A DNA stretch of 64,000 nt from Rhodothermales bacterium (GTDB lineage Bacteria; Bacteroidota; Rhodothermia; Rhodothermales; UBA10348), in the NCBI GenBank assembly GCA_028284865.1, contig JANQQV010000026.1, positions 1-64,000 of the forward strand. The letters run 5' to 3'. The first letter of the stretch is position 1, and the number at the start of each line of letters is the position of its first letter. The translations under genes and the position numbers were made by a program. The notes under the pieces are model-generated. The model was not told the origin of the DNA, did no database searches, and saw nothing but the letters and a program-made list of their open reading frames with translations. Below, piece by piece: positions 1 to 64,000 of this stretch.

Positions 1-1
1 G

Positions 2-157
2 CTTCCTGATGGCGTCGAGATGGTCATGCCTGGTGACAACACGCAGTTCAAGGTGAAGCTGATTGTGCCGGTTGCCATGGAGCAGGGCCTTCGCTTCGCC
101 ATCCGCGAAGGCGGCCGTACCGTCGGCGCCGGGGTTGTATCCAAGATCCTGGACTAA
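2..157 (+). CDS. tuf: Elongation factor Tu, C-terminal end (partial)
   Basis: The window opens inside this gene; the last 51 codons are readable up to TAA. The protein is the GTPase that delivers aminoacyl-tRNA to the ribosome. The visible part is the end of beta-barrel domain 3, with the family's conserved stretches [23 protein letters not shown] and the closing GRTVGAGVV followed by KILD. The downstream neighbours tRNA-Trp, secE, nusG and rplK are the usual partners of a tuf copy in many bacteria, which supports the call. The 5' part lies outside the window. Confidence 0.97.
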
Positions 158-163
158 ACGTCC

Positions 164-263
164 GGAATTCGCTCTCTCAGCGTTCGGCTTCGGCTCGCTG
201 CATTGCGGCGTACTCCAGTACGCCTCATTAGCTCGCCTCGCCCGCCTCGACAGATCGAATTCC
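164..263 (+). repeat. Palindrome-rich spacer after tuf
   Basis: The arms GGAATTCG (164-171) and CGAATTCC (256-263) are perfectly complementary and enclose an 8-bp perfect hairpin, GGCGTACT-cc-AGTACGCC (207-224). A run of five T follows shortly after (about 270). It may act as the tuf terminator or be a copy of a dispersed intergenic element. Only the sequence symmetry is seen; the role is inferred. Confidence 0.4.
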
Positions 264-317
264 AACTCGTTTTTCGGGAGGGGATCTTCTCCCCCGTAAA
301 ACACCAACTCGCACATC

Positions 318-343
318 GCCGAGGGTCGGATACGGCCCTCGGC
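318..343 (+). other. Hairpin just upstream of tRNA-Trp
   Basis: GCCGAGGG (318-325) and CCCTCGGC (336-343) form a perfect 8-bp stem with a 10-nt loop, ending 10 bases before the tRNA. It could mark a processing site for the tRNA 5' end. No T-run follows, so a terminator is less likely. Confidence 0.35.
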
Positions 344-352
344 ACCTGTGCA

Positions 353-426
<74 letters not shown>

Positions 427-511
427 CATTAGACGGTTCAGGCCGTCAAGACCGGAACGTTCCCTTCGGAACCACCGGCTCCTACTACAGCATCAATAAA
501 GAAGGAAAGAC

Positions 512-694
512 ATGGCTGGCATCGGCAATTACATGCAGGAAGTTGGCAAGGAGATGCGCAAGGTCACATGGCCGACGCAGAAAGAGCTGATTAGCAGCAC
601 GATGGTTACCATCGTTGCCTCGATCATCATCGCTCTCTTCATTTTCGGCACTGATCGCGTGATCAGCACGGTTCTTGAAGTCATCTACGGCTGA
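512..694 (+). CDS. secE: Preprotein translocase subunit SecE
   Basis: This is a 60-residue short-form SecE, the small clamp subunit of the SecYEG channel in the inner membrane. An amphipathic N-terminal helix carries the hallmark VGKEMRKVTWPTQKEL, followed by one membrane segment (about residues 30-55). A purine-rich AAGGAAAG lies just upstream of the ATG. Like most Bacteroidota and Gram-positive forms it has one transmembrane helix rather than the three of E. coli. It sits directly before nusG, as in almost all bacteria. Confidence 0.96.
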   Translation: MAGIGNYMQEVGKEMRKVTWPTQKELISSTMVTIVASIIIALFIFGTDRVISTVLEVIYG

Positions 695-759
695 TTGGAC
701 GCCTCTCCGCTGATTTCACCCATTCAATCCGCACGTCCATGGATGCTGCCAAAGGAAAT

Positions 760-1296
760 ATGATTCGGAAGTGGTACGTACTGCGCACCTTCTCCGGTCA
801 TGAGAAGAAAGTCAAAGAGTACCTCGAAGAGGAGCTGGATCGTCTCGGCATGCTCGAAAAGATGCCGGAGATCATGATTCCGACCGAAACCGTCTTCGAA
901 ATGCGCGCTGGCAAGAAGCGTACCCGCGAAAAGAACTTCTTCCCGGGCTACATCCTGGTCAACGCCATCCTCGACAAGGAGCTGATGCACATCCTGTCTG
1001 GCGTTCCTTCCGTGGTCGGATTCTTGACCACCGGCGATGAGCCCACTCCGCTGCGACCGGACGAAGTCAACCGGATCCTCGGCAAGATGGACGAAGTTCG
1101 GGATGCGGGCGAGCAGCCGGAGATCCCCTTCAAGGATGGCGATGCCGTCAAGGTCGTCGATGGTCCATTCAACAACTTCAACGGCGTGGTCGAAGAGGTC
1201 TATCCGGACAAGATGAAAGTCCGCGTGATGGTGTCCATCTTCGGTCGCAAGACGCCGCTAGAGCTCGACTATCTGCAGGTCGAGCACGAAGAGTAA
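760..1296 (+). CDS. nusG: Transcription termination/antitermination protein NusG
   Basis: NusG (178 aa from this start) binds the RNA polymerase clamp and links transcription to Rho or to the ribosome. The N-terminal NGN domain begins KWYVLRTFSGHEKKVKEYL and includes the FPGYILV core. The C-terminal KOW domain follows with FKDGDAVKVVDGPF and a VMVSIFGRKTPLEL ending. An in-frame ATG at 739 would add seven residues. I prefer 760 because GGA lies three bases upstream of it and family members start right at this strand, but 739 cannot be excluded. It is followed by rplK after a 140-base spacer. Confidence 0.95.
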   Translation: MIRKWYVLRTFSGHEKKVKEYLEEELDRLGMLEKMPEIMIPTETVFEMRAGKKRTREKNFFPGYILVNAILDKELMHILSGVPSVVGFLTTGDEPTPLRPDEVNRILGKMDEVRDAGEQPEIPFKDGDAVKVVDGPFNNFNGVVEEVYPDKMKVRVMVSIFGRKTPLELDYLQVEHEE

Positions 1297-1436
1297 TTCC
1301 TTCTAGGAATATTCACTGTCCGGTACTTGTTAACCGGAACCGGGCACATGGCAGGCTGTTAATGATCGGCTTGCGCAATTTAGCAACCAAACCAGAGCGG
1401 GAGCCGCTTCCATACGGCGTTTGAACCGCGAACGAC

Positions 1437-1877
1437 ATGGCAAAGAAAATCGACGGCTACATCAAGCTGCAGATCCGGGCAGGTCAGGCATCGCCGGCAC
1501 CCCCGATCGGTCCAGCGCTTGGTCAGAAAGGCGTCAATATCATGGAATTCTGCAAAGCCTTCAACGCGGCCACGCAGGATCGGATGGGACTCATCCTTCC
1601 AGTAGTCATCACCGTCTACGCGGACAAGTCCTTCACCTTCATCGTCAAGAGCCCGCCGGCCGCTGTTCTCTTGAAGAACGCTGCCAAGATCAAGTCCGGC
1701 GCGGCAGACCCCCTGCGTGAAAACGTCGGTTCGGTAACCTGGGATCAGTGCCGGGATATCGCCGAGCAGAAAATGCAGGACCTCAACGCATTTGACCTGG
1801 ACCAGGGCGCTCGCATGATTGCGGGAACCGCTCGTTCCATGGGCATCAAGGTCAAGGGAGCCCCCAAGGCCAGCTGA
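1437..1877 (+). CDS. rplK: 50S ribosomal protein L11
   Basis: This protein of 146 residues is the usual L11 length. It forms part of the GTPase-associated centre on 23S rRNA. The N-terminal domain shows the proline-rich switch [19 protein letters not shown]. The C-terminal RNA-binding domain has the conserved [19 protein letters not shown] and ends [12 protein letters not shown]. It is the first gene of the rplKAJL block after nusG. No clear Shine-Dalgarno sequence precedes the ATG, as is common in this lineage. Confidence 0.97.
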
Positions 1878-1986
1878 CACGCTCTAGCTAGCCTGGACGT
1901 GTAGTCTGGGATCGGGGCATATCCATCACCTGCGGGAGCCTTTCGTCAACGGACGAGGCGTCGGTACCGCAAAGATCATTCGAAAC

Positions 1987-2697
1987 ATGGCCAAGAAAGG
2001 AAAACGTTTCCGCGCCGCCCAAGAGTTGCTCTCGCAGCTGGAAGGGCCGGTTGGTGTAGCGGAAGCGGCAGAACTCGTAAAGAAAACGGCGTCCGCCAAG
2101 TTCGACGAATCCGTCGACCTGGATGTACGCCTCGGTGTCGACCCGCGTCACGCTGACCAGATGGTCCGCGGAACGGTCGCGCTGCCTCACGGAACCGGTA
2201 AAGACGTTCGCGTCCTCGTACTTGCCAGCGAAGGCAAGCAGCAGGAGGCTCGTGATGCCGGTGCTGACCACGTCGGTCTGGACGACATGGCAGACAAGAT
2301 CCAGAAGCAGGGATGGACGGACTTCGATGTCGTCATCGCTACTCCTGACGTCATGGCCGTTGTCGGTAAGCTCGGTCGCGTGCTCGGTCCCCGTGGTCTC
2401 ATGCCGAACCCGAAGAGTGGTACGGTCACCATGGACCTGGCTGCAGCCGTCGCCGAAGTCAAGGCCGGTAAGATCGACTTCCGTGTCGACAAGGCTGGAA
2501 TTCTGCACACGTCCATTGGCAAGGCGTCTTTCTCAGCGGATCAGCTGGCAGAGAACGCTGAAGCCTTCCTGAAAGAAATCCTGCGTCTGCGTCCCGCAGC
2601 CGCCAAAGGCACGTATCTGCGCTCGATCACCATGTCGACGACGATGGGCCCGGGCATCCCGATGGATCGCTCCCAGGTCGCCTCATCGCTGCGCTAA
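1987..2697 (+). CDS. rplA: 50S ribosomal protein L1
   Basis: This 236-residue protein is the normal size for bacterial L1, which binds helices 76-78 of 23S rRNA (the L1 stalk) and helps release deacylated tRNA. Family landmarks are the [22 protein letters not shown] strand region, the [18 protein letters not shown] motif at the centre and the C-terminal TMGPGIPMD. It follows rplK by 109 bases. In E. coli L1 represses its own operon; a matching leader structure was not identified here. Confidence 0.97.
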
Positions 2698-2743
2698 GTG
2701 TCCCTTCTGAACGGCCCCGAGGGGCAATAGACTGACTGAAATC

Positions 2744-3274
2744 ATGGCAATGACCAGAACACAGAAGGAGGCGGCTGTAGACCAGCTTGTTGAGAAGCTC
2801 GAGCAGACGCCGACCATCTATATCACCAATTACTCCGGTCTCACGGTTGAGCAGGCGACGGAACTCCGTACCCGCTTCCGCGAAGCCGGTGTTGAATACA
2901 AAGTCATCAAGAACACCATGCTGCGTCTCGCAATGGAGCGCATCGGTGGATACGACGACGTATTCGAAACGCTGCATGGCCCGACAGCCATCGCGTTCTC
3001 CGAAGAGCCTTCCGCTCCCGGACGTGTCATCAAGAAGTATCTCGAAGAGACGAAAGGCGAGCTTCCTGAGCTGAAAGGCGCCCATGTAGAAGGTGCGGTA
3101 TACCACGCCGACGCCCTCGACATGCTGGCTGCCCTCAAGTCGAAAGAGGAGCTCATCGGGGAAATCATCACACTGCTGCAGTCGCCGATCACGAACATCG
3201 TCAGCGGCCTGCAGGCCCAGGGTGGCAACCTTGTGGGAGCCATCAAGACGATCGCCGAAAAGGCCGAGGCCTAG
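2744..3274 (+). CDS. rplJ: 50S ribosomal protein L10
   Basis: L10 (176 aa) anchors L7/L12 dimers on the ribosomal stalk. The N-terminal domain carries the conserved [17 protein letters not shown] and [13 protein letters not shown]. The C-terminal helix that holds L12 is seen near residues 135-170. The gap to rplA is only 46 bases and contains a small GCCCC/GGGGC hairpin, so there is no room for a full L10 autoregulatory leader of the E. coli type. The protein lies directly upstream of its partner rplL. Confidence 0.96.
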
Positions 3275-3389
3275 TCGACGGTCCCGTCGTCCGCAGCCGC
3301 GGTCGACTCCGGAAACGGATTTCCATAAACCCTTAATCGGCAGCCGAGCCCCTTCAGGGCGCAGACAGCTGCAGGAGAAAGAAAAAAAC

Positions 3390-3770
3390 ATGGCAGATAT
3401 CAAAGAACTCGCTGAATCGCTGGTCGGCCTCACGATCAAAGAAGCCAACGAACTTGCTCAGCTCCTCGAAGACGAGTACGGCATCAAGCCTGCTGCTGCA
3501 GCTGTAGCTGTTGCAGGTCCTGCAGGTGGCGACGGCGCTGCTGGCGGTGGCGAAGAGCAGACCGAATTCGACGTGATCCTCAAGTCGGCTGGCGACAAGA
3601 AGATCAACGTGATCAAGGAAGTCCGCGGCATCACCGGTCTTGGCCTCAAAGAAGCCAAGGAAATGGTCGATGGCGCACCTTCGACGATCAAAGAGCAGGT
3701 TTCCAAAGACGAAGCCGAAGAGCTCAAAGCGAAGCTGGAAGGCGCCGGAGCAGAAGTCGAGCTCAAGTAA
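3390..3770 (+). CDS. rplL: 50S ribosomal protein L7/L12
   Basis: This stalk protein of 126 residues recruits translation GTPases. The N-terminal dimerisation helix ([20 protein letters not shown]) is followed by an Ala/Gly-rich hinge. The highly conserved C-terminal domain shows [35 protein letters not shown] and a VELK end. The open frame extends far upstream, but ATG 3390 is chosen because a GGAG sits 12-15 bases before it and homologues begin here. Its position between rplJ and rpoB is standard. Confidence 0.97.
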
Positions 3771-3814
3771 CCGACTTCCGGTGCAGCTTCCGAACAGCTG
3801 ACGCCGAATGACCT

Positions 3815-3841
3815 GGCCGGTCCCGGATTCCGGGGCCGGCT
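3815..3841 (+). terminator. rplL-rpoB intergenic hairpin, likely attenuator
   Basis: A 12-bp stem (one G-T wobble inside and one at the base) has the arms GGCCGGTCCCGG (3815-3826) and CCGGGGCCGGCT (3830-3841), a three-base loop, and TTTC at its end. It lies 45 nt downstream of the rplL stop and 72 nt upstream of rpoB. A partial terminator at this place sets the ratio of ribosomal proteins to RNA polymerase in E. coli. The same role here is inferred from position. Confidence 0.6.
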
Positions 3842-3912
3842 TTCGGCGGTTCAAACAGGTCTCCCATTGACCCTCGGGTCATCCTCATTCCTCAACGGTA
3901 ACTGACCGCACC

Positions 3913-6900
3913 ATGCCCAAGGTAAAGAGTCAAGCCGTGCGCTCCACGTTCGCGCGCATCAAGACCATCAAGGACTATCCGGATTTTCTGGACGTCCAAC
4001 TGCAGTCGTTTCACGACTTCGTCCAGGATCACATTCCGCCTGAAGAGCGCGAGAATGTTGGTCTGCAGGCGGTATTCAGTGAGCACTTCCCGATCAATGA
4101 CAGTCGGGAGCGCTACACGCTCGAGTTCATCCAGTACGGTCTGGATGCACCGAAGCACTCCGTAGAGGAATGCATCGCTCAGGGACTGTCGTTTTCGGTA
4201 CCTCTCAAGGCCAAGCTTCGCCTGTCTTCGAAAGAAGACGAGGATGAAGATGAGGCGGAAGAGGCCATCGAACAGGAAGTTTACCTGGGTAACCTTCCGT
4301 TCATGACCGAGCGCGGTACGTTCGTGATCAACGGCGCCGAGCGCGTCGTGGTCTCGCAGCTGCACCGTTCGCCAGGCGTCTTCTTCGGTCAGAGCAAGCA
4401 CCCGAACGGGACCGATCTCTACTCCGCTCGAGTGATTCCTTTCCGCGGTTCGTGGATTGAATTCTCGACGGATGTGGGCAACATGATGTGGGCCTACATC
4501 GACCGGAAGAAGAAGCTTCCTGTGACCACGCTGCTGCGTGCGCTCGGTTATTCTTCCAACGAGGAGATCGTGAACCTCTTCGATCTGGCAGACACGATTT
4601 CTGCCAAGACGAAGAAGTCGTTCAAGAATGCCGTTGGTCGCAAGCTGGCTGCCACGGTGTCGATCGAGCGCATGACGGAAGTCGTCGACGAGGACACCGG
4701 TGAAGTCATCGAGCAGCGTATCGAGCGCGAAGTGATCCTGCCTGCTCAGCACGAAGTCACCGAGGAAGACTACGACAAGCTGAAAGAGGCCGAGATCGAC
4801 AAGATTCACCTCGTCCGTGAGGAGACCGAGGAGAACGAGCTCGACAAGACGACCCTGATCAACACGCTGAAGAAGGATCCGACGCACTCTGAGAAAGAGG
4901 CGCTTGAGTACCTCTATCTCCAGCTGCGCGGAACGGAAGCACCGGATCAGGACACCGCTCGCGGTGTTCTCGAGCGCCTGTTCTTCAGCGACAAGCGCTA
5001 CGATCTGGGCGAAGTTGGTCGCTACCGCATCAACTCCCGCCTTCGTCTCGACGAAGACAAGAAACTCCAGACGCTGTCCCGCAACGACATTCTGGCCATC
5101 ATCGGCGAGCTGATCAGCTTGCAGAATGGCAAGAGCAACGTTGACGACATCGACCACCTCGGCAATCGCCGTGTGCGTTCGGTAGGGGAGCAGCTCGCAT
5201 CACAGTTCTCGCTCGGTATGGCCCGTATGGCTCGTACCATCAAGGAGCGCATGAACCTCCGTGATGCAGACAAATTCACGCCGCAGGACCTGGTCAACGC
5301 TCGTACTGTTTCGAGCGTCATCAACACGTTCTTCGGTACGAACCAGCTGAGCCAGTTCATGGATCAGACCAACCCGCTCGCGGAGCTGACGCACAAGCGT
5401 CGTATGTCCGCACTGGGTCCAGGTGGTCTGACGCGTGAGCGCGCTGGCTTCGAGGTTCGTGACGTTCACTACACGCACTACGGCCGCCTTTGCCCGATTG
5501 AGACCCCGGAGGGTCCGAACATCGGTCTGATTTCGTCCTTGTGTGTGCACGCTCGCATCAACGACTACGGGTTCATCGAAACCCCTTACCGCGTCGTCAA
5601 GAAGGGCAAGGTCTCCAAGTCGATCGAATTCCTCTCTGCTGAGCAGGAAGATCAGGCCATGATTGCCCAGGCAAACGCGCCGATCGACGACAAAGGCAAC
5701 TTCGTCAACAAGTTCGTCCGCTGTCGTAAGCGGGGTGACTTCCCGATCGTGGAGCCGTCCGAGATCCAGTACATGGACATCTCGCCGAACCAGATCGTGT
5801 CGCCTGCGGCTTCGCTGATTCCGTTCCTTGAGCACGATGACGCCAACCGCGCCCTGATGGGCTCGAACATGCAGCGCCAGGCTGTGCCGCTGCTGCGTGC
5901 CGAGGCTCCGCTGGTCGGAACCGGTCTCGAAGGCCGCGTCGCCCGCGACTCCCGCGCTGTTCTCGTGGCAGAAGGCAAAGGTGTTGTTGAGTATGTCGAC
6001 GCCCGCGAGATCCGCGTTCGCTATGATCGTTCGAAGGACGAGGAAGTGCTCTCATTCGACGAGCCGGTCAAGTCGTACTCGCTGACGAAATTCCGTCGTA
6101 CCAACCAGGATACGGCCGTCAACCAGCGTCCGATTGTCAAGGTCGGCGATCGCGTCGAAGAGAACACCATCCTCACGGACGGATTCTCCACGGACAACGG
6201 TGAACTGGCGCTTGGAAAGAACGTGCTCGTGGCCTTCATGCCATGGCGCGGATACAACTTCGAGGATGCCATCGTCATCTCGGAGCGCCTTGTTGCAGAC
6301 GACGTCTACACCTCGATCCACATCGAGGAATTCGAACTCCAGGTTCGTGACACGAAGCGTGGTGAGGAAGAGCTCACCCGTGAAATCCCGAACGTCTCGG
6401 AAGAAGCTACCAAAGACCTCGACGAGCGCGGAATCATCCGCGTTGGCGCCGAAGTCAAGGCCGGCGACATCATTGTCGGTAAGATCACGCCGAAAGGCGA
6501 GACCGATCCGACGCCGGAAGAGAAGCTTCTCCGTGCCATCTTCGGCGACAAAGCCGGAGACGTGAAAGATGCCTCCCTGAAAGCGCCTCCGGGCATGAAG
6601 GGTGTGGTCATCGATACCAAGCTGTTCAGCCGTCGCAAGCTGGATCCAGCGTCCAAAAAGGAAGAGAACAAACGTCTGGCCGAAATCGAGAAGGATCTCG
6701 AACTGGCCATGGCCGAACTGGTCTCCACGTTCTGGGACAAGTTCTTCGGACTGCTTGAAGGCAAGAAGGCGAAGGACCTGGTCAAGCGTAACGGCGAAGT
6801 TCTCGTCTCCGAAGGCGCGAAGATCGACAAGAAGAAGTTCAAGGATGTCAATCCGCTGGACGTCGATCCGCGTTGCGCCTTCACTGGTGATGAGAAGCTG

Positions 6901-7740
6901 GATGCCAGCGTCAAGAAGATGATCCGCAACTTCGAGCGGGCTCATCGCAACGTCGAAGGCGGCGCAAAGCGCGACAAGCACCAGGTGCAGATGGGCGACG
7001 AACTCCCACCGGGAATCGTCCAGCTAGCCAAGGTCTATGTCGCCAAGAAGCGCAAGATCTCGGTTGGTGACAAGATGGCCGGTCGTCACGGTAACAAGGG
7101 TGTTATCGCGAAGATCGTTCCTCAGGAAGACATGCCGTTCCTCGAAGACGGAACGCCTGTCGACATCGTGCTCAACCCGCTGGGCGTGCCTTCCCGAATG
7201 AACCTCGGTCAGATCTACGAAACCCTCCTCGGATGGGCTGGCAAGAAGCTCGGAACGAACTTCGCCACGCCGATCTTCGACGGAGCCAAGGTTTCTGACG
7301 TAGAGGAGACCATGAAGAGGGCCGGTCTTCCTGTCGACGGTCGTACGCAGCTGTACGATGGTCGCACGGGATCACCATTCGACCAGCAGACGACGGTCGG
7401 ATACATCTACATGCTGAAGCTGAGCCACCTCGTGGACGACAAGCTGCATGCCCGTTCGATTGGGCCGTACTCGCTCATCACCCAGCAGCCGCTTGGTGGT
7501 AAGGCGCAGTTCGGTGGCCAGCGTCTCGGGGAGATGGAGGTCTGGGCATTGTATGCCTATGGCGCTTCCAACGTGCTCCAGGAGATGCTGACCTACAAGT
7601 CGGACGACGTGCAGGGCCGTTCCAAGGCCTACGAATGCATCGTGAAGGGCGAAAACATGCCGGAAGCCGGCACGCCAGAGTCCTTCAACGTCCTCGTTCG
7701 CGAATTGCAGGGGCTGGGTCTGGAAGTCAATCTCGACTGA
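3913..7740 (+). CDS. rpoB: DNA-directed RNA polymerase subunit beta
   Basis: The beta subunit (1275 aa) forms one pincer of the RNA polymerase core and part of the active centre. The full order of family landmarks is present: the N-terminal protrusion and lobe, the rifampicin pocket (about residues 475-505) reading [18 protein letters not shown] then MSALG, the GRHGNKGV region, and a C-terminal clamp with [20 protein letters not shown]. The rifampicin cluster keeps the residues of sensitive enzymes (Q, D, H and S at the E. coli 513, 516, 526 and 531 positions). rpoC follows after 46 bases, so both are surely co-transcribed. Confidence 0.98.
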
Positions 7741-7786
7741 TCCTTCCAGCCGCCGTCCCCACGCATCCTAACCTTCGTATTCCGAT

Positions 7787-12067
<4,281 letters not shown>

Positions 12068-12137
12068 CCATGGGACGCGGGCCGCGTTCTGAAGTGAACG
12101 TTCCGTCGTCGTAACGAACATGGCCAAAGGCCTACTT

Positions 12138-12173
12138 ATGGGCGCGGCTGCCGCAGGCAGCCGCGCCCATTTT
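12138..12173 (+). terminator. Rho-independent terminator of the rpoBC operon
   Basis: A perfect 15-bp stem has arms ATGGGCGCGGCTGCC (12138-12152) and its complement (12156-12170), a GCA loop and then TTT. It starts 70 bases after the rpoC stop codon. Confidence 0.9.
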
Positions 12174-12415
12174 CGTTCATCCACTTGGTGACGATAACCT
12201 CGAAAAGGCGGGTGTTACTTCCGCAGGTTGTTTCAGCGGCTTTCCGAATGACCGGGGAATGAACCCGGCACGATCCGGGACCGAGATTTAACACGATCAC
12301 CACGAGGTGGGCGCATCCTCGAACTAAGGTCCTCGTACTGACCCGCATTCGACACCCCAGACTGATTCACCACCAAGACAGATTGACCTCCTAGACAGGG
12401 GCACTGCTTCTCTAC
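12174..12415. other. Gene-free spacer after rpoC terminator
   Basis: Together with 12068-12137 this makes about 350 bases without a gene. I see no credible reading frame, tRNA or strong palindrome beyond the rpoC terminator. The stretch probably carries the promoter of the small membrane protein at 12416, but no clear -35/-10 pair could be chosen. Confidence 0.4.
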
Positions 12416-12730
12416 ATGCTACGCGACATTTACTTATTTGCAGGCGGCATCGGCACGTTCATGATCGCCATCGGCATGTTCGTCACGTTTATCGGTTGGT
12501 GGATGGCTGTTACCGAGTCGGTGACACGTGAGGGCCTGAGCCTCGTGACTCGCACCGTTCTTGTCGTCGCTACCTCGCTTTTCCCTCCGATGGGAATTCT
12601 GGTGGTCTCCTGGTTCATCAGGAAGGATCGCAAAACGGTCTCCAAGGCCATGAAGGCCATCAAGATTGGCCGTGCCTCTTCTGGCGCGCTGGGCTTACCC
12701 ACGTCACATCGGACTGCCAAGGCTGCCTGA
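12416..12730 (+). CDS. Small two-helix membrane protein, unknown function
   Basis: I do not recognise this 104-residue protein. It has two hydrophobic segments, about residues 6-30 (GGIGTFMIAIGMFVTFIGWW) and 44-67 (LVTRTVLVVATSLFPPMGIL), separated by a short polar loop. A basic tail rich in Lys and Arg (FIRKDRKTVSKAMKAIKIGR) follows. Both ends are probably cytoplasmic, by the positive-inside rule. It stands alone between the rpoC terminator and a convergent lipoprotein gene, nine bases away. Coding is supported by the clear membrane pattern, but no family is assigned. Confidence 0.6.
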   Translation: MLRDIYLFAGGIGTFMIAIGMFVTFIGWWMAVTESVTREGLSLVTRTVLVVATSLFPPMGILVVSWFIRKDRKTVSKAMKAIKIGRASSGALGLPTSHRTAKAA

Positions 12731-12739
12731 TCGATCGAT

Positions 12740-13681
12740 TCAGTCGCAGGCGACCACGATTCCGGAAACGACTTCGCGCTGGTAGGTAGCTCCAGTAGGA
12801 CGATTGAGTAGATCATCGCGAACGATGAAGGTACTTGATCCGCCCCCGTCCAGATTGAGCGCATCCTCGGCGTCAAATTCCAGCATCAAGCCAGCCAGTT
12901 CCTGAAGCGTCACGCCTCGACTGGCGCCTTGTCGACCATCCACGACCAGCAACAGCAGGTTGCCATCGTCATCAATTCCTGCAGCCGTTCGTGGGTGTAC
13001 GTCCGGGATGGTCGTGTGGAAGAAGACTTCCTCTTCTTCTGCAATGTTCACGGCCCCATCCACGACGATCATAGGGCCAGCTGCGAGGGCGTCTCGGGCA
13101 TTCCAATAGGCTCCGAGCGAGTCCTCCTGGCCGCTGTAAGGCACATCAGGCGCGTTGTCGACTGGTGCATCCCACCAGAACGAGGAGTCCTGCCTACTGC
13201 TGACCCAGCCAATACGTGCTTCGTCAGAAGCATCCAATCCAAGCGCAGAGCGCCGCACGGGATACCGGGCATCGCCTACAAAGACGCCCGGAGTTGCGGA
13301 ATGCTCGAAAGAGCCGTCGGCAATCAATAGCCCGATATGCTCGAATTGCGAGTCATTCTCCAGGAAATATCCGCCATTGACTCCCAAACAGGCTTGCTGG
13401 GATCGCACCATATCACTCACGGATTCTCTGCCATCGTCATCGGCGGAAGCCACAACGCGGACATCAATCGCGGGATCATTCAGGTTGATGCGCGCCAACC
13501 AGGCCTTCAAGGGAGCCGATTCGTCTTCTCCTGCGAAAACCTCAATGCCCGATGGAAGGCCCAGGCTCTCGCTTTGCTCGTCCCAGGTCATTGCCAACGG
13601 TCCGGTTGACGTGTGCGATGGCTCACACCCCGACATGACTACAAAGGCAGCAACGAGTACCGTGAAGCGTTGAATCCGCAT
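12740..13681 (-). CDS. Phosphodiester glycosidase (NAGPA)-family lipoprotein
   Basis: The 313-residue product starts with a lipoprotein signal and lipobox VMSGC (cysteine 19), so it should be anchored in the envelope. The rest resembles the NAGPA/DUF2233 fold, related to the enzyme that uncovers mannose-6-phosphate in animals. Landmarks are GVNGGYF, RTAAGIDDDGNLLLLVVDG and the closing ALNLDGGGSSTFIVRD. In bacteria such proteins are thought to cleave sugar phosphodiesters of the envelope; the substrate is unknown. It is divergent from the sigma-factor operon, with a 267-base shared control region. Confidence 0.85.
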   Translation of the reverse strand: MRIQRFTVLVAAFVVMSGCEPSHTSTGPLAMTWDEQSESLGLPSGIEVFAGEDESAPLKAWLARINLNDPAIDVRVVASADDDGRESVSDMVRSQQACLGVNGGYFLENDSQFEHIGLLIADGSFEHSATPGVFVGDARYPVRRSALGLDASDEARIGWVSSRQDSSFWWDAPVDNAPDVPYSGQEDSLGAYWNARDALAAGPMIVVDGAVNIAEEEEVFFHTTIPDVHPRTAAGIDDDGNLLLLVVDGRQGASRGVTLQELAGLMLEFDAEDALNLDGGGSSTFIVRDDLLNRPTGATYQREVVSGIVVACD

Positions 13682-13833
13682 GAGGGGTTGAAGGGTCAGA
13701 ACCGGGGCCGACCGATCGGCACACGTTCAGTGAGGGAGTCGCCAGCATTCGTCGAGTAGCCGGATTGACTGCGACGAATCTGCCCCGCAACATACGGCCT
13801 TTTCGGATTCGGAAGACAGTGGGAATCAACGTG

Positions 13834-13843
13834 ACAGCTGTCC
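13834..13843 (+). promoter_or_regulatory. Palindrome GACAGCTGTC, possible operator
   Basis: A perfect 10-bp palindrome lies in the divergent region before the ECF sigma gene. It has the same GACAG/CTGTC arms as the longer palindrome at 13914-13928, with zero instead of three central bases. Confidence 0.3.
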
Positions 13844-13913
13844 TGGCCAATGAGTCGGAATCAGAATCGGTGACACTGTTTAACTCGCCTTCCGTATCGT
13901 GCAAACCAATGCC

Positions 13914-13928
13914 GGACAGTGACTGTCC
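13914..13928 (+). promoter_or_regulatory. Palindrome upstream of ECF sigma gene, possible operator
   Basis: GGACAGT-g-ACTGTCC has perfect 7-bp arms around one base and ends 20 bases before the chosen ATG of the sigma factor. The placement suits an operator or a leader element in the 5' untranslated region. Function is inferred from symmetry and position only. Confidence 0.4.
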
Positions 13929-13948
13929 AATGGTTGACTCGGCCGATC

Positions 13949-14548
13949 ATGAATCACCACGAATACGAACTCATACAGGCGGCAAAGGGCGGCGATAACC
14001 GCGCTTTCGACGAACTGGTACGTCTGTATGATAGACGTATTCTGCAGGTTGCCCATGGCATCATGGGAAACATGCAGGATGCCTACGATGCGTATCAGGA
14101 GGGCGTGATTCGGGCGTACCGGAAGCTGCACACATTCCGCAGCGACAGTTCGTTCGGAACCTGGTTGACTCGCATCGTCATCAATCAGGCATTGAACATG
14201 AAGAAGAAATGGCATCGAAAACATGGCGTATCGCTGGATGAGGCCACCGAGTCCACGCCAGCCATGCTGCTTGATGACCGATCGCAAGCAGACGAAGTGT
14301 TGCTTTCCCACGAGCTTTCGAGCGAGATCAGGGAGAGCATGAACCGACTTTCAGACAGGGAGCGCTCGGTGTTCGTCTTGAAGCACATGCACGGGTATCG
14401 ACTCCGGGAAATCGCCCTCATGATCGACTGCGCTGAGGGTACGGTGAAGAACTACCTGTTTCGAGCGACCCAGAAAATGCGGGAATCCCTGCAACATCAT
14501 GCTGTCGCCGACGCGTCGAGCGTGGGCAGTGCGGCATCATCATCGTGA
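13949..14548 (+). CDS. ECF-type RNA polymerase sigma factor
   Basis: This sigma-70 family protein (199 aa) directs RNA polymerase to a special promoter set. Region 2 covers about residues 10-85 (ELIQAAKGGDNRAFDELVRL ... FRSDSSFGTWLTRIVINQAL). Region 4 has the helix-turn-helix RLREIALMIDCAEGTVKNYL near residues 150-172. ATG 13949 is chosen over an in-frame ATG at 13919 because the latter sits next to a palindrome and adds residues not seen in the family. The stop overlaps the GTG of the next gene (GTGA), a sign of translational coupling with the presumed anti-sigma factor. Confidence 0.9.
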   Translation: MNHHEYELIQAAKGGDNRAFDELVRLYDRRILQVAHGIMGNMQDAYDAYQEGVIRAYRKLHTFRSDSSFGTWLTRIVINQALNMKKKWHRKHGVSLDEATESTPAMLLDDRSQADEVLLSHELSSEIRESMNRLSDRERSVFVLKHMHGYRLREIALMIDCAEGTVKNYLFRATQKMRESLQHHAVADASSVGSAASSS

Positions 14549-15498
14549 CGACTATGACGAAGAAACCTTGCACCATCACCAGAGAAGAGCTGACTCTCTA
14601 CTATTACGACGAGCTTGGGGCCGCCGCCCGAGCGGATGTCGAGCGTCGTCTTGCTGCGAGTCCAGCTTGTCAGGAAGAGTTGGCATCACTCTCAGCCCTG
14701 GAGGCACAGGTGCCGAGAACGCCTTCGGTTCAGATCGAAGATGACGTCCTCGCAGCTATTCGCACCTCTACGTCACGTCGATTGCAGGAAGAGGCTTCCC
14801 GTCCCGCTCCGCGCATTCTCTCATTGACCTGGCCGTCTTTGCCTCGGCTGGCCATGGGAATGGCAGCCGTAGTTGCCATCTTTTTCGTCGGGCGTATCAC
14901 TGCCCCCGGCGAGTCCGTTTCAACGCTGGCGTCAGGTTTGCCGGAAGCGGATACCCGGATATCCGACATCCAACTGGACCGGGAAACGGGATTCGTCCAG
15001 ATCAGCTGGGAAGAGACCAGGCCCGTATCCATCCAGGCAGACCTGTCCGACCAACGCGTTCAGGCCCTTCTCAGTCGTGCGCTACAAGATGAGTCCAATC
15101 CGGGAAGCCGCCTCCAAGCCGTACGAGCGGTCTCCCAGGTGGAGCTATTCACGTCGGAGCCAGATCCGGCATTGACGCTGGCCATGGAGGAAGTGCTCCG
15201 AACGGAATCCAACGAAGGTATTCGGTTGCAGACCTTGAAAGCGCTCTCGGCCCTTCATCAAGGCACGCCCGTGTCGGAATCGCTCAAAGGAATCCTGATT
15301 GAAATGCTCACTTCAGAGCGGAGTCCTGCTATTCGCATCGAGGTGCTGAATCTGCTGACGCGGAATGAGCTGACTTCCATGGAGCTGCAGACGGCACTCC
15401 AGGAAGCCAGGCAGGATGCCAATCCGTTCATCCGAAGTCAGGCTGAAGCCGCACTGGCTGACATGGAGTCAACAACGCCGCTCGAGTCCATAGAGTGA
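14545..15498 (+). CDS. Membrane anti-sigma-like protein with HEAT repeats
   Basis: The 317-residue protein has three parts. The N-terminal domain (about 10-60) resembles the anti-sigma ZAS/zf-HC2 fold but keeps only one cysteine and has tyrosines where the zinc histidine should be. One membrane helix follows (about 92-113, LPRLAMGMAAVVAIFFVGRI). The rest is an outside part with helical HEAT-type repeats (about 165-310), recurring as SNPGSRLQAVRAVSQ, SNEGIRLQTLKALSA and RSPAIRIEVLNLLTR. It overlaps the sigma gene by four bases, so it probably holds that factor at the membrane; GTG 14545 or ATG 14554 may be the start. The HEAT part could sense an envelope partner, such as the two exported proteins encoded next. 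Confidence 0.8.
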   Translation: MTTMTKKPCTITREELTLYYYDELGAAARADVERRLAASPACQEELASLSALEAQVPRTPSVQIEDDVLAAIRTSTSRRLQEEASRPAPRILSLTWPSLPRLAMGMAAVVAIFFVGRITAPGESVSTLASGLPEADTRISDIQLDRETGFVQISWEETRPVSIQADLSDQRVQALLSRALQDESNPGSRLQAVRAVSQVELFTSEPDPALTLAMEEVLRTESNEGIRLQTLKALSALHQGTPVSESLKGILIEMLTSERSPAIRIEVLNLLTRNELTSMELQTALQEARQDANPFIRSQAEAALADMESTTPLESIE

Positions 15499-15582
15499 AA
15501 AGACCCTGAGTGAAAAGACCCTGAGTGAGGAGCTCTTGAGTGAACAGCATTCGAGCGAAAAGAAATGGAGTGAAATGAAGAG
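15493..15582 (+). repeat. Six tandem 15-bp repeats across a gene junction
   Basis: Six units of exactly 15 bases run without a gap: 15493, 15508, 15523, 15538, 15553 and 15568. The first two are identical (GAGTGAAAAGACCCT); the others keep the GAGTGA or GAGCGA head. The stop codon of the anti-sigma gene is the TGA of unit 1, and the start codon of the next gene is in unit 6. GAGTGA resembles a ribosome-binding sequence. The copies may tune translation of the downstream gene. Confidence 0.8.
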
Positions 15583-16822
15583 AACGATTTACATAGCATC
15601 CGCCAGCCTTCTGGTTTTCGGACTGGCTGTCTTGCTCGCAAAGCCGTCGCTCGCCCAGGAGATCACCGGGGAAGGGAACGAGCGGATGTATGAGCGAACG
15701 TATCGCATGAACCTGACGGGCCACGATACCATCCATTTCGAGGACATGGGCAGCGAAATGGAGATCAAGACTACGAGCGGCAACGAATTGCTCATCTGGC
15801 AGTCCATTCCGGTCAAGGATCGCTCCCGATCAGAGGCCATGTCGTTCGGTCGAGAGTTCGAACTGGAGTTGTCCGTTCGCAACGGCCGGGCAGAGGTCGA
15901 AAGCCCAGGAGAGCCACGAGGGTCGATGTACGAGATCCGCGTCCCCGAGGGCATTCACGTTGACCTGGGCACCGAATGGGGAACCGTAGAGGTCTCCGGG
16001 CTCGGAGGCAACCTCGAGATTCGCCACGGTGGAGGCGCCATTGAGGTCGATGACATCGCAGGGTTCGTGACCATCGTTACGGAAGGTGGGACCGTCGAAG
16101 TGAATGACGTCGCGGGCGCGCTTACCATCCAGTCCGATGGCGGAGGTGTGAGTGCAGAGCGGATCGGAGATGACGTCACGCTCGCCATTGGTGGCGGAGG
16201 CATTGAAATCGAGAACGTTCAAGGCGATGTCACCGCAACCACTGCCGGCGGGAATGTCGATATCAGTGTCGTCACCGGGGATGTGACGGCTGTTACTTCG
16301 GCCGGCAACATGGATGTCGAGGATGTGGGAGGCAGTGCCGATCTGAGCAATGGAGGCGGAAGCATCGACGTGTCCAGGGTAGAAGGATCCTTGACGGCAA
16401 CCACATCAGGCGGAGATATCGATGCCATGGACGTCGGTGGCCGTATTCGGGTCGAGACGCTGGCGGGAGATGTCGATCTCACGGATGTTCGTTCTTCTCT
16501 TCGGGTGATTTCAGAAGTGGGGGATGTGGACGTCGAGGTCAGCCATGCTGATTTCCTCGAAGAAGGAAGCATTGAAATCGATCTGGGTTATGGGGACATC
16601 GATCTGATGCTACCCCGCAAAACAGATGCGCTGCTGATCGCCAACGTTCAGGAATCGGGAGGCATTGAGATCGACAACGAACACTGGGATGTTGAAGTCC
16701 TGCGAACCCGAGGACAAACCGAGCAGGGACGTTCCCGCCGGGCCGAGATCCAGATTGGTCGAGGTGGTGGCGAAATCAGTATCCGACTCCTGAGTGGAGA
16801 GATCACGATCGAGCACCAGTAA
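15575..16822 (+). CDS. Exported DUF4097-type beta-repeat protein
   Basis: The product (415 aa) has a signal peptide (MKRTIYIASASLLVFGLAVL then ending SLAQ) and then a long series of short strands. They have the form GG-I/V-E/D-V at about 20-residue spacing (NLEIRHGGGAIEVDDI, GGNVDISVVTGDVTAV and so on), the pattern of DUF4097 putative adhesins that likely form a beta-helix. ATG 15575 is chosen because a signal peptide starts there and GGAG lies eight bases upstream (15564-15567); an earlier in-frame ATG (15536) falls inside the 15-bp repeats. It follows a sigma/anti-sigma pair and may be a target or effector of that switch. Confidence 0.85.
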   Translation: MKRTIYIASASLLVFGLAVLLAKPSLAQEITGEGNERMYERTYRMNLTGHDTIHFEDMGSEMEIKTTSGNELLIWQSIPVKDRSRSEAMSFGREFELELSVRNGRAEVESPGEPRGSMYEIRVPEGIHVDLGTEWGTVEVSGLGGNLEIRHGGGAIEVDDIAGFVTIVTEGGTVEVNDVAGALTIQSDGGGVSAERIGDDVTLAIGGGGIEIENVQGDVTATTAGGNVDISVVTGDVTAVTSAGNMDVEDVGGSADLSNGGGSIDVSRVEGSLTATTSGGDIDAMDVGGRIRVETLAGDVDLTDVRSSLRVISEVGDVDVEVSHADFLEEGSIEIDLGYGDIDLMLPRKTDALLIANVQESGGIEIDNEHWDVEVLRTRGQTEQGRSRRAEIQIGRGGGEISIRLLSGEITIEHQ

Positions 16823-16950
16823 TCGAGCACCGATACTCAGGCACCATTCTTTGAGCACCTGTCGTCAAGCGCGGCTTGACCAGGGCAATAGCGAGCGCAA
16901 CCCCTTCATCGGGAGGCCGTAGAGCTGCCTCAACACAAAACGTCACGATC

Positions 16951-17853
16951 ATGAATCGATTCAACCCTATCCGTTTCTCTTCACTTGTTGCTGCGGTGCT
17001 CATAGTGAGCCTCGCCCACGACGCCCAAGCCCGACAGGATGTGATGAAAGAGCAGTTTTCAGTCCGAGAGGGTGGCACACTGCACCTGGACGTCGACTAT
17101 GGGGACATTGAAGTCGAGACGCATGGTCGCGACGAAGTGCTCATCACCCTGGAGCGGGATGTGGATCGCGCCTCCGATAGTGAGAAGAAAGAGATCTATG
17201 CCCGGCAGGAAATCATCTTCGATAAGGACGGCAATGACGTGATCGTCGAAATCCGATTCGATGAGGACGATGTAGATAGAGCCTGGAAGCGCTGGAAGCG
17301 TGACTACGACCTGGAAGTCGATCTCACCATCACCATCCCCGAGCGGTACAACGTCGAATTCCGCACGGGCGCGGGCAACGTGATCATCGCAGAGGCAGAA
17401 GGTGACATTTCCGGCCGAACAGGTGCTGGAAATATTGAAATTGAAGGTGTATTCGGTACGCTCGACATCTCATCAGGAGCTGGAAACATCACCATTGATG
17501 GCGCGGAGGGGGATGTCTACGTCCAGTCAGGTGCGGGCGGTGTAGAGCTTGAAGATGTGCAGGGACGCATCGAAGCCCGCACTGGAGCAGGTAACATCAC
17601 GGCCGTCATCACGGGTCCACTCGCCGGCGACTCGTCGTTCGACACGGGGGCCGGAAACGTGACTGTTTACCTGGCCGATGACGTGGAGGCGGACGTAGAA
17701 GGACGTGCCAGCCTAGGCAACGCCAAGTCAGACTTTGATCTGCGTGTACGTGGCAAGTTCATGTCGAAGTCCTTCAGTGGTCGCATCAACGGAGGCGGAC
17801 CGGAGATCACCTTGTCCTCAGGCGTGGGTAACGTGTCACTTCGCCGCAACTGA
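16951..17853 (+). CDS. Second exported DUF4097-type beta-repeat protein
   Basis: This 300-residue protein is a paralogue of the preceding one. A signal peptide (about 1-29, ending AQAR) is followed by LHLDVDYGDIEVETHGRDEV, a charged middle part and a run of GAGN repeats (TGAGNVIIAEAEGDI, SGAGNITIDGAEGDVYV, TGAGNITAVI) that end GVGNVSLRRN. The start at ATG 16951 is preferred to an upstream ATG at 16876 because the signal sequence begins here. The gene lies 128 bases after its paralogue, probably in the same transcript. Function is unknown; the family is thought to be surface or periplasmic. Confidence 0.85.
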   Translation: MNRFNPIRFSSLVAAVLIVSLAHDAQARQDVMKEQFSVREGGTLHLDVDYGDIEVETHGRDEVLITLERDVDRASDSEKKEIYARQEIIFDKDGNDVIVEIRFDEDDVDRAWKRWKRDYDLEVDLTITIPERYNVEFRTGAGNVIIAEAEGDISGRTGAGNIEIEGVFGTLDISSGAGNITIDGAEGDVYVQSGAGGVELEDVQGRIEARTGAGNITAVITGPLAGDSSFDTGAGNVTVYLADDVEADVEGRASLGNAKSDFDLRVRGKFMSKSFSGRINGGGPEITLSSGVGNVSLRRN

Positions 17854-17888
17854 TCGCGGGCGTTCACGCGGCTTTCTTGAACAAGGGC

Positions 17889-17918
17889 TGGACAGAAATC
17901 CTTGAATGCGCTTATCTT
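17889..17918 (+). promoter_or_regulatory. Candidate promoter of the TetR-type gene
   Basis: TGGACA (17889-17894) and TATCTT (17913-17918) are separated by 18 bases. The 17-bp palindrome that probably binds the regulator lies immediately downstream. Confidence 0.4.
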
Positions 17919-17919
17919 C

Positions 17920-17936
17920 GGTTAACACTGTTAACC
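17920..17936 (+). promoter_or_regulatory. TetR-type operator palindrome
   Basis: GGTTAACA-c-TGTTAACC is a perfect inverted repeat with 8-bp arms around one base. It is located 8 bases before the chosen ATG of the TetR-family gene. Size and place match autoregulatory operators of this family. Confidence 0.65.
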
Positions 17937-17944
17937 CTGCCGAG

Positions 17945-18565
17945 ATGAGCGAAAAGGAAGAAAAAAGCCTGCGACGGGCCATCCTGGACACCGCGAGACA
18001 GCTGCTGACTACTGTCGGCTATGCTCGCTTGTCCATGCGTAATATCGCAAACGAGATCGGGTATAGTGCAACAAGCATCTATCTGTATTTCGAGAGCAAG
18101 GACGACCTCGTTCATGCGTTGATTGACGAAGGCGTCGATCTGTTGCATGAGCGCCTGACCCAGGCTGACGCATCTGCCTCCACTCCCGAAGCACGTTTGG
18201 AAGCCATGTGCCGTGCGTACGTGGCGTTCGGAATCGAGCGCCCCGAGTACTACGAGATCATGTATGTACTCCACCCGGAGTACATCAAACGGTATCCAAC
18301 GGAGAAGTATCGCAAGGCACGTCGCAATCTGGAGATCATGGCGCGTGCCATCCAGGATGGGATCGACAGCGACGTGTTTCGGGACGCGGAACCGATGCTG
18401 GCGGCCAACCTGGTCTGGAGTCAATTGCACGGAGTGGTCACGTTGCTTTCTTCCGAGCGAGTGGATAAACGCATAGATCCAGATCAGCTCATCGATGCGG
18501 CCTGCCAACATGTAGTGGCGAGTCTGCGCAGTTGGGGCCAGGCAGTGGCTGAGCCCTCCCGTTGA
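17945..18565 (+). CDS. TetR/AcrR-family transcriptional regulator
   Basis: This is a 206-residue one-component repressor. The N-terminal helix-turn-helix (about residues 12-58) reads ILDTARQLLTTVGYARLSMR then NIANEIGYSATSIYLYFESK, typical of TetR. The C-terminal part resembles TetR_C ligand domains with the YVAFGIERPEYYEIMYV segment. ATG 17945 is chosen: the earlier in-frame ATG (17906) would place the promoter/operator inside the gene. It directly precedes a FadE-type acyl-CoA dehydrogenase, so it probably senses an acyl-CoA and controls fatty-acid breakdown; that link is inference from position. Confidence 0.88.
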   Translation: MSEKEEKSLRRAILDTARQLLTTVGYARLSMRNIANEIGYSATSIYLYFESKDDLVHALIDEGVDLLHERLTQADASASTPEARLEAMCRAYVAFGIERPEYYEIMYVLHPEYIKRYPTEKYRKARRNLEIMARAIQDGIDSDVFRDAEPMLAANLVWSQLHGVVTLLSSERVDKRIDPDQLIDAACQHVVASLRSWGQAVAEPSR

Positions 18566-18639
18566 GGATGGCTTAAGGAGCACGAACCAACAGGTGAAGG
18601 CTCCGACTCATCGGAACTTGCTGGTAGACCCCTCGCAAC

Positions 18640-21108
18640 ATGACGCTGCCTTTCTATTCCTTCCTGGACGGTTTAGCCCCGGACTGGGCTGTCACCGTCG
18701 TCCTTATTCTTGCCATTCTGCACATGGGATTCCATGGGTGGGGCCTTCGAGCCTGGTTGGCGGTTCTGGCTGTTTTCTTTTACGGTATGGGAGTGGCAAT
18801 GGGCTGGTGGATCGCACTGGCTGTGGTTGCTGTATTGTTTGCTCTGCCGCTGATCCGTCGGGTACTGAGCATCGGCGTCATGCGCTTGCTGGACGCCCTC
18901 AAGTTTCTGCCCACCATCTCGAAAACAGAACAGGAAGCCATAGACGCGGGAACGACCTGGGTGGAAGGCGAGCTGTTTTCCGGCAACCCGGACTTCAAGC
19001 GGATCCTGGCCGAAGACTATCCGGGCCTCACGCCAGAGGAGCAGGCGTTCATCGATGGTCCGTGTCAAGAAGTTTGTGATGCAACCGATGATTGGGATGT
19101 ATTCAAACGGAGGGACCTGTCGCCTGAAGTGTGGGACCTGCTGAAGAAGCACCGATTCTTCGGAATGATCATCCCGAAAGAGTATGGTGGACTCGGATTT
19201 TCCGCGTCGGCCAACAGTGCTGTTGTGGGCAAGGTGGCCTCGGCCAACACGGTGTTGGGAATTACGGTGATGGTGCCCAACTCACTTGGCCCAGCCGAGC
19301 TGTTGATTCACTACGGGACCGACGCGCAAAAAGACTACTACCTGCCTCGACTCGCCTCCCACGAAGAGATTCCAGCATTCGCGCTCACTGAACCTGGCGC
19401 CGGTTCTGATGCGGGGGCCATGTCGGCCAGGGGAGAAGTTTTCCGGGGAGACGATGGTCGGCTCAAGGTTCGATTGAACTGGAGCAAGCGCTACATCACG
19501 CTGGCGCCGATCTCGACCGTGCTGGGACTGGCCTTCAAGTTGTTCGACCCGGACAACTTGCTGGGAAAGGGAACACGTCTTGGCATTACCTGTGCTCTGG
19601 TCAAATCCGACACGCCCGGTGTGGACAACGGCCATCGACATGACCCGCTCGGGATTCCGTTCTATAACGGTCCGACGTACGGCAAGGATGTCGTTGTCGA
19701 CCTCGAAGAGTCCATCATCGGTGGATCCGATGGAATCAGTCGAGGATGGCGGATGCTCATGGAGTGCCTGGCCGCAGGAAGGGGAATCTCGCTGCCAGCT
19801 GTCGGCACATACAGCGCCAAGAAAGTGGCCCGCGTGGCTGGCGCCCACGCCGTAGTCCGTAAGCAGTTTGGGCTTTCCATCGGCAAGTTTGAAGGCATTG
19901 AAGAGCCACTTGCCCGAATCGCAGGAACGACCTACATCCTGGATGCGGCACGCCGCTTTACCAACGGTGCGTTGAACAAAGGCGCCAAGCCGGCTGTGGT
20001 TACGGCCATCATGAAGTTCAACGCAACCGAGGAATTCCGGAATGTCATCAATGACGGAATGGACATCCTCGGCGGGAATGCGATTTCCCGCGGACCTCGC
20101 AATGCCCTGGCTCACGCTTACATCAACACGCCGATCGGAGTGACGGTCGAAGGTGCCAACATCCTTACACGTACGTTGATCGTGTTCGGTCAGGGTGCCA
20201 TCCGGTCACACCCCTGGGTGTTGAAAGAAGTGCACGCTCTGGAAGCGAACGATGCCAAGGCATTTGATCACGCGTTCTGGAAGCATGTGGGCATGGTTAT
20301 CCAGAACACGTTCCGTTCCATTTTCCTGTCGCTCAGCCGGGGCCGACTGGCCTCCTCGCCCGTGAGCGGGCCAGCCGCCAAGTATTACCGGAAGCTGGCA
20401 TGGGCTTCCGCCTCGTTCAGCATACTTTCGGATCTGGCCCTCGGGCTTATGGGAGGGACCCTGAAACGCCGTGAGATGATCACGGGTCGATTTGCAGACA
20501 TCTTCTCCTGGCTGTATCTCACCACCGCCACGCTGCAGCGATTCGAGGTGGAAGGACGACTCAAGGAGGACGAACCCCTCCTGCGCTATACCATGGCCGT
20601 GACGTTCACTCGCATTCAGGAGAGCTTTGACGCCTTGTTCGCCTCGCTTCGCCTGCCTGTGTTCGGGTTGCTGTTCCGAGGCCCGATCGGCGCGTGGTCG
20701 CGATTGAATCGCCTCGTGGCGCCTGCATCGGACAAGGATATCCAGCTGGTTGCATCCATACTGAAAACGCCAGGCAGCCAACGGGACCGATTGACCGAAG
20801 GCATGTACATCTCATCCTCGCATGAGCGCCCGACCGGGCGCCTCGACCGGGCGATGCTCGCCAGCGTTGAGACCGAGAAGGCTTCGGCCCTCTTGAAGAA
20901 GGCATCGCGTAAAGGCGATCTGCCTCGAGGCCCGCTGGACGCGCAGCTCAGTCAGGCTGTTGAAAAGGGAATGCTATCTCAGGACGAGGCCGATGCGGTC
21001 AGGGAAGCGGAACGACTTCGCGACGATGCCATCCAGGTGGATGCCTTTCCACTCGATGAGTATCGCCAGACAGCCTACGTAGAGGACGCTGCGCCTGTTT
21101 TTGGATGA
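18640..21108 (+). CDS. fadE: Acyl-CoA dehydrogenase, FadE type
   Basis: This large FadE-class enzyme (822 aa) catalyses the first, FAD-dependent oxidation of fatty acyl-CoA in beta-oxidation. Two or three N-terminal hydrophobic segments (residues 10-75) suggest membrane attachment, as in E. coli FadE. The dehydrogenase core shows FFGMIIPKEYGGLGFS, the acyl-CoA/FAD motif LTEPGAGSDAGAM (about 248-260) and GMDILGGNAISRGP. The FadE-specific C-terminal extension (DUF1974-like) fills residues 550-820. Length agrees with the 814 residues of E. coli FadE. It follows the TetR gene by 74 bases. Confidence 0.93.
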   Translation: MTLPFYSFLDGLAPDWAVTVVLILAILHMGFHGWGLRAWLAVLAVFFYGMGVAMGWWIALAVVAVLFALPLIRRVLSIGVMRLLDALKFLPTISKTEQEAIDAGTTWVEGELFSGNPDFKRILAEDYPGLTPEEQAFIDGPCQEVCDATDDWDVFKRRDLSPEVWDLLKKHRFFGMIIPKEYGGLGFSASANSAVVGKVASANTVLGITVMVPNSLGPAELLIHYGTDAQKDYYLPRLASHEEIPAFALTEPGAGSDAGAMSARGEVFRGDDGRLKVRLNWSKRYITLAPISTVLGLAFKLFDPDNLLGKGTRLGITCALVKSDTPGVDNGHRHDPLGIPFYNGPTYGKDVVVDLEESIIGGSDGISRGWRMLMECLAAGRGISLPAVGTYSAKKVARVAGAHAVVRKQFGLSIGKFEGIEEPLARIAGTTYILDAARRFTNGALNKGAKPAVVTAIMKFNATEEFRNVINDGMDILGGNAISRGPRNALAHAYINTPIGVTVEGANILTRTLIVFGQGAIRSHPWVLKEVHALEANDAKAFDHAFWKHVGMVIQNTFRSIFLSLSRGRLASSPVSGPAAKYYRKLAWASASFSILSDLALGLMGGTLKRREMITGRFADIFSWLYLTTATLQRFEVEGRLKEDEPLLRYTMAVTFTRIQESFDALFASLRLPVFGLLFRGPIGAWSRLNRLVAPASDKDIQLVASILKTPGSQRDRLTEGMYISSSHERPTGRLDRAMLASVETEKASALLKKASRKGDLPRGPLDAQLSQAVEKGMLSQDEADAVREAERLRDDAIQVDAFPLDEYRQTAYVEDAAPVFG

Positions 21109-21260
21109 ACATGCGGTCTCTGGACGACTCAGAGGTCCTTTTCTGACGCTGGAAAAGACAAAAGCCGGCAAAGATCGGACGGCAGGCTCTCATTCGCAAG
21201 AAGCCTCACCGCTTCGTATATTATCAGTTCGTTTTCAGAGACAGCCAACCCCGTTTTTCC

Positions 21261-21455
21261 ATGGCAACCCAAAGCATGAACGACAGTTGGACTCGCGTCG
21301 TTGACCAGATCCGGACGATCTGGAGCGACCAGGAGTTCGACGATGCGGAGATGAAGAAAGCTCGCGGCAAGCTGAACAAGATGGTGGATCTGATCCACGA
21401 AAAGACAGGCGAGCCCCGCCCCGACATCGTTCAGAAGATTTCGGCTTTTCTCTAG
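21261..21455 (+). CDS. Small CsbD-like protein
   Basis: A 64-residue acidic, helical protein. The pattern W-x9-W, then DDAEMKKARGKLNKMVDLIH and a final helix PDIVQKISAFL resembles the CsbD general-stress family (IKGxWKxxxGK ... L.GxIQ.xYG), but the match is loose. A terminator follows 23 bases after the stop, so it forms a one-gene transcript. It lies between fadE and the carboxylase gene but its role is unknown. Confidence 0.7.
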   Translation: MATQSMNDSWTRVVDQIRTIWSDQEFDDAEMKKARGKLNKMVDLIHEKTGEPRPDIVQKISAFL

Positions 21456-21478
21456 GAGCCACCCCACCCGGTTCCTTC

Positions 21479-21509
21479 AAAGCCCGGCCCTTCAGGCCGG
21501 GCTTTTTTT
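21479..21509 (+). terminator. Rho-independent terminator after CsbD-like gene
   Basis: The 11-bp stem AAAGCCCGGCC (21479-21489) and GGCCGGGCTTT (21495-21505) has a 5-base loop, and the T-run continues to 21509. Confidence 0.92.
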
Positions 21510-21625
21510 GTTTCCAGCTTGAATTCACGGATGTGGCTGAACCGGTAACCAGAAAACACCGTTTCTTGAGCAACATCCGGTCAATGCTCCACTCCGGAAA
21601 TCCTATCACTCCAACTTCCTCGCAG

Positions 21626-23320
21626 ATGTCTGACTATCAGGAATCCCGATCTCTTGGCACCGCGTTGGCGGCCGATCACGCGAAGACGGTATCTCGGCGT
21701 GAAGCAGGTGCGATTCTCCTTGATGAGCTCAAGGCGCGTCATGCCGAGGTGGCGATGGGTGGCGGCCAAAAGCGACGGGAGCGCGAGCATGCCCGAGGAA
21801 AGATGCTGGCCAGGGAGCGGATTGCTGCGCTCGTGGATGAGGGCTCGACCTTCCAGGAAATCGGTTCCTTTGCGGCCTGGGGCATGTATGAAGAGCAGGG
21901 TGGATGTCCGTCCGCCGGGACCGTGATGGGAACGGGTCACGTGAATGGCCGCCTGTGCATGATCGTGGCCAATGACGCCACCGTAAAAGCCGGCGCCTGG
22001 TTTCCAATGACTGCGAAGAAAAATCTTCGTGCCCAGGAAATCGCTCTGGAAAACCATCTGCCGATCATCTATCTGGTCGATTCAGCAGGGGTCTTTCTGC
22101 CGATGCAGGATGAGATCTTTCCGGATCGGGATCACTTCGGCCGGATCTTCCGAAACAATGCCGTGATGTCGGCCAAGGGGATTCCCCAGATCGCGGCCAT
22201 CATGGGAAGTTGTGTCGCAGGTGGCGCGTATTTGCCCATCATGAGCGACGAGGCGCTTATCGTCGATGGCACAGGGTCGGTCTTCCTGGCAGGTCCTTTC
22301 CTCGTGCGAGCGGCCATCGGAGAGCAGGTGGAGAAGGAAGTTTTGGGCGGCGCTGCCACCCATAGCGAGATTTCAGGGGTAACCGACTACCGCGTGCCCG
22401 ATGATGCAACGGCCATCCGGACCATCCGCGATCTGGTTGGCAAGATGGGGTCGCGACCTTCGGCGGGCTTCTCGCGGGAAGCATCGGTAGCTCCCGCGCA
22501 CGAAACTTCAGAATTGGATGCGCTCATGCCGGTATCCGGCGCGGACCCTTACGACATGCAAGAGGTGCTTGGCCGCGTGATCGACGCCGACTCGTGGACG
22601 GAGTACAAAGCGGGCTATGGCAAGACGATTTTGACGGGCTATGCGCGCATCGATGGGTGGAGCGTCGGGATTGTGGCTAATCAACGCCAGATCGTCAAAG
22701 CGCGTGCGGGTGTAAAGGCTGGTACCGATGAGCTCCAGGCGGGAGGGGTCATCTACTCGGACTCCGCCGACAAAGCCGCCCGGTTCATCATGAACTGCAA
22801 TCAGAAGCGCATTCCGCTGGTGTTTTTCCAGGACGTGACCGGCTTCATGGTTGGATCGCGGGCTGAGCACGGTGGCATCATCAAGGACGGCGCCAAGATG
22901 GTCAATGCGGTTTCAAATTCCGTCGTGCCCAAGTTCACCGTCGTCGTGGGTAACTCGTACGGCGCGGGCAACTATGCGATGTGCGGTCGCGCCTACGATC
23001 CGCGCATGATCTGCGCCTGGCCCACGGCTCGGATGGCAGTGATGGGTGGTCAGCAGGCTGCCAAGACCTTGCTGCAAATCCAGAAAGCGGCTGCGGCACG
23101 CAAAGGGAATGAACTCAGCGATGAAGAGGAGGCCGCCCTTCTCAAGAAGATCCAGGCCCGGTACGATGAGCAGACGACGCCGTACTACGCGGCAGCGCGC
23201 CTGTGGGTGGACGAAATCATCGAGCCCGAACACACGCGTGCTTGGATCTCTCGCGGCCTCGAGATCGCGGAGCATAATCCCGAAATTCCCCGGTTCAACC
23301 CCGGCGTCATCCAGACGTGA
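21626..23320 (+). CDS. Acyl-CoA carboxylase beta (carboxyltransferase) subunit
   Basis: The protein (564 aa) belongs to the biotin-dependent carboxyltransferases and is closest by eye to methylcrotonyl-CoA carboxylase beta. It has two crotonase-like halves. The first includes KMLARERIAALVDEGSTFQE and the oxyanion region GSCVAGGAYLPIMSDEA (about 193-210). The second includes FFQDVTGFMVGSRAEHGGI and SYGAGNYAMCGRAYDPR (about 444-460). A GTG at 21533 would give 595 residues; ATG 21626 fits the family start better. No biotin carboxylase partner is in the window, so the substrate (3-methylcrotonyl-, propionyl- or other CoA) is open. Confidence 0.88.
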   Translation: MSDYQESRSLGTALAADHAKTVSRREAGAILLDELKARHAEVAMGGGQKRREREHARGKMLARERIAALVDEGSTFQEIGSFAAWGMYEEQGGCPSAGTVMGTGHVNGRLCMIVANDATVKAGAWFPMTAKKNLRAQEIALENHLPIIYLVDSAGVFLPMQDEIFPDRDHFGRIFRNNAVMSAKGIPQIAAIMGSCVAGGAYLPIMSDEALIVDGTGSVFLAGPFLVRAAIGEQVEKEVLGGAATHSEISGVTDYRVPDDATAIRTIRDLVGKMGSRPSAGFSREASVAPAHETSELDALMPVSGADPYDMQEVLGRVIDADSWTEYKAGYGKTILTGYARIDGWSVGIVANQRQIVKARAGVKAGTDELQAGGVIYSDSADKAARFIMNCNQKRIPLVFFQDVTGFMVGSRAEHGGIIKDGAKMVNAVSNSVVPKFTVVVGNSYGAGNYAMCGRAYDPRMICAWPTARMAVMGGQQAAKTLLQIQKAAAARKGNELSDEEEAALLKKIQARYDEQTTPYYAAARLWVDEIIEPEHTRAWISRGLEIAEHNPEIPRFNPGVIQT

Positions 23321-23363
23321 TCCTCGATCCGTCGCAGGATTGAATCCCCAACCCAACGCGAAC

Positions 23364-23786
23364 ATGGCATCCATCTGGAAGAAGCCCGCCGACATCGATA
23401 CCATCAACCGCTTCAGTCTGGACGGACTGGTTGGTCACCTTGGTATCAGGATTTCCGAATTGACGGATACCACCATGACGGCGACCATGCCTGTTGATGA
23501 GCGCACGAAGCAGGCATTGGGATTGCTTCACGGGGGTGCCTCGGCAGCACTGCTGGAAACTGTCGCCAGCGTTGCGGCAAACTGGGCGGTGGGCGATGAT
23601 GCCTTCTGTGTCGGCGTATCGCTGGACATCAATCACCTGATGGCGAAACAGGACGGACACGTGGAAGCCACAGCGCGTCCACTACGTTTGGGACGGACCA
23701 TTCAGGTCTGGAACGTGGACATCGTCGATGAGGCAGGTGACCTTGTGGCGTCGGGTCGGATGACCATGGCCGTTCGTCAGCGTTGA
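23364..23786 (+). CDS. Hotdog-fold acyl-CoA thioesterase (MenI/YdiI type)
   Basis: This 140-residue single hotdog domain hydrolyses acyl-CoA thioesters. The central helix motif LLHGGASAALLETVASVAAN contains the catalytic-type glutamate, and the strands SLDINHLMAKQDGHVEATAR and RTIQVWNVDI follow. This is the PaaI/YdiI/MenI group; MenI removes CoA from dihydroxynaphthoyl-CoA in menaquinone synthesis, while others act on aromatic or fatty acyl-CoA. It starts 43 bases after the carboxylase gene, so it may share the transcript and act in the same acyl-CoA pathway. Confidence 0.85.
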   Translation: MASIWKKPADIDTINRFSLDGLVGHLGIRISELTDTTMTATMPVDERTKQALGLLHGGASAALLETVASVAANWAVGDDAFCVGVSLDINHLMAKQDGHVEATARPLRLGRTIQVWNVDIVDEAGDLVASGRMTMAVRQR

Positions 23787-23803
23787 CACACCCGGGGCCT
23801 GGT

Positions 23804-24808
23804 TCAGCGACTAGTTGAGGGTGTCGCTTCCAGCAGCTGCACGGCAAACCACTGATTTTCGTCCGTCCAGACGTGTTTCGTGGAGAAGCCGCAGGACCCA
23901 GCCAGTTCGGCAAAGCTATCCAGCCGATACTTGTGAGAGTATTCGGTCCGGATGAACGAATCTCGCTCGATCGAATAGGCATCATGGCCGAGACGAACGG
24001 TCACGTCCTCATTCGCGATCAATCGCATTTCAATGCGCTCATGGTCGGCATCCCAGATCGCCTCATGCCTGAAAGCGTCCGGATTGAAAAGCGATCCGAG
24101 CCGGTCGTTGATGTGATGGAGGATATTCCTGTTGAATGCGGCAGTGACACCTTGTGCATCATTGTAAGCGGCATGCAGCACCGATTCGTCCTTCACCAGG
24201 TCGACTCCGATCAAGAGGAAGCCTCCAGCGCCAACCAGGTCACGCATCCGCATCAGGAAATCGGCTGCCGTCTCCCGAGTGAAATTTCCGATCGTGGATC
24301 CGGGAAAGAAGACCATGCGGCGGGCCTGGGCCAGCGGCCCCAGGCCCGCCGCATCCCAGTCAAAAGGAATACGCTGTCCGTAATCAGCGCAAACCGGTAA
24401 AATGGACAGTCGGGGAAACAGCGTCTTCAGCGCCCTTCCTGTTGAAAGAAGGTGGTCCCGGGAGATGTCGATCGGAACGTAGCCCCGGAGAGAACCCAGG
24501 TGTTCGAGCAGCAATCGAGTCTTTGTGCTGCTGCCCGAACCGTATTCCAACATCACGGTCGGATCGGGAAACAGGGCGTTCAGCTCTGGAAGGATGCGCT
24601 CCAGAATGCGGCGCTCCGTGCGGGTGGGATAGTATTCATCCAACTCACAGATCTGATCAAAAAGGTCAGATCCTCGCGCGTCATAGAAGTACTTGGACGG
24701 AAGCCAGGGTTGCTTGGCACTCAAGCCGATTCGTACATCCGCTTCCATTGTATCCGCTTCAGGAGCGATGTCGAGAAACAGTTCAACATCGCTGGTAGGT
24801 TCGGCCAT
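23804..24808 (-). CDS. egtD: L-histidine N-alpha-methyltransferase EgtD
   Basis: EgtD (334 aa) trimethylates histidine to hercynine with SAM, the first step of ergothioneine synthesis. The SAM site is visible as MLEYGSGSSTKTRLLLEHL (about residues 83-102), and substrate-binding stretches as YDARGSDLFDQICELDEYYP and FFPGSTIGNF. It lies downstream of egtB on the same strand with a 103-base gap. A nearly perfect 18-bp inverted repeat falls inside the gene (24315-24354), in the variable loop before FFPGSTIGNF. The 3' end is 17 bases from the convergent thioesterase. Confidence 0.94.
   Translation of the reverse strand: MAEPTSDVELFLDIAPEADTMEADVRIGLSAKQPWLPSKYFYDARGSDLFDQICELDEYYPTRTERRILERILPELNALFPDPTVMLEYGSGSSTKTRLLLEHLGSLRGYVPIDISRDHLLSTGRALKTLFPRLSILPVCADYGQRIPFDWDAAGLGPLAQARRMVFFPGSTIGNFTRETAADFLMRMRDLVGAGGFLLIGVDLVKDESVLHAAYNDAQGVTAAFNRNILHHINDRLGSLFNPDAFRHEAIWDADHERIEMRLIANEDVTVRLGHDAYSIERDSFIRTEYSHKYRLDSFAELAGSCGFSTKHVWTDENQWFAVQLLEATPSTSR
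24315..24354 (-). repeat. Long inverted repeat inside egtD
   Basis: The 18-base arm at 24315-24332 (starting ATGCGGCGGGCC) is complementary to 24336-24354 except for one bulged C, around a 3-base loop. It is GC-rich and would form a very stable mRNA hairpin within the coding region. It encodes roughly the DAAGLGPLAQARRM segment. Confidence 0.75.
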
Positions 24809-24911
24809 GAATCAGAGTCGGTCAGCAGATAGGATGGAAGGGTGACCCGCAAGGGGGAATCCAGCGGCAGAGGAGTAGCCGTCTTTGAGGCCGGTAGGTA
24901 CTCGCGCCCGG

Positions 24912-26183
24912 TCAGAGGGTTCGGGCCAGCCGGATGCCTGCAAATTGCCAGCGGGCGTTGGACGGGAAAAAATTGCGATACGTAGCCCGGATATGGTTCG
25001 ACGGAGTCGCGCATGACCCCCCTCGAAGAACGAATTGGTTGGCCATGAACTTCCCGTTGTACTCGCCCAAAGCGCCCTCAACCGGCAAATACCCGGGATA
25101 TGGGGAGTAGTGGCTGGACGTCCACTCCCAGCTACCACCGAACATGGTGTCGAGTCTTCCCGCCGCAGCGTCAGGCCACTGCGGGTGAAGGGTCATGTCG
25201 TCTGAAAATGGCCCTCCCATTCCAGCTTCTCCAGCCGCATGCTCCCATTCAAATTCCGTGGGTAATCGATACCCGGCCCAACGCGCAAATGCGTCGGCTT
25301 CGAAATAGGAAACGTGGGTCAGCGGTGCATCTTCATCCAGGGGGCGAAGCCCGTAGAGGCTGAATTCATGCCACCCGTCATCGCGACGTTGCCAATACAA
25401 TGGCCGTCCCCAATTATCCTTTTGCACCAGGTCCCAGCCTTGTGCCAGCCACAGCGGTGACCGATCGTACCCGCCATCCTGGACGAAGGCCAGAAATTCG
25501 CCATTGGTGACTGGACGGGAAGCCAATTCGAAGGACTCTACGAACTGGCGATGCCGCGGACTTTCGTTGTCGTAGCTGAATCCATCCCCTTTGAACCCTG
25601 TTTCGACGATCCCTGCATCGAAGCGTTCAAATTCGTTGGCCGGGGCAGGTGTGCTGGGAGGGGGACCTTCCGAGTGGTAAGCGGGAAACAGTGGATTGAC
25701 GGACAGGACGTGTTTGATGTCTGTGACCATGAGCTCTTGATGCTGCTGCTCGTGGTGCAATCCGATTTCAATGACCGGTAGAGCGGCTTCAGGTACATCA
25801 CCCTCAAGGAATCGCCCCATGGCCTGGTCTACATGGCGCCGATATGCCAGAATGTCATCGACTGTCGGACGAGACAGGATTCCGCGATGAGGGCGGGACC
25901 ACCGATCTCCCGCCTGGATGTAATAGGAGTTGAAAAGGAATGGATAACGCTCATCCATCAGCGTGTAGCCATCGGCGTATTCCGCCAGCACGAAAACCTC
26001 GAAAAACCATGTCGTATGGGCGAGGTGCCACTTCGTCGGGCTCACATCTTCCATGGACTGGATGACATAGTCCTCCGTTTCAAGCGGGTCGCAGATCCTC
26101 AGCGTCTGGTTGCGCACTGCGGTAAATCGTTCGGAAAGCGAGCGTTCAGTAGCTGAGATGGTTTCGGGAATGGCTTCCTGCAT
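24912..26183 (-). CDS. egtB: Ergothioneine synthase EgtB (iron sulfoxide synthase)
   Basis: EgtB (423 aa) is a non-haem iron enzyme that joins hercynine to a thiol (gamma-glutamylcysteine or cysteine) with oxygen. The N-terminal DinB-like domain supplies the iron ligands: the histidine pair region KWHLAHTTWFFEVF (about 50-60) and the HHEQQHQEL motif (about 142-150). The C-terminal FGE-sulfatase-like domain shows RLPTEFEWEHAAG, GGSWEWTSSHYSPYPGY and the closing RATYRNFFPSNARWQFAGIR. It is first in a two-gene minus-strand unit with egtD. The other ergothioneine enzymes (egtC, egtE) are not seen nearby. Confidence 0.94.
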   Translation of the reverse strand: MQEAIPETISATERSLSERFTAVRNQTLRICDPLETEDYVIQSMEDVSPTKWHLAHTTWFFEVFVLAEYADGYTLMDERYPFLFNSYYIQAGDRWSRPHRGILSRPTVDDILAYRRHVDQAMGRFLEGDVPEAALPVIEIGLHHEQQHQELMVTDIKHVLSVNPLFPAYHSEGPPPSTPAPANEFERFDAGIVETGFKGDGFSYDNESPRHRQFVESFELASRPVTNGEFLAFVQDGGYDRSPLWLAQGWDLVQKDNWGRPLYWQRRDDGWHEFSLYGLRPLDEDAPLTHVSYFEADAFARWAGYRLPTEFEWEHAAGEAGMGGPFSDDMTLHPQWPDAAAGRLDTMFGGSWEWTSSHYSPYPGYLPVEGALGEYNGKFMANQFVLRGGSCATPSNHIRATYRNFFPSNARWQFAGIRLARTL

Positions 26184-26227
26184 GTAGTCCGAAGTGAATC
26201 AGAGAAGAGGTCATGGGCAATCAGGCT

Positions 26228-26265
26228 GACGCCCCCAAGAGACTATTGTGGGGGAGTCTGGCGTC
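26228..26265 (+). other. Hairpin in egtB / SUMF1-like divergent region
   Basis: GACGC (26228-26232) pairs with GCGTC (26261-26265), and inside it CCCCA (26233-26237) pairs with TGGGG (26249-26253), leaving an uneven bulge. It could be an operator or a leader RNA structure for either flanking gene; no known riboswitch is recognised. Confidence 0.3.
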
Positions 26266-26319
26266 TGTGGAAACCTACGAGTTTTCGGAAGCGATTTCCC
26301 TGCATACCTGTGATGAGGG

Positions 26320-26325
26320 TATATT
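26320..26325 (+). promoter_or_regulatory. Candidate -10 element of the SUMF1-like gene
   Basis: TATATT is followed by TTGTG, in an otherwise GC-rich region, 67 bases before the chosen ATG. It fits a -10/-7 element of Bacteroidota promoters; no confident -33 partner was found. Confidence 0.3.
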
Positions 26326-26392
26326 TTGTGGACTACCCTGCGGTCGAGGTCGTCGAAGCGCCGCGTGCTGGGCCTCTAATCAATCACATCAC

Positions 26393-27520
26393 ATGAACCT
26401 GAACAACGAACGCGTCGGGGCGTCTGAATTGCAAAGAACAAAACAAGTCGTTTCGAGCCTGAGCCTGACCCTGAGCCTGCTGATTGTCATTCTGCTAGTC
26501 GGATGTGGGCAGTCAGGAGCCGCGTTGGCTGTCGACGAAGCAGCAGAAACTGTTGGCTCGCCGTCGATCGGTCAAGATGCTGACCTCCCGGATCAAGCGG
26601 GTTCAGGATTTCAGGCAGGTGATATCCGTGAGCTCACGATTCCGGGAACGGGAGTCTCGTTTACGATGGTCTACGTGCCTGGAGGGACTTATCGCGTTGG
26701 AACGCCGGATTCCGAGCCGGGACGAGAGTCGGATGAAGGACCCATCACGGAAGTGAGCATTGATGGCTTCTGGATGGGTCAATTTGAAGTCACCGACGAG
26801 GAGTTCGGGGTTTTCCGTTATCCGGACCGGGATTCGGATTCGACTGCGGTTGCAGATGCTGAGTACGATGTGGATGCGGTGAGTCGTCCGAGCCCGCCTT
26901 ACGAGGATCCGGCTTTCGGGATGGGAGGTGAAGGCAAACCTGCTGTCGGCATGACACAGTGGGCAGGTCTGCACTATGCGAAATGGCTGACCGAGAAGAC
27001 CGGCGTGTTCTTTCGTCTTCCGAGTGAGGCGGAATGGGAGGTGGCTTGCAGGGCGGGTCAGGATCCGTCGTCGATGGCGCTACCGGATGAGCGTGCACTG
27101 CAAAGCATGGCATGGTACGACGCGAATAGCGACCTGACACTTCAGGCTGTGGGCGACAAACGCCCCAATGATTGGCAGCTGTACGACATGTTGGGGAATG
27201 CGGCAGAATGGATGCTGGACGAGTATGTCGACGACTACCATAGCCAGATTGCGAGCCTTGGAGAAAATCCCTGGATCCAGCCAACCCGGCTCCATCCAAG
27301 AACGGTCCGGGGAGGCGACTACGGAGAGTTGGAATCCGGGATCCGATGTGGCTCCCGGCTGGAGTCGACCACGGATTGGAAGCGCCGAGATCCGCAGATC
27401 CCCAAGAGCTTCTGGTGGAACACGGACTCGCCATTCGTAGGCTTTCGAATCATGGCACCGGAGACGCCGCCATCATCGGAAGAACAGGAAATGTTCTGGA
27501 TGCTGGTCCTGGGAGAGTAG
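26393..27520 (+). CDS. SUMF1/FGE-sulfatase-fold lipoprotein
   Basis: The 375-residue product starts with a lipoprotein signal (lipobox LLVGC, cysteine about residue 38). After a low-complexity linker the SUMF1 domain begins at FTMVYVPGGTYRVGTPDSEP, with GFWMGQFEVTDEEF, FRLPSEAEWEVACRAG and the final VRGGDYGELESGIRCGSR then FVGFRI. ATG 26393 is chosen because the lipoprotein signal starts there. Only one cysteine remains near the FGE active-site position, so formylglycine formation is unlikely; many bacterial members are structural or bind partners. It is divergent from egtB, which ends in the same fold. Confidence 0.85.
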   Translation: MNLNNERVGASELQRTKQVVSSLSLTLSLLIVILLVGCGQSGAALAVDEAAETVGSPSIGQDADLPDQAGSGFQAGDIRELTIPGTGVSFTMVYVPGGTYRVGTPDSEPGRESDEGPITEVSIDGFWMGQFEVTDEEFGVFRYPDRDSDSTAVADAEYDVDAVSRPSPPYEDPAFGMGGEGKPAVGMTQWAGLHYAKWLTEKTGVFFRLPSEAEWEVACRAGQDPSSMALPDERALQSMAWYDANSDLTLQAVGDKRPNDWQLYDMLGNAAEWMLDEYVDDYHSQIASLGENPWIQPTRLHPRTVRGGDYGELESGIRCGSRLESTTDWKRRDPQIPKSFWWNTDSPFVGFRIMAPETPPSSEEQEMFWMLVLGE

Positions 27521-27585
27521 GACTTCGTTCACGTGTAGCGTTGGCTGGGCGATTGACAATTGGTCTCGAGGCTCCTCAAATAGAA

Positions 27586-27616
27586 AAGGGGGCGGTCGCT
27601 GCGCGACCGCCCCCTT
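27586..27616. terminator. Bidirectional terminator between SUMF1-like gene and mscL
   Basis: A perfect 14-bp stem, AAGGGGGCGGTCGC (27586-27599) with its complement (27603-27616) and a 3-base loop. On the minus strand it is followed by TTCTATTT, so it serves mscL best, but it also lies after the plus-strand gene. Confidence 0.88.
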
Positions 27617-27640
27617 CCATCAAGATCAAACTCAGGAGAA

Positions 27641-27982
27641 TCAGCCTTCTTCGTCAGCTGACTCTTCTTCTCTGCGGAGTTTGTTCATGCCTTTAACGGC
27701 AAGGAAGATGGCCCATGCCACGATCAGGAAGTCCATCACGGTCTGGATGAAGTTTCCATAGTTGAGCGTGACGGCTGGATCTTCACCTACTCCTTCCTTG
27801 AGAGTGATGGCCAACTGCGTGAAGTCAACGCCACCAACAAGGAGACCGACGGGCGGCATGATGATGTCAGCAACAAACGATGAGACTACCGCTCCGAAGG
27901 CGGCACCGATTACGATACCCACGGCCATGTCGACCGCATTGCCCTTGACGGCAAACTCCTTGAATTCGCTCATCATACTCAT
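27641..27982 (-). CDS. mscL: Large-conductance mechanosensitive channel MscL
   Basis: MscL (113 aa) forms a homopentamer in the inner membrane that opens under osmotic shock. The pattern is complete: amphipathic start [20 protein letters not shown], first transmembrane helix to about residue 45 ([20 protein letters not shown]), a periplasmic loop with [19 protein letters not shown], second helix [20 protein letters not shown] and an acidic tail. The frame is open upstream; the start at 27982 matches homologues. Confidence 0.96.
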
Positions 27983-28168
27983 GTGGGATACCTCTGAATT
28001 TGGGAGAGATGAGGTAGCGCCGATGTGATGTGGCGCCAACCGATGATGGGTAAATGTGCGTAATCGGTTCTTCGGAGTCAACAATTGAATCGAATTCGGA
28101 GGATGTAGCATCGGGCAAGGGAATCGGTTAGCTTAACCGCGTTCCTCTCATCTCCCCACGATCTTGTC

Positions 28169-29527
28169 ATGTCCCGAAACCCGAATGGATTCAGCCGTCG
28201 CGACTTCATGAAAAGCGGCTCAGCTGCTGTGGTCGGCTCTGTTGTTGCCTCCCAATTCCCGCTCTCAGCGAACGCCTATTATTCCTCCAACGATGAGATC
28301 AGGGTTGGCTTGATCGGCTGCGGAGGTCGTGGAACCGGCGCCGCATCCCAGGCTCTTCAAACAGAGCAGAACGTGAAGCTGGTGGCCATGGCAGATGCTT
28401 TTCGGGACCGTCTGGATGACAGTCTTGAAAATCTGACCAATCCCGAAGCTGATTTTGCTGACAAGGTGGCCGGACGCATTGATGTGCCCGAGGAGCGCAA
28501 GTTCGTTGGGTTCGATGCCTACAAGGAAGTGATTGCCCTTTGCGATGTCGTGTTGATCGCGACGCCTCCGGGATTTCGCCCGCTCCACTTTGAAGCCGCC
28601 ATTGAAGCGGACAAGCACGTTTTCATGGAGAAGCCGGTGGCAACGGACGCAGCCGGAGTTCGCCGTGTCCTCGCGGCTGCCGAACAGGCAAAGGCCAAAA
28701 AGCTCAACGTTGTCGTTGGTTTGCAGCGACACTACCAAACCGTCTATCGGGAGTGGATGGAACGAATGCACGGTGGCATGATCGGAGATCTGATCACGGC
28801 TCGCGTGTACTGGAACAGTGGCGGCGTCTGGGTCCGGGAACGGGCGAAGCTGGAAGAAGAGGCAGGGCGCGCGCTCACTGAAATGGAGTATCAGATGCGC
28901 AACTGGTACTACTTCAACTGGTTGTGTGGCGATCACATCGTAGAGCAGCACATCCACAATCTTGATGTCGGCAATTGGGCATTCCAGGCCCTGCCCGTGC
29001 GTGCACAAGGACAGGGCGGTCGACTCGTCCGCACCGGCAAGGATCATGGTGAGATCTACGATCACCACTATGTCGAATACGAGTATGCTGACGGACGGCG
29101 CATGATCAGCCAGTGTCGTCACATGCCCAACTGCGCCAACCGGGTTTCCGAGGCCTTCCACGGGACCAATGGCAGCGCACCGCGTCCTGGGCAATTGATT
29201 TCCGCATCGGGCTATGAGCTGTTCAATCACAACAGCCGCAATGATCCCAACCCGTACCAGGTGGAGCATGACGAACTGTTTGCTGCGATCGCTGGCGGAG
29301 AATACGCCTACGCAGATGCCGAGAATGGGGCGAACGCCACGATGACAGCCATCCTGGGTCGCATGGCAACGTATTCTGGCCAGGTAATCGAGTGGGACGA
29401 GGCGCTGGCTTCTGGCCGAGATCTCATGCCGGCAACGTACGCCTGGGATGCCGATCCTCCAGTGCTCCCTGATGCTAATGGTTACTACCCGATTCCGGAG
29501 CCTGGTGTCACCAAGGTTCTGGTGTAG
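28169..29527 (+). CDS. Gfo/Idh/MocA-family oxidoreductase, Tat-exported
   Basis: This 452-residue NAD(P)-dependent sugar oxidoreductase has a twin-arginine signal (SRRDFMKSGSAAVVGSVVAS). The Rossmann fold follows with VGLIGCGGRGTGAASQAL (about 46-63) and the family motif EKPVATDAAGVRR (about 154). The C-terminal part has WLCGDHIVEQHIHNLDVGNW, as in planctomycete/Bacteroidota exported members. These bind their cofactor before export. It is 50 bases before the TIM-barrel gene and near a hexosaminidase, so both may oxidise or isomerise released sugars; the substrate is unknown. Confidence 0.92.
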   Translation: MSRNPNGFSRRDFMKSGSAAVVGSVVASQFPLSANAYYSSNDEIRVGLIGCGGRGTGAASQALQTEQNVKLVAMADAFRDRLDDSLENLTNPEADFADKVAGRIDVPEERKFVGFDAYKEVIALCDVVLIATPPGFRPLHFEAAIEADKHVFMEKPVATDAAGVRRVLAAAEQAKAKKLNVVVGLQRHYQTVYREWMERMHGGMIGDLITARVYWNSGGVWVRERAKLEEEAGRALTEMEYQMRNWYYFNWLCGDHIVEQHIHNLDVGNWAFQALPVRAQGQGGRLVRTGKDHGEIYDHHYVEYEYADGRRMISQCRHMPNCANRVSEAFHGTNGSAPRPGQLISASGYELFNHNSRNDPNPYQVEHDELFAAIAGGEYAYADAENGANATMTAILGRMATYSGQVIEWDEALASGRDLMPATYAWDADPPVLPDANGYYPIPEPGVTKVLV

Positions 29528-29577
29528 CCAGCACCTGACTCGACCCCTTCCATTCTGACCATGCACGACCCGCACTC

Positions 29578-30522
29578 ATGAAACGTCGCCATTTTGTACG
29601 AAACTCGGGCGCGATGGCGGCTGGGGCCGCCATCGCGGCCCCCTCTGCACTAGCATCCAGCACGAACTCTGGACAAGTTCTCGGTGGAGCACAGAGCGGG
29701 AGCACATTCAAACTGAACTATGCTCCCCATCTCGATATGTTCAAGCAGCATGCTGGTGATGACCCCGTCGACCAGCTGAACTTCATGGCTGACGAGGGCT
29801 TTCGGGCGTTCGAGGACAACGGCATGAAAGGTCGTCCGATTGAGGTGCAGGAAGCCATGGCTCGCACCATGGCCGACCGTGGCATTCAGATGGGTGTCTT
29901 CGTTGCTCATACCATCTTCTGGAGAGAACCCAATCTTGCTTCGGGCCGTGAAGACTGGCGCGAACAATTCCTTAGCGAGATTCGCGAATCGGTTGATGTG
30001 GCGAAGCGCGTCAATGCGACCTGGATGACGGTCGTGCCAGGGCATGTGGATCTGCGAAAGGACATGGGATACCAGACGTCGAATGTCGTCGAAACCCTTC
30101 GCATGGCTTCGGATATTCTCGCGCCACATGGTCTCGTGATGGTACTCGAGCCGCTGAATCCACGGGACCATCCTGGTCTGTTCCTCAGCAAGATGGCGCA
30201 GGCATATGCCATCTGCCGCGCGGTCGATTCACCGGCTTGCAAGATCCTGGACGATCTGTACCATCAACAGATCACGGAGGGGAATCTGATCCCGAACATA
30301 GACGCCTGCTGGGATGAGATTGCCTACTTCCAGATTGGTGACAATCCTGGTCGCAAAGAGCCGACCACAGGCGAGATCAACTACCTGAACGTATTCAAAC
30401 ACATCCATGACAAAGGCTTCACGGGTGTGATGGGGATGGAGCACGGAAATTCCCGTTCAGGAAAGGAAGGAGAGCGTGCCGTGATCGACGCCTATCGGGC
30501 TGTGGATTCGTTCCAGTCGTGA
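29578..30522 (+). CDS. Hydroxypyruvate isomerase-like TIM-barrel protein, Tat-exported
   Basis: The 314-residue product begins with a twin-arginine-type leader (MKRRHFVRNSGAMAAGAAIA). It continues as a xylose-isomerase-like TIM barrel. Recognisable parts are FRAFEDNGMKGRP, the metal-ligand type VMVLEPLNPRDHPGLFL, CKILDDLYHQQITEGNLI and VMGMEHGNSRSG. This is the hydroxypyruvate isomerase (Hyi)/sugar epimerase group. It follows the Gfo/Idh gene and is probably in the same transcript. True substrate unknown. Confidence 0.88.
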   Translation: MKRRHFVRNSGAMAAGAAIAAPSALASSTNSGQVLGGAQSGSTFKLNYAPHLDMFKQHAGDDPVDQLNFMADEGFRAFEDNGMKGRPIEVQEAMARTMADRGIQMGVFVAHTIFWREPNLASGREDWREQFLSEIRESVDVAKRVNATWMTVVPGHVDLRKDMGYQTSNVVETLRMASDILAPHGLVMVLEPLNPRDHPGLFLSKMAQAYAICRAVDSPACKILDDLYHQQITEGNLIPNIDACWDEIAYFQIGDNPGRKEPTTGEINYLNVFKHIHDKGFTGVMGMEHGNSRSGKEGERAVIDAYRAVDSFQS

Positions 30523-30523
30523 T

Positions 30524-32218
30524 CTACATGTCGCCGCCGCTCATGCCGTCGATCCGCTCCGGAATGCGATAGTTGATGCCCAGGCGCTCCAGGTGTAACA
30601 GGTTGAGCGCCAACCTGTTGTAAAAGTCACCAAGATCCCTTGATTCGGCTGTTGACCACACCACTTCCGACAAGGCCAACGCCCGCGGATAGGTCATGTA
30701 TTCGACGTATTCGGGCGTGGAGATGTACTCGGTCCAGACGTTTCCTTGTGCGCCCAGTATGTGGGAGGCTTCTTGTTCAGTCAACTCTGTCGGGACTGGG
30801 TCAAACGCATAGACAGTGTCCAGCGGAATAATCCGATTGGCCCAGTTCATGGCGAGAGGTTCGGTTTCCGGATCGCCTTGATAAAAGTCGAAGTAGAGAT
30901 AGTCGGTGGGCGTCATGATGACGTCATGTCCCATGCGAGACGCCTCTATGCCTCCAACCATTCCACGCCATGACATGACCGTGGCATTGGGAGCTAATCC
31001 ACCTTCAAGGATTTCATCCCACCCGATCAGGCGCTTACCCAGGCTGTTGAGGTGAGACTCGATACGGCGAACGAACCAGCTCTGAAGTTCTTCCTCAGAT
31101 GCCAGGCCCTCGCGTCGCATCACTTCAAGTGCTACTGGGCTTTCTTCCCACTGGATCTTGGGCACTTCATCAGCACCGATATGGATGTAGGGGCCTGGAA
31201 ACAGTTCGGCTACCTCGTCTAAGACGGTAAACAAGAACTCGAACGTCTCTTCCTGAGGGCAGAGGATGTCTTGCTGGATCCCCCACGTGGTCTTGACCTC
31301 ATAGGGACCCTCGTGGCATCCGAATTCGGGATAGGCAGCCAAGACGGCACCAGAGTGTCCGGGGACATCGATCTCTGGAATGACAGTGACATGGCGCTCC
31401 GCCGCATAGGCAACCACTTCCCGGATCTCATCCTTCGTGTAGAATCCTCCGTGAGGGATGCCATCTCCGATGTAAGGGTTCAAGTTTTTCTCCACTACCG
31501 TCTCTGATCGCCATGCTCCCACTTCGGTCAAGCGGGGATACGCATCAATCTCAACGCGCCATCCTTGATCCTCAGTAAGGTGCCAGTGGAACACATTGAG
31601 CTTGTAGCGAGCCATTGTGTCAATGAATCGCTTTACGAACGCGACGTCGAAGAAATGCCGACCCACATCAAGGTGCAGCCCGCGATAACTGAACCGGGGA
31701 GCATCTTGAATGATGACTCCAGGGACGATCCAATCCGTTGTCGTCGCCGGTCCGGCGCCAGAAATCTCGGCTGGGAGCATTTGATGCAGGCTTTGCAAGG
31801 CATAGAATGCTCCCGAAGCGTCTCCCGCCAGGATGCGAATTCCATCGACTGACACACTCAGGGAATAGGATTCATCCCCCAGCGTCGTATCCAACAAGAG
31901 CTCAATGTCGCCGACCGAACTTGATACAGGAAGTGTTCGGCCCATTGGCACAGCCCATAGGTCTGCAAAGAAGGAAGCCGCTTCAGTCAGTTCCTCATGA
32001 ATGACCCGGAATCCTGAGCCCGCAGTTAGTTGATAGGATTCCCCCGAAACGTCCATGGCGGCAGGCTTCGGAACAATGGGGATTACGATGTCATCGCTTG
32101 CAGCATTGTGACCGGATGGGTTAGAACAACCCACCAACAGGGCGAGGCTCACGAACGCAACCGGCCCCCAAACAGGAGGAAAGCCTTTGAATGTCCTGGA
32201 TTTCGGGAAAATGGCCAT
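30524..32218 (-). CDS. Beta-N-acetylhexosaminidase, GH20 lipoprotein
   Basis: This enzyme (564 aa) removes terminal N-acetylhexosamine, e.g. from chitin fragments or glycans. A lipoprotein signal (lipobox LLVGC) is followed by a GH20b N-terminal domain (PIVPKPAAMDVSGESYQL). The catalytic barrel has YRGLHLDVGRHFFDVAFVKR, FHWHLTEDQGWRVEID and the catalytic Asp-Glu pair in HIGADEVPKIQWEES (about 346). The frame is open upstream to 32455, but ATG 32218 starts a lipoprotein signal and avoids overlap with the polymerase gene. The start lies 56 bases after that gene, on the same strand. Confidence 0.93.
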   Translation of the reverse strand: MAIFPKSRTFKGFPPVWGPVAFVSLALLVGCSNPSGHNAASDDIVIPIVPKPAAMDVSGESYQLTAGSGFRVIHEELTEAASFFADLWAVPMGRTLPVSSSVGDIELLLDTTLGDESYSLSVSVDGIRILAGDASGAFYALQSLHQMLPAEISGAGPATTTDWIVPGVIIQDAPRFSYRGLHLDVGRHFFDVAFVKRFIDTMARYKLNVFHWHLTEDQGWRVEIDAYPRLTEVGAWRSETVVEKNLNPYIGDGIPHGGFYTKDEIREVVAYAAERHVTVIPEIDVPGHSGAVLAAYPEFGCHEGPYEVKTTWGIQQDILCPQEETFEFLFTVLDEVAELFPGPYIHIGADEVPKIQWEESPVALEVMRREGLASEEELQSWFVRRIESHLNSLGKRLIGWDEILEGGLAPNATVMSWRGMVGGIEASRMGHDVIMTPTDYLYFDFYQGDPETEPLAMNWANRIIPLDTVYAFDPVPTELTEQEASHILGAQGNVWTEYISTPEYVEYMTYPRALALSEVVWSTAESRDLGDFYNRLALNLLHLERLGINYRIPERIDGMSGGDM

Positions 32219-32273
32219 GATCAAGGTTTGAGCAAGGATTATTGCTGGCGAGTGGGATGCCGGAGGAGCGATG

Positions 32274-34643
32274 CTAGAACTCTTCGTCTTCATCATCTTC
32301 AGGAAGTTCGGGCGCGAGAGAATCTGGAATGGGAAAACTACGCCCCACGAGCCTGACTGATGAGGCGTCGAATCCAAAGAGATCCTCCGGCGAGAACACC
32401 TTGCGGAAATCGGTCGGAGAGAAAAAGGGCTCGAATCTCCCCGCCAGTTCATCAAGTCGTTTCAGATAGAACGAGGTGTTTTCGTCGGGTGAGCGTGGGT
32501 CCCAAGCCGATGCCAGTCTTGCTTGCTCGAATGCCGGCCCCGAAGTGCCAGCGCCGCCGACATACCAGGATATGCGATCTCCCTTTCGGAAGGGACGCTG
32601 ACTGCCCGCGTTGTGCTCCCGGGCTAATTCATACACGGCGCTCCGTGTACGCTTTCCCGCGTCCACGTCCCGCTGATACACCTCCATGGAGTCTCTCAAG
32701 GTATCTGTCCGGCAAAAATCAGAGGCGTGCTCCCATGCGTGCTCCGTGATCTGGTCGCGAGCGGCCAGATAGAGATCATGAGCCCCTTGAATGTCCTCGC
32801 CCAGTAGCTTCAGTACACAATTCCGGACAAAGCGACGACCGAATGGTTCAATGGACCGGGATACTAGGGCAGACCCCTTCATGGATGTGCTCCCGTCATG
32901 ATCCCTCAGCGCGTAGTTTTTCTTTTTGTACGACAGGATGCGTTCGTAGCGGCCATCAAACCCGATTCGGATTCCCTCGGGCATTTCGTCATTCAGTGAC
33001 TCAAGAAAGGCCCGCTCGGCGTCTTCGCCCTCCACGCCGTCCGGGGGGACGAACAGCACGCCATCTGTGTCAACCTCTACAAGCTTTCCTCCCCGTTCGA
33101 CAATGAGTCGCATGATGGAGAGCAGGATGTCCTGCCCCGTTGTGGCTACTCGATCGGCTTCGGAGTAGTCATTGAACAGCGCTGCAGAGAATCCGAGATA
33201 CCCATAGAAACTGTTGATTACGATCTTGTAGGAGTTCTGTCGTGCATCCAACGCACTTTTCAGTTCGCCTTCGTCGGCAGACTTCATCGCGGCCTTTGAC
33301 TCCATTCTCAAGGTGGTCAGTCTTTTGAGGAGGTCGGGAAACAGGCCGAGTGCGTCCCGATCAGGACGCACGTCGAAGTTCAGCATGATGGATGGGTACA
33401 GACTTTCAACGTCCGCATACACAACAGGCCCCGTGATCCCGGTGAAGAAGATGTCGGTGTATCCACCGTGGGATTGGCTGCCCCACTCTGAACGTGGCAG
33501 TGAGTGCCGTTTACGGAGGTGCTCTCGCACAAACAGGCTTTCGATCTTGGAAGCGGGTCCGACGCGCGCCACCTGTCCGTATTCCATGGGGAGCATCTGC
33601 GTCAGGTAGAAATTCGATTCGGACAGGTGGCGCGCGAGGCGCTCCGTCTCGATCACGTCATCCTGTGCATAGCGAATCAGTCGCTCGGGATCGGACGACC
33701 ACATGGCAGTGATCTGATCGCCTTCGATGTAGGTGCGATCGGCTGGAGCGAATCCGAAATGCCGTGATACCTCCTTCAACCCGTACCCGGGCAGGTCCCT
33801 CTTGATGGCGTCGTACTCCATGGAGAGAAAGAACGTGTCAATCACATGGCGGCCTGCAATGTCGAGACCGGTGAAATCCAGGCTGCGCTCAGCAAATCGC
33901 GTTGACGTGGCAAACGTGCGTGGTTCCTTCCGGTCCCGACCGATCGAAAACGGGACACCGTGCATCTCACAACGACGCATCAGATAGGGAAAGTCGAAAC
34001 GGAAGATGTTGTGGCCTTCGATCACGTCCGGATCCTTGGCCTGGATGGCCCGGACGGTTTCTTCCAGCAATTCCGACTCTGTCCATTCTGGATTTCCCAA
34101 TACCGTGCGCCATCCTCGATTGTCGGAAAGGGCCACTAGAATGATGGCATCCTCCCGACGATCAGCATTGGGGAAGTCACCGCTGGAAACACATTCGATA
34201 TCAAGCTGCAAGCGATGCAGGTCATCGAATCCCATCTCCTTGAACAGGGTTCGGCCCGACTGCATCAGATATTGTTGCGCGGGAGAGGGAATCGTGTAGG
34301 TAGGCAAGGATTCACCAGCATCTTTCGCCTGCCTTCCGATATGTCGGACCCCATTCCAGTAGTCATTCCAGTTGCTAAAGACAACGAGATGATTGAATTG
34401 GAGTCGACCTTTCAGGAGTTGGAATCGGTAGCGCGATCGATCGAAACCCGCCAGAAAACGGATATCCGAGACGAATACGAAGGGGTAGAAGGGGACCTCT
34501 GAGAGCGACACCCTCAGTCCGTCCTCGCTCCGCTTCCAGACCTGCACATGCCCACGCGACGTTCCCCGATCCGTCACCGGCTGCACGGCGACTATGCGTG
34601 CCGTGTCGTCATGTCCGTACAGTAGCGGATCGGGACCGTTCAT
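32274..34643 (-). CDS. polB: Family B DNA polymerase (Pol II type)
   Basis: This 789-residue family B polymerase contains a proofreading exonuclease and a polymerase domain. Exonuclease motifs: DIEC (about 148), EGHNIFRFDFPYL (about 207-219) and YAQDDVIETERL. Polymerase motifs: DVESLYPSIMLNFDVRP (motif A, about 410), YKIVINSFYGYLGF (motif B) and VDTDGVLF (motif C, about 521), where the family has DTD. The size is that of E. coli Pol II (783 aa), which serves in damage bypass and repair. No umuDC- or lexA-like gene or LexA box was noticed nearby. Confidence 0.94.
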   Translation of the reverse strand: MNGPDPLLYGHDDTARIVAVQPVTDRGTSRGHVQVWKRSEDGLRVSLSEVPFYPFVFVSDIRFLAGFDRSRYRFQLLKGRLQFNHLVVFSNWNDYWNGVRHIGRQAKDAGESLPTYTIPSPAQQYLMQSGRTLFKEMGFDDLHRLQLDIECVSSGDFPNADRREDAIILVALSDNRGWRTVLGNPEWTESELLEETVRAIQAKDPDVIEGHNIFRFDFPYLMRRCEMHGVPFSIGRDRKEPRTFATSTRFAERSLDFTGLDIAGRHVIDTFFLSMEYDAIKRDLPGYGLKEVSRHFGFAPADRTYIEGDQITAMWSSDPERLIRYAQDDVIETERLARHLSESNFYLTQMLPMEYGQVARVGPASKIESLFVREHLRKRHSLPRSEWGSQSHGGYTDIFFTGITGPVVYADVESLYPSIMLNFDVRPDRDALGLFPDLLKRLTTLRMESKAAMKSADEGELKSALDARQNSYKIVINSFYGYLGFSAALFNDYSEADRVATTGQDILLSIMRLIVERGGKLVEVDTDGVLFVPPDGVEGEDAERAFLESLNDEMPEGIRIGFDGRYERILSYKKKNYALRDHDGSTSMKGSALVSRSIEPFGRRFVRNCVLKLLGEDIQGAHDLYLAARDQITEHAWEHASDFCRTDTLRDSMEVYQRDVDAGKRTRSAVYELAREHNAGSQRPFRKGDRISWYVGGAGTSGPAFEQARLASAWDPRSPDENTSFYLKRLDELAGRFEPFFSPTDFRKVFSPEDLFGFDASSVRLVGRSFPIPDSLAPELPEDDEDEEF

Positions 34644-34744
34644 GAGAATTCGGGATCGCCCGTAACGGAGCGAGGGATTCTAAGGGCAAGATGTCGGATG
34701 CGAGACGAAGCGAATGAAGCAAATCACACGTGTAAAACCTACAT

Positions 34745-35545
34745 GTGTGCCCGGCGATGCTTCGAAATCGGTGCCACTTTCGGCTTGTCACGGATGTGTT
34801 GTGTCACTCGTCTGCAATTCTACGTGGTCTCTACCCTTGTTGTCCGCTATTTTCGATACGCCGCTCATCGATAAGCCAGGTCCGACCGCTGGAATCAAGT
34901 ACATCCATATCGCCCTCATCAGTCCAACTAACCACCACCCGGCTGGGTCATCGGTTTGGACAGCGTGTGCTTTTCCGCAAGATGGATCTGCAGTTCTCGG
35001 GCGGGACGACCACGGCCATTGTCGGCTCGAACGGATCAGGAAAATCAACGCTCGTCCGGATCTTGGCTGGCCTAATGATGCCTACAAAAGGTACCATCGA
35101 ACTGACAGTCGACGGAAAAGCCATCGAGCAGGAGTTTCGCCCGATGCAGTGTGGAATGGTGGCGCCCTATCTGAATGTCTACGAAGGATTCTCGCCTCGA
35201 GAGAACCTGCAATTTCTGGCGTCGGTCCGTGGTCTGGGACGCCGTTCGCCCCGGATTGATGAGGTTCTGCAACAAGTTGAGATCGACCACCGCGCAGAAG
35301 ATCCCGTCAGCACTTTTTCCTCTGGCATGTTGCAGCGGGTGCGTCTGGCCTGTGCGTTGCTGTCCGATCCGCCAGTATTGCTTCTGGATGAACCCACGGC
35401 CACGTTGGACCTGGCCGGTGTCTCTGTTGTCCGTTCGATCATAGATGAAGCCGTGAGGCGTGACAAGCTGGTGATCGTGGCCACGAACGAGCCTGAGGAA
35501 GCCGCTGCCTGCGAGCGTCGAATCGACGTGGAAGATCATCGATAG
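34745..35545 (+). CDS. ABC transporter ATP-binding protein
   Basis: An ABC ATPase of up to 266 residues. Walker A is GSNGSGKST (about 93-101), the signature is the variant FSSGMLQRVRLA (about 190) and Walker B is VLLLDEPTA with the D-loop TLDLAG (about 212-222). This signature type is seen in CcmA-like and ABC-2 exporters. The first 55 residues do not look like an ABC domain, so the true start may lie further in (for example a GTG or TTG near 34796); no good alternative ATG exists. No permease is adjacent. Its last 10 bases overlap the end of the convergent comF gene. Confidence 0.82.
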   Translation: MCPAMLRNRCHFRLVTDVLCHSSAILRGLYPCCPLFSIRRSSISQVRPLESSTSISPSSVQLTTTRLGHRFGQRVLFRKMDLQFSGGTTTAIVGSNGSGKSTLVRILAGLMMPTKGTIELTVDGKAIEQEFRPMQCGMVAPYLNVYEGFSPRENLQFLASVRGLGRRSPRIDEVLQQVEIDHRAEDPVSTFSSGMLQRVRLACALLSDPPVLLLDEPTATLDLAGVSVVRSIIDEAVRRDKLVIVATNEPEEAAACERRIDVEDHR

Positions 35546-36333
35546 TAGCCGCCCCGCTCTGGCGACGCAGTTCGAAACAGTTCTCGTCTGAATGCCAGAG
35601 CCACGAGTGCAACGTGGTGTCCAGCTTGCTCCAGGAGGTCGGCGCAGGCATCCAGCGTTGCGCCGGTGGTCACCACATCATCGATCAGGATGATTCTGGA
35701 AGGGGTCAAAAATTGCGGGCCGGGAGCGAATACCGACTTCACATTCATCAGGCGCTGTGCACGGTCCAGATTGTTCTGCGGGGTCCCCAACCGGGTTCGT
35801 CGGATCAGATCAGTTTCAACGCGCCCCCCGATGCTGCACGCAACCGCTGTTGCAAGAATGTGGACGGTATCCAGACCGCGATCCAATAGTCGGGCAGGAT
35901 GAGAGGGGACAGGAACGACGATGGTGTTCTCATTTAGCTCATTTTCAGAATCGCCGTCTTCGATGCTCTGGTGCCATTCCGTGGCCAAAGCAGCATCCAT
36001 TCGGGTCGCCAAATACGAGCCCAGCCATTCCGCACTCCGTTCGGATTGATCGTATTTCGCTGCACGGTGAACGGCGCGCATGGGCGAGCCTTTCCGGTAG
36101 TACGTAATCGCCCATACCGGTCTTCCGGCCGGAGTGACTCCGGGCAACTCGCAGGTGTCGATCTGGCAGGAATCCAAGACCCTCAGGCACACCCCACACA
36201 AAGGTGACGCATCTTGAACCAGGGTGTCGCAGGCCGCACACGAGGGAGGCAACAGGACGTCCAGCACGGCCTTGCACGCAGTGCGCAAACTCAGGACTGA
36301 TCGGCTCAGGGTACCCGGCAGTTGCATGATCAA
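35536..36333 (-). CDS. comF: ComF-family phosphoribosyltransferase-like protein
   Basis: The 265-residue protein has the ComF layout. An N-terminal zinc-ribbon has two CxxC pairs (CAACDTL ... CGVCLRV, residues about 34-53). A phosphoribosyltransferase fold follows, with VPVPSHPARLLDRGLDTVHI and the PRPP loop IILIDDVVTTGATLDACADL (about 212-231). ComF takes part in DNA uptake and processing in naturally competent bacteria; the exact reaction is uncertain. It is convergent with, and overlaps by 10 bases, the ABC ATPase. Confidence 0.9.
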   Translation of the reverse strand: MIMQLPGTLSRSVLSLRTACKAVLDVLLPPSCAACDTLVQDASPLCGVCLRVLDSCQIDTCELPGVTPAGRPVWAITYYRKGSPMRAVHRAAKYDQSERSAEWLGSYLATRMDAALATEWHQSIEDGDSENELNENTIVVPVPSHPARLLDRGLDTVHILATAVACSIGGRVETDLIRRTRLGTPQNNLDRAQRLMNVKSVFAPGPQFLTPSRIILIDDVVTTGATLDACADLLEQAGHHVALVALAFRRELFRTASPERGGYYR

Positions 36334-36433
36334 TGAAATGATGATGGAGGGCCGTTCTCACGACCCCGTCAGGTCGGCATTGCAACTGTGCTTTTGTATC
36401 ATGGAGCACCCAGAAACGAGTCCAATAGCTGCC

Positions 36434-36664
36434 ATGAGTGACCGCAAACGCAAAGGAATGCTGATCAAGAACACCAACACCCAGACGGTGACGATCAACA
36501 TGGCCACGCGGACGATTTCCCTCGCCCCTGGCGATGAGGAGTTGGTCACGGCGGAAGAGGTGCTGGACGAGACGCTGCGCGATTTCCTGCAGGTTCGCGG
36601 GGTATCCATCGTGCGACCTGCACGCGACGAAGAAGAAGCCGAGCTTCGCGAACGGCTGGCCTGA
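36434..36664 (+). CDS. Small protein of unknown function
   Basis: I do not recognise this 76-residue protein. It starts basic (MSDRKRKGMLIKNTNT), has a beta-rich middle (QTVTINMATRTISLAPGDEE) and ends in charged helices. The frame is open further up (to 36224), overlapping comF, so the start is uncertain; ATG 36434 gives the compact, conserved-looking product and 36401 is an alternative. A weak hairpin with T-rich end (about 36676-36711) follows. It is 75 bases upstream of the glycosyltransferase gene. Confidence 0.6.
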   Translation: MSDRKRKGMLIKNTNTQTVTINMATRTISLAPGDEELVTAEEVLDETLRDFLQVRGVSIVRPARDEEEAELRERLA

Positions 36665-36675
36665 TACACGCCGAC

Positions 36676-36711
36676 AAGGCTCGAACGCAGGCCATCTTCC
36701 GTTCGCCTTTT
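36676..36711 (+). terminator. Weak candidate terminator
   Basis: AAGG and CGAACG pair with CGTTCG and CCTT, with a two-base bulge, followed by a short T-run. The imperfect stem leaves this uncertain. Confidence 0.35.
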
Positions 36712-36739
36712 CTGTTCCACCAGATTCTACTGATTCGAG

Positions 36740-37897
36740 ATGCGCATTCTGGCCCTTGAACCCTGGTACGGCGGATCACATCGATCCTTTCTGGATGGCC
36801 TGGTGAATCACAGTCGGCACCAGATCGACACGATTACCATGAGCGCCCGGTTCTGGAAGTGGCGTATGCATGGCGGCGCGGTGACGATGGCCAGGAAGGC
36901 GGAGCGCATGTACCATGACAAGGAGAAGCCCGACGTCATCTTTGCGTCGAGCATGGTCAATCTTCCGGCTTTTCTCGCGCTGACGCGCTTCGAATTGGAA
37001 GGCGTTCCGGTCGTGATGTACATGCACGAGAATCAGCTCACGTATCCGCTGCCAGAAGGCAAGGAGCGTGACCACACGTACGGGTATATCAACTACCTCT
37101 CTTGTCTGGCAGCGGATCACGTGCTGTTCAACTCGCAGTTCCACTACGACCAGTTTGTAGAGGCGCTGCCCAGACTGCTTCGCCTCTTTCCGGATTACAC
37201 CCACCTCAAGACGGCGGCGCATATTCGAGACAAGAGTTCAGTCCTGCACCTGGGACTCGACCTCAGAGGTCACGATAAATATGCTTCTGCATACGAGGGC
37301 CACGCGTGGGGCCCGGGCATGAAGCCCCCCATCGTTCTCTGGAATCAGCGCTGGGAGTATGACAAGGATCCCGAAGCGTTCTTCCGGGTGATGAACAGAC
37401 TCGACGACTCCGGCCACAAGTTCCGCTTGATTCTCGCCGGCGAACACTTCGAAGAGCAGCCCAAGGAATTCGAGCGCGCATTCGAACGCTACGCCGAACG
37501 GATCCTGCACTACGGCTATGCCGAGGATTTCCGCGAGTACAGTCGCCTGTTGCACCGTGCCGACATGGTCGTTTCCACGTCCAAGCATGAGTTTTTCGGT
37601 ATCTCGATGCTGGAAGCCATCTACTGTGGATGCCACCCACTGTTACCGCGACGTCTCTCATATCCTGAGCTGATTCCCGAATCGCTTCACAGCCCGTTGC
37701 TTCACGCTCCGATTCTCTATGACACCGAGGATGAGCTGTTCGAAGTCATGGCGCGCATCTTGAAAGGGGAGGATCGGCCGCTACCGGTTTCCACACTACG
37801 CGGCATCTCCGAGCACCTCGAGTGGGGACAGCATGTCGAGCATTTCGACAATCTGTTCGAAGACATCGCAGCGAAACGGAAGAACTTCCAGCTGTAG
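36740..37897 (+). CDS. DUF3524/QTMAN-type glycosyltransferase
   Basis: This 385-residue GT-B enzyme has the DUF3524 N-terminal domain now named for tRNA-queuosine alpha-mannosyltransferase (QTMAN/GTDC1 in animals). Landmarks are LALEPWYGGSHRSFLDGLV, MSARFWKWRMHGG, FASSMVNLPAFLAL and VVMYMHENQLTYP. The GT1 half shows RLILAGEHFEEQP and STSKHEFFGISMLEAIYCGC (about 279-298). The animal enzyme mannosylates queuosine in tRNA-Asp. Whether this bacterial homologue modifies tRNA or another acceptor is not known from the sequence. It is convergent with icd, with a shared terminator. Confidence 0.85.
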   Translation: MRILALEPWYGGSHRSFLDGLVNHSRHQIDTITMSARFWKWRMHGGAVTMARKAERMYHDKEKPDVIFASSMVNLPAFLALTRFELEGVPVVMYMHENQLTYPLPEGKERDHTYGYINYLSCLAADHVLFNSQFHYDQFVEALPRLLRLFPDYTHLKTAAHIRDKSSVLHLGLDLRGHDKYASAYEGHAWGPGMKPPIVLWNQRWEYDKDPEAFFRVMNRLDDSGHKFRLILAGEHFEEQPKEFERAFERYAERILHYGYAEDFREYSRLLHRADMVVSTSKHEFFGISMLEAIYCGCHPLLPRRLSYPELIPESLHSPLLHAPILYDTEDELFEVMARILKGEDRPLPVSTLRGISEHLEWGQHVEHFDNLFEDIAAKRKNFQL

Positions 37898-37934
37898 GCA
37901 CGCACGCTGCCTGACTCCGTCGAGCAACAAACGA

Positions 37935-37971
37935 AAAAAGGGTGCCTCACGCGATGTGAGACACCCTTTTT
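37935..37971. terminator. Bidirectional terminator between glycosyltransferase and icd
   Basis: AAAAAGGGTG-c-CTCAC (37935-37950) pairs with GTGAG-a-CACCCTTTTT (37956-37971) with one mismatch and a 5-base loop. The A- and T-runs on both sides make it work for both convergent genes. Confidence 0.92.
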
Positions 37972-37994
37972 GATTTCGCAGCCTAGATGGCTGG

Positions 37995-39239
37995 TCAACC
38001 CATGTTTTCGACCATCGCTTCCCCGAACTCAGAGCATTTGAGCAGCGTCGCACCATCCATCAAGCGATCGAAGTCGTACGTAACGCGCTTCTGACTGATC
38101 GTCTTCTCAAGCGAAGTCACAATCAGGTCAGCTGCCTCGTTCCATCCCATGAAGCGGAACATCATTTCGCCCGACAGGATGACCGATCCCGGGTTCACCT
38201 TGTCCTGGCCCGCATACTTCGGCGCTGTGCCGTGCGTGGCTTCGAAGATCGAGAGTCCCGTGTCGTAGTTGATGTTCGCACCAGGGGCGATCCCGATACC
38301 TCCAACCTGCGCGGCCAGCGCGTCCGAGATGTAGTCGCCATTCAGGTTCATCGTTGCGATGACGCCGTACTCGGCAGGGCGCGTGAGAATCTGCTGCAAA
38401 AAGGCGTCCGCGATCACGTCCTTGATGACGATACCGTTCGGCAGCTTGCACCACGGACCTTCGCCCATGACTTCTGCACCGAATTCCTCGCGAGCCACTT
38501 CGTAACCCCAATCGCGGAAGGCGCCCTCGGTGAATTTCATGATGTTGCCTTTGTGCACCAGTGTGACCGAGTCCTTGCCCTGGTCGATGGCGTACTTGAT
38601 GGCAGCGCGGACAATGCGACGCGTTCCCTCTTTCGAAATCGGCTTGATGCCGTATCCGGAGGTCTCGGGGAAACGAACTTTTGAGAAGCGATCGCCAAAC
38701 GCGGTCTTCAGCGCCTCGGCAAATTTAGCCGCATCTTCGGTGCCCGCTTCAAACTCGATGCCGGCGTAGATGTCTTCCGAGTTCTCACGGAAGATGATCA
38801 TGTCCACGTTTTCTGGAGTCTTGACCGGAGAAGGCACGCCGCTGAAATAACGCACGGGGCGCACGCATGCGAACAGGTCCAATTTCTGGCGAAGGGCAAC
38901 ATTCAAGGAGCGAATGCCGCCGCCAACCGGCGTCGTGAGGGGGCCCTTGATCGATACCAGGTGATTCCGAATCGCATTCAGCGTGTCTTCGGGCAGCCAC
39001 TCGCCAAACTTGTCGAAGGCTTTTTCACCTGCGTAGACTTCAAACCACTCAATGCGACGACTTCCGCCGTAGGCCTTCGCCACCGCATTGTCGAATACGT
39101 TCTGAGCGGCCCGCCAGATATCAGGGCCGATGCCATCGCCTTCGATGAACGGAATGATGGGGGTGTCCGGAACGTTCAGGGTCCCGTTGTTCATGGTGAC
39201 GCTTTCGCCACCGGTAGGAGTCGTCAGGTGATCGTACAT
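37995..39239 (-). CDS. icd: NADP-dependent isocitrate dehydrogenase
   Basis: Icd (414 aa) converts isocitrate to 2-oxoglutarate in the TCA cycle. It is of the E. coli type: [20 protein letters not shown] at the start, the substrate site [20 protein letters not shown] (about 110-130), [14 protein letters not shown], and the coenzyme region [20 protein letters not shown]. The first ATG in frame (39239) is used; a TTG at 39251 is less likely. Its length is close to the 416 residues of E. coli Icd. Confidence 0.96.
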
Positions 39240-39342
39240 CGGCGTTCGCAATTGCTTGGATTCTCGGAAAAGTCCGGAAAACGCAAATTCGGTCCTGCTG
39301 ATCGAACTCGCGAGTGAAAATCACCGCAAGAGCGAGCGGGAT

Positions 39343-40074
39343 CTACAGCTTTCCGATCAAGGAACGAATCCGAAGCTCCCACACTTTCCACGTAGCTTCG
39401 CGAACGATGGCCTTGCTCATCTTCGAGCGGCCTTCGGTACGCTCCGTGAACACGATAGGCACTTCGGAAATCCGGAATCCCTTCTTCCAGGAGATGTAGT
39501 TCATCTCGATCTGGAAGGAATAGCCGTTCGAGCGGACGCGATCCAGGTCGATGGCCTCGAGCACTTCTCGGCGGAAGCACTTGAATCCGGCCGTGACGTC
39601 CTGAAGCGGGAGACGCGTGATGGCACGGGTGTAGATGCCGGCCGAGTAGGAGAGGATGAGCCGCGAAAGGGGCCAATTCATGATTCGGACGCCGCCAATG
39701 TATCGGGACCCGACGACCACATCTGCTTCATCGTTGTCGACGGGCTCGACCAAGCGGGGAAGATCCGCCGGATTGTGGGACAGATCGGCGTCCATTTCGC
39801 AAACCCGCTGATAATCGTGCTCGAGGGCGAATTTGAAGCCTGCGATATACGCAGTGCCAAGGCCTAATTTTCCTTCGCGACGAAGAAGGTGAATGCGGTC
39901 TGCGTGGCTTCCCTGGAGGCGTTCTACGAGATCCCCGGTGCCGTCGGGGCTTCCATCGTCGACGACCAGCATGTGGAAATGCTTCGGAAGTCGGAGGATC
40001 TGACTGACCACATGGCCGATGTTATCGGCTTCGTTGTACGTGGGGATGACGACGAGCGTCGGCGCCGAGTTCAT
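39343..40074 (-). CDS. Polyprenol-phosphate mannosyltransferase-like GT2
   Basis: This 243-residue family 2 glycosyltransferase resembles dolichol/polyprenol monophosphomannose synthase. Seen are VVIPTYNEADNIGHVV, MLVVDDGSPDGTGDLVERL, the metal-binding type motif CEMDADLSHNP (about 95), ADVVVGSRYIGG and VPIVFTERTEGRSKM. There is no C-terminal membrane anchor, as in the soluble DPM1 type. It would make a lipid-linked sugar for envelope glycans. It lies downstream of the anti-sigma gene with a 33-base gap, possibly read through from it. Confidence 0.9.
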   Translation of the reverse strand: MNSAPTLVVIPTYNEADNIGHVVSQILRLPKHFHMLVVDDGSPDGTGDLVERLQGSHADRIHLLRREGKLGLGTAYIAGFKFALEHDYQRVCEMDADLSHNPADLPRLVEPVDNDEADVVVGSRYIGGVRIMNWPLSRLILSYSAGIYTRAITRLPLQDVTAGFKCFRREVLEAIDLDRVRSNGYSFQIEMNYISWKKGFRISEVPIVFTERTEGRSKMSKAIVREATWKVWELRIRSLIGKL

Positions 40075-40107
40075 CCGGACGGGGGAGCTGACAGGTGAGC
40101 GGGCGCG

Positions 40108-40410
40108 TCAGGAAGTCTGACTGGAAGAGCCCTGAGAAAAGATGTCGCTCTTACGGAGGAATGCGAGGGTATGTTCAGCCAACTCGGAGGGGATGGCAAC
40201 GTCTGCTTCAGCTTCTTTGGTCATCTCGATCGTGGAGGTGTACTGATCGAGGTAATGATCGCAGCATTTGCACATGCCAAGGTGTTCTTCGAACTGCTTC
40301 TGCGTCTTCTCGTCGAGAGAGCCTTCGACGTATTCAGCCAGAAATTCGTTCACCTCCTCACATCCGGGAGCCATGCCCAGTGCAGTTTTGAGTGCGGTAA
40401 AAAACTTCAT
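40108..40410 (-). CDS. Soluble zinc-finger anti-sigma factor
   Basis: This 100-residue protein has a complete ZAS-type motif, H-x3-C-x2-C, in EEHLGMCKCCDHYL (about 41-54), after the helix CEEVNEFLAEYVEGSLDEKT. There is no membrane segment, so it should act in the cytoplasm. It follows the ECF sigma gene by 75 bases on the same strand, so it most likely binds and inhibits that factor and may respond to redox state through its cysteines. The tail is short and Ser-rich. Confidence 0.88.
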   Translation of the reverse strand: MKFFTALKTALGMAPGCEEVNEFLAEYVEGSLDEKTQKQFEEHLGMCKCCDHYLDQYTSTIEMTKEAEADVAIPSELAEHTLAFLRKSDIFSQGSSSQTS

Positions 40411-40485
40411 CGGAATGATCTGAATGATCTTCGGTCTATGAAGGTGATCCGGCTTTCGGACTCACCGTGGAGCGTTGCCCCAGCG

Positions 40486-41157
40486 TTATGCTTCTGGAAG
40501 CCGCCGCATGTGCGGATCAAGCAGCTTTCGAAGCGCTCCACGCGCCCTGTGCAATCGGACGCGAACCGCTCCTGAGCTGATACCCAGCATTTTGGCGACT
40601 TCATCAGTCGAATACTCTTCGATATCCCGAAGAATCACGACAGTCTTGTAGTCTTCCGGAAGTTGCTCAATTCCCTTCCGGACTAGTTGTCGACGATCCG
40701 AGAGTTCCGTTACACGGGCGGGATCCCAGACCGCAGGCGTTTCAACAAACATTCCCCGATTGAACTCGGGTTGCATGCGCTCAACTTCCTGATCCTCCAG
40801 AGAACTCAGACGGCGCGACTTCCGAAGGGAAGCACGTGCCAGGTTGATGCCGATGGCATACAACCATGTGGTCAGTTTCGATTCACGCCGAAAGGTGTGG
40901 ATCCGCTGATATGCCTGAAGGAAGGTCTCCTGCAGAATGCTCTCGGCCTCGTCGTCATCACGGATGATGCGCACGATAACCCTGAACAGACGGGGAGACT
41001 CCTGGATAACCAGTTGTTCAAACGCTTTTTCGTCTCCGGCCATCAGCGCATCGAGGCTGATGGGACCGGCCGCGCCTTCCGCAGTCGTAGTGACCAAGTC
41101 ACCGCGATCGGGCGGAGCGATCGGCTTTTCCGGATTCTGGTTCTTTGTGGGCTCCAT
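40486..41157 (-). CDS. ECF-type RNA polymerase sigma factor
   Basis: The 223-residue protein has sigma region 2 (FEQLVIQESPRLFRVIVRII, ILQETFLQAYQRIHTFRRES, TWLYAIGINLARASLRKSRR) and region 4 with the helix-turn-helix YSTDEVAKMLGISSGAVRVR. The N-terminal 35 residues form a polar extension not needed for the fold. It heads an operon with the soluble anti-sigma factor. It is divergent from pdhA across a 387-base gap. This is a separate system from the sigma/HEAT module at 13949. Confidence 0.93.
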   Translation of the reverse strand: MEPTKNQNPEKPIAPPDRGDLVTTTAEGAAGPISLDALMAGDEKAFEQLVIQESPRLFRVIVRIIRDDDEAESILQETFLQAYQRIHTFRRESKLTTWLYAIGINLARASLRKSRRLSSLEDQEVERMQPEFNRGMFVETPAVWDPARVTELSDRRQLVRKGIEQLPEDYKTVVILRDIEEYSTDEVAKMLGISSGAVRVRLHRARGALRKLLDPHMRRLPEA

Positions 41158-41544
41158 TTAAAAGTCGTTACAAGACGTGTCGGTTTTGGTACCAGGCTTG
41201 GCCTCGAAGGCCATTCCTGAACGCCGACTAAACTACATCGGAGTAACCCTAATTGTGAAGACCGTTCATCGCACGGTTTTCGCCTCTGGTCCTTCACGCT
41301 TCGCCACTTGTCCCTGGAAACGCCCGAGTGGGCTGGTTTAAGGCCGATCCAAGCACCCGCCAAAGGGGTGTGGTTTTTCAATGGAGGCTCTTGTCGGTCA
41401 AAAAAGCGCTTCCGGGCGTCAACTTGTTATGTCTTGTAATTACAAGCTGGGTCAAATTTGGGTTAACCTCAGGGACATTGCCCCATTCGTGTCGTATCAT
41501 CGGGAGCTATTGGATTTTTCCACCCGAATCACATCACGTGCCTC
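41158..41544. other. Gene-free divergent region, sigma factor / pdhA
   Basis: These 387 bases have no credible gene. They must hold the promoters of both neighbours. A 14-bp palindrome (41433-41446) and a weak hairpin with T-run (41354-41378) are the only clear structures. Confidence 0.5.
41433..41446 (+). promoter_or_regulatory. Palindrome upstream of pdhA, possible operator
   Basis: CTTGTAATTACAAG is a perfect 14-bp palindrome about 100 bases before the pdhA start. It could be the operator of a dimeric regulator of the pyruvate dehydrogenase genes. Confidence 0.4.
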
Positions 41545-42687
41545 ATGGCTAAGCAGACGAGAAAGACGGCGGCGAAGAAGACCACGTCGCGACGCAAAGC
41601 TGCTCCGAAGAAGGAAGCAGTGAATGAGAATGTCGTGCCTGACTCCCTGTCGTTTTCGCAGGAGTTCGACACGTACCCAGCAGGGAAGTACACGCACAAG
41701 GAACTGGGTCTGAGTGAAGACACAGTCATCGCGATGTACCGCAACATGCTTCTCCAGCGTCGCTTTGAGGAGCGCGCTGCGCAGATGTACGGCAAGCAGA
41801 AGATCGCCGGATTCCTGCACCTCTACATCGGCCAGGAAGCCATCTCGACAGGGACGGCCACGGCCATGGAGATCGGTAAGGACTCGCTGATCACGGCGTA
41901 CCGCGATCACGGACACGCGCTTGCGCTCGGCATGAGTGCCAATGAAGGCATGGCCGAGATGTTCGGAAAAGTGGGCGGCTGCTCGAAAGGAAAGGGCGGC
42001 TCGATGCACTTCTTTGATACAGAGAACCGCATGTTCGGTGGCCACGGAATCGTAGGTGCGCACGTTCCGGTTGGTGTCGGTATCGCATTTGCCCACAAGT
42101 ACAAGGAAGATGATGGCGTGGCCATCGCCTTTTACGGCGATGGTGCAGCCGGCCAGGGAGCGATCCACGAGGCTGCCAACCTGATGTCCATCTACGATCT
42201 GCCAGCCATCCTGGTAGTCGAGAACAACCAGTACGCGATGGGTACTGCGGTGCACCGCGCCTTTGGTCAGGTCGAGTTCTCACACTGGGCGGCCTCCTAC
42301 GATGTTCGCGGTGTCGTCGCAGACGGTATGGATGTCTTCTCGGTCGTCAAGGCCATGCAGGAAGCCATCGCCAATGCGCGCGAGTTCAAGCCGACGATGA
42401 TGGAAATCCGGACGTACCGCTACCGCGGTCACTCCATGTCCGATCCGCAGAAATACCGCACCAAGGAAGAGCTGGAAGCCAAGAAGAACGAAGATCCCAT
42501 CGTTCGACTGAAAGCTTACCTGCTTGAGCACAAGATTACTGACGAGAAGACGCTGGACGCCATTGACGATGACGTCAAGGAAGAAGTGATGGCTTCTGTC
42601 GAGTTTGCCGAGAACAGCCCGGCACCCGATCTCGATGCCATTTACGACGACGTCTACGACACCCGGGACTACCCATTCCTCTCGTAG
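41545..42687 (+). CDS. pdhA: Pyruvate dehydrogenase E1 component, alpha subunit
   Basis: The 380-residue E1 alpha subunit, with E1 beta, decarboxylates pyruvate using thiamine diphosphate. The core starts near residue 50 (EDTVIAMYRNMLLQRRFEER), with GFLHLYIGQEAISTG, GGSMHFFD and the ThDP motif GDGAAGQGAIHEAANLMSI ... ENN (about 197-228). YRYRGHSMSDPQKYR covers the phosphorylation-loop region. Odd: the first 30 residues are a basic, Lys/Arg/Ala-rich tail not needed for the fold. pdhB follows after 69 bases. Confidence 0.95.
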   Translation: MAKQTRKTAAKKTTSRRKAAPKKEAVNENVVPDSLSFSQEFDTYPAGKYTHKELGLSEDTVIAMYRNMLLQRRFEERAAQMYGKQKIAGFLHLYIGQEAISTGTATAMEIGKDSLITAYRDHGHALALGMSANEGMAEMFGKVGGCSKGKGGSMHFFDTENRMFGGHGIVGAHVPVGVGIAFAHKYKEDDGVAIAFYGDGAAGQGAIHEAANLMSIYDLPAILVVENNQYAMGTAVHRAFGQVEFSHWAASYDVRGVVADGMDVFSVVKAMQEAIANAREFKPTMMEIRTYRYRGHSMSDPQKYRTKEELEAKKNEDPIVRLKAYLLEHKITDEKTLDAIDDDVKEEVMASVEFAENSPAPDLDAIYDDVYDTRDYPFLS

Positions 42688-42756
42688 CCCGACGGTGAAC
42701 GGGGCACCAGATCGCCCCACTATCCAGCGAATCCCAACCCAATTCCAGTTTCAGCA

Positions 42757-43740
42757 ATGGCAATTCTACAGTTCAGAGAAGCCCTCCGCGCGGCGATGAC
42801 CGAGGAGATGGAGCGCGACGAGCGCGTTTTCCTGATGGGCGAAGAAGTCGCCGAATACAATGGTGCCTACAAGGTCAGTGAAGGCATGCTTGAGGCCTTC
42901 GGTCCCAAGCGCGTCATTGACACACCGATTTCAGAGAACGGCTTCTGTGGTCTCGGTGTCGGTGCGGCCATGAACGGTCTGCGTCCGATCATCGAATTCA
43001 TGACGTTCAACTTCTCGTTCGTCGCCATCGACCAGATCATCAACAATGCGGCGAAGATCCGCTACATGTCCGGTGGTCAGTTCAGTGTGCCGATCGTATT
43101 CCGTGGGGCCAACGGTGCTGCCGGTCAGCTGGCCGCGACGCACAACACATCGACGGAGAGCATCTACTCGACCATTCCTGGTCTGAAGGTGATCGCGCCT
43201 TCGAACCCGGATGATGCGAAAGGTCTGCTCAAGTCAGCCATCCGCGACGACAACCCGGTCATCTTCCTCGAGTCCGAAGTGATGTTCGGTATGAAGGGCG
43301 AAGTGTCCGACGAGGAGGATTACATCATCCCGATCGGCAAGGCGCGCATCGCCAAGGAAGGCACGGACGTCACGATCGTTGCTCACTCCAAGAGCTACCA
43401 CATCGCCATGCGAGTGGCCGAACGCCTGGAGAACAACGGCTACAGCGCTGAGGTCATCGACCCGCGCACGATCCGCCCGCTCGATATTGATTCGATCGTC
43501 AACTCGATCAAGAAGACGAATCGCTGTGTCATTATCGATGAGAGCAATCCGTACGCCAGCATCTCTTCGGAGATCACGTTCCAGATCCAGGATCTTGCGT
43601 TCGATTACCTTGATGCACCCATCAAGCGTATCACGGCGAAGGACGTACCGGCACCGTATGCCAAGAACCTGATTGAGTACTATATGCCTCAGGAAGAGGA
43701 TGCGTACCAGGCCTGCTTGAGCGTGATGTACGCGAAATAA
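42757..43740 (+). CDS. pdhB: Pyruvate dehydrogenase E1 component, beta subunit
   Basis: The 327-residue partner of PdhA in the alpha2beta2 E1 enzyme. It starts MAILQFREALRAAMTEEMER and shows VFLMGEEVAEYNGAYKVSEG, PISENGFCGLGVGAAMNGL, FRGANGAAGQLAATHNTSTE, IVAHSKSYHIAMRVAERLE and the C-terminal transketolase-like VIDPRTIRPLDIDSI. The length is normal for the family. It is separated from the E2 gene by 120 bases; all three genes probably form one operon. Confidence 0.96.
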   Translation: MAILQFREALRAAMTEEMERDERVFLMGEEVAEYNGAYKVSEGMLEAFGPKRVIDTPISENGFCGLGVGAAMNGLRPIIEFMTFNFSFVAIDQIINNAAKIRYMSGGQFSVPIVFRGANGAAGQLAATHNTSTESIYSTIPGLKVIAPSNPDDAKGLLKSAIRDDNPVIFLESEVMFGMKGEVSDEEDYIIPIGKARIAKEGTDVTIVAHSKSYHIAMRVAERLENNGYSAEVIDPRTIRPLDIDSIVNSIKKTNRCVIIDESNPYASISSEITFQIQDLAFDYLDAPIKRITAKDVPAPYAKNLIEYYMPQEEDAYQACLSVMYAK

Positions 43741-43860
43741 CGCGAACACTCTCCTGGCCTGCTTCCAGCCTTGCGGGGCCTGAAGCATTGCTCCTGACCC
43801 AAGCCGTCCTTCCGCTATTGCCCGCGACGGCCCATTCTGACCCAAGCCCGAAGAAATCCA

Positions 43861-45192
43861 ATGGCTATTGCAGTTGAAATGCCGAAAATGAGTGACACCA
43901 TGGAAGAAGGTGTCCTCGCGGCGTGGTTGGTTGAAGAAGGAACGTCTGTTTCCGCTGGCGACGTTGTTGCCCAGGTCGAAACGGACAAGGCGACGATGGA
44001 CCTCGAGGTCTATGACGATGGGGTGCTGCTCAAGCGCGTCATCGGAGAAGGCGACGCCGTACCGATCGGAGGCCTGATTGCAATCCTGGGTCAGGAAGGA
44101 GAAGACATCTCCGATATTCTGGCCAAATACGGCGGTGGAGGAGACGGCGCTGCTGCCCCGGCTCCAGCCCCGGCCGCTGAGGCTCCCGCCCCGGCTCCGG
44201 TTGCCGCACCAGCACCCGTTGCTGAGCCGGCTCCTGTCGCCGCTCCTGCGCCAGCACCAGCCGTGTCCGGTGGCCGCGTAAAGGCGTCACCGCTGGCTCG
44301 GAAGATGGCGACCGAGCAGGGTATCGATCTGGCTGGTGTTGCCGGGTCCGGTCCTGAGGGACGCATCATCAAGCGCGATGTCGAAGCGGTGATGGGTGGT
44401 GCTGTCCAGCCCGCTCCAGCCGCAGCCGCGCCTGCCGAAGTCGCTGCTCCTGCTCCGCAGGCACAGCCGTCGGCACCGGTCGCCGCACCCGATGGCGGAT
44501 ACGAGTCGGTTCGCATTTCGCAGATGCGCAAAACGATCGCCCGTCGTCTGGCCGAGTCCAAGTTCACGAATCCGCACTTCTACCTGACGGCGGACATCGA
44601 CATGGAGGAAGCCGTCTCCTTCCGTGCCAAACTGAACGAAAAAGCCCTTGAGCGCGAGCTGGCGAAAGTCTCTTTCAACGATCTCGTCACAAAGGCTTGT
44701 GCCCTGGCACTGCGTCAGCATCCATGGGTGAATGCTTCCTGGATGGAGGCCGAAGGCGAAATTCGTTTGCACCACGATGTGCATGTTGCCATCGCCGTTG
44801 CCGTCGACGAAGGCCTGATCACACCCGTGATTCGCCACGCGGACCGCAAGGGTCTGACCGAATTGGCTTCCGAAACGCGCGAATTGGCCACCAAGGCCCG
44901 CAATCGTGAGTTGCAGCCGGAAGACTGGTCAGGCTCGACGTTCTCGACATCCAACCTGGGCATGTTTGGTATCGACGAGTTCACGGCCATCATCAACCCG
45001 CCCAACGCGTGTATCCTGGCCATCGGCTCGATCCGCGACGTGCCGGTTGTCAAGAACGGAGTCGTCGTTCCGGGCAAGCAGATGAAAGTCACGCTGTCCT
45101 GCGACCACCGTGTTGTGGATGGTGCATCCGGCGCAGAATTCCTCAAGACCGTCCGCGGCTACCTCGAGGATCCCGTCACGATGTTGCTTTAG
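43861..45192 (+). CDS. pdhC: Dihydrolipoamide acetyltransferase (PDH E2)
   Basis: E2 (443 aa) is the core of the pyruvate dehydrogenase complex and passes the acetyl group to CoA. It has one lipoyl domain (residues 1-78; lipoyl lysine in VETDKATMD, about K43), an Ala/Pro linker, and a peripheral-subunit binding domain (about 139-178, VKASPLARKMATEQGIDLAG). After a second linker comes the catalytic domain, with the active-site motif SCDHRVVDGASGAEFL (histidine about 417). The repeated Ala-Pro linkers are typical. The E3 gene (lpd) is not in the window. Confidence 0.95.
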   Translation: MAIAVEMPKMSDTMEEGVLAAWLVEEGTSVSAGDVVAQVETDKATMDLEVYDDGVLLKRVIGEGDAVPIGGLIAILGQEGEDISDILAKYGGGGDGAAAPAPAPAAEAPAPAPVAAPAPVAEPAPVAAPAPAPAVSGGRVKASPLARKMATEQGIDLAGVAGSGPEGRIIKRDVEAVMGGAVQPAPAAAAPAEVAAPAPQAQPSAPVAAPDGGYESVRISQMRKTIARRLAESKFTNPHFYLTADIDMEEAVSFRAKLNEKALERELAKVSFNDLVTKACALALRQHPWVNASWMEAEGEIRLHHDVHVAIAVAVDEGLITPVIRHADRKGLTELASETRELATKARNRELQPEDWSGSTFSTSNLGMFGIDEFTAIINPPNACILAIGSIRDVPVVKNGVVVPGKQMKVTLSCDHRVVDGASGAEFLKTVRGYLEDPVTMLL

Positions 45193-45273
45193 GATTTCGC
45201 GCCCTCTGGCCAATCTGCCCTCGCGCCTCTTCTGCGCGAAATGCCGAATCGTTCGACCAGCCACGAGTCGACC

Positions 45274-46083
45274 ATGACGCGCATTGCCCACATCTCGGAC
45301 ATCCACTTCGGGCGCATTGCGCACCCGGAGATTGTTGACGCGCTCATCGCTGATATCAACGGCTCCAAGGTGGATCTAGTCGTTGCCAGCGGCGACCTGA
45401 CCCAGCGCGCCTTTGGCCATCAGTTTCGCGCGGCCCGGCGCATGCTGGATGCGTTCGATGCGCCCGCGCTCGTCGTCCCGGGCAACCACGATGTCTTTCC
45501 GTGGTGGCGCTTGGTCTCACGGTTGTTCGACCCGCTGAGGCGCTACAAACGACTCATCACGTCTGATCTGGCCCCGCGCTGGGCCAACGGAGATGTGGTC
45601 GTCCAGGGCATCAACTCGGCGTTTGGCTGGACCATCCAGGGCGGACGCATCACGGATCAGGAACTGCAGCACATCAAGGATGGACTTGGCGGCACATCGA
45701 GCGAGGCTTTGAAGGTCCTCGTGGTACATCATCATCTGAATGAGGTCCCAGGTCTGGGCCACCATGATTTGGCCCGAGGCAGAGGGGCCGCCATCGACGT
45801 GGCCGTCCGCGCCGGCGTGAACGTCATATTGAGTGGCCACCTGCACGTTTTTGCGGCAGAGTGCATTCAGGTTTCTGCGAAAGAGAATTCCGCGAAAGAG
45901 GTGGTTGTCGTTTCCACCGGAACCGCCACGAGCAACCGGTGGCGTTCTCCTGACATCGGAGAAAATTCCTACGCCATGCTGACCATAGACCAAGAGCGGG
46001 TCCGCGTTCAGAAGCGCTTGTTCGATGCGTCGAAGAAGAAATATGCCGAGGATCCGAAGGAATGGTCCTTCAAGCGGGACTGA
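45274..46083 (+). CDS. Calcineurin-like metallophosphoesterase
   Basis: This protein (269 aa) has the five metal-ligand blocks of the family: DIHFGR (about 9), SGDLTQRA, PGNHDVFPWWRL, VVHHHLNEVPG and SGHLHVF. The group includes cyclic-nucleotide and lipid phosphodiesterases (e.g. the CpdA type); the substrate is not clear. ATG 45274 is preferred to 45241 because the first strand begins right there. It stops 8 bases before the end of the convergent giant gene, without a visible terminator. Confidence 0.9.
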   Translation: MTRIAHISDIHFGRIAHPEIVDALIADINGSKVDLVVASGDLTQRAFGHQFRAARRMLDAFDAPALVVPGNHDVFPWWRLVSRLFDPLRRYKRLITSDLAPRWANGDVVVQGINSAFGWTIQGGRITDQELQHIKDGLGGTSSEALKVLVVHHHLNEVPGLGHHDLARGRGAAIDVAVRAGVNVILSGHLHVFAAECIQVSAKENSAKEVVVVSTGTATSNRWRSPDIGENSYAMLTIDQERVRVQKRLFDASKKKYAEDPKEWSFKRD

Positions 46084-46091
46084 GGGCGTTC

Positions 46092-49000
46092 TTACCTGGC
46101 TTTCACGATCGCCTTTGATGCGACCTGAGAAGCGCCCCCCGCGCGCGAAGTGACCCGGACGAAATAAACGCCGGGGCTCCAGGTTGCCGCATCGAGAATC
46201 CCACTTCCTTCTCCCTGCGACATGAGTCCTGAAACCGAGTGGGCCACCCGTTGCCCGAGAGCATTGATCACTTCGATCTCCACCGATCCTGGGGAAGGGA
46301 GAGTCCAGGTCACGGTGGCTCGGGAAACGAATGGATTGGGGTAAACACTGGTCAGTTCCAGGCCAGCTGGCAATTCGTTGCCATTCTCAAGGCCAACAGC
46401 CGTGATCAACGGCAGCGCTTCAGTCATTCCTGTTGACGCAATGCGTAGAAGTCTCAAGGGACCTTGATCTACGTTGGCATCGGAGACAATCCACAGCTCC
46501 GATTCAGAGAGTTGGGTCTGGGACGCCACGGTGAATGAAGCCAGGAATTCGTCATCGCTGGCGCTTCGAAAATGGAGTTCGAATTCTTCTGAGGGGACTG
46601 GAATCCAATTTGAATATTCCCCTGCTGCCAATAATCCTCCATCGGTAGTCGTACCACCACGCACGATTTCGGAGGAGATCGATCCGGCATTCACGGCATT
46701 GTGATACAACATGATCGATTCGAATCCGCCCAGGTCCTGAACGTGTTCGGTAGATGGCTGATCAGGCTCCGATAAAACCACTCGAGTAATTCCGTCTGAC
46801 CTGATCACTCCGGTACCCGATACCGTCCAATCTCCTGTCCCGGAAATCGAATAGGTAAATGCCTCGTCTCCTTCCGACCAACCAAGGACCTTCTGAATCG
46901 TGGCGGATTCAGGACCGACCATCATGTTCTCTTCCTGCAGTGAAACCGTCACCGGCTGGTCAGTAAGGTTGACCCACTGAACGCGACCCGAAATGTCTGC
47001 CTGGGAAGACGTGTACCCGTATCCCAACTGAATCGATTCGCCCAGCAACAGTCCTGTCGCATCGATTTGCTGCAAAAGCTGTCCGGATGTCGTTCCGCCA
47101 CGCACGAAGGACCCACTTATCGGGGACCACAACCCATCCTGAAGGATCATGAGCGCGTCGACCTCGCGTTCTATTCCCGTCGGTACTACAACGGAAAGAT
47201 TGAGTGGAAGGGACTGGGCGAAATTGACATCGCTTTCTATGACCATGGCCTCCGTCCCAACCTCGGCAATGAGTCCGCTTCCAGAAGCACCGGCCAGCCC
47301 CGTCTGATCCAGCCATCTGCGTTGGATGGGGAAGACGGAAATTCTTGAGTCAGAGAAAGGGCGAATGGAAGGGGTCAGGGTCAACGGGAAGTAGTTTCCG
47401 TCACGTCCGACGGGAAAAAAGAGCGGATCCAGGGCACCACTTTGCATTGTGCGTTCTACAGGCGCCTCGATGTGGGAGGCTACATCCAGAGGCGCGCTAC
47501 GACTGACACTTCCATCCAATGTGAACCGGACATCTGAACTGCGCAGTACACCACCCGCCAGCATGAGTCCTCCCGAAATCGAAATGCGTTGGGCGTGGTC
47601 TCCAGAACCGAACACGTCGACCATCCCCGGAGCCGACTGGTTCATGGTCAATGTGCTGATCGATATGGGCACACCCACCGTCCAGCTCTGGTTGCTCCCG
47701 TTGAAAACCAACGTTTGAGGTGAGAACGAAGGGTCCCGAACAATCAGGTTTCCCGACACGCTGATGGACAGATTGGTCGCCGCGCCATTCATGTCGGAGG
47801 TGCCCTCGACCGACAAGCGGATGTTGTCCGTGATTGAGCCTCCATCGAGTGAAATCGTGCCGCCTACGCTCAGTTCAGATACTTGGGCGGAAGACAACCG
47901 CGTTCCTTCGATGCTAAGGTCTTCCTGAACCGAAACTGATCTTCCATTGAGCCTCAATCGGGAAGAAAACTCCGTCGGCGACGTGATGCGCATGTGATCC
48001 ACAGAAAGATCCTGCGCAAGGCTTGCAATAAGCGAAGGACGGGAAAACGCGATCCAGAGGGTATCGACGTCCGCTGCAAACGACAGCGGTTCTGAAGACG
48101 TAACTGACTTGCTCCAGTTGATTCGCTCCATGTTCACGGGAGAAATCGAGCTGGTTACCTGTCCAGGTGCGTCAAGATCAACTGCCGTTTCGATGATCCA
48201 GGATCCGGGAGACATCGAGATGACACCTGTCCCGGTAGCCCGTCCAGAGATAGCTGAAAACGTGTCCCGGATCAGCACATTGTTGTTCAGAACGATCTCC
48301 TGAATGTCTGAGCCACTGTTTCCTGCTGCGATATGCAGGGAGGCCAGCTGAGGAGCCAATTCAGCCCCGCCTGTCAAGACCGGGGAAGACGTAAGCCTGT
48401 TCACTCCGGCCCAGGAGCCATCGTCGATGTGGTACAGAAGGTTGTAGCTGTCACCTGTCACCCGGGACGAAAGCGTACCACCTCCTTCGCGGATAACCCA
48501 TGCCTCGGGCGCGATCTGCATTTCGGTATCGGCGGCAAGAGAAAGGGACCCGTTTCCTCTTCCGAACACGAGACGATCAGAAACGGTTACCGTATTTCCC
48601 GAAGCGTTCAGTCGAACGGATCCTTCTATCCTGAGGGAAGAGACGCTCAATCCGGACGTCGCGGAGACTCCTGCGTTTCCAGAGCCGACCACCACGAGTT
48701 CACTATGGAGATCATGCTGTGCTTGTGTCGGATCCACGATGACATTCATCGCGGAAGTGGAGGCAGGGGGTTCCTGGCGGGTCGAAGATCGGACGATCCC
48801 TCCGTCAAACAAGAGCAGGTCAGGCGTACTTCCTGATACAACAATGTCAGCTCCTTCAAGGGAAACCTCTCCCGACCGGAAAGCGGCATTTCCGGTCGAA
48901 ATGACCATTGAACGGGATTGGTCGGAACGGACTGTCCACTCGGTACCGTCCATTGAAAGTAAAACAGCCTGAAGCTGAAGATCTGCTTCCAAGGTGACGC

Positions 49001-52000
49001 TTCCGGTTTCTGTCCATTGCAGCTGAGCCTGTCGCGAAGCAAAATCACCCTGCAGTACGGACGGTACGGATCCGTCGACGGAGGTAACGGTCAGGTCTGC
49101 ACCTTCCAGGACGAGTGTAGCGCTTTCCAGGTCCAGGACGGCCTCTGAAAGCGTCAATTCGCTCCCGATGGCCAAGTTGGCCAGCAGCCTTGCTTCCGAA
49201 CCGGGGAGGATACTAACGGAGGGCAATTGGACAGAAACGTCCAGATCTGCTTCGCCATTGAGGATCAGATTGCTGGAGGACTGGGCGTCGACATCTACCC
49301 AGCTGGACTGGGGGTCAATAACGAGGGAGCTGTTGCCGTTCAGCACCCAGCTCGATTGCTGCTCGAACAACAGATTGCTTGCTTCGATATTCAGGTTCGT
49401 GGAAGAAAAAGAAACCTGAACGCCGACAAACTGGAGCGTGCTGCCTTCTACTGTCATGGAGCCCAACGTGAGGGCTTGCCCGGGATCCGCCAACCAGTCA
49501 ATATCGGAGTCTGTGGCAATGAGCGTATTGATGGAGCCGGAGAGGACGAGGTCTGTGGTAGCGCCCGTTCCTGTTTCAATTTGTAATGAGGTGATATCTG
49601 ACGAAGCGCCCGTTATCAATCGAACATCACCTCCTTGCAGGATGACTGCCTCCGATCCGTCTATGTGTCCGTTTATCTGATGCGTCGTGTTCGAACTGGC
49701 AAGGAAGAGGGGTCCTTCGTCCAAAAGAACTCTAGAATTGGCTCCGGAAGAGAAGCCGCCCTGAACAATCATCGAGCCCGGAATGCCCACTGGAAACACA
49801 GGAGGGGTATTGGCGGCATCAAACGCGTCTATGCTGAAGTCGAAAATGGGAAGGGAAAGCCAGCGCTCGTCCAGAACGTAGGGTGCGGTCATTCCACCCA
49901 AGAGCCGCAAGGAGAACGAGCCTGAATAGGACAACACATTTTCGAAACCCGAACCATCGATTCCCGGAGAGCTGTTTTCGGAATCTGTCAGATTCAGCGA
50001 CAAGGTTGGAGTGTCCAGGAATAGGACAGGCTTGTTACCGAGGTCGATGGAACCGGTATTGAACGACACATTTCCTGCGACGCGAAGAGTGTCCACGGAG
50101 CTGTCGGTTTCCAGGAAATCAGCATCCGAGAGTAGGTTCACTACAAAGTCGCCGAAGACGCCGTTACCACTCACGGTAATGGGTTGCGCACCTCCAGCGT
50201 TGCCAATGGTCCATTGGGCGGTGCCGGAAATCGATCCTCCGTTGTCAATCAATGGGTCATCCCCGGCCGCCATAAACCGCAGAACGGGTTCATTCACTTG
50301 AATCTGAGCTTGGGGTGCTAAGGTCATGCGTGTCCGAGCCGTGACCATTCCCGACCCAGTCAGGGTCACTGAGTCTTCCAGGAGAAGATTCTCGGTGGAG
50401 ATGACGCCGTCAATCAGCACGCTCCCCCTGAACGTCATTTCGCTTGCGACACCTGAATACGAGCCGCCCAGAAAATGCCCCGTTCCCCCCAGGATCAGAT
50501 TGGCTCCATCAACGGTCCATTGGGAGCCCTGGTCGGTCACCGCCCCATTCGAGAAGAACGTCGTTGATGTGCCAAAAGAAACTACGGCATTCGTAAAGAC
50601 AGATCTTTCTGAGACATTCAGCGTGCTCCCGTCAGGGACGACAAGCTCTCCGCTGACTACCGAAAGGGTCCCGAGGATGGTTGCATTCTCTGAGAGCTCT
50701 ACCCTGGTATTGCCAATGGCAATCGACGGGAGCACGGTAGAGGAAAATCCTTCAATAGTCGTTACCCCTGGATTCACCAGGCTGAGGACTCCTCCGGAGA
50801 TGACCTCAAAAACACCGCTGGATCGCGAAAGAGAGCCTAAAATCTGCAATGTAGAATTTTCCTGGATGGACAGCTCCCCGTCTTCCAGGTGCAGCCCAGC
50901 ATCCAGCAAGGCAGTTCCGAAAAAACGGGTAACCGCTCCGGGAGCATCTATAAGCAGTGCTGGGAGCACAATCTCCGAGGGAAACACCAAGTCAATTGTG
51001 CTCCCGCTTTTCGGACCCAATCCCGACTCAGGAAACGCGATGCTGCCTCCCAGAACGGAAACAGCTTCTCCAATGCGCAGTGGTTCATCAGCCGTGAGCA
51101 GAGCAGCGCCGGCGGAAACAGTCAATCGATCGAGGTCCAGACCACCCACATCCGTCTGGAATTCGCCTCCGTCAACGGTGATCGCGGATGCTCGGACCGT
51201 GGTGTCGTGCTGCCAGGAGAGCCTTCCGGATTCAACGGTTAGGTCACCGATGGCTTCACCGCTGACCATTCCCGAAATGGTTCGGGATCTTACAGCGGGA
51301 ATGTCCGCGCCGTTCTCGACAGTGACCTGGACCGCGGTTGCCAGCAGCACGATCTGCGGATCTCCCGCCCAGGAACTGGTTGCGCCTATATATATGGAGT
51401 TGGCAACCTCGAACGATGCAGATGTTGCGCTTGCAAGATCGATCCCGCCCTGCACGTCCGTCGTTCCCGCGCGAAGGACACCCGCACCAGACTGCTGAAT
51501 ACTTCCGTTGGTCGCAATAGTCAATGAATCGACTTCCATGCCTCCCAGGATGGCCGCCGTACCCGTTCCGGCCACGTTCAGGCTGCGTATCCGTCCGCCA
51601 GCCTGAATCACGCCTTCACCGGTAAATCGCAGCCTTGAATCAGATTCAGATAAGGTCTGAATGGTCGTAGAGGTGCCTGAAACCACCAATTCCGTACCCG
51701 TATCGGGTGCATCGACGGCGTCTGCTTCGATGTTGAAGCCATTGGAATCAACGTTTCCGGCCAGCAGAATGCGGCCAGACGCGCGAAGGTCACCATTCAA
51801 AGAGAGAGGCGTTGTTGGCGAACCGACGGTCAACAGTCCTGAAGACATGTCGATATCGATCTCCGAGGATGACGGAGAAATGGCCTGAATCCGGGCCTGG
51901 GTGGCTTCCAATTGCAGCAATCCCCTTGATGAGTGCGTACCGGAAAGGTCTCCAATTGTGACATCCGGCACACTGATCCGCAGTTGTGGAGCGGATCCGC

Positions 52001-52823
52001 TGAATTGGATGCCGCCAGGAAAGCTCAGCGTAGCATCGGTAGACTCCAGTAGTGATAGTCGGTCTCCGGGAACGGTGATCGAGCCGGAAAATGAGGTCGT
52101 GGCAGAGGAGTAGAATTGCAGGTCGACGTCTCCCAGCGAGATATCCAGGCTGATTGAGGCCCCGCCTTGATGATCCAATTCGACACGTGAACCTGTGGAT
52201 AGCAGCTCCTGTGTCAAGGAAATGGGTTCTGAAAGGGTCTGCGCACCGGATATCCGGATAACCCTGGGCGTTTCAGACCAGGAAGGGTTGCCGGCCAGGC
52301 TGCCACCGGCAAATTCGATGACGGAATCCTCAGTGTCGCCACGTCCGAGTCCGCTCCATATGGTCGTCGAAACCCCGGAAATGTCGAGAACGCCATCGGT
52401 GAGTGCGAGACGGGATGCGGAACTGTTCGCTACAACGCCCTCTCCGAGGTGCAATACATCTGTTGTGCCCGCAATCCATAAGGCGGTTCCACCGGGAATC
52501 GCCACATCCAGAAATGGGGCTGACACCAGCACCGTGTCTGCGCCGGCAAACTCATTCAGTTGAAAGGTGACTGAGTGCGAGCCGGCCAAAGTGATTCCAT
52601 CCTCGTCGGCGCCGAACGCATACTCTCCTGCCGCGAGGCATATGACGTCACCCTCGCTTGCTCTTGAATAGGCATCCTCGACGGATCGCAGTGGAGCCGT
52701 GACGGCACCCGAATTTCCGTCAGAGCCGTCGGAGGCGTTGACGAAAATATCGCACGATTGAGCGTGGACCGTCGACCCACCCAAAAGGAGGATCAGCAGG
52801 GCTACAGCAAAGGACGAACGCAT
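46092..52823 (-). CDS. Giant T9SS-secreted surface protein
   Basis: The 2243-residue product starts with a signal peptide (ALLILLLGGSTVHA) and a pectin-lyase-like opening (CDIFVNASDGSDGNSG ... GDVICLAAGEYAFG). The long middle is a chain of short strands rich in Ser, Thr, Gly, Val and Leu (LTVSGG/ILDISG-like), probably a solenoid. Near residue 1750 comes ERTMQSGALDPLFFPVGRDG, then GNYFPLTL. The end is a T9SS type A sorting domain, LTSVYPNPFVSRATVTWTL ... SPGVYFVRVTS. No catalytic motif was noticed. It is divergent from a similar giant gene across 518 bases. Likely a surface fibre or adhesin; function unknown. Confidence 0.88.
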   Translation of the reverse strand: MRSSFAVALLILLLGGSTVHAQSCDIFVNASDGSDGNSGAVTAPLRSVEDAYSRASEGDVICLAAGEYAFGADEDGITLAGSHSVTFQLNEFAGADTVLVSAPFLDVAIPGGTALWIAGTTDVLHLGEGVVANSSASRLALTDGVLDISGVSTTIWSGLGRGDTEDSVIEFAGGSLAGNPSWSETPRVIRISGAQTLSEPISLTQELLSTGSRVELDHQGGASISLDISLGDVDLQFYSSATTSFSGSITVPGDRLSLLESTDATLSFPGGIQFSGSAPQLRISVPDVTIGDLSGTHSSRGLLQLEATQARIQAISPSSSEIDIDMSSGLLTVGSPTTPLSLNGDLRASGRILLAGNVDSNGFNIEADAVDAPDTGTELVVSGTSTTIQTLSESDSRLRFTGEGVIQAGGRIRSLNVAGTGTAAILGGMEVDSLTIATNGSIQQSGAGVLRAGTTDVQGGIDLASATSASFEVANSIYIGATSSWAGDPQIVLLATAVQVTVENGADIPAVRSRTISGMVSGEAIGDLTVESGRLSWQHDTTVRASAITVDGGEFQTDVGGLDLDRLTVSAGAALLTADEPLRIGEAVSVLGGSIAFPESGLGPKSGSTIDLVFPSEIVLPALLIDAPGAVTRFFGTALLDAGLHLEDGELSIQENSTLQILGSLSRSSGVFEVISGGVLSLVNPGVTTIEGFSSTVLPSIAIGNTRVELSENATILGTLSVVSGELVVPDGSTLNVSERSVFTNAVVSFGTSTTFFSNGAVTDQGSQWTVDGANLILGGTGHFLGGSYSGVASEMTFRGSVLIDGVISTENLLLEDSVTLTGSGMVTARTRMTLAPQAQIQVNEPVLRFMAAGDDPLIDNGGSISGTAQWTIGNAGGAQPITVSGNGVFGDFVVNLLSDADFLETDSSVDTLRVAGNVSFNTGSIDLGNKPVLFLDTPTLSLNLTDSENSSPGIDGSGFENVLSYSGSFSLRLLGGMTAPYVLDERWLSLPIFDFSIDAFDAANTPPVFPVGIPGSMIVQGGFSSGANSRVLLDEGPLFLASSNTTHQINGHIDGSEAVILQGGDVRLITGASSDITSLQIETGTGATTDLVLSGSINTLIATDSDIDWLADPGQALTLGSMTVEGSTLQFVGVQVSFSSTNLNIEASNLLFEQQSSWVLNGNSSLVIDPQSSWVDVDAQSSSNLILNGEADLDVSVQLPSVSILPGSEARLLANLAIGSELTLSEAVLDLESATLVLEGADLTVTSVDGSVPSVLQGDFASRQAQLQWTETGSVTLEADLQLQAVLLSMDGTEWTVRSDQSRSMVISTGNAAFRSGEVSLEGADIVVSGSTPDLLLFDGGIVRSSTRQEPPASTSAMNVIVDPTQAQHDLHSELVVVGSGNAGVSATSGLSVSSLRIEGSVRLNASGNTVTVSDRLVFGRGNGSLSLAADTEMQIAPEAWVIREGGGTLSSRVTGDSYNLLYHIDDGSWAGVNRLTSSPVLTGGAELAPQLASLHIAAGNSGSDIQEIVLNNNVLIRDTFSAISGRATGTGVISMSPGSWIIETAVDLDAPGQVTSSISPVNMERINWSKSVTSSEPLSFAADVDTLWIAFSRPSLIASLAQDLSVDHMRITSPTEFSSRLRLNGRSVSVQEDLSIEGTRLSSAQVSELSVGGTISLDGGSITDNIRLSVEGTSDMNGAATNLSISVSGNLIVRDPSFSPQTLVFNGSNQSWTVGVPISISTLTMNQSAPGMVDVFGSGDHAQRISISGGLMLAGGVLRSSDVRFTLDGSVSRSAPLDVASHIEAPVERTMQSGALDPLFFPVGRDGNYFPLTLTPSIRPFSDSRISVFPIQRRWLDQTGLAGASGSGLIAEVGTEAMVIESDVNFAQSLPLNLSVVVPTGIEREVDALMILQDGLWSPISGSFVRGGTTSGQLLQQIDATGLLLGESIQLGYGYTSSQADISGRVQWVNLTDQPVTVSLQEENMMVGPESATIQKVLGWSEGDEAFTYSISGTGDWTVSGTGVIRSDGITRVVLSEPDQPSTEHVQDLGGFESIMLYHNAVNAGSISSEIVRGGTTTDGGLLAAGEYSNWIPVPSEEFELHFRSASDDEFLASFTVASQTQLSESELWIVSDANVDQGPLRLLRIASTGMTEALPLITAVGLENGNELPAGLELTSVYPNPFVSRATVTWTLPSPGSVEIEVINALGQRVAHSVSGLMSQGEGSGILDAATWSPGVYFVRVTSRAGGASQVASKAIVKAR

Positions 52824-53341
52824 GCAGATTGAACTCTATTCAGAAGTGTTGGAAAGAGGAGCCCGAAGCAGTCAGGGGACCGAGAAGGAATGTGCCTGCC
52901 AGAATACAGTTTCGCCCCCATCAATGTGCCGTGTCCAGGCGCTTTTCCCTCACGTAGTCTTTAAACAATCCGGTTGATTTACGTTCAGGAAAACGGGATC
53001 TTTGGGGATCTCTGGTACGCGAATCGGCGCCAAAAAAAGTGACGATTTACTTGGGTATACCAAGTCCCAAGCGTGTATGAGAGGTGCTCTACAGCCACCT
53101 GCACCCTGCAGTCAGTCTTGTTCTGAAACGGCCTAAAGCACTGAAAAAAAGCCATTTAGACAAATCGCTTTTTCCATTTTGACACTTGGTAATGAGACGT
53201 TCCGAACCTCCCGGGCGACACAAATAAATGTGTCGATCGGGTTTTTTGCGTCTTATCGCTAATACCCCGGTCGCCCGTCTGGAGCGGCCATATTCAACAC
53301 ATCGCATCATTCAAGGAATGAAAAACAGAGAGGCACAGTCC
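52824..53341. other. Divergent control region between the two giant genes
   Basis: These 518 bases carry no credible gene and are more AT-rich than the surroundings. They hold an inverted repeat (53049-53065), a TTGACA (53179-53184) and a GTTTTTTG run (53240-53247). The promoters of both giant genes should be here, but no full -35/-10 or -33/-7 pair could be fixed. Confidence 0.5.
53049..53065 (+). promoter_or_regulatory. Inverted repeat between giant genes, possible operator
   Basis: ACTTGG-GTATA-CCAAGT: 6-bp perfect arms around a 5-base AT-rich centre. A similar half-site, ACTTGG, recurs at 53184-53189. It may be a regulator site for one or both giant genes. Confidence 0.4.
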
Positions 53342-56300
53342 ATGACTACTCAGAGACTGCTACAATTTCTGTCACGCAGCGTGGCTGCGGTGGTATTCCT
53401 GTTCGCCTTTGTAGGCGCACAGAATGCCTTCGCCCAGACGATCTTCGTATCGTCGACCACGGGTAGTGACGCGTTCGACGGCGCCAGCGCCACCATTACT
53501 GGTGGTTCTGGTCCGAAGGCTACGCTCGCTGCAGCTTACGCCGCTGCCGCTGCTGGCAACACGATCAGCATCGAAGCAGGTACCTATACGGAGAACTTCG
53601 ACTTCGGGACAGCCGCCAAGGGTGTCACGGTCGTCGTTACCGCATCAGGTGCTGTGACGGTAGCAACCTTTACCGGTACGTCCACCATCGCCGTGACGAC
53701 CGGAACCATTGATCTGACCGGCGGAACCGGATCAGTCGCAGTCTCGGGTGGTGCGTTTACGCTCACTTCGGGAACCCTCGCCTTGGGCACAGGGAAACTC
53801 GCCTTCACGGCCGCCACGACATTGACTGTCACCGGTGGTGCCGCCTCCGGTGCATCCCCTGCATACACGGGAGCGGTAACAGCCAACTACACGATGTCAA
53901 CCGCTCGCGCAGCCGGAACGGAGATTCCGCTGAACCTCAACGGCGGTACGCTGACGGTCAATGGTGCCAACAGCACGACATTCTCGCAAATCCTTGTTGC
54001 GGGTAGCATCGTCACGGCAGCCACTGCAACGGGAACGACAACGTTCTCCAGCGCTGTTACGATCAACGGTGCAGGTGGTATCGTCCACAACGGTGATGAT
54101 GTTGTGTTCGGCGCAATCACGATGAACAACAGTGCGATCACCTCCACGGGTGGTGGTGCCAACCAGACGTTCACCGCTGGTGCGATCACGGTCAGCCAGA
54201 GCACTGGTGTAGCTGGTGGTACGTTCAACAATACGTCGGCAACCTCAACCGCAACCATTGCTAGCCTCACGGTCAATGCAACAATCGGTGGTGCAGGTAA
54301 CGGTGCAGACGATGTGCTTGCCTACACGATCACCAACACGGGTACCATGACGGTTTCTGGCGCAATCACTGAAGGTTCTGCTTCAGACGCCAACGAAATC
54401 GACGCCAATGCCGTTGCTATCACAAACAGCAACTCCCTGACGATCGGCGCGAGCTCCTCTGTCTCGGGCGCGTTCAACAACACTGGCGGAACACTTGCCC
54501 TGGGTTCGACGACGTTCACACTGGCACCAACAGCTGTGACGCCTGCTACCCACCTAGCTCTCGTAGCCATGGGAACGGTTACCGGTTCGGGTTCGACTGT
54601 TGTCGTTTCCCGTAACATTGGTGTCCCTGCTTCGGCTGGAGCCGCTGCTCCTGCATTCGATATCGCAGGTAACCTGACCGTTTCCGGAACGGGCGGTATC
54701 GCCGGTGCCATTTCGGTCGGCGGTAGCGTTACGAACTCCGGAGCTGGTGACACGGCTGCTGCCGTTCGCACGGGTGCCAACTTCACCCAGAGTGGAAACG
54801 GAGACGTTACCGCTGCCATCATCGTCGGCGGCAACCTCACGCTGACCGGTACGAATGGCGATGTTTCCGGTGGTGGTTCCTTCGACGTTGCAGGTAACGC
54901 CACGTTCGGCGGAACCCACGCGATTTCGTCTGGTGCCGGTACGAACGATGTTGACGGTGTGGCCACCTTCTCCGGTGCGTTCACGATCGCCGCAGGTGGT
55001 AACACCATCATCGGTTCAGGTACGATCACCAGCGCTGGTAACGTGACCATCAGCAACGGTACGACCCTTACTGTCAACGGTAGCTTCGATGCTTCCAATG
55101 GTGGTGGGTTCACTGCTGATGCTGCTGCAAACTCCGCCGCAGACAATGCCACGCTTGCATTCGTCCTTCCCCAGGCTTCAAGCTCTACCTACACTCCTGG
55201 TCCCAACACGCGCATCGACGACCTCACGGTCAACCTTGCCGCTGGTGCCACGTCTGGTACGCTTACGATGGGTCAGTCGGTATTCATCGATGAGAACTTC
55301 ACGACGGGTGCCAACACGACCATCAGCCTTGGCAACTTTGCCATCCGCATGGCAGGTAATGCAGCTACTGCAACCGTTGGCGGCGCAATCACTACGCCCG
55401 CTGGGCAGTCCGGTGCTCTGACGTTCGAAGGAACGGGTACCACACTGGGTGGTCTCGGTGACATCTCGAACATCTTGGTCAACGTTGGAGGTGGTAACCT
55501 CCTGACGATTGCGGCGGCTACGAGCGTTGACTTCACCGGTGAGCTGACGCTCTTCACGGGTGGAATCACGGTTCCTGTCGGTTCTGACATCTCACCTGAA
55601 GGTGCACTCGCCGAAGTGCGTCGTAACTCTGCTGGTGCAGCAGCGGTAACGGCAATCGTAGGTGGGGGAACGTTCAATGGTGACACCCGCACGTACATCC
55701 TCTCAATCTTTGGTGGTGCCGCTGTTGCTGCTCTCAATGAGTTGTCGGCTACGGGCATCACGCAGCTTAACGTCGAGGATGCAGGAACGAACTACACCAC
55801 TGACAAGAATGCCACAGTTGGTAACGTGAACGTCGAGTTCGGCGCCACGCTGACCAACGGTGCTGGTTTCGACCTCACGTCAACGGGTTCGGTAACGAAC
55901 GCCGGTACGATCGCTGGTGCACCTGGTGACCAGCTGATCCTGACCGGTGACAGCCAGTCCCACACCAACACGGGTGTGATGACGGCTGATCTGAGTGCAC
56001 AGGCTTCCGGCATCACGATGGCCGGTACGGCCACGCTGCGCACGGCTGCTCCTTTTGCTGCCGCCAGCCTTACCAACCTGATCGTCGGTGACGGCGTAGG
56101 TGGTACGGGTGCTGAGTCCATCACGATCACCAACATGCAGCAGATCGACGGAACGGTCACCATCGCGAGCGATGGTACGGCCTCGATCGGTCTGGTGCAG
56201 GACGACGGTGCCGGTGGTACCGGTACGGGTGACGAGGGTACGGTTGATGGCGCCATCACGGTTGCCAACGGCGGTTCCCTTACCTGGACGTCCAACGTTG

Positions 56301-59300
56301 GTGCAGACGCTGCCATTACGGTCGGTACGGCTCCTGTCGGAACGGCTCCTACGTTTGATTTCAACGGCAACACGGTCAACCTGATCACTGCAGGTACCTT
56401 CTCGGCTGTCTCCAACGCGAACCTCGGTTCCTCGGGTGAGATTGAAGCTGATCACGGTGCTGCAACGGTTGGTACCAACCTTGACGGTGCAGCCACGCCG
56501 ACCTCGGCTCTGCCTGGTCTGGACGTAGACGCCGCAACGGCTCTGTCCTCCGCAACGCGCGTCGTTGGGATGACGGACATCGATGCTGCCCTCACCGGTG
56601 CCCTCTCGCTGACCCTTTCAGGTACGGTTCACATCAATGCTGGCATCACGAACAACGTGACCATCATTGGAACCGACGTCATGGTGCAGGGCGCTGAAGT
56701 CCTCACCGGTACGCTCACCATCAACGCAACTGCAGTCAACTTCACAGGAGACGCTGTTGCTGGTGCAGACAACCTGACGGTAACGGGCCTCTTCACTCAG
56801 ACTGCTGGTAATGTTGACCTCAACGGTGTCGACATCATCCTTCAGGCTGGTGCTGATTACTCGGCTGGTGCCTACACGGCTCAGAACAGCACGGATGAGT
56901 TCATCTTCAACACTGGTGGTGCCATTGACATCAACGGTGGAACGTGGGTCATCCAGAACGCCGTATTCGATGTAGCCATGCTCATCGACGGTAATGCTGG
57001 AACGAATCAGGATGTCCTTACCATTGCCAACCGTCTCGAGCTGTCCGTCAACCTGACGGCCGGTAACAACTCTGGTGCTGGCACGCCTTCCGGTGTCATC
57101 AACCTCGGTGACGGCTCCGGTACCTTCTACCTCGACGCCGACGGCGGTAACGTCGTTGACGGTGGTGCAGACGGTACGATCGGTTATGGTGCAGACACCA
57201 CGACCATCGAGTACAACGGTACGGCCCTCACGGGTGCTGAACTCTTCAGTACGTTTGATACGCTGATCATCAACGCCGCTGCTGCGTTCGCCAACGGTGC
57301 GACGCCAACGGTCAACACGATCGACATCAACGCTGGTGGTCTGACCATTGCCAACCCGGGTCTTCCTGCTGCTGCTGAGTCCCTGACTCTGACGGCAGAC
57401 GGTACGTTCCGCTCCGGAATGAACAACCCGTTTGGTGTTCCTGGTCTCGGTGTCCTGGGTTACACAGCTGCCGACGCCACGGATTACAACCTGACGTTCG
57501 ACAACGCGTCCACCCTGACGGACGCTCTGTCCTGGCCAACGGCCAACACACCTGACCTCCTGATCTCGCCTCTGGCGACCGGTGTAGGAGGAACGGTTGC
57601 GCTCCACGCTGCCCGTACGGCAACGAGCGTAGAGGTTCAGAACCTTGATACGTTGGATCCACAGACGTTCAACATCACCATCACAGGAGCTATCGACCTG
57701 AATGGCAACCCCGCTGCTATCCAGAGCACGGCTGGTGCCAACCAGGGATCGGTTGTCTTCGGTGGTACGATGGCACAGACGCTGGACGGTGGCCTCTGGT
57801 ACAACGGTCCGGTCAACGTGAACAACGCTGCCGGTCTCACGCTTGCCAACGGTAACCTGAACGCAACGAACAACAACACGAACGCTGCTTGTACGCTGCC
57901 AGCTGGTACCAACCCGCTGACGCTGACGGCCGGTACGGTCACGACGGGTACGAACCGTGTGATCCTCTGCCACCTCAGCACGACGGATCAGGGCTTCCAG
58001 CGCAACGGTACGACCCAGACGGGATCGATCTTCGGTAACGTCCAGGCAACGGTTGACGGAACGCTTTCCGGCAACACCACGGATCGTGTTGAATTCCCGC
58101 TTGGCGACATGGACGGCAACTACCGTCCATACGCCATCACGTTCAACACGCCGAACCAGCTCGCTTCCGATCCGGTCCTGCTCGCCACGTACGTTGGCAG
58201 CTCGCCGATGGGAACGAATGGTCTGCCTATTGCAACGACGGATCTGCAGAGCAACAACTTCAATGTTGGTCGCTATCCAGAATTCCACTGGAGAGTCCAG
58301 TCGACACCGACGGTTACGCCGTCCATCGACTACGACGTTGAATTCCGCGCTGCTGGTTACTCCAACTTCGCTGGCGAAGACATCGAGCGCACACGCGCCA
58401 TGCGTCGCGCAGACGGTTCCACGAACAACTTCTGGATCCTCTCCGCGCCGAATGCATCAGACAACGACAACTTCGCAGCTTCCAACACGGAGCCGATCGC
58501 AGTAGCTCGTAATGCTGAAGGTGCCATCTCCGGTGACGGTGTTCTCTTCACCTTCGGTCTGGAGACCAACCTCGCGTCCACTGATCCTGCAGCTCTGACG
58601 CTGAACGCTGGCAACTCCGAAGTCATCGACCTGACGACGGTGTTCTCCGGTGGTGGCGCAACGCGCACCTACACCGTAACTGGTGCTGATGGCGCAGTCG
58701 TCACGACGGCAGTTGCAGGTGACAACCTGACGGTTACTGGTGCTGGCGCTGGTTCCGATACCTTCACGGTAACGGTATCCGACGGCTTCCAGAGCGTAGA
58801 TGCTACGGTAACGGTTACGGTCAATGCAGCCCTTGCAGCAGCAGGCGGTCTTGCAGACGTAGCAGTAGCCAACGGCACGGTTTCGGCCGACGTTGACGCC
58901 TCCGGTGACTTCTCCGGTGGTACCGCACCTTACACGTACGCTGTTGCTACGAGCGACGCTGCTGTAGTCACGGTGACGGTCAGCGCCAGCGGTGTGGTTT
59001 CCCACACGTTTGTTGGTGTTGGAACGGCAACGGTCACTGTCACGGTCACTGACTCTGAAGGTGACTCGGTCAACAGTGCGTTTGACGTAACCGTCAACGG
59101 TACTCTCGTAGCCGCTGGTGGCCTGGCCAACCAGACGGTTGCTGAAGGCGCCGACGTTGTCAACGATGTCACTGGTGAGTTCTCCGGTGGTAACGGTGCC
59201 GCAACCTTCACGTACACCGCCGCGTCATCCGACACGGGTGTAGCTACGGTTGCAGTTGCTGGTGCCAACGTCACCGCGACGGGTGTCTCTGCCTACGTTG

Positions 59301-60262
59301 TAACCGGTGGTGCAGTAACGGCTGATGCCGCTCCTGCAACGGTCACCGTTACGGCTACGGACGACCTCGGTGCATCGATGACCTCTACGTACACCGTGGA
59401 CGTCACGCCGAAGCTCGGAAACGTTGACGGTTCTGGCGGCGCTTCGCCGGCAGGTGCATCTGCAGTCCTCAACCACTTCCTTGGTCTGTCCACGCTGACT
59501 GCCAAGCAGCAGGTTGCTGCCGACTATAATGCAGACGCAGCCATCACTCCATTCGACGCCGCTCTCATCTTCGATGCCTTCTTCAATGGCAAGGATGAGA
59601 TCGCTGCCAACCCGGCAGTTGACGTTGTCTACGGAGAGCTGAACCGCGAAGACAACATCATCACGATCCCTGTCCAGCTGACGGGCAACGTTGATGAAGT
59701 CGTCTCTGGTTACTTCAGCACGCGCATCGATCCTGCAATGGCAACGATTGTTGGTGTCACGTCAGAACTGGGTGATGGCTGGATTGCCAACCACACTGTT
59801 TCTGAAGAAGGTGATGTCCTCATCGCGTTCGCTGGATTCGGTTCCGTTGATGCTGAAGGAACGATTGCTCATATCGCTATCGAGCTCAACGGCTCGGACG
59901 TACAGTTCAACCTGGGCGGTGAAGGCGCAGCCAACAACAACGCTTCGATGACCATCGACGCAGTTGAAGTTGCTGAACTGCCTGAAACGTTCGCACTGCA
60001 CGGCAACTATCCGAACCCGTTCAACCCAACGACCTCCATCAGCTTCGACCTTCCTGAGTCGGCCGACGTTGAGATCCAGGTTGTTGACATGATTGGACGT
60101 CAGGTCATGACCCTCCAGGCAAACACGATTGCCGCAGGTGTCAACCGCACGGTTCAGATCAACGCCTCGCAGCTTGCATCCGGGTCGTACTTCTACCGGG
60201 TCATTGCTAAGATGGAAAGCAAAACTCTTGTCGAAACTGGCCGCATGATGCTGGTCAAGTGA
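53342..60262 (+). CDS. Giant T9SS surface protein with dockerin- and cohesin-like end
   Basis: About 2306 residues. Signal peptide (VAAVVFLFAFVGAQNAFA), then a pectin-lyase-like opening (IFVSSTTGSDAFDGAS ... GNTISIEAGTYTENF). About 1600 residues of Gly/Thr/Ala/Val-rich strand repeats and Ig-like domains near 1790-2020 follow. The end holds a dockerin-like pair (GNVDGSGGASPAGASAVL, then ADYNADAAITPFDAALIF; bases 59416-59590), a cohesin-like domain (to about 59970) and a T9SS sorting domain (HGNYPNPFNPTTSISFDL). ATG 53342 follows AGAGG by eight bases; ATG 53318 is an alternative. Codon choice (ACG, GGT, GCT, AAC) is strongly biased, as in rpoB, suggesting high expression. Probably a structural surface protein. 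Confidence 0.88.
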   Translation: MTTQRLLQFLSRSVAAVVFLFAFVGAQNAFAQTIFVSSTTGSDAFDGASATITGGSGPKATLAAAYAAAAAGNTISIEAGTYTENFDFGTAAKGVTVVVTASGAVTVATFTGTSTIAVTTGTIDLTGGTGSVAVSGGAFTLTSGTLALGTGKLAFTAATTLTVTGGAASGASPAYTGAVTANYTMSTARAAGTEIPLNLNGGTLTVNGANSTTFSQILVAGSIVTAATATGTTTFSSAVTINGAGGIVHNGDDVVFGAITMNNSAITSTGGGANQTFTAGAITVSQSTGVAGGTFNNTSATSTATIASLTVNATIGGAGNGADDVLAYTITNTGTMTVSGAITEGSASDANEIDANAVAITNSNSLTIGASSSVSGAFNNTGGTLALGSTTFTLAPTAVTPATHLALVAMGTVTGSGSTVVVSRNIGVPASAGAAAPAFDIAGNLTVSGTGGIAGAISVGGSVTNSGAGDTAAAVRTGANFTQSGNGDVTAAIIVGGNLTLTGTNGDVSGGGSFDVAGNATFGGTHAISSGAGTNDVDGVATFSGAFTIAAGGNTIIGSGTITSAGNVTISNGTTLTVNGSFDASNGGGFTADAAANSAADNATLAFVLPQASSSTYTPGPNTRIDDLTVNLAAGATSGTLTMGQSVFIDENFTTGANTTISLGNFAIRMAGNAATATVGGAITTPAGQSGALTFEGTGTTLGGLGDISNILVNVGGGNLLTIAAATSVDFTGELTLFTGGITVPVGSDISPEGALAEVRRNSAGAAAVTAIVGGGTFNGDTRTYILSIFGGAAVAALNELSATGITQLNVEDAGTNYTTDKNATVGNVNVEFGATLTNGAGFDLTSTGSVTNAGTIAGAPGDQLILTGDSQSHTNTGVMTADLSAQASGITMAGTATLRTAAPFAAASLTNLIVGDGVGGTGAESITITNMQQIDGTVTIASDGTASIGLVQDDGAGGTGTGDEGTVDGAITVANGGSLTWTSNVGADAAITVGTAPVGTAPTFDFNGNTVNLITAGTFSAVSNANLGSSGEIEADHGAATVGTNLDGAATPTSALPGLDVDAATALSSATRVVGMTDIDAALTGALSLTLSGTVHINAGITNNVTIIGTDVMVQGAEVLTGTLTINATAVNFTGDAVAGADNLTVTGLFTQTAGNVDLNGVDIILQAGADYSAGAYTAQNSTDEFIFNTGGAIDINGGTWVIQNAVFDVAMLIDGNAGTNQDVLTIANRLELSVNLTAGNNSGAGTPSGVINLGDGSGTFYLDADGGNVVDGGADGTIGYGADTTTIEYNGTALTGAELFSTFDTLIINAAAAFANGATPTVNTIDINAGGLTIANPGLPAAAESLTLTADGTFRSGMNNPFGVPGLGVLGYTAADATDYNLTFDNASTLTDALSWPTANTPDLLISPLATGVGGTVALHAARTATSVEVQNLDTLDPQTFNITITGAIDLNGNPAAIQSTAGANQGSVVFGGTMAQTLDGGLWYNGPVNVNNAAGLTLANGNLNATNNNTNAACTLPAGTNPLTLTAGTVTTGTNRVILCHLSTTDQGFQRNGTTQTGSIFGNVQATVDGTLSGNTTDRVEFPLGDMDGNYRPYAITFNTPNQLASDPVLLATYVGSSPMGTNGLPIATTDLQSNNFNVGRYPEFHWRVQSTPTVTPSIDYDVEFRAAGYSNFAGEDIERTRAMRRADGSTNNFWILSAPNASDNDNFAASNTEPIAVARNAEGAISGDGVLFTFGLETNLASTDPAALTLNAGNSEVIDLTTVFSGGGATRTYTVTGADGAVVTTAVAGDNLTVTGAGAGSDTFTVTVSDGFQSVDATVTVTVNAALAAAGGLADVAVANGTVSADVDASGDFSGGTAPYTYAVATSDAAVVTVTVSASGVVSHTFVGVGTATVTVTVTDSEGDSVNSAFDVTVNGTLVAAGGLANQTVAEGADVVNDVTGEFSGGNGAATFTYTAASSDTGVATVAVAGANVTATGVSAYVVTGGAVTADAAPATVTVTATDDLGASMTSTYTVDVTPKLGNVDGSGGASPAGASAVLNHFLGLSTLTAKQQVAADYNADAAITPFDAALIFDAFFNGKDEIAANPAVDVVYGELNREDNIITIPVQLTGNVDEVVSGYFSTRIDPAMATIVGVTSELGDGWIANHTVSEEGDVLIAFAGFGSVDAEGTIAHIAIELNGSDVQFNLGGEGAANNNASMTIDAVEVAELPETFALHGNYPNPFNPTTSISFDLPESADVEIQVVDMIGRQVMTLQANTIAAGVNRTVQINASQLASGSYFYRVIAKMESKTLVETGRMMLVK

Positions 60263-60271
60263 TCGGGCAAC

Positions 60272-60296
60272 GGGCGGGGCGCCTAGCGCCCCGCCC
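60272..60296 (+). other. GC-rich hairpin after giant gene
   Basis: A perfect 11-bp stem GGGCGGGGCGC/GCGCCCCGCCC with a CTA loop lies 9 bases after the stop codon, but no T-run follows. It may protect or process the mRNA, or weaken read-through into the next gene, rather than end transcription fully. Confidence 0.55.
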
Positions 60297-60325
60297 ACCT
60301 TGCTTCCATCCTGGCAACTCACCCC

Positions 60326-62530
60326 ATGAAGAGCGAGAATCCAATGCAAATGCTTCTTAACAAGTGGATCAAGACGGCCGCACTTATCCTGGCTGTCATG
60401 TTGGTCGGAACGGGTACGAGCTCGGCGCAGGTGACTGTGTCCACGAATGACATCACCGGTCGTCCCGGTGAAACGGCTACCATTGCCGTTGATATCTCAG
60501 GTGTCGAAGGCGGCACCGATATCCAGTCGTTCGGCTTTTTCGTAACGACCGACGCCGGTGTGACATTCACCGGCCACGACACATCCGGCACGCTTTCTGA
60601 AGCAGCCGGCTTCTCTGTCAACTCCAACACCACAAATGGTGGTGTCGGTGGTTTCGCTCAGGGTACTAACATCTCCGCTTCCGGAACGCTGGTCAAGCTG
60701 AACTTCAGCCTGGACACGAACGGAACGACTGGCAATGTGACGCTCACGACCTTTGCTTTCAACGGTGGCAGCCCCACTGTTGTAGGTGGCGATCCGATGA
60801 GCTCCTTCACTGTTTCCAGCCGCATCATCAACGTAGCTGATGCCATGGTTGGCGAGTCTTCAAACTTTGAACTCATGTTCAACCTAGAAGACGCGCTGGT
60901 CGCTGGTGACGGTGTTGTATCGTTCAACTTCGATATCGATTACGACCCGACTCTCATGTCAATCGACAAGACGATGGGTGTTAACGGTGTGGTAGTTGAC
61001 GGTGTATCTGCCGGTGCCACGGTCAACGGTAATGATGTTGACGCTGACACGTATCGCGTCGCTGGCTTCGCCAGCTCCGCCATGGTCGGCGATGGCCTGT
61101 TCATCAAGCTGGCTGCAACTTCTACTGCAATGGCAGGAAGCGCACCGCTTACGTTGCGCAACGTAGTGTTCAACGCCGGTAACCCGGTCTACGCACCTCG
61201 CAGTGCAACGCTCATGGTCAATGCGACCAACTTTGCTCCTGTCTTCACTGCTGAACTGAGCGACACCTCAGTTCTGGAAGACGGTGGTATGGTGACGTTT
61301 GACTATGACGCCACGGATCAGAATGGCGACGCACTCACCTACAGCCTCAACGGACCTGGTTCGATTGACGCTACGACGGGTGTTTGGTCACTCGACCCAG
61401 CAGGCAAAGCTGGTGTTCACACGGTCGAAGTTTCTGTCACCGATGGTGTCAACACGACGACTACTTCTGCCATGGTAACGGTCAAGCAGGTCGACCTTCT
61501 CGAAGCAAGCCTCTCTGGCTTCAACGAGGTTCCTCCTACGGCTACCGTTGCTTCTGGCATGGTTGACATGCGACTGGTTGCTGCAGACAATCTGCTTGAA
61601 GTGACCTTCAATGTCATGAATCTGGCTGGTGATCTCACCGCTGCCCACATCCACCTCGGTGGTGTTGGTCAGAATGGTGGTGTCACGCTGAACCTGGCCC
61701 CAACAGGCTCCTCCTTCACAACCTCCTACGACATCACCGGCAACGCTGATATCGTTGGTGCGCTTCGTGGTGGTGGTGCTTATGTGAATGTGCACACGTC
61801 GGCTTACCCGGCTGGTGAAGTTCGCGGTCAGGTCCTCTCCGCTGGCAACTCAGCTCCGAATGAAGCAAGTGCCCTTGCACCTTCGAGTGTAACGGTTGCT
61901 GGCGATCCGGGAGCTACGGCATTCTCCGTATCCTGGCTGCCAGTTGCTGATCCTGATGGTGACACGGTCAACTACCTGTTCCAGATGGCATCGGACGCCG
62001 GCTTCTCAGACACGTTCTCCCTGGACAACTTCGGTCAGACGAACGGTATGGCAGTATCCAATGAAATGGCTGCAATGCTGTACGATGAACTGACCATGTC
62101 CAGTCCGGGCAGTGTTGACATCGGCGGAATGGTAACGTTCTACCACCGTGTCATCACGACGGACGGTTCCAAGTGGAATGCCGGCGCAACCGCCAGCACG
62201 ACGTTGACGCGTGGTCTCGTCACGGACACTGAAACGGATGCGGCGCTGCCGACAGAGTTCGCTCTGAAAGGCAACTACCCGAACCCGTTCAACCCGACGA
62301 CGACCATTTCCTTCGATCTGCCTGAGTCGGCAGACGTGACGGTTCAGGTTCTCGACCTTCTCGGTCGTGAAGTCATGGCCATCCCGTCTCAGACCATGCA
62401 GGCAGGCGCAGGACAAGCTGTCCAGATTGACGCTTCCAACCTGTCTTCCGGTATCTATCTGTACCGGGTCATTGCTCGTGGTGCAACCACCACCAGCATG
62501 CAGGTCAAAACGATGACGCTGCTCAAGTAA
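60326..62530 (+). CDS. T9SS protein with two cohesin-like and one CHRD domain
   Basis: This 734-residue exported protein has a signal peptide (ALILAVMLVGTGTSSAQ) and two cohesin-like domains in tandem (about 35-170 and 175-300; second with SFNFDIDYDPTLMSIDKTMG). A cadherin-like domain follows (about 305-392, DATDQNGDALTYSLNGPG), then a CHRD domain (about 395-508, NEVPPTATVASGMVDMRL ... AHIHLGG ... SAYPAGEVRGQVL). A fibronectin-type domain and a T9SS sorting domain (KGNYPNPFNPTTTISFDL) close it. ATGs at 60344 and 60350 are alternative starts. It may pair with the dockerin-like part of the preceding giant protein; that is inference. Confidence 0.9.
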   Translation: MKSENPMQMLLNKWIKTAALILAVMLVGTGTSSAQVTVSTNDITGRPGETATIAVDISGVEGGTDIQSFGFFVTTDAGVTFTGHDTSGTLSEAAGFSVNSNTTNGGVGGFAQGTNISASGTLVKLNFSLDTNGTTGNVTLTTFAFNGGSPTVVGGDPMSSFTVSSRIINVADAMVGESSNFELMFNLEDALVAGDGVVSFNFDIDYDPTLMSIDKTMGVNGVVVDGVSAGATVNGNDVDADTYRVAGFASSAMVGDGLFIKLAATSTAMAGSAPLTLRNVVFNAGNPVYAPRSATLMVNATNFAPVFTAELSDTSVLEDGGMVTFDYDATDQNGDALTYSLNGPGSIDATTGVWSLDPAGKAGVHTVEVSVTDGVNTTTTSAMVTVKQVDLLEASLSGFNEVPPTATVASGMVDMRLVAADNLLEVTFNVMNLAGDLTAAHIHLGGVGQNGGVTLNLAPTGSSFTTSYDITGNADIVGALRGGGAYVNVHTSAYPAGEVRGQVLSAGNSAPNEASALAPSSVTVAGDPGATAFSVSWLPVADPDGDTVNYLFQMASDAGFSDTFSLDNFGQTNGMAVSNEMAAMLYDELTMSSPGSVDIGGMVTFYHRVITTDGSKWNAGATASTTLTRGLVTDTETDAALPTEFALKGNYPNPFNPTTTISFDLPESADVTVQVLDLLGREVMAIPSQTMQAGAGQAVQIDASNLSSGIYLYRVIARGATTTSMQVKTMTLLK

Positions 62531-62553
62531 GCAACCCATCGTTTAGAAACGTG

Positions 62554-62593
62554 AGCGGGCGCGGATCATTCGATCCGCGCCCGCTTTGTTTTA
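62554..62593 (+). terminator. Rho-independent terminator after CHRD/cohesin gene
   Basis: A perfect 14-bp stem AGCGGGCGCGGATC (62554-62567) with its complement (62572-62585), loop ATTC, then TTGTTTTA. It also shows that a TTG start at 62586 for the next gene is not likely. Confidence 0.92.
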
Positions 62594-62612
62594 TACAAAC
62601 CTCAGACGCCTC

Positions 62613-63101
62613 ATGACTACGAAGATGTTAATGCGTGTGCTGCTTCCGGTGATGCTGAGCCTGATGGCCCAGATCCCTGTATTTGGACAGGTACAGGTTT
62701 CATTGACTCCGACAATGGTTGCTGCAGACACAACACATATTGATGTGGAATTGTCTACAGCCGATGGAAGCAGCTTCGATCCAGTCAGCAGTTTTCAGTT
62801 CGCCGTCCGGTCAGATGACGAAAGGATCAGATTGGTGGGTATCAAAACGGATTGGACGCTCACAGGAGAAAGTGGCTGGACGGCGCGAGCCAACCCTGAA
62901 AATGGTCGCGTGGGCGGATTCAGTTCACAGCTGGACGCATTCGAATCGCCAGGCGTGATGGTGACGTTGGTATTCGTACACGGGGATTTGTGCGGGGAAG
63001 CAATCGGTATCTCGCTTGATATTCTCAAGCTCAATACGGGGTCACCCCCGCATCATCCGACTATTCCATTCACTACCTTGCAATTTGCTGACTGCGAATG
63101 A
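62613..63101 (+). CDS. Exported single cohesin-like protein
   Basis: The 162-residue product has a signal peptide (VLLPVMLSLMAQIPVFG) and one cohesin-like domain: VSLTPTMVAADTTHIDVELS, VSSFQFAVRSDDERIRLVGI, GWTARANPENGRVGGFSS and VMVTLVFVHGDLCGEAIGI. The GRVGGF stretch matches one in both neighbouring cohesin-like proteins. There is no sorting domain, so it may stay in the periplasm or reach the surface by another route. ATG 62613 is chosen as the upstream TTG lies in the terminator. A small degraded paralogue is also possible. Confidence 0.75.
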   Translation: MTTKMLMRVLLPVMLSLMAQIPVFGQVQVSLTPTMVAADTTHIDVELSTADGSSFDPVSSFQFAVRSDDERIRLVGIKTDWTLTGESGWTARANPENGRVGGFSSQLDAFESPGVMVTLVFVHGDLCGEAIGISLDILKLNTGSPPHHPTIPFTTLQFADCE

Positions 63102-63198
63102 TGCAGTCTGATATGCATCTATCAGAAGAAACTTGGCCCTCAGGCGTGAATACAAAGCCTTTGGACCTGGTCCGACAATCTGAACCATCGATAACTGT

Positions 63199-64000
63199 AT
63201 GATCCGACAGATACGATTCTTCTCTGCCATTCTTTCTTTGATGCTCGTTTGGGGCGCGTCTTCAGCGCATGCTCAAATGACTGTCTCGGTGGACAATATT
63301 TCGGGTACGAGTGGGCAAACGGTATTCGTACCGGTAAATCTCGGAAACGTACCGGGAACTGGATTCAGCTCGTTCCGCTTCGACGTATCGATCAGCAACA
63401 ACAACTTGACCTTCAACGGCCACTTGTCTACGGGTACGTTGTCGAGTCAGGCGGGTTGGTCTGTTCAGTCCAACGACAGTAACGCACTCAACAACCCGGG
63501 TCGTGTGGGCGGATTCGCCTCGGCTAATGATGCGATTACGAGCGATGGTGTTCTGGTCCTTCTCTCGTTCACGATCAATGGTACTGATGGTGGATCCGTG
63601 GTGGAATTGCAAGGCATGCAGTTCACACAAGGAGGGACGGTCGCTCATACTCCGGCCCTGCCCATCACGCAACTGGTGATCTCCAATCCTCCTGTTGCAA
63701 CAGATGATGCGTACGCCGTCGACGAAGGAGGCAATCTGGTTGTCGCAGCTGGCCAAGGGGTCCTTCAGAATGACACTGATGCTGATGGAGACCCACTCAC
63801 GGCGTCTCTCGGCACCGACGTATCCAATGGAACGCTGTCGCTTGCGGCAGATGGTTCATTCACGTACACCCACGATGGTTCGGAGACGACCACCGATTCG
63901 TTCACGTACACGGTATCTGACGGCTCAAATGTGGATACAGGAACGGTTACCATTACGGTCAACCCGGTAAATGATCCGCCCCAGTTCACGGCGACGCTTT
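63199..64000 (+). CDS. Exported cohesin-like / cadherin-like protein (partial)
   Basis: The frame opens at ATG 63199 and is still open at the window end (267 codons seen). A signal peptide (FFSAILSLMLVWGASSAHAQ) precedes a cohesin-like domain (about 27-155; TVSVDNISGTSGQTVFVPVN ... NPGRVGGFASANDAI). A cadherin/VCBS-like domain follows (about 157-262; ATDDAYAVDEGGNLVV, NDTDADGDPLTASL, DSFTYTVSDGSN), ending NPVNDPPQFTATL. The start of the cohesin-like domain resembles that of the gene at 60326 (TVSTNDITGRPGETATIAVD). The 3' end is outside, where more repeats and a sorting domain may follow. Confidence 0.85.
   Translation, partial: MIRQIRFFSAILSLMLVWGASSAHAQMTVSVDNISGTSGQTVFVPVNLGNVPGTGFSSFRFDVSISNNNLTFNGHLSTGTLSSQAGWSVQSNDSNALNNPGRVGGFASANDAITSDGVLVLLSFTINGTDGGSVVELQGMQFTQGGTVAHTPALPITQLVISNPPVATDDAYAVDEGGNLVVAAGQGVLQNDTDADGDPLTASLGTDVSNGTLSLAADGSFTYTHDGSETTTDSFTYTVSDGSNVDTGTVTITVNPVNDPPQFTATL

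Follow-up and report, generated by a model that had tools for sequence, protein, structure and literature searches.

The four consecutive genes A, B, C and D at the end of the window (the whole stretch of 64,000 nucleotides that was analysed, positions 1-64000 of its contig) stand about an even chance of encoding an enzyme-free, T9SS-displayed surface assembly in which, as we infer, A is a major surface protein tied by its dockerin to B. Pfam and NCBIfam profiles found no catalytic domain in A-D (full-length D included), which bears out a statement to that effect in the first-pass annotation of this DNA. Because there are no enzymes and A is predicted to be strongly expressed, the cluster probably serves to build a coat on the cell surface and not to digest anything.

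Architecture of the cluster

The window genome (3.48 Mb, 97.7% complete) carries the genes in succession on the + strand and all four start with a signal-peptide-like stretch (by eye), so that the four successive exported proteins reported earlier were indeed found, with D extending beyond the window end. Gene A (53342..60262, 2306 aa, with the start picked to match the orthologs) encodes a signal peptide, long Thr/Ala/Gly-rich repeats (beta-solenoid-like by eye), an Ig/PKD-like stretch, a dockerin, a divergent cohesin-like domain (Coh') and a T9SS tail; its N-terminal region gave no match in a PDB search and no Pfam domain. Gene B (60344..62530, 728 aa) combines a signal peptide with two cohesins, an Ig-like domain, a CHRD domain, an FnIII-like domain (by eye) and a T9SS tail, and gene C (62613..63101), which has homologues in several relatives, consists of a signal peptide and one cohesin-like domain without such a tail. 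Gene D (63199..65331, 710 aa; the same ORF has coordinates 11199-13331 in the extended locus L008) lies in the window with its first 267 codons (63199..64000) and encodes, in this order, a cohesin, a Big_9/cadherin-like domain, a CHRD domain, an FnIII-like domain (by eye) and a T9SS tail. B and D are paralogues end to end at 35% identity; C is a cohesin paralogue on its own. On the - strand (46092-52823) we also observed a divergently transcribed gene for an exported T9SS giant of 2243 aa, the N-terminus of which resembles that of A.

The cohesin of D (63277..63651) passes the cut-off of PF00963 (39.0 bits for the part in the window, cut-off 24.1) and cohesin 2 of B (60827..61219) stays under it with 18.6 bits, its assignment relying on PDB profile matches and fold. 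Cohesin 1 of B (60431..60796) and the cohesin-like domain of C (62691..63068) were assigned by PDB profile matches and paralogy, together with the fold for the former and a local profile for the latter. A profile built from the two B cohesins of six genomes was run against every PDB chain and gave 13 matches, 12 of which were cohesins (best E 1e-4), and with a broader local cohesin profile nearly all matches were cohesins (best E 3e-9). The two models, of the B dyad and of Coh' in A, have a cohesin fold. The model of the B cohesin dyad (pLDDT 82) had the Acetivibrio cohesin dyad 3l8q as its top match (E 8e-11) and reached a TM of up to 0.73 with single cohesins. Coh' of A (59630..59980, between the dockerin and the T9SS tail) is the most divergent cohesin, and its sequence shows weak similarity to the family (E 0.001 in the local profile search, E 0.4 against cohesins of the PDB); in the search with its model cohesin-like modules rank first (2jh2, E 3e-6, TM 0.62, and 2vo8). 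The cohesin-like domains that had been claimed for all four proteins were therefore recovered in B (two), C and D (one each), and in A as a very divergent domain that is cohesin-like. An assignment by profile to unrelated Ig folds, which had been named as grounds for giving up the idea, was not seen; since the PDB profile matches are almost exclusively cohesins, we rejected a chance or generic Ig-fold resemblance.

The dockerin-like module of A (59405..59596) scores 14.8 bits against the Dockerin type I profile PF00404, below the cut-off of 22.9, and of the two calcium loops that define a type I dockerin (D/N at positions 1, 3 and 5 and D at 12) only loop 2 has the full ligand set (D-x-N-x-D...D, here D40-x-N42-x-D44...D51). 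Loop 1 is degenerate, with the acid at position 12 missing in all orthologs of the window's family. When a profile of nine orthologs was compared with the PDB, it matched 8x39 (E 2e-5) and the ScaB dockerin (E 0.004), and besides solved dockerins nothing came under E 0.2; these matches make the dockerin-like pair noted earlier in A a true homologue, in spite of the sub-threshold Pfam score and the degenerate loop. In an AF2 model that also covers Coh', the dockerin part has a pLDDT below 50. The cut-off of PF00404 is passed by the dockerins of the same-genus genome G004 and of A-like proteins in other families, and elsewhere in the order both calcium loops are mostly kept.

In the window genome the nine-row ortholog profile found one dockerin, that of A, and no match of the Pfam dockerin profile came over its cut-off. 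The C5 giant, initially flagged for a dockerin, looks by eye like a different calcium-repeat protein and was not picked up by the ortholog profile. The genome-wide cohesin profile, which includes the window domains and is thus informative in the absence of others, recovered both cohesins of B, those of D and C, weakly Coh' of A, and one borderline match of 42 residues elsewhere. Because the profiles find one dockerin and no clear cohesins elsewhere, the cohesin/dockerin set of this genome is essentially this cluster.

T9SS type A sorting domains (PF18962/TIGR04183) above the cut-off are present in A (60008..60220), B (62276..62494) and D (65077-65292, beyond the window end) and none was found in C; the earlier count of two T9SS-tailed proteins was right about the tails and has to be raised to three, with that of D outside the window. 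SprA, the T9SS translocon, is encoded in the genome (1932 bits, over the cut-off, positions 10-2318 of 2319), as are about 70 cargo tails over the cut-off. With a signal peptide and a cohesin and without a sorting tail, C may stay in the periplasm. Tail-less C homologues were also observed at L041, L042, L046 and L056. B and D furthermore contain CHRD domains (PF07452, cut-off 24.1) that were absent from the first-pass annotation, a strong one in B (61502..61834; E 2.1e-24, 87.1 bits) and one just over the cut-off in D (E 5e-5, 24.7 bits). The CHRD domains of chordin have been described to bind sulfated glycosaminoglycans (PMC13382577), and a CHRD protein is found in the spore coat of Brevibacillus (PMC5335551).

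Conservation in relatives and the arrangement in family f8

The gene order A-B-(C)-D recurs in the window's genus and in family f1, and downstream of D the relatives have a gene of about 300 aa that gave no Pfam match and looks by eye like one for a membrane protein, a GWxTD gene and asnS (by eye). For 13 proteins with a dockerin and a T9SS tail, from families f1, f6, f11 and f13, the gene that follows on the same strand, 8-191 bp away, encodes a cohesin; twelve of them measure 2182-2770 aa and one is truncated by the end of its contig. The 13 include L107, a different variant found in genome G005 of the window's genus. Exceptions to the pairing are L114, L118 and L113, the latter at a contig edge. 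For L047 the nearest listed cohesin gene lies 2.6 kb off, and a B homologue (827 aa) directly follows A at the same locus (L074). As the genomes are related, the 13 pairings are not independent events. Even so, cohesin matches number only 1-13 per genome. At f1 cohesin loci without A the contig usually ends right there (L042, L046, L051). G011 has homologues of C and D, the latter lacking a cohesin, and we observed no A and no complete B there.

Several variants of the locus were observed. The protein at L107 (4208-14603) is a different dockerin giant, with a two-cohesin protein encoded 8 bp downstream, and the window's A was not found in G005. In f6 (L111, 4671-16379, and L112, 237-12219) a giant with the order Coh-Doc-Coh'-tail is followed by a gene encoding one cohesin and three CHRD domains. 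The same C-terminal cassette is found on a peptidase in G036 (L109, 3286-11124), a subtilase with Coh-Doc-Coh'-tail that precedes a cohesin gene.

A cellulosome-like arrangement was found in the sister family f8. At the locus syntenic with the window, the T9SS-tailed protein of genome G045 has six cohesins (L055, 7503-11087) and that of G033 four by the local profile and three by Pfam (L054, 6908-9580); each gene adjoins one for a small protein with a cohesin and a T9SS tail (in G045 at 11225-11998). This small protein had been considered as a dockerin carrier, which was ruled out, as it carries only the cohesin and the tail. Both scaffoldin-like proteins occupy the locus syntenic with D and contain DUF4397 in addition; another T9SS-tailed scaffoldin-like protein of f8 was observed in G054 (L123, 5542-8223), the range within f8 being four to six cohesins. 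Elsewhere in G045 and G033, C-terminal dockerins above the cut-off occur on proteins that are secreted; among these are a polysaccharide lyase 14, beta-helix proteins that have F5/8C domains and one protein with a weak apiosidase-like match, and most of these dockerin proteins have no T9SS tail of their own. Secreted proteins with a C-terminal dockerin and without a T9SS tail in G045 and G033 are those at L089, L090, L091, L092, L094, L096, L097, L099, L100 and L102; a number of these are polysaccharide lyases or beta-helix proteins. One idea is that the tail-less dockerin proteins of f8 leave the cell bound to a tailed cohesin protein. The tailed multi-cohesin proteins and the dockerin lyases of f8 make dockerin-cohesin recruitment credible in the order Rhodothermales, where these modules plausibly work in the cellulosome style. 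Dockerin-bearing enzymes of the f8 type are absent from the window's lineage.

Predicted expression and transcription units

We scored codon usage per residue by comparing the ribosomal genes of this genome with 85 sampled ORFs. Among these 85, A ranked 1st in ribosome-like codon usage and B 4th, with RpoC and RpoB (both identified by eye) 2nd and 5th, respectively. D ranked 60th, the divergent giant at 46092-52823 61st, and C scored low. The same preference in A and B, high in GGT and low in GGG, was found in G004, G008, G016, G022 and G023, which include other genera of the family; A-like proteins from f11, f13 and G005 do not show it. Judged by this bias, A would be among the most strongly expressed proteins of the cell.

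A strong hairpin that resembles an intrinsic terminator, with a U-tract, follows B (62553..62586, 15 pairs, then TGTTTTAT; dG -32 kcal/mol), and hairpins of similar strength, with changed stems, occupy the same place in eight relatives. The gap between A and B contains a GC-rich hairpin without a clear U-tract (60272..60296), the place of which is kept in relatives; both hairpins were observed to keep their position across genera while the stem sequences vary. Since the codon bias differs and a terminator follows B, we predict that A-B is probably expressed at a high level as one unit, apart from C-D, which would form an ordinary unit. The conserved terminator also weakened a reading of A-D as one operon. 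Of the single structural array that had been proposed earlier, the structural character probably stands, in line with the absence of enzymes, the sole dockerin in the genome, the dockerin-cohesin pairing across families and the high codon bias of A and B; its uniformity does not, as terminator and codon usage split A-B from C-D and C is without an export tail.

Assembly model, alternatives and relation to known systems

In the assembly that we favour, A would be exported by the T9SS, anchored to the outer surface by a type A tail of its own and produced very abundantly as a principal protein of a coat or matrix. The C-terminal dockerin of A, located beside the divergent cohesin-like domain, would plug into one of the cohesins of B; B is encoded by the adjacent gene and would be anchored likewise. 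Since both proteins are tailed, this contact would cross-link neighbouring A and B molecules, not anchor them. The CHRD and Ig domains of B would be presented outward, perhaps to a sulfated or acidic polysaccharide, and C and D could be lower-expressed cohesin paralogues that serve as alternative sockets or coat modifiers. Against a need for docking it counts that A, B and D each have their own tail, so that anchoring works without it. The sub-threshold score of the dockerin in A, the missing acid in its loop 1 and the lack of a tail on C, which gives this protein no evident route to the surface, likewise speak against the model.

A rather unlikely alternative is that the dockerin binds only Coh', in the same chain or in a neighbouring A, as a cap for folding or stability ahead of the T9SS tail, with the cohesins of B, C and D doing something else. 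Such a cap would fit the finding that the dockerin adjoins Coh' in every A protein of the window's family, that the order Doc-Coh'-tail recurs in f6, f11, f13 and some f8 proteins, and that in f6, f11 and f13 an additional cohesin lies directly ahead of the dockerin. If purely intramolecular, it would, however, leave unexplained why a separate cohesin gene directly follows at 13 loci; moreover, Coh' is the cohesin that has diverged most (E 0.4 to those of the PDB), and the f8 enzymes carry a dockerin without any Coh'.

The idea that the cohesin-like domains are plain adhesive or carbohydrate-binding beta-sandwiches, the dockerin of A a relic and the cluster a set of adhesins appears slightly less probable again. 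CBM2, integrin and adhesin folds also came up in the Foldseek searches with the cohesin models, the dockerin has a degenerate loop 1, and the CHRD and Ig modules suggest ligand binding, but the sequence profiles single out cohesins specifically, dockerin and cohesin genes stay paired and, unlike in a relic, D40 and D51 of loop 2 and the helix residues are invariant in the nine orthologs. A cellulosome-like scaffold, in which dockerin enzymes encoded elsewhere would dock on B, C and D, would parallel the apparent arrangement in f8 of the same order. Yet in this genome, 97.7% complete, the profiles find no other dockerin than that of A, a protein without a catalytic domain, and the proteins here have at most two cohesins each, against six in an f8 relative, so that we rejected this reading as highly improbable.

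The surface assembly that we favour shares features with several known systems. For non-cellulosomal cohesin and dockerin modules, which are also described in ANME archaea, the function is stated to be unknown (PMC5244752, citing Peer et al. 2009), and a role in adhesion has been suggested. The cluster belongs with these in having both modules without a cellulosome, and differs in its compact, conserved pair of dockerin giant and cohesin protein, the T9SS tails on both, the CHRD domains and the codon usage of a major protein. For Ca. Stygibacter (Cloacimonadota) a T9SS-anchored cellulosome-like complex was proposed, and T9SS-tailed scaffoldins are known (PMC8542988). Common to both is a cohesin protein that ends in a sorting domain for attachment to the surface, but Ca. 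Stygibacter has tandem cohesins and dockerin enzymes, whereas here the dockerin resides on a tailed giant and no dockerin enzyme is present; the f8 relatives are much closer to that system than the window cluster is. With the clostridial cellulosome the cluster shares the families PF00963 and PF00404 and, for the B dyad model, the best match 3l8q, but it has no catalytic subunits, no more than two cohesins per protein and another mode of export and anchoring. As in chordin and bacterial spore-coat proteins, CHRD is part of an extracellular or coat protein; here it is fused to cohesins and T9SS tails. We found no description of an enzyme-free T9SS dockerin/cohesin pair or of this locus in the literature searched, which included few subscription papers.

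The locus is a minimal case of cohesin and dockerin outside cellulosomes, with one dockerin, a handful of cohesins, one cluster and no enzymes, and it gives a clear prediction of the dockerin partner (B) and of abundance. Comparison with the syntenic multi-cohesin locus of f8 allows the descent of enzyme-docking and structural systems to be tested. Tentatively, and with somewhat more doubt than confidence, we propose a two-component outer coat in Rhodothermales, in which a T9SS giant that ranks with the most abundant proteins of the cell would be cross-linked by its dockerin to a cohesin-CHRD partner, the sister family using the locus for a T9SS-anchored complex that degrades polysaccharides. 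If this is true, the glue of cellulosomes would have found a second use as mortar in a surface layer.
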